Assembly (NCBI GenBank): GCA_903833055.1
Contig: CAILDU010000144.1
Location: 1 to 34,312, forward strand
Direction of reading: 5' to 3'
DNA: 34,312 bases
Origin: an uncultured Verrucomicrobia subdivision 3 bacterium
Lineage (GTDB): Bacteria; Verrucomicrobiota; Verrucomicrobiia; Limisphaerales; UBA11358
Below the pieces are notes generated by a model. The model ran no database searches and was not told the DNA's origin. It worked only from the letters and a program-made list of their open reading frames with translations. Positions 1-34,312 of this stretch are shown here, piece after piece (positions within the stretch are counted from its first letter, which is position 1; the number at the start of each line of letters is the position of its first letter). A program made the position numbers and the translations under genes.

Positions 1-392
1 CTTGGCCGCTACATCTACGCCGTGGGCGGCAGCGAAAGGCGACGGCATTTTCCGGCATCAATGTGAACCGCGTGAAAATCTGGGTCTATGCGCTCGGCGG
101 CGCGCTCGCGGCGGTCGCGGGCTTGATCGTCACCGCGCGGCTCGACGCCGCCGATCCCAAGGCGGGCCTTGGCTACGAACTCGATTCCATCGCGGCGGTC
201 GTCATCGGCGGCACGTCGCTCTCCGGCGGACGCGGCTCGATTCTCGGCACGGTTTTGGGTTGTTTAATTATCGGAGTATTGAACAACGGACTTTTTCTCC
301 TCGACGTTTCGCCGTTTTGGCAGCAAGTGGTGAAAGGTTTTGTGATCCTCGCGGCGGTCGCGGCGGACAAGCTGGGCGCGCGCCGGGAATAA
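1..392 (+). CDS. Sugar ABC transporter permease (RbsC-like), C-terminal fragment with a frameshift
   Basis: This is the end of an inner-membrane permease of the ribose/xylose type (BPD_transp_2 family), which moves a monosaccharide across the membrane with an ATPase and binding protein that lie outside the window. Reading from base 1 gives LGRYIYAVGGSE, the conserved cytoplasmic loop, and then goes out of frame. Reading from base 39 continues with the family sequence (SGINVNRVKIWVYALGG, then the GGTSLSGGRGS loop and a last membrane helix) to a TAA at 390. The two halves join perfectly if one A is added to the AAA run at 35-37, restoring GSEKATAFSG. So either the gene is broken by a one-base deletion or the assembly has an error. 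An ATG at 63 could start a 109-residue remnant, but that would not be a functional permease. It converges with the next gene, 2 bases away. Confidence 0.85.
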   Translation, partial: WPLHLRRGRQRKATAFSGINVNRVKIWVYALGGALAAVAGLIVTARLDAADPKAGLGYELDSIAAVVIGGTSLSGGRGSILGTVLGCLIIGVLNNGLFLLDVSPFWQQVVKGFVILAAVAADKLGARRE

Positions 393-394
393 AA

Positions 395-1663
395 TTATTT
401 CGCCGGCCGTTTGCTCCAGTAATTCGCCAGCACCGAGCCGCTGATGTTCATCCACGGAATGAAGATTGCCGCCGCCAGCCCGACCGTGCCGAGCTTGCCC
501 ATCGCGCTCGCCAGGCCGGACGCCATGCCGCCGTTTTGCAAACCGACTTCAAAGGCAATGCTGCGCGCGGAATTTTTATCGAGTCCCGCGCCTCGGCTCA
601 AAAAGTAGCCGAAGAAATATCCCGCCAGATTGTGCAGCATGGAAGCGACAAACAGCAGCGCGCCGACCTTCAATAAATTATCGCGACCCGAAGCCGTCGT
701 CATCGCTGTAACATAAAGAATGCCGACGATGGCCATCGTCGGCATGAATTTATCCAGACGCGGAAAATATTTCGTCAGCGCGTGATAAACCGTGCCGATG
801 ACGAAGGCGCTTAATAAAAATCCACCAAGGGAAATTGTCGTGAGCGTGTCGGGCGCAAAATTCTGCTGTAAAAGTTGCCAGCCGCCGAAAATCAAAAACG
901 CCAGCCACGCGACGGCCAGCGCGGCGATGGCAAAAACAATTTCCCGTCCGCGCGACGAAGCGTGTTTCAAATAATCATGCAGCAACGCCGCGCCAATCGG
1001 CACGAGCACGATTTTGATGATCTCGACCATCATCTTGAAAAAGCTGACTTCAACCATCGTGCCGGCGAGCAGTTTCATCCAGAGCGGCGTCATGATGGGC
1101 GCAATCATCGTCGTCACCGCCGTGACCGTGACCGACAGCGCAAGATTGGATTTGGCCATGTAAGCCATGACGTTTGACGCGAGTCCGCTCGAACATGAGC
1201 CGATGAGGATGACGCCCGCCGCAATCTCCGGCGGAAAACTAAAAATTTTCACCAGCGAAAATCCCACCAGCGGCATCACCGTGAAATGACAAAAAATTCC
1301 GACGAACACACCGCGCGGCGCTTTCGCCACGCCCGCAAAATCGCGCAAACTCATCTGCGTGCCCATACCGAACATCACCATCTGGATGGCGATGAGCATG
1401 ACCCATTTGTTCTTCATGTCGAAATCGCCGACGTGAAGAAAACTTTGCGGATAAATCATCGCCGCCGCGACGACCGCGATGATCCACGCCGTGAACTGAT
1501 AGCCACGAAAATTTTTGGAGAAGCGAAGCGTAATCGCCAAAGCAACGGTAAGAACAACCAAGGTTGGTTGCCAAATAGCGGAATCATTCATCAACCATGT
1601 TGATGCAACAATGGCAACCGTCAGCAAAATCCAGCCACCATAAACTTTAGCTAACGGATACAT
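395..1663 (-). CDS. BASS-family (bile acid:sodium symporter-like) transporter
   Basis: A 422-residue multi-spanning inner-membrane protein of the BASS/SBF family, which couples uptake of organic anions to sodium. The two crossing-helix signatures are visible: GSCSSGLASNV near residues 155-165 (usually GxxPGG..SN) and EVGLQNGGMAS at 372-382, where the E, Q and N are the usual sodium ligands. It is longer than the common 300-330 residue members because of about 75 extra N-terminal residues forming two or three additional helices. It is the last gene of the minus-strand operon and begins 33 bases after the racemase-fold gene. The context suggests the substrate is a sugar acid or oxo-acid handled by the kinase and RuBisCO-like protein; that is inference, since family members also carry pyruvate, pantothenate or sterols. 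Confidence 0.88.
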   Translation of the reverse strand: MYPLAKVYGGWILLTVAIVASTWLMNDSAIWQPTLVVLTVALAITLRFSKNFRGYQFTAWIIAVVAAAMIYPQSFLHVGDFDMKNKWVMLIAIQMVMFGMGTQMSLRDFAGVAKAPRGVFVGIFCHFTVMPLVGFSLVKIFSFPPEIAAGVILIGSCSSGLASNVMAYMAKSNLALSVTVTAVTTMIAPIMTPLWMKLLAGTMVEVSFFKMMVEIIKIVLVPIGAALLHDYLKHASSRGREIVFAIAALAVAWLAFLIFGGWQLLQQNFAPDTLTTISLGGFLLSAFVIGTVYHALTKYFPRLDKFMPTMAIVGILYVTAMTTASGRDNLLKVGALLFVASMLHNLAGYFFGYFLSRGAGLDKNSARSIAFEVGLQNGGMASGLASAMGKLGTVGLAAAIFIPWMNISGSVLANYWSKRPAK

Positions 1664-1696
1664 TTTGAATTCGTGAAAATTAGTGCAATTCGTGTC

Positions 1697-2356
1697 TCAC
1701 AAAACTGTCGCCAGATAATCCACCGCGATTCCCGGACTCGCCAGAATCGGCACGCGTTTATCTTCCGCCGACAATGTTTCGACCACCCGCGCCATCGAAG
1801 CCTGCGCCAGCACAATCACATCCACTTGCTGCGACAATTCTTTCAGCGCCGCCGCCACTTTCGCGTCATGCGTTGCGCCGTCACCGGCCATCAACGCTTC
1901 AAACGCGCCTTCGACGAGCTTGGAAGTAAGTTCAATTTTCTTTTCGGCTAACGCGGCGCGGCGTTCAATTAATTCCGCCGTCGGTTCGAGCGTTGTGGAA
2001 AGCGTGGCGACGACGCCAATTTTTTTGCCAGCGGCCACGGCTTTGTCCGCCATCGGCAAATCCACGCGCAGCACGGGCGTGGGAATCCCTTTTGCGCCCG
2101 CTTCAACCGCCAGCCCGATGGACGAGCATGTGACCATAATGTAATCCGCACCGGCATAAGCCGCCGATGTCAGATAGCCCGCCACGCGCATTTCGATGGT
2201 CGGAGTGATACGCCCCGCCTCGCGGATGCCGCGCACCAGCGAATCATCCACGATATTGAAGACCTCCACGTTCGGTAATTTCTCTTTGCACAGCGCCGCG
2301 AACACCGGCACGAGCGTGGCCGACGTGTGAACCAATCCAAGTCGTTTTTTCTTCAT
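1697..2356 (-). CDS. Asp/Glu/hydantoin racemase-fold protein with one catalytic cysteine
   Basis: A 219-residue cytoplasmic protein of the aspartate/glutamate/hydantoin racemase superfamily. The first half-site is present (MVTCSS, Cys77), as is the family loop IGVVATLSTTLEPT at 113-126. The position where the second catalytic cysteine is expected reads VLAQASMAR (183-190), with no cysteine. Two-base racemization is therefore unlikely, and a one-cysteine or cysteine-independent reaction (decarboxylase, isomerase or lyase, as known for arylmalonate decarboxylase and maleate isomerase relatives) is more plausible. The start at 2356 is chosen because its ATG overlaps the TGA of the kinase gene (ATGA), which implies translational coupling. 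A longer frame to 2464 would run deep into the kinase. Its partners suggest action on a carboxylated sugar intermediate, but the reaction cannot be read from the sequence. Confidence 0.82.
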   Translation of the reverse strand: MKKKRLGLVHTSATLVPVFAALCKEKLPNVEVFNIVDDSLVRGIREAGRITPTIEMRVAGYLTSAAYAGADYIMVTCSSIGLAVEAGAKGIPTPVLRVDLPMADKAVAAGKKIGVVATLSTTLEPTAELIERRAALAEKKIELTSKLVEGAFEALMAGDGATHDAKVAAALKELSQQVDVIVLAQASMARVVETLSAEDKRVPILASPGIAVDYLATVL

Positions 2357-3714
2357 GAATTTCCTTTGAGCACAGTTTGAAAATAATTTTCCGCACCAAC
2401 CTGTCCGCCCTTGAAAACAACTTCCATTTTGTCCACCGGCGAATTTGGCGCGTGCGCCCGACACAGCGGCGCGCCCGGCGTCAGCGACGCAATCATTTCC
2501 AACGCCTCAATTCCCAATGCCCGCGCGGCGAAACTCGACGTGTCGCCGCCCGCGATGACCAGACGTTGAACTTTGGCTTGCGCCAGCGCGCGGCGCAAAA
2601 CTTTGCCCAGCGCCGTGCCGAGAATCTTGGCGCTGTTGTTTTTCAGCTTCGCCACGATGTGTTTGTCCGAACCGCTTTTCGTCGTGTGGACAATCACGCT
2701 ACGTCCGCTTTGCAGAAATTTTATTACCGTATTTGTGGCGCGCTGGATTTCCGTGCGGGAATTTTTTGCCGCCAGTTTTTCAGAGTTCAAAGCGACTTCA
2801 ACAAAGCCGTGCTTCAACACCCACGCGATTTGCCCGCTCGTCACCGGCGAACAACTGCCGGAGCCGACCAGGATTTGTTTTGTAGGAGACGAGGGAACGA
2901 GCCTCATTTTTCCCAACTTTAATTTAAGACTCCTCACGTCGTCTCCGACAGACCAAAACTTCGCCAGCGCGGTTTCAATTCCTGACGAACCCACTGAAAA
3001 CAAAGGTCGTTTTGCAGCCGCATATTTTTCAAGCACACCGCCGATGCGTGCAAGCTGTTCGGTGGTCAACGCGTCAAATAAAACTACGTCCGGCTTTTCG
3101 GCGAGAGTTTTTTGGAGCGCGGAGTGGCATTCGTTTTCCGGCAGCGCAACTTTTAGGATGTCGAATAGCGCAATTTTCTTGTTCGTCTGCTGCGACAAAT
3201 GCAGCCGCAAATCCGCCTCGGTCATCGGTGTAATCGGATGTTTGCTGATAGACGGATGACAGTCGAGTCGGTGAATCGCGCCGGTGCTGCCGATGCCGTA
3301 GCGCGCGAAGTGCTGGCCAAAAACCGTGTAACGTCCAAGCGCGGGCGCTGCGACAAGCAACGGAATAAATTTTGCCGGAAAAATGTTTGCCGCCACATCC
3401 AGCGCGCAGCCAATGCTGCCAATCTTCGGCGACGAATCAAACGTGGAGCAGACTTTGTAGTGAACATGCCGCGCGCCGAGTTTCTTGAACGCGAGTAATG
3501 CAGGTTTGAGTTCGCGTTTCAATGCGTCCGGTGCGAGCGAACGCGTTTTGCCAGCGATGCCGATGGCTTGCAATCCGGGAAACTTCTTCAACTGCGCGGG
3601 CGTGGGCGGCTGGATAAAAAGTGTCGTGCGGATGCCCGCGAGCGTGAGTTGCTCCAGCGCATCCGTCGAGCCGGTGAAATCGTCGCCGTAAAATGTGAGA
3701 AGCAGTTTGCTCAT
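2353..3714 (-). CDS. Four-carbon acid sugar kinase family protein (DUF1537)
   Basis: A 453-residue cytoplasmic kinase with the two-domain DUF1537 architecture. The N-terminal substrate domain begins with FYGDDFTGSTD (8-18) and includes KVCSTFDSSPKIGSIG (87-102). The C-terminal nucleotide domain shows GSGSCSP (284-290), AGGDTS (388-393), PGAPLC (413-418) and FKGGQVGAENYF (434-445). Known members phosphorylate C4-C5 acid sugars and their 3-oxo forms at the terminal hydroxyl (erythronate, threonate, 3-oxo-tetronate, 3-oxo-isoapionate), preparing them for decarboxylation. The ATG at 3714 shares one base with the TGA of the upstream RuBisCO-like gene (TGATG), so the two are translationally coupled. 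A TTG one codon earlier is possible but less likely. The pairing points to a phosphorylated 3-oxo acid as the shared intermediate. Confidence 0.88.
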   Translation of the reverse strand: MSKLLLTFYGDDFTGSTDALEQLTLAGIRTTLFIQPPTPAQLKKFPGLQAIGIAGKTRSLAPDALKRELKPALLAFKKLGARHVHYKVCSTFDSSPKIGSIGCALDVAANIFPAKFIPLLVAAPALGRYTVFGQHFARYGIGSTGAIHRLDCHPSISKHPITPMTEADLRLHLSQQTNKKIALFDILKVALPENECHSALQKTLAEKPDVVLFDALTTEQLARIGGVLEKYAAAKRPLFSVGSSGIETALAKFWSVGDDVRSLKLKLGKMRLVPSSPTKQILVGSGSCSPVTSGQIAWVLKHGFVEVALNSEKLAAKNSRTEIQRATNTVIKFLQSGRSVIVHTTKSGSDKHIVAKLKNNSAKILGTALGKVLRRALAQAKVQRLVIAGGDTSSFAARALGIEALEMIASLTPGAPLCRAHAPNSPVDKMEVVFKGGQVGAENYFQTVLKGNS

Positions 3715-4961
3715 CAACTCTTCGCGCCAAATTTTTCCACGGACTTTTGGAGTTCAGGATATTTCGCCGCCGCCTGCTCCATCGTCAAACCTTCGACCGC
3801 TGCTTCCCACCATTTTTGGAGCGAGCGCACGCCCGCCGCCGGGCCGTCCGGATGCGCCATGATGCCACCGCCCGCCATGTAAAGCAGGTCAACAGTCTTC
3901 GTGCGGCGAAAAGTTTCACAAGCTTGTCCACCCCATTGACCGGATGAAACAACGGGCAACACCGACATTCCACCGAGCAGCGGCTTGGCGCAGGCTTCCA
4001 TCGAGCGCACCACGGAATCGTCGCTCTCCCAGAATTTATTCGCGATGCCGTTGACGTGAATTTGATCCACGCCCGCGAGTCGCCAGAGTTTTTGATACGC
4101 AGGAAATTCGATGCCCAGCAGCGGATGCCGGTTCAACATTCCCCAGCCGTTGCGGTGACCATGAATTGCCAGCGCGCCGTTATCGCAAATTTTTTTCGCG
4201 CCCGCGAGACCGACGCTGTTCAGCGAAATCATCGCGCACGTTCCGCCTGCCAAAACAATTTTTTCATAATGCCGCTGCATCGTGTCCATTTCATCGCTGA
4301 TGTTAAACGCATGCATCACCTTCTTGCCGGTGCGGTCAGCATGATCGTTGATGACGCGCATGATGGCATCCACACGCGCGTCAAACGGCGAGTGCGGTGG
4401 ATTGGCCATCAACTCGTCGTCCTTGATGAAATCAATTCCCGCTTCGGCCAACACTTTTACCAGCTCCGCCGTCTGCTGCGGCGACATACCAATGCTCGGC
4501 TTGATGATCGTGCCAATGAGCGGACGATTTTCCACGCCGGTCAATTTTCGCGTTCCCGCGACGCCAAATTTCGATCCGCGAAAATATTTGGCAAATGACA
4601 GCGGCAATTCCACGTCCATCAGTTTCAGCCCAGTGAACGCAGTGATTTCGTAGAGGTTGCCCTGAATTGTCGAAACGAGCGCGGGCAAATTGTAACCCAT
4701 GTTTTCCAACGACCACGACACGAGGATTTCCGCCCGCTGAAATTTTCCTGAAGCTGATTTTGCGCCCGGCAAACTCGGCACGGTGACGCTTTCATGCAGC
4801 GTGATTTTTTCCACGCGCGCGGCGAAGCGTTGTTTCAATTCTTCCGTCTCACCCGGCACGGCGACAAAAGTTCCCGACGATTGCTCGCCCGCGAGCGTGG
4901 CGGCGGCTTTTTCCACAGCCAGCGGCGTTTCGATGAGATATGTGGCAACGATTCTTTCCAT
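3714..4961 (-). CDS. RuBisCO-like protein (form IV large-subunit superfamily)
   Basis: A 415-residue protein of the RuBisCO large-subunit superfamily. Retained RuBisCO features are IIKPSIG (Lys154, equivalent of K175), DFIKDDE (Lys180 for carbamylation, Asp182 and Glu183 as Mg ligands; K201/D203/E204), HGHR (His269, Arg270; H294/R295), DQIHVNG (His302; H327) and Lys309 (K334). Changed positions are K177 to Ser156, H298 to Trp273 and the SGG phosphate loop to SGQ (340-342), so it is not a CO2-fixing enzyme. Form IV proteins act as enolases, isomerases, or decarboxylases/transcarboxylase-hydrolases of 3-oxo-isoapionate-4-phosphate in D-apiose catabolism; the coupled DUF1537 kinase favours the last role. 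Methionine-salvage enolase is the main alternative, but no salvage genes are nearby. The ATG at 4961 is preferred because the family fold begins at MERIVATYLIETP; the 86-codon upstream extension (frame to 5219) overlaps lacZ and looks non-coding. Confidence 0.9.
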   Translation of the reverse strand: MERIVATYLIETPLAVEKAAATLAGEQSSGTFVAVPGETEELKQRFAARVEKITLHESVTVPSLPGAKSASGKFQRAEILVSWSLENMGYNLPALVSTIQGNLYEITAFTGLKLMDVELPLSFAKYFRGSKFGVAGTRKLTGVENRPLIGTIIKPSIGMSPQQTAELVKVLAEAGIDFIKDDELMANPPHSPFDARVDAIMRVINDHADRTGKKVMHAFNISDEMDTMQRHYEKIVLAGGTCAMISLNSVGLAGAKKICDNGALAIHGHRNGWGMLNRHPLLGIEFPAYQKLWRLAGVDQIHVNGIANKFWESDDSVVRSMEACAKPLLGGMSVLPVVSSGQWGGQACETFRRTKTVDLLYMAGGGIMAHPDGPAAGVRSLQKWWEAAVEGLTMEQAAAKYPELQKSVEKFGAKS

Positions 4962-5011
4962 GCTCGGATTGGTTTGAGTGTGCCGCTTTCTTGTAGCGAA
5001 TCCAAGCTTGA

Positions 5012-8413
<3,402 letters not shown>

Positions 8414-8428
8414 AATGCGCTTTGGTTT

Positions 8429-9250
8429 TTATCCGCGCAAGCCAACCATTTGCATCAAGCGGTCCGTTTGCGTGTAAGCTTCCGTGACCCATTCGACAAT
8501 ACGTTTTGGGTCGGGCGAATATTCCAGTTCAATGGAAACCACGCCGTCAATTTTCAATTCCTTGATGGCTTGCAGATACGGCTCGAACTTCACAATGCCG
8601 CGTCCGGGCGGAAGATCGCCGTGAACTTTGCCATCACAATCGCTGATATGAACGTGGATGGCTTTACCTTTCAATTTTTTCAAATCCAGCGGACTGCTGT
8701 CGGACAGCACCAGATGACTTACGTCAATGTTTGCGCGCACACGCGGATGTTTGCAATCGTTCACGAAGCGCACCATCTCGTCAATGTTGTTGAGCAAACT
8801 CAAGCGGAACGGTTCAAGTTCGAGCGCGATATCCACGTTCTTCTTTGCGGCATAATCGCCAATTTCGCGGCACGTCTCGACGGCCCATTGCCATTGCACG
8901 GCGGGCGGAATGACTTCGCGCTGCCAGATATATTCGCCGAGCACGAGCAGGATATTTTTCGCGCCAAACTCGGCGGCGAGGTCAACGAACTTTTTGCAAC
9001 GCGCGACGTGAAAGGCGCGAACCGGATCGTTGAAATCAATCAGTCCGGTGGCAACGACAACGAGCGAAATGATGGGCAAATTTTCTTTGGCGCAGGTGCG
9101 CGCGATGAGCAGCTTTTCCTTTTTGGAAAGCGTCATCGCTTCCGTGAAGATGTCCACGGAGTCGAAACCGATTTTGGCGATGTGTTTGAGGCCGGTGGCG
9201 GTGTCCACGCCGGCTTGACCAAACGCGCTGTTGATGATGCCGAGTTTCAT
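8429..9250 (-). CDS. Sugar phosphate isomerase/epimerase family TIM-barrel protein
   Basis: A 273-residue xylose-isomerase-like TIM barrel (AP endonuclease 2 superfamily). Likely metal and catalytic residues are Glu144 or Glu146 in IALELEPF, Asp176 and His179 in ANIDVSHL, His199/His201 in HVHISDCDG and Glu241 in SIELEYS, the pattern of ketose 3-epimerases and inosose or sugar isomerases. The substrate is a free or phosphorylated ketose or cyclitol and cannot be fixed from sequence. It is the last gene of the operon that begins with the desaturase-Rieske-reductase fusion, starting 21 bases after the epimerase-dehydrogenase fusion. Gfo/Idh dehydrogenases and TIM-barrel isomerases commonly act in succession in inositol, rhizopine and rare-sugar pathways. 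Confidence 0.88.
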   Translation of the reverse strand: MKLGIINSAFGQAGVDTATGLKHIAKIGFDSVDIFTEAMTLSKKEKLLIARTCAKENLPIISLVVVATGLIDFNDPVRAFHVARCKKFVDLAAEFGAKNILLVLGEYIWQREVIPPAVQWQWAVETCREIGDYAAKKNVDIALELEPFRLSLLNNIDEMVRFVNDCKHPRVRANIDVSHLVLSDSSPLDLKKLKGKAIHVHISDCDGKVHGDLPPGRGIVKFEPYLQAIKELKIDGVVSIELEYSPDPKRIVEWVTEAYTQTDRLMQMVGLRG

Positions 9251-9271
9251 GGTTGTGTAATTTAGTTTTGG

Positions 9272-11407
9272 TTAAGAAATAATTTCCGAAATTTTCACCG
9301 CACGTTTTTGCTCCGCGCTCAAATACGCCGCGTCCACGAGTGCCATGGTTTTCAAATTATCGCGTCCGCTGATGGCCGGTTCTTTGCCGGTTTCGAGCGC
9401 AACCAGCAATTGGCCCATAGTTCCAGCGAAGGCGTCAGGAAACCAACTTCCACTCCATTTCGGTTCGTGAAAAGCTTTGTCACCTTTGCTCGCGTAGCGA
9501 ATTGTTGAAGCGCTCGTGTAAGGATCTTTGCACCAGCCGAGATCGCCGATGGCCAAGCCATTCAAACCTTCGATACGCCATTTGATGCCGATGTCGCCGA
9601 GACAATTTTCTTTCGCTGGACCAGTCCAAGTATCATCAATCGCCACGCAGCGCAGGCCGTTCGTGTATTCCAAAATATAAGTGCAAATGCCATCCGTATG
9701 CGGAAACTTCGTGCGCGGGTCGGGGCGCGTGCTGCAAAAAATATTTTCCGGATCGCCGAACCAATAGCGAAAGCAGTCAATGTGATGAATGGACATCACG
9801 CGCAACGTGACCCAGCCGAGTTCCGCCTGCCACGGCATCCAATGCGGAATTCCACGCATGTCAATCGTCGCGAAAACCGGTTCGCCAATCGTGCCGTTCG
9901 TGAGCAACGTTTTTCCGGCGCGCACCGACTGGTCGTAACGCATGTTCTGGTTCACGGCGAGCACGATACCAGCGCGCTCGCAAAGCTGGACAGCTTCGAG
10001 CGCCTCGGTGTAATTCATGCCCAAAGGTTTTTGTGCGAGAATGCCTTTGACGGTTTTGCGTTCGCACGCGGCTTTGATGAGCGCAAGCTGCGCGTTCGGC
10101 GGCACGGCGATGTCGAGAACCTCGATGGATTTGTCGTCGAGCAACTGTTCATAGCTGTCGTAAACTTTCGGAATGGCGTGGCGCGCGGCAACCTTCGCCG
10201 CATTTTCCCGCGAACGCGACGCAATGGCGACCGGATTGAAACCAGCCTTGCGATAGCTCACGAGATGGCAATCGCTCACGATGAAGCCGCTGCCGAGAAT
10301 GCCGATGCGGAAATCTTTTTTCGACGGCAACGACGGATGAATGTTTAGGTCGATGTGGTGAAAATTTTTTGGTTTCGCGGTGGAGAATTTATGCACGGTT
10401 GTTTGGCGATATGTCACGCCCGGACGCAACACGATGTTGCCGAGTTGCGGCGCGTTCACGCCATTTGGATAGTTTTCACATTCCAGACAAAGCGCCGTGT
10501 GCTGACCGTAACTTCGCCCAGATTTTCCCGTCAAAGTGCCATCAAGCGAAACGCCGGTGTAAAGTTGCAGGCACGGCTCGGTGCTGGAGATTTCCATCAC
10601 GCGACCGCTGTGCGGATCAAAAAGTTTGGCAACCCGCGCAAGTTCGGAATTTTCGCGGCGAATAAAATAAACATCACCGTGATTTTTCCAGAGACCGGGC
10701 AACGCCTCGCCAATGCTTTTGGCGCGGGTGAAATCGTTGGCGTGACCGGCAACCGATTCGCGGCGGTCAAGCAGCGTCATTGTTTCGTCAGCGGGCACAA
10801 AATCGTCTGCGAAGATTTGTAAAATATGGTCGTCAATGCGTCCGCTGCCTTCGCCCGCCAGATTGAAATAAGAATGATTGGTTAGATTCAACGGCGTGGC
10901 TTGGTCGGCGATAGCTTCGTATTCAGTCACAAATTCATTCGCATCCGTCAGCGAGTAAGTGACGCTGGCTTGGACGTTTCCCGGATAACCTTCTTCGTCA
11001 GCGGGAGAAAGATAACTCAAGCGCAGCCGTTCTTTTCCATCTGAAATTATTTCCGCGCGCCAGACCCGTTTGTCAAAACCAACCGAGCCACCGTGGAGGT
11101 GATTCGGCGGATTGTTGACCGCAAGCGAATAGCTTTTTCCATCCAGAGAAAAATTTCCATGCGTTAATCTTCCGGCGACGCGGCCGGTGATGCAGCCGAA
11201 ATACGGATGGCCAGCGAGGTATTGTTCCAAGTTGTCGAAGCCGAGAACCACATCATCCATGCGACCATTTTTATCTGGAATATGGAGTTGCGTAACGATG
11301 CCGCCGTAAGTAATAACCTTGAGAACAAGCCCGTTGGTATTGGTCAAAGTGTATTCGTCAATGCGCTCGCCCGCCGGTATTTTTCCGAATGCACGTTGCT
11401 GAATCAT
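9272..11407 (-). CDS. Fusion of aldose 1-epimerase (GalM-like) and Gfo/Idh/MocA dehydrogenase
   Basis: A 711-residue cytoplasmic fusion. Residues 1-342 are a complete aldose 1-epimerase: NPPNHLHGG (His105), NLTNHSYFNLAG (His178) and the catalytic glutamate in CLECENYPNG (Glu309), ending with the usual LRPGVTYRQTTVHKF. Residues 343-365 are a short linker that resembles the N-terminus of stand-alone dehydrogenases of this group. From 366 the Rossmann fold begins (FRIGILGSGFI), with the Gfo/Idh lysine motif AQKPLG (Lys460) and His541/His542 in the C-terminal alpha/beta domain. The epimerase would supply one anomer and the dehydrogenase oxidise it with NAD(P). The start ATG overlaps the TGA of the preceding gene (ATGA). 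Loss of a stop between two adjacent genes is the simplest origin; a sequencing error is possible but would have to remove a stop without shifting the frame. Confidence 0.88.
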   Translation of the reverse strand: MIQQRAFGKIPAGERIDEYTLTNTNGLVLKVITYGGIVTQLHIPDKNGRMDDVVLGFDNLEQYLAGHPYFGCITGRVAGRLTHGNFSLDGKSYSLAVNNPPNHLHGGSVGFDKRVWRAEIISDGKERLRLSYLSPADEEGYPGNVQASVTYSLTDANEFVTEYEAIADQATPLNLTNHSYFNLAGEGSGRIDDHILQIFADDFVPADETMTLLDRRESVAGHANDFTRAKSIGEALPGLWKNHGDVYFIRRENSELARVAKLFDPHSGRVMEISSTEPCLQLYTGVSLDGTLTGKSGRSYGQHTALCLECENYPNGVNAPQLGNIVLRPGVTYRQTTVHKFSTAKPKNFHHIDLNIHPSLPSKKDFRIGILGSGFIVSDCHLVSYRKAGFNPVAIASRSRENAAKVAARHAIPKVYDSYEQLLDDKSIEVLDIAVPPNAQLALIKAACERKTVKGILAQKPLGMNYTEALEAVQLCERAGIVLAVNQNMRYDQSVRAGKTLLTNGTIGEPVFATIDMRGIPHWMPWQAELGWVTLRVMSIHHIDCFRYWFGDPENIFCSTRPDPRTKFPHTDGICTYILEYTNGLRCVAIDDTWTGPAKENCLGDIGIKWRIEGLNGLAIGDLGWCKDPYTSASTIRYASKGDKAFHEPKWSGSWFPDAFAGTMGQLLVALETGKEPAISGRDNLKTMALVDAAYLSAEQKRAVKISEIIS

Positions 11408-12297
11408 ACGCGTTTTTTGGCCGCTTCAAAACATTCGCGCGCGATCTGCGCATACACGAGCGCCTGCGCGTAACGGTCGGACTCCTCGCGCAACGTGCCA
11501 TCGGGCAGGGAAAATTTCCGTCCGTAATAGTAGTCAGGCGAAAGAATTTCCGGCGCGAGAACAAGATAGTCGCCCAGTTTGGCTGAAGCCAAAAAACCCG
11601 CCATCGCGCGCGTCCACATCTCGCGGAAGTGAGCCAAAAAATTATGCGCGCCAAAAATTTGCGGCACGTTGGATTTTCCATCGCCGATGTCCACCTGCAT
11701 GCACGCGGTGTTGCCGATACGTCCGTGCATAAAACGCACGCGGTCAAAAATCGGCTGCATCGCGCGCCACTTGGCTTCAAGGTCGCCGTAAGGCAATTCC
11801 TGTCCGGTGTAGAAATGGCTGAAATCGCCGTTGAAGCGCACTTCGGGAATCCGCTGCGTCAATTGAATCGTGCGCCACGCGTCCTGCGTAATCGTCGCGC
11901 GATGGGTTTCGATGTAGAGCGGAAAATCAATTTGCGCCGATGCTTTCAAAATGGAATGCACGAGCGCGTCCATTTCGGCATCGCTTTCAAAACCGCTGCC
12001 GACGTGAACAGTTCCCGCTTCGTGACCGAGCGATTTTAATTTTCGCGCTAATGCTTCTGCATCCGTCGGTGAATCAATTCTTCCGCTGCCAGCCGAACCA
12101 ATTCCGACGCGGCGGCACAGTTCCGGGTCACCATCTTGCACGCCTTCAAAACTCCTTTCCTTCAAGCAGGCCATGGCTTCTGCGCCTTCTAACTGCGGCC
12201 AGATGGAATGCGCCGGCAAATCCATAAGCGTGCCGAGGTTGAGATAAATTTTCAGCCGGGGCGGCAAATTGGAACCGTCGTTGAGATTTTTGGGCAT
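11404..12297 (-). CDS. AP endonuclease-2-like TIM-barrel sugar isomerase/epimerase
   Basis: A 297-residue TIM-barrel protein related to xylose-isomerase-like sugar epimerases. Candidate metal ligands are Glu130 (YIETHRAT), Asp158 and His161 (NGDFSHF), His191 (MHGRIGN) and Glu250 (APEILSP). It is a more divergent member than the second TIM-barrel gene of the operon, and the two share no obvious identity beyond the fold, so they probably act at different steps. The start at 12297 is preferred: it follows the stop of the upstream oxygenase gene by 2 bases, whereas the longer frame to 12390 would overlap that gene by about 90 bases. Its TGA overlaps the ATG of the epimerase-dehydrogenase fusion, so the three genes are tightly coupled. 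The substrate is not known. Confidence 0.82.
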   Translation of the reverse strand: MPKNLNDGSNLPPRLKIYLNLGTLMDLPAHSIWPQLEGAEAMACLKERSFEGVQDGDPELCRRVGIGSAGSGRIDSPTDAEALARKLKSLGHEAGTVHVGSGFESDAEMDALVHSILKASAQIDFPLYIETHRATITQDAWRTIQLTQRIPEVRFNGDFSHFYTGQELPYGDLEAKWRAMQPIFDRVRFMHGRIGNTACMQVDIGDGKSNVPQIFGAHNFLAHFREMWTRAMAGFLASAKLGDYLVLAPEILSPDYYYGRKFSLPDGTLREESDRYAQALVYAQIARECFEAAKKRV

Positions 12298-12299
12298 AA

Positions 12300-14558
12300 T
12301 TAAAATTCGTCGAACGCGATTTGTTTGGGCGACACTTCCAATTCTTTTAGCATCTGGATTGCCGCCTGAATCATCACCGGCGGGCCGCACAAATAAAATT
12401 CCGCAGCGGCGGGACTGGAATGTTTATCCAGATGTTCGCGCTTCAAAACTTCGTGAATCAAACCCGTGTGCGAAGTCCAGTTGTCTTCCGGCTGCGATTC
12501 GGACAACGCCAGATGATAACTAAAATTCGGAAAACGCTTGGCGAGGCCTTCAAAATAGTCGCGGTAAAAAACTTCCTGCAACGAACGCGCGCCATACCAG
12601 AAGCTGATTTTGCGTTTGCTGTTTTGCGTTTCGAGCAAATTTGAAATGTGCGAACGCAACGGAGCCATGCCGGAACCACCACCGAGATAAACCATTTCGT
12701 TCTGCGTGGGCTTGATGTGAAATTCGCCGAACGGCCCGATGGCGGTGACGGTGTCGCCAGGTTTCAGCCGGAGCATATACGCCGAACCTGCACCCGCGTT
12801 GCAAGCCTGACCGCGTGGCGGCGTGGCGATGCGGATGTTGAAACGAAGCTGTTTGTCCACCGCCGGATTGGTCGCGAGTGAGTAATTGCGGCGGATGGGA
12901 ACTTCGTTTTCGCTTTTAAAATCAAAGACGTGTTGCTCTTCCCAAACTTTTGCGAACGGTTGTTTGACCTCGATTTCGCGGAACTTGACTTCTTTGTAAG
13001 CTGGAATGTTCAACTGCAAATAATCGCCGGGCTGATACTTCACGGCGGATTCCGCGTCCACCGGCTCGAGCACGAGTTCCTTGATGAACGTGGCGACGTT
13101 GTCATTGCTGACGACGCGGAAACGATACGTTTTCTGCGACGCAACTTTCGGCGGCGTAAGATTGATGAAGATTTTCCCATCGGTGACGCGCACAGGAAAA
13201 GTTTGTAGGCCAACGCAAACCGGCTTGCGTTTGGGCACGCCATCGGTGACATCGAAACGTCCGTTGTGTTTTGGACATTCAATCAAATTTCCTTTTACCA
13301 AACCGGCGGCGAGATGCGTGTTGCCGTGCGTGCAGATTCCGTCTGTGGCGTAAAATTTCCCATCGGCGGTGCGATAAACGGCGTAAGTTTTTTTGTCGCG
13401 GTCGAAACGGACAACATCTTCCACGCTCAAATGGTCAGCGGCGCAAACTTCAATCCAGCCGTCAATCACCGCGCGGCCGTCGCCAGTGATTATCTCTTCA
13501 TTTGGCGGCGCTTCCTTGCGGTCGGTCGGCGTCGGAATTGCACGTTTGACGTGATAAGCCGGGTCTTTCACTTGCCGCAAAACAGCCGGAATAATTTCGC
13601 GCCACGCCTCCATCAAACTATTATACGGCTTCGGCATGTCAGGCTTGACCAGCTCGTGCAATTTGGGCAGCGCGTGATACGGCACGAGCGGAAACATGTG
13701 ATGCTCGACGTGATAATTCATGTTCCAATACAAAAACCGGTTGATGGGATTCATGTAAACTGTCCGGCAATTCAGGCGATGGTCGAGGACGTTTTCCGCA
13801 AGGCCGGCGTGCTGCGTGTAACCGTAAATCGGCATCAGCCAGCAGCCCCAAAGATTCGGCAGACCGATGAACATCAACGGCAGAAAACTGTGCTGATAAA
13901 CCGCCAAGGCAGCAACCGAGCCGTAAATTAAAACGTAAATGCGCGCGTGGAAAAAAACTTTCTTGTGTTCGGATTCGGGAATGTAAGTGAGTTCTTCCGG
14001 TGTCAATTTTCCGGTGCAATGCAGGAGCACATTGCGGACGTAAATTGGAAAATTTTGAAGGTTGAAAAAACTTTTAACGAACACCTTTAAATCCGGTGGA
14101 CGCGGCACGGCAATTTCGGGATCGCGACCGACGATAATCGTGTCGCTGTGATGTCGCGTGTGGCTCCAGCGCCACGGCGTAGATTCGCGCAGCACCATGA
14201 AAGACGCGATTTCGTAAAGCGCATTGTTCATCCAATCCGTTTTGAACGCCGTGCCGTGGCTGGACTCGTGCCAGCGCGAATCGGAGGTCGAAGCGTAAAG
14301 CACGCTGTAAATTCCAAACGGAAGCAGCGCCCACCAACTGCCCCACCAATAGCAACCCCAGACGCCGGTCGCGATGAGCAGCGCGAACCAAATAATCGTG
14401 TCGCGAATCGCCGGTCCGTTCCGGCGACCGAGCAGTTCACGCATTTTTTCTTTCGGAACCGGCGAGGCATACCACGTGGCCTCGGCCAATCCGTTTTCAA
14501 TCGCCAGGTCACTATCTTTGCCCACGAGACTGTAATCGCTTAATCGAATTTCACTCAT
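12300..14558 (-). CDS. Three-domain fusion: fatty-acid-desaturase-like diiron oxygenase, Rieske ferredoxin, NqrF-like reductase
   Basis: A 752-residue membrane protein joining a whole electron-transfer chain. Residues about 40-330 are a fatty acid desaturase/hydroxylase domain with helices near 54-90 and 205-245 and histidine boxes HESSH (97-101), HTRHH (133-137), His250 and HVEHH (283-287), which hold two irons. Residues 365-467 are a Rieske domain with CTHG (Cys409, His411) and CPKHNG (Cys428, His431). Residues 475-752 resemble the NqrF reductase: FAD site RNYSLAT (557-563), RIATPPRG, GGGSGMAP (626-633) for NAD(P)H, CGPP (724-727) and a C-terminal FDEF. The layout equals rhizopine MocD, MocE and MocF in one chain; those proteins O-demethylate a methyl-inosamine. 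With sugar isomerases and a dehydrogenase in the same operon, O-demethylation or hydroxylation of a sugar or cyclitol is plausible; lipid desaturation is the alternative. Confidence 0.9.
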   Translation of the reverse strand: MSEIRLSDYSLVGKDSDLAIENGLAEATWYASPVPKEKMRELLGRRNGPAIRDTIIWFALLIATGVWGCYWWGSWWALLPFGIYSVLYASTSDSRWHESSHGTAFKTDWMNNALYEIASFMVLRESTPWRWSHTRHHSDTIIVGRDPEIAVPRPPDLKVFVKSFFNLQNFPIYVRNVLLHCTGKLTPEELTYIPESEHKKVFFHARIYVLIYGSVAALAVYQHSFLPLMFIGLPNLWGCWLMPIYGYTQHAGLAENVLDHRLNCRTVYMNPINRFLYWNMNYHVEHHMFPLVPYHALPKLHELVKPDMPKPYNSLMEAWREIIPAVLRQVKDPAYHVKRAIPTPTDRKEAPPNEEIITGDGRAVIDGWIEVCAADHLSVEDVVRFDRDKKTYAVYRTADGKFYATDGICTHGNTHLAAGLVKGNLIECPKHNGRFDVTDGVPKRKPVCVGLQTFPVRVTDGKIFINLTPPKVASQKTYRFRVVSNDNVATFIKELVLEPVDAESAVKYQPGDYLQLNIPAYKEVKFREIEVKQPFAKVWEEQHVFDFKSENEVPIRRNYSLATNPAVDKQLRFNIRIATPPRGQACNAGAGSAYMLRLKPGDTVTAIGPFGEFHIKPTQNEMVYLGGGSGMAPLRSHISNLLETQNSKRKISFWYGARSLQEVFYRDYFEGLAKRFPNFSYHLALSESQPEDNWTSHTGLIHEVLKREHLDKHSSPAAAEFYLCGPPVMIQAAIQMLKELEVSPKQIAFDEF

Positions 14559-14674
14559 GCTGGTTCAGTTTTGCGGCCGTTTCATCAATGGGTTTTCCGC
14601 AGGGTAGTCCAAACTCTTCGCGGGACAAGTCAGGAGCGTTGGCGGCGTGACTATTGACAGTTCTCTTAAAAGAA

Positions 14675-14705
14675 TTGCCAGATTTAGCAAGGCGTCTTTT
14701 ATAAC
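14675..14705 (+). promoter_or_regulatory. Possible promoter of the rhaT-like gene
   Basis: TTGCCA at 14675-14680 and TATAAC at 14700-14705 resemble sigma-70 boxes, separated by 19 bases (longer than ideal), 20 bases before the ATG at 14726. The divergent gap 14559-14725 must also hold the promoter of the oxygenase operon, for which I see no convincing boxes. Confidence 0.3.
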
Positions 14706-14725
14706 GAATCAGGTAACCTACGCGC

Positions 14726-15796
14726 ATGAACACCGTTCCTGCCAATCCATTGCTCGGCATCGCGCTGCACGCCATCGGCGCGCTTTTCGCGGCGACCTGC
14801 TACATGCCGCAAAAAAAAGTGCGCGGCTGGTCGTGGCAATCTTACTGGCTCGTGCAAGCGTCTTTTTGCTGGCTGCTGCTGCCAATCATTGGCGCGTGGC
14901 TGACGATTCCTGATTTAATCGCGGTGCTGCGCGAAGCGCCGACGAGCGCAATGTGGCATTCGTTTTTTCTTGGTGCAGCTTACGGCATCGGCGGCACAGC
15001 TTTTGGAATTTCAATTCGCTACATCGGCTTCTCGCTCACTTACGCCATCGCCGTCGGACTTTCGGCGGTTTTGGGAACGCTCATTCCGCCGTTGGTCAAA
15101 GGCACTTTGGACGACGTGCTGCACAAAGTCGGCGCGGATTGGGTAATGGCCGGAATTGTCGTGGGCGTATTGGGAATCGCCTGCGCCGGCTGGGCGGGCT
15201 GGCTGAAGGAAAAAGATTTAACCGCGCAGAAAAGTTGCGGCGAATTTTCTTTGAGCAAAGGCCTGTTTCTCTCGCTGCTCGCGGGCGTGCTGTCGGCGGT
15301 TTACGGTTTTGCGCTGGAAGCGGGAACGCCCATTGCCGATGTCGCTTCGGCGCACGGCGCGGGAATTTTTCGCGGCAACGTCGTTTACATTTTTTCCAAT
15401 ACCGGCGCATTTTTGACCACGGCGATTTTTTGTCTCTGGCTGCACGCGCGGCACAAAACGATTGGCGAACTCGTGGAACTGCCCGCTGGTCCGGAAAAGT
15501 CAGCGTTGCCCGTGAATTTTCTGATGGCCGCCGTCACCGGACTTTTTTGGTATGGCCAATTTTTCTTTTACAACCTCGGCCATGTGAAACTCGGTGAGAA
15601 ATTTGCGTTTTCGAGCTGGGCGATTCACATGATTATGCTCGTGCTGTTCAGCACCCTGCTCGGCGTCATCCTGCGCGAATGGCGGCAATGCCGTCGCCTG
15701 ACGCACACGACCGTCGCCTTCGCGCTGCTGGTATTGGTGACGGCGGTCATTTTGCTGACGTATGGCAACCACGTTGGCGAGCTGGCGACAAAATAA
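14726..15796 (+). CDS. rhaT: RhaT-family L-rhamnose/proton symporter-like transporter
   Basis: A 356-residue inner-membrane protein with about ten hydrophobic segments, of the RhaT branch of the drug/metabolite transporter superfamily. Recognisable family stretches are the start (GIALHAIGALFAATCYMPQKKVRGWSWQ), the GAAYGIGGTAFGISIRYIGFSLTYAIAVG region, and AHGAGIFRGNVVYIFSNTGAFLTT. E. coli RhaT (344 residues) imports L-rhamnose with a proton. Rhamnose is abundant in pectic rhamnogalacturonans and would fit the neighbouring galactosidase, but no rhamnose isomerase or kinase is in the window, so another 6-deoxy or methylated sugar is possible. It is transcribed divergently from the oxygenase operon across 167 bases, an arrangement that often means shared control. 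Confidence 0.88.
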   Translation: MNTVPANPLLGIALHAIGALFAATCYMPQKKVRGWSWQSYWLVQASFCWLLLPIIGAWLTIPDLIAVLREAPTSAMWHSFFLGAAYGIGGTAFGISIRYIGFSLTYAIAVGLSAVLGTLIPPLVKGTLDDVLHKVGADWVMAGIVVGVLGIACAGWAGWLKEKDLTAQKSCGEFSLSKGLFLSLLAGVLSAVYGFALEAGTPIADVASAHGAGIFRGNVVYIFSNTGAFLTTAIFCLWLHARHKTIGELVELPAGPEKSALPVNFLMAAVTGLFWYGQFFFYNLGHVKLGEKFAFSSWAIHMIMLVLFSTLLGVILREWRQCRRLTHTTVAFALLVLVTAVILLTYGNHVGELATK

Positions 15797-15863
15797 TTTG
15801 TCCGCCGCGCTGATTTTGCAGCCTGACATTGCACGGAGCGGCAAGTTCGTTTAGCTTCGCGCC

Positions 15864-16640
15864 ATGCAATTTTTCGGCAAATTAAGTCTGGTCACGCTGA
15901 TGACAACGGCGTTGCTCGCGGTCAACGGCTGTCTGCCGTCCGACTCCAGTCCGCTGGATGAGGAAAAGGAACCGCACTTCGTTCTCGGCAAAAGCCGTGT
16001 CAACGCCATGGATTACACCGGCGCCGTCGAGGCGTTTGGCGAATCGCTGGAGGCCAATCCGCATTCGGCAGCCGCGCATTTTCAACTCGCTTGTTTGTTC
16101 GACCAAAAAGAATCCGATCCCGCCGCCGCGATTTATCACTATCAGGAATTTCTCCGACTGAATCCCAAAGCCGACAACGCCGAAGTCATTAAGCAACGCA
16201 TTTACAGTTGCAAACAACAACTCGCCGCCGACGTGCTGCCATTGCCAAGCGCGCCCGCCGCGCAAAAACAATTGGAAGATCTCGCGGAAAAAAATCATCA
16301 ACTCTCGGATGAAAATGAAAAGTGGCGCGCGTATTACGCCGCGCAACAAGCCGCGCAAAAAAATTCGCCGACGACGTTGCCGAACAATCTTGCGCCAACC
16401 GGCAACCTGTCGCCGGATGATGTTTCCACCGCGCCCGCAAATGTGCCCGCGACCAAACCGGCACCCGCTGCGCGCGCATCCGCAGCCAAGCCGCGCACGC
16501 ACACCGTGACCGCTGGCGAAACGCTCGCTGCCATCGCGCGCAAATCCGGCGTGAGCCTCGCCGCGTTGCAAGCGGCCAATCCCGGCGTCACCCCTAAAAA
16601 ATTGCACGTCGGCCAAACCTTGAATTTGCCGCCGCAATAA
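15864..16640 (+). CDS. TPR and LysM lipoprotein
   Basis: A 258-residue predicted lipoprotein. The N-terminus has a hydrophobic stretch ending in LAVNGC, so Cys23 is the likely lipidation site. Residues about 38-115 form one or two tetratricopeptide repeats (NAMDYTGAVEAFGESLEANP, then AAIYHYQEFLRLNP). A charged helical stretch (about 130-162, coiled-coil-like) and a low-complexity Pro/Ala/Thr linker follow. The last 47 residues are a LysM domain (HTVTAGETLAAIARKSGVS ... LHVGQTLNLP), which binds peptidoglycan. It is therefore likely an outer-membrane lipoprotein that touches the cell wall through LysM and a protein partner through the TPR. It lies 19 bases before the next gene and may be co-transcribed with it. 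No precise process can be assigned. Confidence 0.85.
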   Translation: MQFFGKLSLVTLMTTALLAVNGCLPSDSSPLDEEKEPHFVLGKSRVNAMDYTGAVEAFGESLEANPHSAAAHFQLACLFDQKESDPAAAIYHYQEFLRLNPKADNAEVIKQRIYSCKQQLAADVLPLPSAPAAQKQLEDLAEKNHQLSDENEKWRAYYAAQQAAQKNSPTTLPNNLAPTGNLSPDDVSTAPANVPATKPAPAARASAAKPRTHTVTAGETLAAIARKSGVSLAALQAANPGVTPKKLHVGQTLNLPPQ

Positions 16641-16659
16641 AATTGTTCCCGTAATTTTC

Positions 16660-17457
16660 ATGCCCGCCCGATTGACATTCATCGCCATCGCCGCCTTTTG
16701 GCTGACGATGAATGTCCTGCTCTGGCGCGCGGAATTTGGCGTGCATAGCGGCGAAACGCCCGTGCCCATTGAACTGATCTGGCGGAAAATTCTGACCGCA
16801 CCGGACGCGTCGTCCTTGAGCGTCTATCAAAATCGCGATCGCATGGGCTACTGCGAATTTGCCACCAGCATCGGTCAGGAAATGGCCGCAGTGGACACGG
16901 ACAAACCGCCGCCCGAAGGTCTCGTCACGCGTGCCGGCTATCAGATTCATCTCGCCGGCAACGTCGCGCTCGACAACTTCACCAACCGCATAAAATTTGA
17001 TGGGCGCGTGCAATTTTCCTCGACGCGCGCGTGGCGCGAAGTGAATTTCAAAATCAGTTCGCGCACGACCGCTGTGGAAATTCATTCTGTCGCCACCAAC
17101 AATCTGGTGCATTTGAAAATCACCAGTGCCGGCGCGGTGCTAGAAAAAAATCTTACTTTTGCCGAACTGCAAAATCCCAATACGTTGCTGCGCGCGCTCG
17201 TCGGCAATTTTGCGGATTCACTTTTTAGCATGATGGATTTGCCGGACATCGCCAGCACCTCGACGGCGCAAAAATTGGCATGGCGCGCCAGCCGCACGCG
17301 CGTCAAAATTGGCACCGAAGCCGTGCCCGTCTATCGCATCGAAACCGATTTTCTCGGCCATCCCATTTTAATGGACGTCAGCACGCTCGGCGAAATTTTG
17401 CGCGTGGAACTGCCCGGCAACATCAGCGCCCGCATTGATGAGTGGAGCAAACCATGA
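16660..17457 (+). CDS. Hypothetical exported or membrane-anchored protein coupled to an ABC ATPase
   Basis: A 265-residue protein not recognised as any named family. It starts with a hydrophobic segment (LTFIAIAAFWLTMNVLLW) that is a signal anchor or uncleaved signal peptide; the rest is soluble, with alternating polar/hydrophobic strands (for example RTTAVEIHSVATNNLVHLKITSAGAVL broken by short turns), suggesting a beta-rich periplasmic domain. Its TGA overlaps the ATG of the following ABC ATPase (ATGA), so the two are made together and it is probably an accessory part of the same transport or envelope system. A role as periplasmic substrate carrier or sensor is a guess. Confidence 0.78.
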   Translation: MPARLTFIAIAAFWLTMNVLLWRAEFGVHSGETPVPIELIWRKILTAPDASSLSVYQNRDRMGYCEFATSIGQEMAAVDTDKPPPEGLVTRAGYQIHLAGNVALDNFTNRIKFDGRVQFSSTRAWREVNFKISSRTTAVEIHSVATNNLVHLKITSAGAVLEKNLTFAELQNPNTLLRALVGNFADSLFSMMDLPDIASTSTAQKLAWRASRTRVKIGTEAVPVYRIETDFLGHPILMDVSTLGEILRVELPGNISARIDEWSKP

Positions 17458-18185
17458 TTGAACTCGACCATTTGGTAAAAAATTTCGGCGACCTAATCGC
17501 CGTCAACGATGTTTCGCTGAAAATCGCGCGCGGCGAATTTTTTGCCCTGCTCGGCCCGAACGCGGCGGGCAAGACGACGATGATAAAACTGTTGACTGGC
17601 TTGATTAAACCCACATCCGGCTCCGCGCGCATCTGTGGTTTTGACATCCAAACGCAACCGCTCGAAGCGCGGCGGCGGCTCGCTTACGTTCCCGATTTTC
17701 CGTTTCTTTACGACAAGCTAACCGCGTGGGAATTTTTCCGTTTCACCGGACAATTATTCCAGCTCGACGCCGCGCGCATCGAAAAAAATTCCCGCGAGCT
17801 CGTCGCGCGGTTTCACCTTGCCGAGTTTGTTGACCGCCCGCTCGAAGGCCTTTCGCACGGCACGCGCCAGCGTATCGCCATCGTGTCCGCGCTGCTGCAC
17901 GACCCGGAAGTTTTTGTGATTGATGAGCCGATGGTCGGCCTCGACCCGCAGCACGCGCGTGTGGTGAAAGACGTTTTGAAGGAACGCTCGCTCGCGGGCA
18001 TGACCGTGCTGATCTCCACGCATCAATTGAGCATCGCCGAGGAAATGTGCGACCGCATCGGCATCATCAACGGTGGCAAACTCATCGCCGTCGGCACCCG
18101 CGATGAACTGCGGCAGCAAAGCGGTTCCGCCGGCGCGCTGGAGGAAATTTTTCTTTCGCTCACCGCGGCAGCGGACGCGAAATAA
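17454..18185 (+). CDS. ABC transporter ATP-binding protein
   Basis: A 243-residue ABC ATPase of the ABC-2 exporter type (CcmA/drug-export-like). Walker A is GPNAAGKTT (34-42), the signature is LSHGTRQR (133-140, a variant of LSGGQ), Walker B is VFVIDEP (153-159) and the switch histidine is His190 in ISTHQ. It starts at the ATG that overlaps the preceding stop; a start at 17442 is less likely. No permease is adjacent. The large exporter-type permease at 30852-32570 lacks an ATPase beside it and is the obvious candidate partner, although 12.6 kb away. Substrate unknown. Confidence 0.92.
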   Translation: MIELDHLVKNFGDLIAVNDVSLKIARGEFFALLGPNAAGKTTMIKLLTGLIKPTSGSARICGFDIQTQPLEARRRLAYVPDFPFLYDKLTAWEFFRFTGQLFQLDAARIEKNSRELVARFHLAEFVDRPLEGLSHGTRQRIAIVSALLHDPEVFVIDEPMVGLDPQHARVVKDVLKERSLAGMTVLISTHQLSIAEEMCDRIGIINGGKLIAVGTRDELRQQSGSAGALEEIFLSLTAAADAK

Positions 18186-18290
18186 GTCAAACCGCTTTCT
18201 TCACCGGCACTTCGGGGTTCACCTGCGTGATGGGTTTTTCGCCGCACAGTTCGTCTTGAATTTTCCCATCATTCCGGCGAAGGTTTGCCG

Positions 18291-20984
18291 GTGCGTTTCA
18301 AACTGGGATTCTGGCGCAAATGCCGTCTCGCCTTCCGCTGCGTCCGTTTCGCCGCGTGGGCGTTCGCGCTCGTATTGCTCGCGGGTTTCCTTTGGTGCAA
18401 TCGCATCGGTCTGCCGAATTTTTTGAAGGCACGGCTCGTCGGCACTTTGTCGGAACGCGGGGTGAAACTGGAATTTTCCCGCATGCGTTTGAGTCTCGTT
18501 CACGGCCTCGTGGCGGAAAATGTTCGCGCCGGCCAAACCGACGTGCCTAACAGCGCAGCTTTCACCGCACGACAGGTGCATCTGCAATTGAATTATCCCG
18601 CGCTGCTGCACCACCGCTGGCAGCTTGATGCGCTCGTGGTGCGTGACGGACAATTCACTTTACCGCTCTCGCCCACCAACGCACTCACGCTCACCAATCT
18701 TCAAACTGAGCTGCGTTTTCTCGCCAACGACACTTGGGCACTCGATAATTTCCGCGCCAATTTTTCCGGCGCGCAAATCGGCATCAGCGGCGAGGTCGCG
18801 CACGCGCCCGAAGTCCTCGACTGGAAATTTTTTGGCGGCAGCGCCGACCATAGCAACACTGGTCGCGGCGCATTCATCACCGCGCTGAATAATTTTTCCG
18901 GCACGTTGCGGCAAATTCATTTTCAAGGTGAACCGCAACTCCGTTTTGTTTTGTCCGGCGACGCGCGCAATCCGCATTCCATCGCCATCTGGTCGAGTGC
19001 GACGTTGACGGGCGTCAACACGCCGTGGTTCGACGCGCATAATTTTATGGCCGAGGCGAACCTCACCGCGCCCGCCAGCGCGCCGACAAATTTTGCCGAC
19101 GCGTGGGGTTTCTGGACAAACCTACAACCGTTCCGCCTCACGTGGACGCTGCGGCTCGGCGCGCTGCGCGCGGCAACATTGGCGGCGGGCGACATCAATT
19201 GCGCGGGCGTTTGGGCCGCGCCAACCTTGACGATTACGAATCTCACAGCGCGACTCGGCGACGGAAATTTGTTTGCCGCCGCCGCGCTCGACGTGCCGTC
19301 GCGCGAAATCAATTTCACCAACGAATCACAATTTGACTGGCACGCCATCACCGGCTTGCTGCCGGAAAAAGCGCGCGCGCAACTCACGGAAATTTCCTGG
19401 CTGCAACCGCCAACCTTGCGCGTGGACGGAACCGTGCGGTTGCCCGCGTGGACAAATTTTGCGAAAAGCTGGCGCGACAACCCGACGCCCACCGTATCGA
19501 TTCGCGGTGAACTGGCCTTCACCAACGCAATTGTGCACGGCCTGAAACTGGACGAAATGCGGTCACATTTTTCCTACGCGGATTTGCTGCTGGACGTGTC
19601 GGACTTGACGGTGGTGCAAGGCCGGACGCGCTTGCGTTTGAGTGGACAGGAAAGCGCGGCGACCGAGAATTTCCACGGCCTGCTCACTGGCCAGTTGGAC
19701 GAGGCAACCGTGGGTGCGTGGCTGGCGACGAGCAACGCGCTGCGTGGACTGGAAGAATTTCCCTGCCGCGAGCCACTGGTTTTTTCCGTGGATGTGAGCG
19801 GCAATCTGCGACGGTTGGAAACGATAAGCGCGACCGGCCGGCTGGCGCTGACGAATTTTTCCATTCGCGCCGAGCCGATGGATTCCATTTCCGGAACTTT
19901 TTATTACACCAATCTGGCGGCAGAAATTTTTGAGACAAAATTATTGCGGGCAAACGGCGCGCAATGGATCAAGGCAGACACATTGTTGCTGGATTTGCGG
20001 CGGCAGGCCATTTGGATCACCAACGGTTTGGCGTTGGTAGATCCGCAGGCAATCGCACGCGCCATCGGGCCGAAAACCGGGCGCATTCTGGAGTCGTATC
20101 ATTTTCTGGAGCTGCCGCTGGTGCGGGCGAATGGCAGCACGCCGGTCATTAATATTCTCACGCCGCACGATGCGGAATATGCCGACCTGACGTTTGATTT
20201 CATCCGTGGCGTGCCGTTTCAATGGGCGAAATTATCCACGACGAACATCACGGGAACCGTGCGCTGGCTGAAACAATCTTTGATTCTCTCGAACCTCGTG
20301 GCGCAGCTTTATGACGGCAGCGGTGCCGGTGGTGGCAACCTGGATTTTCGCCCGGTGAACCACGCCTGCGACTACGATTTTTCGTTCGCGGTGACGAACA
20401 TCAATTTGCACCTGCTCGCGGCGGATTTATCCACGAACAAAAATAATCTGGAAGGTCAGTTGAGCGGCAACGTGACGGTGACGAACGCAAGTTCGGCGGA
20501 CTGGCATTCGTGGAATGGCGGTGGCAGCGTGAATTTACATGACGGGCTGCTGTGGGACGTGCCGATGTTCGCGTTTATGTCGCCGGTATTAAATGCGGTG
20601 TCGCCGGGTTTGGGCAACAGCCGGGCGAAGGAGGCGGCGGCGGAATTCATCATCACCAATGGCGTGATCTTCACTGACTCGTTGCTCATCCGCTCGGCGA
20701 TGATGCGGCTGCAATATTCCGGCGCGGTGGATTTGATGCAGAATGTAAATGCGAATGTGACGGCGCAATTGCTGCGTAATCTGCCGGTGATCGGTTCCTT
20801 GGTCAGCGCGGTGCTGACGCCGGTGAGCAAAATTTTTGAGTGCCACGTCACCGGTCAATTGAGCGAACCAAAAGTGACGCCCATCTTCATTCCCAAAATC
20901 CTGCTCGTGCCGCTGCATCCAATTCGCAGTCTGGAAGAATTATTTACCGCGCCGACGACCAATGCGCCGGCGGTAACACAATAA
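18291..20984 (+). CDS. AsmA-like large periplasmic protein
   Basis: An 897-residue protein with an N-terminal membrane anchor (about residues 18-35, AAWAFALVLLAGFLWC), then a long beta-rich region of repeated strand patterns, many with the form TLTNLxxxL or ITNLTARLGDG, typical of AsmA/TamB/DUF3971 proteins. The end (DLMQNVNANVTAQLLRNLPV, GSLVSAVLTPVSKIFECHVTG, LSEPKVTP) matches the closing segment of AsmA-like proteins, which have been linked to lipid transport between the inner and outer membranes. The GTG at 18291 is chosen as start: GAAGG sits 7 bases upstream, whereas the TTG two codons earlier has no room for one. It ends 9 bases from the convergent secretin gene. The specific cargo is unknown. 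Confidence 0.83.
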   Translation: MRFKLGFWRKCRLAFRCVRFAAWAFALVLLAGFLWCNRIGLPNFLKARLVGTLSERGVKLEFSRMRLSLVHGLVAENVRAGQTDVPNSAAFTARQVHLQLNYPALLHHRWQLDALVVRDGQFTLPLSPTNALTLTNLQTELRFLANDTWALDNFRANFSGAQIGISGEVAHAPEVLDWKFFGGSADHSNTGRGAFITALNNFSGTLRQIHFQGEPQLRFVLSGDARNPHSIAIWSSATLTGVNTPWFDAHNFMAEANLTAPASAPTNFADAWGFWTNLQPFRLTWTLRLGALRAATLAAGDINCAGVWAAPTLTITNLTARLGDGNLFAAAALDVPSREINFTNESQFDWHAITGLLPEKARAQLTEISWLQPPTLRVDGTVRLPAWTNFAKSWRDNPTPTVSIRGELAFTNAIVHGLKLDEMRSHFSYADLLLDVSDLTVVQGRTRLRLSGQESAATENFHGLLTGQLDEATVGAWLATSNALRGLEEFPCREPLVFSVDVSGNLRRLETISATGRLALTNFSIRAEPMDSISGTFYYTNLAAEIFETKLLRANGAQWIKADTLLLDLRRQAIWITNGLALVDPQAIARAIGPKTGRILESYHFLELPLVRANGSTPVINILTPHDAEYADLTFDFIRGVPFQWAKLSTTNITGTVRWLKQSLILSNLVAQLYDGSGAGGGNLDFRPVNHACDYDFSFAVTNINLHLLAADLSTNKNNLEGQLSGNVTVTNASSADWHSWNGGGSVNLHDGLLWDVPMFAFMSPVLNAVSPGLGNSRAKEAAAEFIITNGVIFTDSLLIRSAMMRLQYSGAVDLMQNVNANVTAQLLRNLPVIGSLVSAVLTPVSKIFECHVTGQLSEPKVTPIFIPKILLVPLHPIRSLEELFTAPTTNAPAVTQ

Positions 20985-20993
20985 TTTTTCCGC

Positions 20994-23312
20994 TTACTGC
21001 GGCGGTTGAGATTGCGCCGCTGGCTGCGCGTCCAGTTCCTTCATCTTTTGTTCCATCGCCGCGCGCGATTTATCCGAATCGGAAGTGGCCGGAGCATCCG
21101 CTGCTGGCACGTTGGTTTCCACGTTCGGATTCATGTTGAAGAAACCGGGAAAGCCATCCACCGGCACGGCGTTGGTCTTGCTCTTCATTTCTTTTTTGCG
21201 TTCCTTCTCGATGAGTTTGCGTTCCTCGTTGGCGTAATCAAATGCGGCATCGGCGACGCCCGGCAGACGCTGGCCTTCGCGGACGGTCTGGGCGGCGGCG
21301 ATTTCCGGCGTCTTCAAAACCGTGGGGCGCATGAGCACCATGAGTTCGGTGCGATCCTTTTGATTGTCCGTGCTGCGGAACAACCAGCCGAGCAGCGGAA
21401 TGTCCATGAGCAGCGGCACGCCGGAAGTGGAATGCGATTTTTGCGAGCGCACAAAGCCGCCGAGAATAATCGTGTCGCGGTTCTTTACGGCAATTTCACT
21501 GTTCAACGTGCGCTTGATGGTGTTCGGCACGGCGTTGCCGTCAATCGTCGTGTAACCGCTAATCTCGTCAATCTCTTGCGACACGTCCATGACGACGAGG
21601 CCGTCGGGATTGATAAACGGCGTCACGTCGAGTTCCACACCGACGGATAATTGCGAGTAGGACGAACCGCCGTAACCGCCGTTGATGCTGTTGTTGTAAG
21701 TGCTGTTGACGTAAGGCACGGTCTGGCCGACAAAAAATTGCGCGGGCTTGGCCTGCGACGTCTGGATGCGCGGGCGCTGAATGATGTTGGCGGTGCTATC
21801 CGATTCCGCCGCTTGCACGGCGATGTCCCACGTCGGCCCAATGCTGCCAAAATAACTCAAGCCGCTCGACAAACTGTTGGACGGAAAACTCGACGTCGTG
21901 TTGACGCGATTGGAAACGAGCGTCTGCACGGTATTCAAAAATGAGCCCGTGCCGTTCAACATGCCGCCGCCGCCGGTGACGTTGGAGTTGTTATATTGCT
22001 GCGGCTTTTGCACCGCCGAAACACCGGCCTTCAAAGTATTGCCGATGTCCACGTCCATGATGATGGATTCGATCAACACCTGCGCCAGCAACACGTCGAG
22101 CTGTTTGATGACGTGCTTGATATTTTCCATGTCCTGCCGCGTGGCGAAAACGAGGAGCGAATTACTGCGCTGATCCGCGATGATTTTCGTCTGGCCGAAA
22201 ACTTGAATCGCATCCGCGCCCGCACTGCCCGGCGCGCCGCCGCCCGCGCGATTGATGATTGATTGCAGACGTGATTGAAACGTCGAGCCGCCGGTCGGTG
22301 TGCCGTTCGCGCCGCCCGCCGTGCCGCCGACGCCCATGCCCGTGCGACTGCCGAACGGACTGCTCACGCCGCCTGCGCCGCCGGATGAATAGCCGCCGCC
22401 CAAACCACCGGAACTGCCGAGACCGCTCGAAGACGTGCCCAGACCATTGCCGCCGGTCGAGCCGCCGCGCATACCGCTCACTTGCGAAGGCGTGCTGCTG
22501 CTGCCAAAACTCACCGTCGAACCGCCGCTGCCGCCAAGCGAATTCAACGCGCTCGCGATGTCCGCCGCTTCCGCGTAAAGAATCGGAATCACTTCGGAAA
22601 TAAATTCCGCCGGCACGCTTACATCAATCTTGTCAATCATCTCCAACATCCGCTTCACATTTTCCGCATTGTCGCGCAACACGAGAATTCCATTGCTATC
22701 AATGGACAAAATTGAGTTCGGTAATTTCGCAAACGGCTGGATGATCGGAACCATTTCACTCGGCTTGACGTATTTCAACTGGACGATGTGTGTGACGTAG
22801 CCACCGAGATTCGGCAAATTCGTCACGCTCGTGTCATTGAACTCCGCACCGTAGGAATTCGCATCGCCCAATGGCCCGACCTTCACAAATTTATCGCCGA
22901 TGTTCACCACCGCGATGCCGTTGATCGCCAGCACCGCTTGAATGGCCTGAATCACTTCGCCCTTGGTCAACGGCGTCTGCGTCTTCAAAACAATTTGCGC
23001 CGACGGCAACGCGCCGCGAATCAAAGTGCGCCCGACCAAGTCTGCATAAATATCCAGCACCACGCTCACGTCCACGCCCTGCCAATTGATCATCTTGGCC
23101 GGCATGATTTCATCCGCTTGCGCCGGCGCGATGGGCGCGGCAAACGAAGTTGTCGGCGCGTTCGGCTGATAGCGCGGCAGCGTATTTTGAATGTTCGTGC
23201 CGCCGAACCGCAGCGGGCGGCGCGGCGTGGTGGTCGGCAGACCGGGCGCCGGTTGTGCAAATAGTTCGAGACCGGTGAGGGTCAAAGCCAGTGCGAGAAG
23301 GATGGTTTTCAT
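20994..23312 (-). CDS. gspD: Type II secretion/type IV pilus-like outer-membrane secretin
   Basis: A 772-residue secretin, the outer-membrane channel of the cluster. A signal peptide (1-19) is followed by a proline-rich stretch, an N0/N1-type domain (about 68-150), an N2-type domain (about 172-232) and an N3 domain (from 241, resuming at IIADQRSNSLLVFATRQDM near 377) interrupted by a Gly/Ser-rich insert at about 259-345. The secretin core runs from about 411 to 675 with the hallmark VPLLMDIPLLGWLFRS near its end. A charged tail (KLIEKERKKEMKSK and a Pro/Ala/Gln end) follows. The ATG overlaps the stop of the PilO/GspM-like gene (ATGA). A long glycine-rich loop in N3 occurs in other GspD proteins but this one is large. 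Whether the system secretes proteins or assembles pili cannot be decided here. Confidence 0.93.
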   Translation of the reverse strand: MKTILLALALTLTGLELFAQPAPGLPTTTPRRPLRFGGTNIQNTLPRYQPNAPTTSFAAPIAPAQADEIMPAKMINWQGVDVSVVLDIYADLVGRTLIRGALPSAQIVLKTQTPLTKGEVIQAIQAVLAINGIAVVNIGDKFVKVGPLGDANSYGAEFNDTSVTNLPNLGGYVTHIVQLKYVKPSEMVPIIQPFAKLPNSILSIDSNGILVLRDNAENVKRMLEMIDKIDVSVPAEFISEVIPILYAEAADIASALNSLGGSGGSTVSFGSSSTPSQVSGMRGGSTGGNGLGTSSSGLGSSGGLGGGYSSGGAGGVSSPFGSRTGMGVGGTAGGANGTPTGGSTFQSRLQSIINRAGGGAPGSAGADAIQVFGQTKIIADQRSNSLLVFATRQDMENIKHVIKQLDVLLAQVLIESIIMDVDIGNTLKAGVSAVQKPQQYNNSNVTGGGGMLNGTGSFLNTVQTLVSNRVNTTSSFPSNSLSSGLSYFGSIGPTWDIAVQAAESDSTANIIQRPRIQTSQAKPAQFFVGQTVPYVNSTYNNSINGGYGGSSYSQLSVGVELDVTPFINPDGLVVMDVSQEIDEISGYTTIDGNAVPNTIKRTLNSEIAVKNRDTIILGGFVRSQKSHSTSGVPLLMDIPLLGWLFRSTDNQKDRTELMVLMRPTVLKTPEIAAAQTVREGQRLPGVADAAFDYANEERKLIEKERKKEMKSKTNAVPVDGFPGFFNMNPNVETNVPAADAPATSDSDKSRAAMEQKMKELDAQPAAQSQPPQ

Positions 23313-23884
23313 TTTGCCTTTACGGTTGAATTTTTTGCGGCCGGCGTCGGATTTTTTTGGTAACTCGCCACGAGCTTGATGTTGGCGTTGAGCCGTTGAT
23401 GCAGCGCGTCGGGCTGCAATTCCAAGTCGCGCACGCGAATCATCGAGGAGCCGGAGCCGAGTTTATAGAGAAAATCTACCAGCTGACTTTCCGTCGCGAG
23501 CACGTTGATGTTCACCACCTGCTCGACAAAAAACGCGTCGCTCGTGTGCGTCAACTGGCGTGAAATATTCTGGATGCCCACCTGGCTTTGCGCGGATTGC
23601 GACTGGATGGCGCGCATAAAATTGATGCCCTGATCTTCCGGCGCGACAAATTCGCCCTCGCTCTCAAATTTTTTCACGTCCGCCGTCAGTGCCGGAATCT
23701 GCGCCTGCGCGGCCTGATAAAGCTTTAATTTTCCATGCGCCTCGTCGAGTCGGTGACGCAGCTTGCCCCAATCCGATAAATGTGGCCAGATGAACGCCGC
23801 GTTCAGCACCAGCACAAAAATCACCGCCACGGCGACGACCAGCCGGCGTTCCATCGGGCGCAAATGGGCAAAATATTTTTTCAT
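23309..23884 (-). CDS. PilO/GspM-like inner-membrane assembly protein
   Basis: A 191-residue bitopic protein: short cytoplasmic N-terminus (MKKYFAHLRPMERR), one membrane helix (about 16-35, LVVAVAVIFVLVLNAAFIWP), a helical segment (about 40-75) and a periplasmic ferredoxin-like domain. This is the plan of PilO and GspM, which with PilN/GspL link the cytoplasmic ATPase to the outer-membrane secretin. The start at 23884 is chosen because its ATG overlaps the stop of the upstream PilM/PilN-like gene (ATGA) and because the MKKYFAHL start immediately precedes the helix; the frame reaching 23929 is an extension into that gene. Its own stop overlaps the secretin start. Confidence 0.78.
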   Translation of the reverse strand: MKKYFAHLRPMERRLVVAVAVIFVLVLNAAFIWPHLSDWGKLRHRLDEAHGKLKLYQAAQAQIPALTADVKKFESEGEFVAPEDQGINFMRAIQSQSAQSQVGIQNISRQLTHTSDAFFVEQVVNINVLATESQLVDFLYKLGSGSSMIRVRDLELQPDALHQRLNANIKLVASYQKNPTPAAKNSTVKAK

Positions 23885-25290
23885 TCCGCTTCCGCCTCCA
23901 CGCGCATGAGTTGCAGGCCAAAATTCCAACTGTCCTGATTACCGGAAGTGCGGTAGGTAAGCTGGTCAGTGGTGTCCGGCACCGGATTAAAAATTTGTTG
24001 GCCGTTCACTTTCACTTTCCGGATGGCGTCGTTGAAATCAATAATCTTCGAGATGTCATCCGCATTTACCTGTCCGCTCAACTGAACCGACTGGCCGTTT
24101 GCAAAGCTGAATCGTCCGAGCGCAATGCCCAGCGGCATTTGTTGCGCCACCAGTTGCCACGCATCCAGCGCCGCATATTTCAACTGCTGCCGTTCCTGCA
24201 ACACACCGAACCGCGCCTTCAACTGCAACGCGTTCGTGTAATCGTTGCTGATGGCCGCGACCTGCGATTCCACGCCGGTCGTGTGAAAATTCAGCACGCT
24301 GACCGCGCAAAAATAAATCACCAAAAAAACCGCATACGCCAAACCTGTGTAGGCGAGGCCGCGCAACCACAGGCGATCAACAAATTGCTGGTGATACTGC
24401 GCCGTAAATTCCGGCGGCAACAAATTGGATTTTTCTGCCGACGCCGCGCGTTTCGCCGTGCCCGCCGCGAGTTCCGCCGGCGCGGGCGGCGCGGAAACTG
24501 AAATGGTTTCATTCAACGCCGCGCGCAAAACATTTTCCCATTCCGTCGCGTTCACCGGATCGGCGACGAGATGCCATTTCGGCGCCGCCGTCAACCAGCC
24601 TTCGAGTTCGCCTGACCAAGCGAGGTGTGACAGTTGTGCCTTTAATTCCTGCGCGCGATCACCCGCCGCAGGCAGCGTGACAAAACTTAAATTCCGCAGC
24701 ACGCCGCCAAACCACCACGCCACCAGCGCGGCACTTTGACCGCCAAGCGACAACGGAAAAAGCCACGCGCCATCGTCCGTCGGCGCAATCGCCGCGAGTT
24801 GGTCGAGCATTGGTGTTTCCAATCGGTCGGCGAGAAAACCTTCCTTTTCCAATCGTCCAAGAAATTCTTCCACGTCCTTGCGTTCGACGACGACGACGAT
24901 GACCGTCTGCAAACTTTCCGGCGCAGCGTCGCCTTTCGCGGGCGCGGTGTGCGTGCCGATGACTTGCATCGTCCAAACAATTTGCGTGACCGGCAGCGGC
25001 GAAAATTTTTCCAACTGCAATTCCACCATCGAGAGCGTTTCTTCAAACGTGCTCGCAGGCAATTCAACGACGCGCAGAAAAACATTTTCCGCCGGCAGCC
25101 AGGCGATGTTCAACTTCGGCTGCCACAAGGAAGACCATTGTTTTGCGATGCCTTTCGCCGGTAATTTTTCCGCGTGCGCCACGCGCAACTCGCGATTGAG
25201 CGCGAAGCCGCCGCCCTTCGCGTCGAACTGCCAGACGCGTTTCGCGTCGGGAGCGACGTGCAGGATGTTGCAGGAATTCCAGCGTGACAT
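23881..25290 (-). CDS. GspL-like protein (PilM-like plus PilN-like regions in one chain)
   Basis: A 469-residue inner-membrane assembly protein. Residues about 1-265 form a cytoplasmic actin-like (PilM/GspL) domain, with the ELPASTFEETLSMVELQLEKF region typical of it. After an Ala/Pro/Ser-rich linker, NLLPPEF (289-295) marks the start of a PilN-like part, with a single membrane helix at about 310-332 and a periplasmic coiled and ferredoxin-like region to the end. GspL of type II systems has this same one-chain order, whereas type IV pilus systems usually split it into PilM and PilN. It starts 6 bases after the ATPase gene and should recruit that ATPase to the membrane. Confidence 0.8.
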   Translation of the reverse strand: MSRWNSCNILHVAPDAKRVWQFDAKGGGFALNRELRVAHAEKLPAKGIAKQWSSLWQPKLNIAWLPAENVFLRVVELPASTFEETLSMVELQLEKFSPLPVTQIVWTMQVIGTHTAPAKGDAAPESLQTVIVVVVERKDVEEFLGRLEKEGFLADRLETPMLDQLAAIAPTDDGAWLFPLSLGGQSAALVAWWFGGVLRNLSFVTLPAAGDRAQELKAQLSHLAWSGELEGWLTAAPKWHLVADPVNATEWENVLRAALNETISVSAPPAPAELAAGTAKRAASAEKSNLLPPEFTAQYHQQFVDRLWLRGLAYTGLAYAVFLVIYFCAVSVLNFHTTGVESQVAAISNDYTNALQLKARFGVLQERQQLKYAALDAWQLVAQQMPLGIALGRFSFANGQSVQLSGQVNADDISKIIDFNDAIRKVKVNGQQIFNPVPDTTDQLTYRTSGNQDSWNFGLQLMRVEAEAE

Positions 25291-25296
25291 GAGAAT

Positions 25297-27051
25297 TTAG
25301 GTGCGGGAAATAAACTGCGTTTTGTCGTCGCCACCGGCGAGCGCTTCCATGTGTTCTTCCATTTGCGTGACGCGCAAAATTTCTTCGATGGTCGTCGTGC
25401 CTTCTTTCACTTTTTTCCAGCCGTCGGTGCGGAGCGTTCGCATGCCGGCTTCGATGGCGCGCTGCGCGATGGTCGTCGCGTTCGCGCGATTCATGATGAG
25501 CGGACGCAACGCCTCGGTGACGATGAGCAATTCGTAAATACCTTTGCGACCTTGATAACCTTGTTGGCGACATTCTTCGCAACCCGCGCCGTGCCAGATT
25601 TTCGCCACGCCAATGTCCGCTTCGGGAAAACCGATGCGGCGCAAATAATCGTGGTCCACTTTCTGTTCCGTTTTGCAATGCGGACAAATCGTGCGAACCA
25701 AGCGTTGCGCCTGCACGGCCTCGACGGACGACGCGATCAAAAACGGTTCGATGCCCATGTCGGTCAAACGCGTGAACGCGCTCGGCGCATCGTTCGTGTG
25801 CAACGTGGAAAAAACCAAGTGGCCCGTAAGCGACGCGCGGATGGCGATGTCCGCCGTTTCCGAATCGCGAATTTCGCCGACCATCACGACGTTCGGATCT
25901 TGCCGCAAAATATGGCGCAAACCCATCGCGAACGTCAGCCCGATGTCGGAACGCACGGCGATTTGATTGACGCCTTTCAACTCATATTCCACTGGTTCTT
26001 CAATGGTGATAATGCGTTTGCTGACGGAATTGATCGCGGATAAAAAAGCGTAAAGCGAAGTGGATTTGCCGGAACCCGTCGGACCGGTGACGAGAAAAAT
26101 TCCGTGCGGCTTGATGATGATGTCGCGAATCGCATCTTCTTCCAGCTTCGAGAAACCCAACTTGTCGAGCGACAGAAAAATTTTTCCGCGCGTGAGCAAG
26201 CGAAGCGAAACCGATTCGCCATAAACCGTTGGCACGGTGGAAACGCGGATGTCAATTTCCTCGCCTTTGATGCGGACGTTGATGCGTCCGTCCTGCGGTA
26301 GACGTTTTTCCGAAATGTTCATCCCGCTCATCACCTTGATGCGCGAAATGAGTGCGGCCTGAAACCGTTTCAACTGCGGCGGCAACGGAATTTGATGCAA
26401 GATACCGTCAATGCGATTCCGGATTCGCAACTCATCTTCCTGCGGTTCAAAATGAATGTCCGTCGCGCGATCCTTGAACGCTTCCCAAATAATCTGGTTC
26501 ACGAACTTGATGACGCTCGCTTCCTGATCGCCCTCGGTGATTTCTTTGTCGTAAGCGAGATCGAGATCCATCGCGTCGCCTTCGCCCATTTCATCGAGCG
26601 TTTCCGCGCCGACGCCATAATACTTTTTCAGCGCCTTCTCAATTTCGCTGCGCGTCGCGAGCGCAAAGCTTACCGGCATTTTCGCGTCGAAGCGAACGGC
26701 ATTCATCATCGCCGCGTCGAACGGATCGCTGGCGGCAATTTGCAAAACTCCATTGTTGATGGCGACGGGCAAAACGAAATATTGAAACGCAATCTTCGTG
26801 GAAAGTTTGCCGCGCACTTCGTTTTCAATCGTGAGCTTCGGCAAATCCAGATACGGCCAGCCGAGCGCGGTCGCGAGCTTCTGAATAAAAACGTCTTCGG
26901 CCACGCCGCGTTCGCGCGCGACGAACGTGAGCAGCGACTCGGCGGAACCGGCGTCCGCCGCCGCGCGCCACGACTTGCGCCAATCGTCGAACTGCGCCGG
27001 AGACGCTTCCGCGACCGTCGCAACGAGATTTCTGACTGGGCTAAAGGCCAT
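25297..27051 (-). CDS. gspE: GspE/PilB-family secretion ATPase
   Basis: A 584-residue hexameric ATPase that powers pseudopilus or pilus assembly. An N-terminal MshEN/GspE-N-like domain covers about 40-145. The ATPase core has the Walker A motif GPTGSGKST (323-331), the Asp box region ITIEEPVEY (348-356), Walker B NVVMVGEIRD (387-396), the His box STLHTND (415-421) and a zinc-binding tetracysteine (CPHC at 456-459, CEEC at 491-494). It leads the minus-strand cluster E-L-M-D. GspF, GspG and the minor pseudopilins are not in the window and must lie elsewhere. The upstream gap (27052-27172) contains the 13-bp palindrome GTTCAAGTTGAAC five bases from the start. Confidence 0.93.
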   Translation of the reverse strand: MAFSPVRNLVATVAEASPAQFDDWRKSWRAAADAGSAESLLTFVARERGVAEDVFIQKLATALGWPYLDLPKLTIENEVRGKLSTKIAFQYFVLPVAINNGVLQIAASDPFDAAMMNAVRFDAKMPVSFALATRSEIEKALKKYYGVGAETLDEMGEGDAMDLDLAYDKEITEGDQEASVIKFVNQIIWEAFKDRATDIHFEPQEDELRIRNRIDGILHQIPLPPQLKRFQAALISRIKVMSGMNISEKRLPQDGRINVRIKGEEIDIRVSTVPTVYGESVSLRLLTRGKIFLSLDKLGFSKLEEDAIRDIIIKPHGIFLVTGPTGSGKSTSLYAFLSAINSVSKRIITIEEPVEYELKGVNQIAVRSDIGLTFAMGLRHILRQDPNVVMVGEIRDSETADIAIRASLTGHLVFSTLHTNDAPSAFTRLTDMGIEPFLIASSVEAVQAQRLVRTICPHCKTEQKVDHDYLRRIGFPEADIGVAKIWHGAGCEECRQQGYQGRKGIYELLIVTEALRPLIMNRANATTIAQRAIEAGMRTLRTDGWKKVKEGTTTIEEILRVTQMEEHMEALAGGDDKTQFISRT

Positions 27052-27055
27052 TTAG

Positions 27056-27068
27056 GTTCAAGTTGAAC
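27056..27068. repeat. Short palindrome upstream of gspE
   Basis: GTTCAAGTTGAAC is a perfect 13-bp odd palindrome ending 4 bases before the gspE start codon. It may be an operator or a chance match; nothing else supports a function. Confidence 0.3.
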
Positions 27069-27109
27069 AATCCGAGCCGCGAAAAGTTGCAGAAAATCAA
27101 AGGATTTAC

Positions 27110-27140
27110 AAACCAAGTTTTCAGGCAAATCGCTTGGTTT
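27110..27140. repeat. Inverted repeat in the gspE / small membrane protein gap
   Basis: Perfect 8-base arms AAACCAAG (27110-27117) and CTTGGTTT (27133-27140) surround a 15-base loop, midway between the two divergent genes. It could be a regulator site with half-sites about two helical turns apart or a hairpin in the leader of the plus-strand gene. Confidence 0.4.
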
Positions 27141-27172
27141 CCAAGATTGACACCCCTTGAGATTAGGAAAAA

Positions 27173-27544
27173 ATGGCTTTCATGCTTACGAAAGACCAAA
27201 TCGCCAAGCTGCCCATCGAAGACCAAGAGGCGTTAGCCACGATAGAACTTGGCCGAGCGCGGCGGCGGCAACTTTTATTGCAGCAGGCGCGCGGCTTGAA
27301 CAAATCATGGCGGATTATTTTTGCAAAACTTTCAGCGTTGCTGCTCGCATTTGTGTCGTTTTATTTTGTTCTCGAAATCATAAAAGCCACTCCGAGCAAT
27401 TTGATGTTTGCCGTGCTTGGCGTGACGATTGTGAATTTTATTATTTTAAGTTACACGGTTGGCATCAATCAACGAATCGACGCGCTGGTGGAACTTCTGG
27501 ACGAAGATGGCAAACTAGAAAAATTGACTGAGCAATCTAAATGA
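27173..27544 (+). CDS. Small two-helix membrane protein coupled to purU
   Basis: A 123-residue protein with an N-terminal charged region (about 1-48), two membrane helices (about 50-68, FAKLSALLLAFVSFYFVLEI; 76-96, NLMFAVLGVTIVNFIILSY) and a charged C-terminal helix. No family recognised. AGGA lies 5 bases before the ATG, one of the clearer Shine-Dalgarno signals here. Its TGA overlaps the purU ATG (ATGA), so the two are translated together; a link to one-carbon metabolism is not otherwise indicated. Confidence 0.75.
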   Translation: MAFMLTKDQIAKLPIEDQEALATIELGRARRRQLLLQQARGLNKSWRIIFAKLSALLLAFVSFYFVLEIIKATPSNLMFAVLGVTIVNFIILSYTVGINQRIDALVELLDEDGKLEKLTEQSK

Positions 27545-28374
27545 AACAATTCGCCACCATCACCGTCATTGGCCGCGACAAGACCGGCGTCATCGCGCGT
27601 GTCACGAATTTTCTTTTTGAGCAGCGCGCCAACATCGAGGCGCTGGAAGAACAAGTCACGCGCGGCCAGTTCAGCATGACGCTCCAAGCCTCGTGGAAAA
27701 AATCTGAATTAAATTCCAATTCGCTTCGCGTCGGTCTTGATACGCTCGCCAAATCGCTCGGCATGGAAATCAAATTGCGTCTCACCGAGCCGAATCGCCG
27801 CCAGCGTTTCGCTATCATGGTCACGAAGGAAACGCATTGTTTCGACGCGTTGCTCGCGGCGAAATTGCCTGCCGAACCCGCGCTCGTCCTCGGCAATCAC
27901 GCCGACTTCGCCGCGCGCGCAAAGAAACACAAATTGCCGTTCGCGCATCTTGACTGGCATGACCGCGCCAAATCCGAAAACGCCGCGCTAAAACTTTTTG
28001 AAGAACACGAGATTGATTTCATCGTGCTCGCGCGGTTCATGAAAATTTTGTCGCCGAACTTCGTCTGGCGGCACAAAAATAAAATCATCAACATCCATCC
28101 GTCGCTGCTGCCGAGTTTCCCCGGCCCGCAGGCGTATCGGCAGGCTTACGAAGGCGGCGTGAAAATCGCCGGTGTCACCGCGCATTTTGTTTCCATGCGC
28201 TTGGACGAAGGTCCGATCATCGCGCAAGGTTCGTTCGCGATCACGCCCGGCATGGAGCTGCCGGCCATCATCGCTGCCGGACAAAAGGAAGAAGCCAAAA
28301 CGCTCGTCAAAGCCGTGAAACTTTATCTCGGCAAACGGCTGGATGTTTATTGGGGCATCGTGCGCGAGGTTTAA
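27541..28374 (+). CDS. purU: Formyltetrahydrofolate deformylase
   Basis: A 277-residue cytoplasmic enzyme that hydrolyses 10-formyltetrahydrofolate to tetrahydrofolate and formate, balancing one-carbon pools and supplying formate to PurT where present. Residues 1-85 are an ACT-type regulatory domain (TITVIGRDKTGVIARVTNFL). From about 90 the formyltransferase fold follows, with the catalytic triad Asn184 and His186 in INIHPSLLPSFPG and Asp222 in MRLDEGPIIAQ. Length matches the family (about 280). The ATG overlaps the stop of the upstream membrane-protein gene. Confidence 0.95.
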   Translation: MKQFATITVIGRDKTGVIARVTNFLFEQRANIEALEEQVTRGQFSMTLQASWKKSELNSNSLRVGLDTLAKSLGMEIKLRLTEPNRRQRFAIMVTKETHCFDALLAAKLPAEPALVLGNHADFAARAKKHKLPFAHLDWHDRAKSENAALKLFEEHEIDFIVLARFMKILSPNFVWRHKNKIINIHPSLLPSFPGPQAYRQAYEGGVKIAGVTAHFVSMRLDEGPIIAQGSFAITPGMELPAIIAAGQKEEAKTLVKAVKLYLGKRLDVYWGIVREV

Positions 28375-28482
28375 TTTTTGTTTGAGCAAGGAAACCATTG
28401 GTATCATTTGTGAATAATCTGTTGATGTTATGGATCTGTTAGGCTTGTTCACAACCCTTGATAAGAATAAAGTTAAGTCGAA

Positions 28483-28683
28483 ATGAGCGATGAAATTTTA
28501 CGCTACACCGACCTTGCTGCCTTGATTCAGATGGCGAAGGCGCGCGGCTGGAACGATGGCCGTATCGTGCGTGAAATGTCGGCGGGACTGGCTTATGCGG
28601 AAGCGTTGAATCTTGCGCGACGGGCTGCACCGCTACTCGACCTGACCGTTTCAGAGTTTATGCGGCTGCGGAAAAATGAGTAG
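28483..28683 (+). CDS. Small hypothetical protein
   Basis: A 66-residue helical protein (MSDEILRYTDLAALIQMAKA..., with ALNLARRAAPLLDLTVSEFM later). Not recognised. Codon use and the long helical pattern look real, but no strong ribosome binding site precedes it. It ends 2 bases from a convergent small gene. The 108-base gap before it (28375-28482) is AT-richer than its surroundings and holds no feature I can support. Confidence 0.5.
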   Translation: MSDEILRYTDLAALIQMAKARGWNDGRIVREMSAGLAYAEALNLARRAAPLLDLTVSEFMRLRKNE

Positions 28684-28685
28684 GC

Positions 28686-28865
28686 TCAAGCCTGTTCCAA
28701 CTTGGCAATCAGCCGGTCGCTGTAGCCATCTTTACGAAGCTTGTCAGAGTTGACCCGCCCGTCCTTTTTTTGCATATCACTTTTCAACGCCCGCAACAAA
28801 TTGCTGGTGGCGTGATCCAGCAATCCGGCTTCGCTTTTCCGAGTTTTGGTGGCGGCAACTTTCAC
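28686..28865 (-). CDS. Small hypothetical basic protein
   Basis: A 59-residue protein rich in Lys, Arg, Ser and Ala (KVAATKTRKSEAGLLDHATS... ending RLIAKLEQA). Not recognised; the composition would suit a nucleic-acid-binding protein. The GTG at 28865 has GGAAG 8 bases upstream; the ATG at 28889 (67 residues) lacks one. It is convergent with the small gene at 28483, 2 bases away, and divergent from mqnE. Confidence 0.5.
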   Translation of the reverse strand: MKVAATKTRKSEAGLLDHATSNLLRALKSDMQKKDGRVNSDKLRKDGYSDRLIAKLEQA

Positions 28866-28932
28866 GTTTCTATCTTCCGCCGGAACCATTCCGATTTCAA
28901 CTTAATTTTATGGCATCACTGGCGCAGCGGGT

Positions 28933-28960
28933 TTGCCTTGCCCGCGCAAAACTGTATAAT
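28933..28960 (+). promoter_or_regulatory. mqnE promoter, probably giving a leaderless mRNA
   Basis: A perfect TATAAT (28955-28960) follows TTGCCT (28933-28938) with a 16-base spacer. The mqnE ATG begins at 28968, 7 bases after the -10 box, which is where transcription would start. No Shine-Dalgarno is present (TAGCAAA precedes the ATG). Confidence 0.6.
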
Positions 28961-28967
28961 TAGCAAA

Positions 28968-30143
28968 ATGAATTTCTTCATTCAACGCAGCGAACTCCGC
29001 GACATTTACGAAAAAGTTGTCGCGGGTGAACGCATTTCCGACGCCGATGCGTTGCGGCTGTTTGAATCCAAGGACATCAACGCCGTCGGCGCGATTGCGG
29101 ACTTCGCCAACCAGAAAAAAAACGGCGTGCGCGCCAGCTACATCGTCAATCGCTACGTCAACTACTCGAATTACTGCATTCTTTCGTGCCAGTTCTGCTC
29201 GTTTTCAAAAAAGAAACGCGATGCGGACGGCTTCCAGTTTTCTATCGAGGAAATCGTGGAGAAGGCGCGCGAAGCATTGAAGATTGGCATCACAGAAATG
29301 CACATCGTCGGCGGATTGCATCCGTCGCTGCCGTTCAGTTATTACACGGATATGCTGAAGGCGTTGAAAAATCTCGATGCGCGTTTGCAGTTAAAATGTT
29401 TCACCGCGATTGAAATTTTGCATCTCGCTTGGCTGTCCAAAAAAACGGTCGAGCAAACTTTAATTGAATTGAAAGATGCCGGACTCGCGTCACTCACCGG
29501 CGGCGGCGCGGAAATTTTTCGCAAGGAAGTTCGCAGCGCCATTGCCAAGGGAAAAGAATCCGCCGAGGAATATCTCGACGTGCATCGCACTTGGCACAAG
29601 CTCGGTCAGCGCAGCACTTGCACGATGCTTTACGGCCACGTCGAAACGCTCGCCGATCGCGTGGATCATTTGCGGCAATTGCGCGCGTTGCAGGACGAGA
29701 CCGGCGGTTTTGTCGCGCTCATTCCGCTCGCGTATCAGCCGGAGGACAACGACATTCCCGTCAAAACGCCGCCGACCGGATTTGATTCGCTCCGCACGAT
29801 TGCCGTGAGCCGGATTTATCTCGATAATTTTCCGCACATCACCGCGTATTGGATCGGCCTCGGCATGAAGCTCGCGCAAGTCGCGTTGAGCTACGGCGCG
29901 GACGACATCCACGGCACGATCATCGAGGAACACATTTTCCACATGGCCGGCGCGACCTCGCCGCAATTGCAGACCGAGTCCGACATGATCAAAGCCATCC
30001 GCGAAGCCGGACGCACGCCGGTGCAAAGAAATTCTTTCTACGAGCCGATTAAAATTCTTACCGACGCAAATCAAGCTGATGGCAATTCGAATGAAAATTC
30101 CGCGCGTTCAAAAGTGTTGGAAGATAATCTGGCAACGGCGTGA
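28968..30143 (+). CDS. mqnE: Aminofutalosine synthase
   Basis: A 391-residue radical SAM enzyme of the futalosine menaquinone pathway; MqnE joins SAM to 3-[(1-carboxyvinyl)oxy]benzoate to make aminofutalosine. The [4Fe-4S] motif CILSCQFC places cysteines at 70, 74 and 77. Family stretches include EMHIVGGLHPSLPFSYY, CFTAIEILHLA, SLTGGGAEIF and TCTMLYGHVET, which favour MqnE over its paralogue MqnC. The C-terminal 25 residues (after ILTDANQAD) look like a low-complexity tail. The ATG at 28968 is chosen because the family begins about there and a TATAAT lies just upstream; the frame extending to 28770 is antisense to the small gene. Other pathway genes are not in the window. Confidence 0.93.
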   Translation: MNFFIQRSELRDIYEKVVAGERISDADALRLFESKDINAVGAIADFANQKKNGVRASYIVNRYVNYSNYCILSCQFCSFSKKKRDADGFQFSIEEIVEKAREALKIGITEMHIVGGLHPSLPFSYYTDMLKALKNLDARLQLKCFTAIEILHLAWLSKKTVEQTLIELKDAGLASLTGGGAEIFRKEVRSAIAKGKESAEEYLDVHRTWHKLGQRSTCTMLYGHVETLADRVDHLRQLRALQDETGGFVALIPLAYQPEDNDIPVKTPPTGFDSLRTIAVSRIYLDNFPHITAYWIGLGMKLAQVALSYGADDIHGTIIEEHIFHMAGATSPQLQTESDMIKAIREAGRTPVQRNSFYEPIKILTDANQADGNSNENSARSKVLEDNLATA

Positions 30144-30167
30144 AATCTCATTCAGCGCCCCTTGACA

Positions 30168-30189
30168 ATAGTAACATATATGTCACTAT
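30168..30189. promoter_or_regulatory. Palindromic operator and promoter region of the toxin-antitoxin pair
   Basis: The core AGTAACATATATGTCACT (30170-30187) is an inverted repeat with one mismatched pair, extended by AT on each side to 22 bp. It sits just after a perfect -35 box TTGACA (30162-30167) and ends at the toxin start codon (30190). The -10 box is unclear and must overlap the palindrome. Position and symmetry suit autorepression by the HTH antitoxin. Confidence 0.6.
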
Positions 30190-30522
30190 ATGAATGCGCT
30201 GTTTGAAATCCGCGAATACCTTGATGGCGAACGTTCGCCCTTTGCCGAATGGTTTGACGGACTTGATTCCGTGACCGCTGCGCACGTGGATCGTTACGTT
30301 CGCCGCATGGAATCAGGCAATTTCGGCGCGGCCAAAATGTTACGCGCAGGCGTGTCCGAGTTGCGATTGGATTTTGGGCCGGGCTACCGCGTTTATTTTG
30401 GACGCGATGGAAAGACGATTGTTATCCTGCTGGGTGGCGGCAGCAAACGGCGGCAGGACGCAGACATCGCCGCCGCGATTGCGCGCTGGCAACGATACCA
30501 ACTGGCGAAGAAAGAAAAATAA
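30190..30522 (+). CDS. higB: RelE/HigB-type toxin (addiction module killer protein)
   Basis: A 110-residue protein of the HigB-like branch of the RelE/ParE toxin superfamily, ribosome-dependent or free mRNA nucleases. The family core is plain: SPFAEWFDGLDS near the start, then ESGNFGAAKMLRAGVSELR and FGPGYRVYFG (about 62-71), followed by VILLGGGSKRRQDADI, in which basic residues usually form the active site. Length matches the family (about 100-110). The toxin precedes the antitoxin, the order typical of higBA, with 1 base between the genes. It lies 46 bases after mqnE and is preceded by its own palindromic operator. Apparently intact. Confidence 0.9.
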   Translation: MNALFEIREYLDGERSPFAEWFDGLDSVTAAHVDRYVRRMESGNFGAAKMLRAGVSELRLDFGPGYRVYFGRDGKTIVILLGGGSKRRQDADIAAAIARWQRYQLAKKEK

Positions 30523-30523
30523 T

Positions 30524-30841
30524 ATGGCTCTGACTCGTGAATACAAAATGACCGTCGTCACCCGCATCCAGCGCGACAAAAAATTTGCGCGCGCGCTTTA
30601 TGCCGAGGCGTTGAACGCGCTGCTCGAAGGCGAAACCGAGGAGGGTTTGTCCATGCTCCGCGATTTGGTTCACGCCGAAATTTCCTTCAAGGAACTGGCA
30701 CAGCAAACTGGTCTGGGTGAAAAAGCCTTGCACCGGATGTTGAGCCGTCGCGGCAATCCAACCACGCGCAATCTTTTCACCGTGACAAAGGCAATTTGCG
30801 AAAGCCTCGCTTTCAAACCGCGCGTGGCCTTTGGCACTTAA
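30524..30841 (+). CDS. higA: HigA-type antitoxin with helix-turn-helix
   Basis: A 105-residue partner of the upstream toxin. Residues about 55-100 form a Xre/HigA-type helix-turn-helix (FKELAQQTGLGEKALHRMLS, then NLFTVTKAICESLAF), matching the addiction-module antidote family; the N-terminal part (DKKFARALYAEALNALLEG) is also typical. It should neutralise the toxin and repress the pair through the palindrome at 30168-30189. The start at 30524 is one base after the toxin TAA; the longer frame from 30374 is a shadow of the toxin gene. Confidence 0.9.
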   Translation: MALTREYKMTVVTRIQRDKKFARALYAEALNALLEGETEEGLSMLRDLVHAEISFKELAQQTGLGEKALHRMLSRRGNPTTRNLFTVTKAICESLAFKPRVAFGT

Positions 30842-30851
30842 TTTCTCGCGC

Positions 30852-32570
30852 GTGTCCAGCTTCGCCGCCCAATTAAAATCCTCGCAACTGCTCCTGTTAT
30901 TGCGCGTGAACGCCGTCCACAGCTGGCGGCGGCTGCTCGCCGTGCGCGAACAATCCAGCCTGCTCACCGGCATCATTGCGCTGTTTGTCGGCGGCTATCT
31001 CGTGCTCGCGTTCGAACTGTTTTATCACGGACTGCAATTCATCGCCAAATTTCCCGGCCTCGGCGCGGTGCTCACGGAACGCCTACTTTACACACTGTTC
31101 GCGTTTCTGTTCGCACTGCTGCTGTTGAGCAATTTAATTATCAGCTACACAAATTTATTTCGGAATCGTGAAACCGCCTTTCTCCTGTCGCTGCCGGTTT
31201 CCAATCAAACCATTTTCAACTGGAAATTCATCGAGTCCATGATTCTCGCGTCGTGGGCGTTTTTATTTTTGATTGCGCCGCTGCTTGTCGCCTTCGGCCT
31301 CGTGCGCGATGTGCCGTGGCATTTTTATCCGCTGACCGTTTTGCTCGTCGGCCTGTTTATAATTTTGCCCGGCGTGTTCGGTTCCGCGCTCGCCATCGCC
31401 ATTGGCCGGCATCTCGACCGCAAAAATTTTCAAATTCTCCTGCTGCTGCTTGCCTTGGTATTGCTGGCGTTTGTTGCGTTCTGGTGGAAGACGAATCCCG
31501 TGGACGACGACCTGCTCGACAAGCGCACGCTCGAAGCGCTCGACCGCCTGCTCGCCAAAACGCGCTTCACGATGTTTCCATTTTTGCCGAGCTATTGGCT
31601 CTCCGGTGCAGTATTGCAATGGGCTGAAGGCATCACGAACAACGCCATTTTTTTTGCAATGGTCTTGTTGAGTAATACACTTTTTTTTGGCAGCCTCGCG
31701 TTCACGCGTTTTGGAAATTTGTTTTACGACACAGCTTCCGCCGTGCAAAGCCGCGCGAGCAGCGGCTTCAAATTTAATTTTCTTCGAGCGACCGAACGCG
31801 GTTCCGCGACACCGGGCTTCCTTGAAAAGTTTTTTGAAAAAATGGTCTGGCTGAAACCCGATACCCGCGCCATCGCCGTAAAAGACATCCGTATGTTCTG
31901 GCGCGACACGACGCAATGGGGACAGTCCGTGATGTTCTTCGGATTGCTTGGCGCGTATATCATCAATCTCCGCAATTTCACGCATCAGCTTTCGAGTCCG
32001 TTTTGGATTCACGCCGTCGCGTTTTTGAACCTCGGCGCGTGCGCGTTCAACCTCGCGTCCGTCACCACGCGGTTTGTGTTCCCGCAATTTTCGCTCGAAG
32101 GCCGGCGCATCTGGATCGTCGGCATGTCGCCGATGGGACTCGCGCGCATCGTGATGACAAAATATTGGCTCGCCAGCGTCGCGTCGCTCGCCGTGACGCT
32201 CGGCCTCGTCACGCTCTCGTGTTACCTGCTGAAAATGCCGTGGGCGGACGTCGCCTTTTTCGGCGCGGTCATTACGGTAATGACCTTTGCGCTCAACGGT
32301 CTCGCCGTCGGCCTCGGCGTTTTATTTCCGAACGTGAAAGAAACCAACCCGAACAAAATTGTCAGCGGTTTTGGCGGCACGCTGTGTTTTGTGGTGAGTT
32401 CAACCTACATCATCGCCGCGCTGGCATTGCTGGTTTTCGGTGGCGGCGGCTTGCACGGCAACAGCGAATGGGTGACCGCCAGCATCATCGCCTTCGTGCT
32501 GCTATCGTTTTTAATCGGCTGGCTCCCGATGAAATGGGGACTGAAACACCTGAAAAATTTTGAAGCGTGA
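30852..32570 (+). CDS. Large ABC exporter permease-like membrane protein
   Basis: A 572-residue inner-membrane protein with roughly 12 hydrophobic segments, resembling the putative ABC exporter permeases of the ABC-2 type. Features include a conserved-looking cytoplasmic stretch (NRETAFLLSLPVSNQTIFNWKF), the central AIAVKDIRMFWRDTTQW, and WIVGMSPMGLARIVMTKYW, all characteristic of large bacterial exporter permeases. No ATPase adjoins it; the ATPase at 17454-18185 is the nearest candidate. A GTG at 30852 is taken as start because it lies 10 bases after the antitoxin stop; a TTG at 30831 would overlap the antitoxin. Substrate unknown. Confidence 0.8.
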   Translation: MSSFAAQLKSSQLLLLLRVNAVHSWRRLLAVREQSSLLTGIIALFVGGYLVLAFELFYHGLQFIAKFPGLGAVLTERLLYTLFAFLFALLLLSNLIISYTNLFRNRETAFLLSLPVSNQTIFNWKFIESMILASWAFLFLIAPLLVAFGLVRDVPWHFYPLTVLLVGLFIILPGVFGSALAIAIGRHLDRKNFQILLLLLALVLLAFVAFWWKTNPVDDDLLDKRTLEALDRLLAKTRFTMFPFLPSYWLSGAVLQWAEGITNNAIFFAMVLLSNTLFFGSLAFTRFGNLFYDTASAVQSRASSGFKFNFLRATERGSATPGFLEKFFEKMVWLKPDTRAIAVKDIRMFWRDTTQWGQSVMFFGLLGAYIINLRNFTHQLSSPFWIHAVAFLNLGACAFNLASVTTRFVFPQFSLEGRRIWIVGMSPMGLARIVMTKYWLASVASLAVTLGLVTLSCYLLKMPWADVAFFGAVITVMTFALNGLAVGLGVLFPNVKETNPNKIVSGFGGTLCFVVSSTYIIAALALLVFGGGGLHGNSEWVTASIIAFVLLSFLIGWLPMKWGLKHLKNFEA

Positions 32571-32574
32571 ACTT

Positions 32575-32649
32575 GATTTACGATTTGCGATATACGATTT
32601 ACGCGCGGCTTGAATCGGGTTGCGACTCGTATATCGTAAATCCTAAATT
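32575..32649. repeat. Inverted arrays of a 7-bp repeat between convergent genes
   Basis: Positions 32575-32602 are four tandem 7-mers: GATTTAC, GATTTGC, GATATAC, GATTTAC. Positions 32629-32649 carry the inverse: GTATATC, GTAAATC, CTAAATT. The arrays pair as 16-base arms (32582-32597 with 32627-32642, 15 of 16 matching) around a 29-base loop. The element fills the gap between the permease and coaB and includes the coaB stop codon. It may end transcription from both sides, though there is no U-tract, or be a dispersed repeat of this genome. Confidence 0.6.
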
Positions 32650-33284
32650 TTCTCCAAGTCGGTAAATAATTTTTGCGCGTCGGCCAAATGTTTCTGTGCG
32701 TCCGCTGAAACCAGATTAAATCCTTTGCCGTAAGCCGGGCCGTTCGCCACGCAGAAATTTGTGGCGCAATCTGCCAGTTGTTTTGCCGCCGCACGCAGCG
32801 CGTCCGCGCGCACGCCATCCGCCTCAAACTTCCAGCCAACGATTTTAGTTTTTGGAAACCAGCCGCGCAGTTCCGCGATGATTTTCGGCGTCGGCAAAAG
32901 CTCGACCAACAATGTTCCTTTACGCGTGGAAATTTTTTTGGTGGATTTTTGCGTGGAAAATTCGCCAGCTTTCGTTTCCGAAAAGATTTGTCCAAATGCA
33001 AAATCGCTCACCGCCGCTGCGTGAAAAATGGCATCCACCTTTTTGCCGGAAAAAGATTTGAGCTTCGCGCGCAAATCCGCCGTCGTAGAAAAAGTTTTCA
33101 CCGATGACGCTTTGCGCTCGCCCGCGTAAGTTGAAGATTCGCCAATGAACAGCGTGACTTTATGACCGCGCGCTGCGAGAAAATTGGCGAGTTCCGTGCC
33201 CAGCCGACCCGTGGAAAAATTTGTGAGCCGACGCACGTCGTCCAGCGGCTCGAACGTCGGCCCAGCAGTGACGATGCAGTTCAT
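32643..33284 (-). CDS. coaB: Phosphopantothenate-cysteine ligase (stand-alone CoaB)
   Basis: A 213-residue protein equal to the CoaB half of the usual CoaBC fusion; it condenses 4'-phosphopantothenate with cysteine using a nucleotide, in coenzyme A synthesis. Visible family motifs are VTAGPTFEPLDDVRRLTNFS followed by TGRLG (dinucleotide-like fold, residues 5-29) and HAAAVSDF (about 88-95). KGTLLVELLPTPKII matches the L-x-L-x-x-TP region near the CTP/dimer site. The flavin-dependent decarboxylase half (CoaC) is missing from the N-terminus, and the start is a clean ATG 52 bases from the next gene, so this is a separate gene rather than a truncation; a CoaC gene is expected elsewhere. Confidence 0.88.
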   Translation of the reverse strand: MNCIVTAGPTFEPLDDVRRLTNFSTGRLGTELANFLAARGHKVTLFIGESSTYAGERKASSVKTFSTTADLRAKLKSFSGKKVDAIFHAAAVSDFAFGQIFSETKAGEFSTQKSTKKISTRKGTLLVELLPTPKIIAELRGWFPKTKIVGWKFEADGVRADALRAAAKQLADCATNFCVANGPAYGKGFNLVSADAQKHLADAQKLFTDLEKI

Positions 33285-33336
33285 GCCACAATGTTAAGCG
33301 CGCTGCCTGCGAATCGCAGTCAAAATTTTCCCCAAA

Positions 33337-33597
33337 TCACGGCAGCTTCGACTTGATCTCGCCGACCGCATTGGTCGTGAACTCGCTGACTTTTTGCGCG
33401 CCCGCTTTGACATCCGCCGCCACATTCGTCGCGATGCTTTCGGTTTTTTGCACGCCTTCCTTGACGGCGTCGCCAGCTTTGTCGGCGTCCGTCTGCACTT
33501 GCGTCTCAATCTTTTGCGCCTTGGTTTGTTTTTGGAAATAAACGCCGAGCGCGATTCCAGCCGCCAGAACGATGATTAACAGAATGATTTTTTTCAT
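33337..33597 (-). CDS. Small membrane-anchored helical protein (YtxH-like)
   Basis: An 86-residue protein with an N-terminal membrane helix (KKIILLIIVLAAGIALGVYF) followed by an amphipathic, Lys/Ala/Thr/Val-rich region with roughly 11-residue periodicity (DADKAGDAVKEGVQKTES, then ATNVAADVKAGAQKVSE), reminiscent of YtxH and LEA-type stress proteins. It begins 7 bases after thrS and may share its transcript. Function unknown. Confidence 0.7.
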   Translation of the reverse strand: MKKIILLIIVLAAGIALGVYFQKQTKAQKIETQVQTDADKAGDAVKEGVQKTESIATNVAADVKAGAQKVSEFTTNAVGEIKSKLP

Positions 33598-33604
33598 AAT
33601 GGAT

Positions 33605-34312
33605 TTAATTTGCCCGCCGCTCTTTGATTGCCGCTAAAATTTCCGCAATCGCCTCGCCTTTCGGTTTTGCGCCGACATTTCCTTTGCCGTGCAAACGGAC
33701 TGAAACCGCGCCCGCTTCCATGTCGCGACCGCCGATGACGAGCATCGTGTGGACGCGCAACTGTTCCGCGTTGGCAATTTTTGCCTTCATCGGATCCGTG
33801 CCGTAATCGCCTTCCGCGCGCACGCCTTCCGCGCGCAACTCATTCACGATGGCTTTCGCGTAATTCAAAAGCGGTTCGTCGTCGCCAATCGTGATGACGC
33901 GAACTTGGTCGGGCGCGAGCCACAATGGAAAATTGCCCGCGTAATGCTCAATTAAAAATCCGATGAAGCGCTCATGCGTGCCGAGCGGCGCGCGATGAAT
34001 GCACAACGGCGTCTTGTTGGAATTATCTTTGTCGCGATACGTCAGGCCAAATTTCGCGGGCACGGCGAAATCCACTTGATTCGTCGCGATGGTGAATTCG
34101 CGGCCAATCGCGCTCCAGACTTGCACGTCAATTTTCGGACCGTAAAACGCCGCTTCATTCGCGACCTCGACAAAATTAATTCCGCTCTCGACCAAAACTT
34201 TTCGCACCATGTCTTCGGTTTTCTTCCACAACTCCGGTTCGTTGACGTATTTCTTGCCGAGCCCTTCCGCCGCGTGCGTGCTGAAGCGCATCTGATATTT
34301 TTCCAGGCCGAA
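33605..34312 (-). CDS. thrS: Threonyl-tRNA synthetase, C-terminal part (runs off the window)
   Basis: The last 235 residues of a class II aminoacyl-tRNA synthetase that charges tRNA-Thr. The catalytic core end is visible: FYGPKIDVQVWSAIGREF (motif 2-3 region) and CIHRAPLGTHERFIGFLIEHY (motif 3; the His in IHRA is a zinc ligand in ThrS). The anticodon-binding domain starts at WLAPDQVRVITIGDD and ends about 5 residues before the stop (IAEILAAIKERR). The reading frame is open to the window edge at 34312, so the N-terminal editing and motif 1 regions lie outside. No break seen. Confidence 0.95.
   Translation of the reverse strand, partial: FGLEKYQMRFSTHAAEGLGKKYVNEPELWKKTEDMVRKVLVESGINFVEVANEAAFYGPKIDVQVWSAIGREFTIATNQVDFAVPAKFGLTYRDKDNSNKTPLCIHRAPLGTHERFIGFLIEHYAGNFPLWLAPDQVRVITIGDDEPLLNYAKAIVNELRAEGVRAEGDYGTDPMKAKIANAEQLRVHTMLVIGGRDMEAGAVSVRLHGKGNVGAKPKGEAIAEILAAIKERRAN

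Follow-up and report, generated by a model that had tools for sequence, protein, structure and literature searches.

Why should a RuBisCO-like protein (RLP) be encoded together with a sugar-acid kinase, a protein of the racemase fold and a sodium symporter, and on which compound would such a set act? The question is raised by a 34,312-nucleotide stretch of DNA (the window) that makes up one whole contig (C144) in the 2.75 Mb draft genome of an uncultured Verrucomicrobia subdivision 3 bacterium; absences from this genome are soft because the draft is only 86% complete. Head to tail on the minus strand lie genes for the RLP (3714..4961, 415 amino acids), a DUF1537 (four-carbon acid sugar) kinase (2353..3714, 453 amino acids), an Asp/Glu-racemase-fold protein (1697..2356, 219 amino acids) and a BASS-family sodium symporter (395..1663, 422 amino acids). 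The junctions are those given in a preliminary description of this DNA: RLP stop and kinase start have one base in common (TGATG), the kinase and racemase-fold genes overlap by ATGA, and 33 bases separate the latter from the symporter gene. Pfam matches to RuBisCO_large and RuBisCO_large_N, to SBD_N and NBD_C, to Asp_Glu_race and to SBF each exceed the gathering score. The operon is divergent from a gene for a LacZ-type beta-galactosidase and is followed, at 1-392, by an ABC-type sugar permease gene that is cut by the contig edge and has a frameshift (or sequencing error) near base 30-66; this is the broken permease mentioned in the preliminary description, and it lies outside the conserved unit. 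Elsewhere in the window, two fused proteins are encoded at 9272-11407 and 12300-14558, an aldose 1-epimerase/Gfo/Idh oxidoreductase and a protein with fatty acid desaturase, Rieske and reductase domains.

The four genes had been proposed to act as one functional unit whose order should recur in relatives, and it does. GTDB genomes were scanned by RLP similarity and, in the best 80 RLP loci, the kinase, racemase-fold and symporter genes follow the RLP gene with order and direction kept in 69. The grouping is not a matter of chance and its order is deeply conserved. A contig end truncates four of the remaining 11 loci; in four from Dyadobacter the racemase-fold and symporter genes are inverted nearby, and three deviate. 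The 80 loci come from Bacteroidota, Verrucomicrobiota, Planctomycetota and Balneolota, with one record titled Williamsia that may be misbinned; a Rufibacter plasmid also carries the four-gene set, adjoining a pectinesterase gene. Mean column identity of the racemase-fold protein across the operon phyla is 65%, and the protein therefore very probably has a single orthologous function throughout. At two loci (L059 and L048) the kinase gene is not beside that of the RLP and adjoins an apiosidase gene instead, on G117 contig C9 and G108 contig C5. Split transketolase genes occur near the RLP operon in L035, L072, L077 and L109, accompanied by a sugar isomerase-like gene in three of these loci and by a glycerol-kinase-like FGGY kinase gene in L109; they possibly mark a non-oxidative route for apiose alongside the operon.

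Among named NCBIfam models, the RLP best matches OiaX (3-oxo-isoapionate-4-phosphate decarboxylase, NF042437; 515.8 bits, below the curated cut-off of 700) and the kinase best matches OiaK (3-oxo-isoapionate kinase, NF042436; 417.3 bits, also with a cut-off of 700), in keeping with the earlier view that acid-sugar chemistry of this type is involved. The OiaX cut-off is narrow, since RLPs at apionate-type loci likewise fall below it (472-518 bits). The RLP scores 209 bits against RuBisCO_large, its nearest solved chain being 3nwr, and the kinase belongs to the DUF1537 family (SBD_N 184.2 bits, NBD_C 123.6 bits). A methionine-salvage enolase, an identity named beforehand as a refutation of the earlier view, was rejected: enolase models give 130-169 bits versus 516 for OiaX, with MtnW (TIGR03332) at 130 against a cut-off of 513.6. 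As judged by alignment, the RLP active site is intact. It keeps 16 of the 18 RuBisCO catalytic positions compared, invariant in 93 sequences, namely E26, T31, N102, T151, K154, K180, D182, E183, H269, R270, H302, K309, S340, G341, G365 and G366 (E60, T65, N123, T173, K175, K201, D203, E204, H294, R295, H327, K334, S379, G380, G403 and G404 in RuBisCO numbering), the two departures being K177 to Ser and G381 to Gln. RLP genes of several congeners (L028/L015, L016, L019, L029 and L032) carry in-frame insertions of about 20-36 codons in one loop, after codon ~330. In the three looked at, the DNA folds into strong hairpins (MFE -37 to -67) whose sequences differ, resembling palindromic repeat elements that the gene tolerates; the window copy is free of any such insertion.

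OiaK and OiaX belong to the D-apionate pathway (Carter et al. 2018, as relayed by PMC6302742 and NCBIfam names). RLP/kinase pairs of Shinella, Cupriavidus, Microvirga and Halalkalicoccus, about 50% identical, are accompanied by a KARI-like protein and by ABC, TRAP or GntP transporters; none of these loci has a racemase-fold or BASS gene, and the one in Microvirga encodes a confirmed ApnL lactonase (899 bits, cut-off 750). From its chemistry and context, the KARI-like protein is probably the apionate oxidoisomerase ApnO. This probable ApnO has no homologue better than E 2.7e-4 in the 51 operon genomes. Homologues (E < 1e-80) were found in the relatives G075, G077 and G087, whose RLPs come without a racemase-fold gene, beside the RLP gene in the first two and elsewhere in G087. 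In the RLP tree, a single clade (100/100 support) unites those RLPs that do have a racemase-fold gene. Taken with this clade, the absence of the probable ApnO from genomes with the operon and its presence where the racemase-fold gene is absent suggest that the racemase-fold protein stands in for the enzyme from which the apionate pathway obtains its keto acid.

Aceric acid (3-C-carboxy-5-deoxy-L-xylose) is a rare branched sugar acid of rhamnogalacturonan II (RG-II), a pectin domain that is conserved across plants and also carries apiose. Unsupervised clustering of operon neighbours singled out one further family as dominant, that of a secreted GH127 protein, which at least 31 loci have within 10 kb; in 19 it is encoded directly upstream of the RLP, on the same strand and with a gap below 250 bp. 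A representative scores 1202.5 bits against the NCBIfam aceric acid hydrolase model NF049879 (cut-off 950), and BT1003, also of GH127, is a characterised aceric acid hydrolase (PMC10850190). Further RG-II neighbours comprise an alpha-D-galacturonidase (1548 bits, cut-off 1300) and BT0996-like, GH141 and BT_1020-like proteins, and 45 of the 63 loci with full flanks have an RG-II-specific enzyme within 10 kb. The plant cell-wall setting proposed earlier is supported. Within the window itself no RG-II enzyme adjoins the operon; the hydrolase of this genome (908 bits against the cut-off of 950) is encoded on contig C71, where the cluster at 8210-19091 (L131, G000 contig C71) also holds a galacturonidase-like protein, other RG-II-type genes and a Gfo/Idh oxidoreductase. 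The last of these also comes after the BASS gene in L060.

A hydrolase of at least 885 bits was present in all 50 other RLP-operon genomes searched, above the cut-off of 950 in 45 and at 885-917 in the rest; those of Verrucomicrobiota and Planctomycetota, the window genome included, fall just below the curated cut-off. Among 247 evenly drawn random Bacteroidia, the hydrolase occurs in 11 and the RLP in 4, all 4 being among the 11 (p = 2e-6). For 97 relatives of the window genome, in which hydrolase scores are bimodal (>700 or <510 bits), 21 have both, 2 the RLP only, 4 the hydrolase only and 70 neither, giving a Fisher p of 2.9e-15 that is nominal, as the test ignores shared ancestry; within the genus of the window genome the corresponding counts are 19, 0, 3 and 27. 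Hydrolase and RLP are mostly encoded on different contigs in these relatives, so the association is not just one of shared DNA. The hydrolase occurs without the RLP in 7 of the 11 random Bacteroidia and 4 of the 25 relatives, and hence the operon pathway would not be the only fate of aceric acid. This comparative association makes it highly probable that aceric acid is the substrate of the operon. On a Croceibacterium plasmid (L168:7175-11528), a GH127 gene that is not of the aceric type immediately precedes genes for an RLP, a kinase and a GDSL esterase; it was considered as an independent aceric acid case and rejected, the GH127 scoring only 87 bits.

The racemase-fold protein scores 64.7 bits against Asp_Glu_race (gathering score 31). 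It has two cysteines (C23 and C77), only C77 being invariant, and the second catalytic cysteine of the family is replaced by Q185 (LAQASM in place of LGCGGM); C77 and Q185 are invariant in 40 aligned sequences, and the label 'one-cysteine' applied earlier is right as far as catalysis is concerned. An AlphaFold2 model (pLDDT 95) matches aspartate racemase 1jfl_A with a Z of 21.3 and an rmsd of 2.4 over 206 residues; the single window sequence found no match in the PDB, and a profile search did. With an invariant Gln at the second catalytic Cys, two-base racemisation, for which two catalytic cysteines are expected, is unlikely. Aldose-ketose isomerases work by a one-base proton transfer between C2 and C1, and we know of none on the racemase fold. 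RpiB is an aldose-ketose isomerase with a single Cys (PMC4783025). By this analogy an isomerase role is proposed for the racemase-fold protein, as the least certain step of the pathway.

The symporter scores 119.5 bits against SBF (gathering score 24.3), and its best solved matches are the bacterial BASS transporter sequences 8oyf/3zuy (2.9e-52). It reaches 202.8 bits on the PanS pantoate transporter model NF047939 (cut-off 400) and 193 bits on the NCBIfam bass model (cut-off 326), below both. ASBT_NM, of the same family, crystallised with bound pantoate, which is a small hydroxy acid (PMC10645422). The earlier idea that the acid itself is taken up rather than apiose is supported, the acid being most likely aceric acid.

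On these grounds we put at about 0.7 the probability that the four genes, taken as a whole, form a catabolic operon for aceric acid; the comparative basis is the families themselves, the conservation of the operon, its near-obligate link to the hydrolase, the absence of the probable ApnO and the intact RLP active site. In the proposed pathway, the sugar acid would be freed by the secreted GH127 hydrolase, whose gene adjoins the operon in many Bacteroidota and lies apart from it in the window genome, and the BASS symporter would import the anion. The racemase-fold protein, with C77 as base and Q185, would then shift the C2 proton to C1 and so convert the aldose to a 2-ketose, HOOC-C(OH)(CHOH-CH3)-CO-CH2OH. 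This ketose is 3-oxo-isoapionate, HOOC-C(OH)(CH2OH)-CO-CH2OH, with one additional methyl group, a difference small enough for an OiaK-like kinase and an OiaX-like RLP to fit it directly. The kinase would phosphorylate the CH2OH (C1) beside the ketone, and the RLP, as a decarboxylase of the phosphorylated ketose, would remove the carboxylate via a Mg2+-stabilised enediolate to leave a 5-deoxypentulose 1-phosphate. A class II aldolase encoded outside the operon would yield DHAP and acetaldehyde, a cleavage that has been proposed for 5-deoxyribulose 1-phosphate (PMC6302742); class II aldolases are present in 51 of 51 operon genomes, which is necessary but weak evidence. The isomerase, kinase and RLP reactions and their order, drawn from chemistry and homology, are somewhat likelier to be right in detail than wrong. 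Literature searches for a published bacterial route of aceric acid catabolism, or for aceric acid together with RuBisCO, returned nothing relevant. The odds seem to us evenly balanced that this is a new pathway with two new enzyme functions, a single-Cys racemase-fold aldose-ketose isomerase and an RLP acting on ketose-aceric acid phosphate, possibly by transcarboxylation/hydrolysis to lactate and 3-phosphoglycerate.

The best matches to OiaK and OiaX would also be explained by a variant of the D-apionate/apiose pathway, in which 3-oxo-isoapionate is the substrate of kinase and RLP, and the racemase-fold protein and symporter are accessories. Apiose too is a constituent of RG-II, apiosidase is present in 47 of the 51 operon genomes, and in two genomes the kinase gene adjoins it. 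Apiosidase lies within 10 kb of the operon in only 4 loci, however, against at least 31 for the aceric acid hydrolase, and is undetected in four operon genomes, the window's own included; RLP/kinase loci with the probable ApnO and ABC, TRAP or GntP transporters do without the racemase-fold and BASS genes. None of the 51 operon genomes has the probable apionate oxidoisomerase, which would make 3-oxo-isoapionate and which does occur in relatives without the racemase-fold gene; for this reason the substrate is most probably not derived from apiose. The apionate pathway, to which the preliminary description had related the genes, was rejected as the best explanation after the probable-ApnO and apiosidase tests and is now improbable, aceric acid taking its place. 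An operon for some other RG-II acid (3-deoxy-D-lyxo-heptulosaric acid, Kdo or a uronic acid) is more improbable still: BT_1020-like and galacturonidase genes are also found nearby, but such enzymes occur in 7 to 10 loci against at least 31 for the aceric acid hydrolase, and those sugars are not branched beta-keto acids that would fit OiaK/OiaX chemistry.

With aceric acid as substrate, two of the individual reactions can be read differently. The RLP might be an OiaT-like transcarboxylase/hydrolase, which would move the carboxylate to the former ketone carbon and hydrolyse the bond, giving lactate and 3-phosphoglycerate with no loss of CO2. Such a route would need no aldolase, and the operon has no aldolase gene; the RuBisCO catalytic residues are present, and chemistry of this type has been described for a Xanthobacter RLP on the apionate analogue (PMC6302742). 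Against it, the RLP matches the decarboxylase model OiaX better than any other named one, although no OiaT model was among the NCBIfam hits of the RLP for comparison, the two activities not being separable by sequence; we regard this as possible but less likely than decarboxylation. Similarly tentative is the proposal that the racemase-fold protein is an epimerase of some intermediate, or comes into play after the RLP, leaving the aldose-ketose step to a general sugar isomerase. Known members of the fold do racemise or epimerise, yet the invariant Gln at the second catalytic Cys does not fit a two-base mechanism, and neighbour clustering revealed no other isomerase recurring at high frequency beside the operon.

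The hydrolase that frees aceric acid was already known, and we found no account of how bacteria use the acid afterwards; the operon offers a candidate route that is complete and open to testing in soil and plant-associated bacteria that can be cultured. If true, this route would extend the RuBisCO superfamily by a new substrate and function, and the Asp/Glu racemase fold probably by a new reaction; it would also suggest that exchanging the enzyme responsible for the keto acid allows a kinase/RLP pair of the apionate type to be put to a new use.

Relative to RG-II degradation by Bacteroides thetaiotaomicron, operon genomes resemble that system in holding a BT1003-type hydrolase and other RG-II enzymes, whereas the operon itself would supply an intracellular step after release. 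The racemase-fold protein has the fold of the Asp/Glu/hydantoin racemase superfamily (Z 21 to 1jfl) and its first catalytic cysteine, but differs in the invariant Gln and is only 9-20% identical to solved members. The symporter belongs with PanS and ASBT_NM in the BASS family, of which ASBT_NM binds pantoate, while scoring well below the PanS and bass model cut-offs. Unlike the D-apionate pathway, the window locus lacks the oxidoisomerase, the ApnL lactonase and a sugar ABC/TRAP system; in their stead it encodes a racemase-fold protein and a BASS symporter, with a link to aceric acid hydrolase. In both, the DUF1537 kinase gene is adjacent to that of the RLP with translational overlap, the RLP keeps the RuBisCO catalytic set, and the proposed substrate would have a ketone neighbouring a tertiary alcohol that bears the carboxylate.
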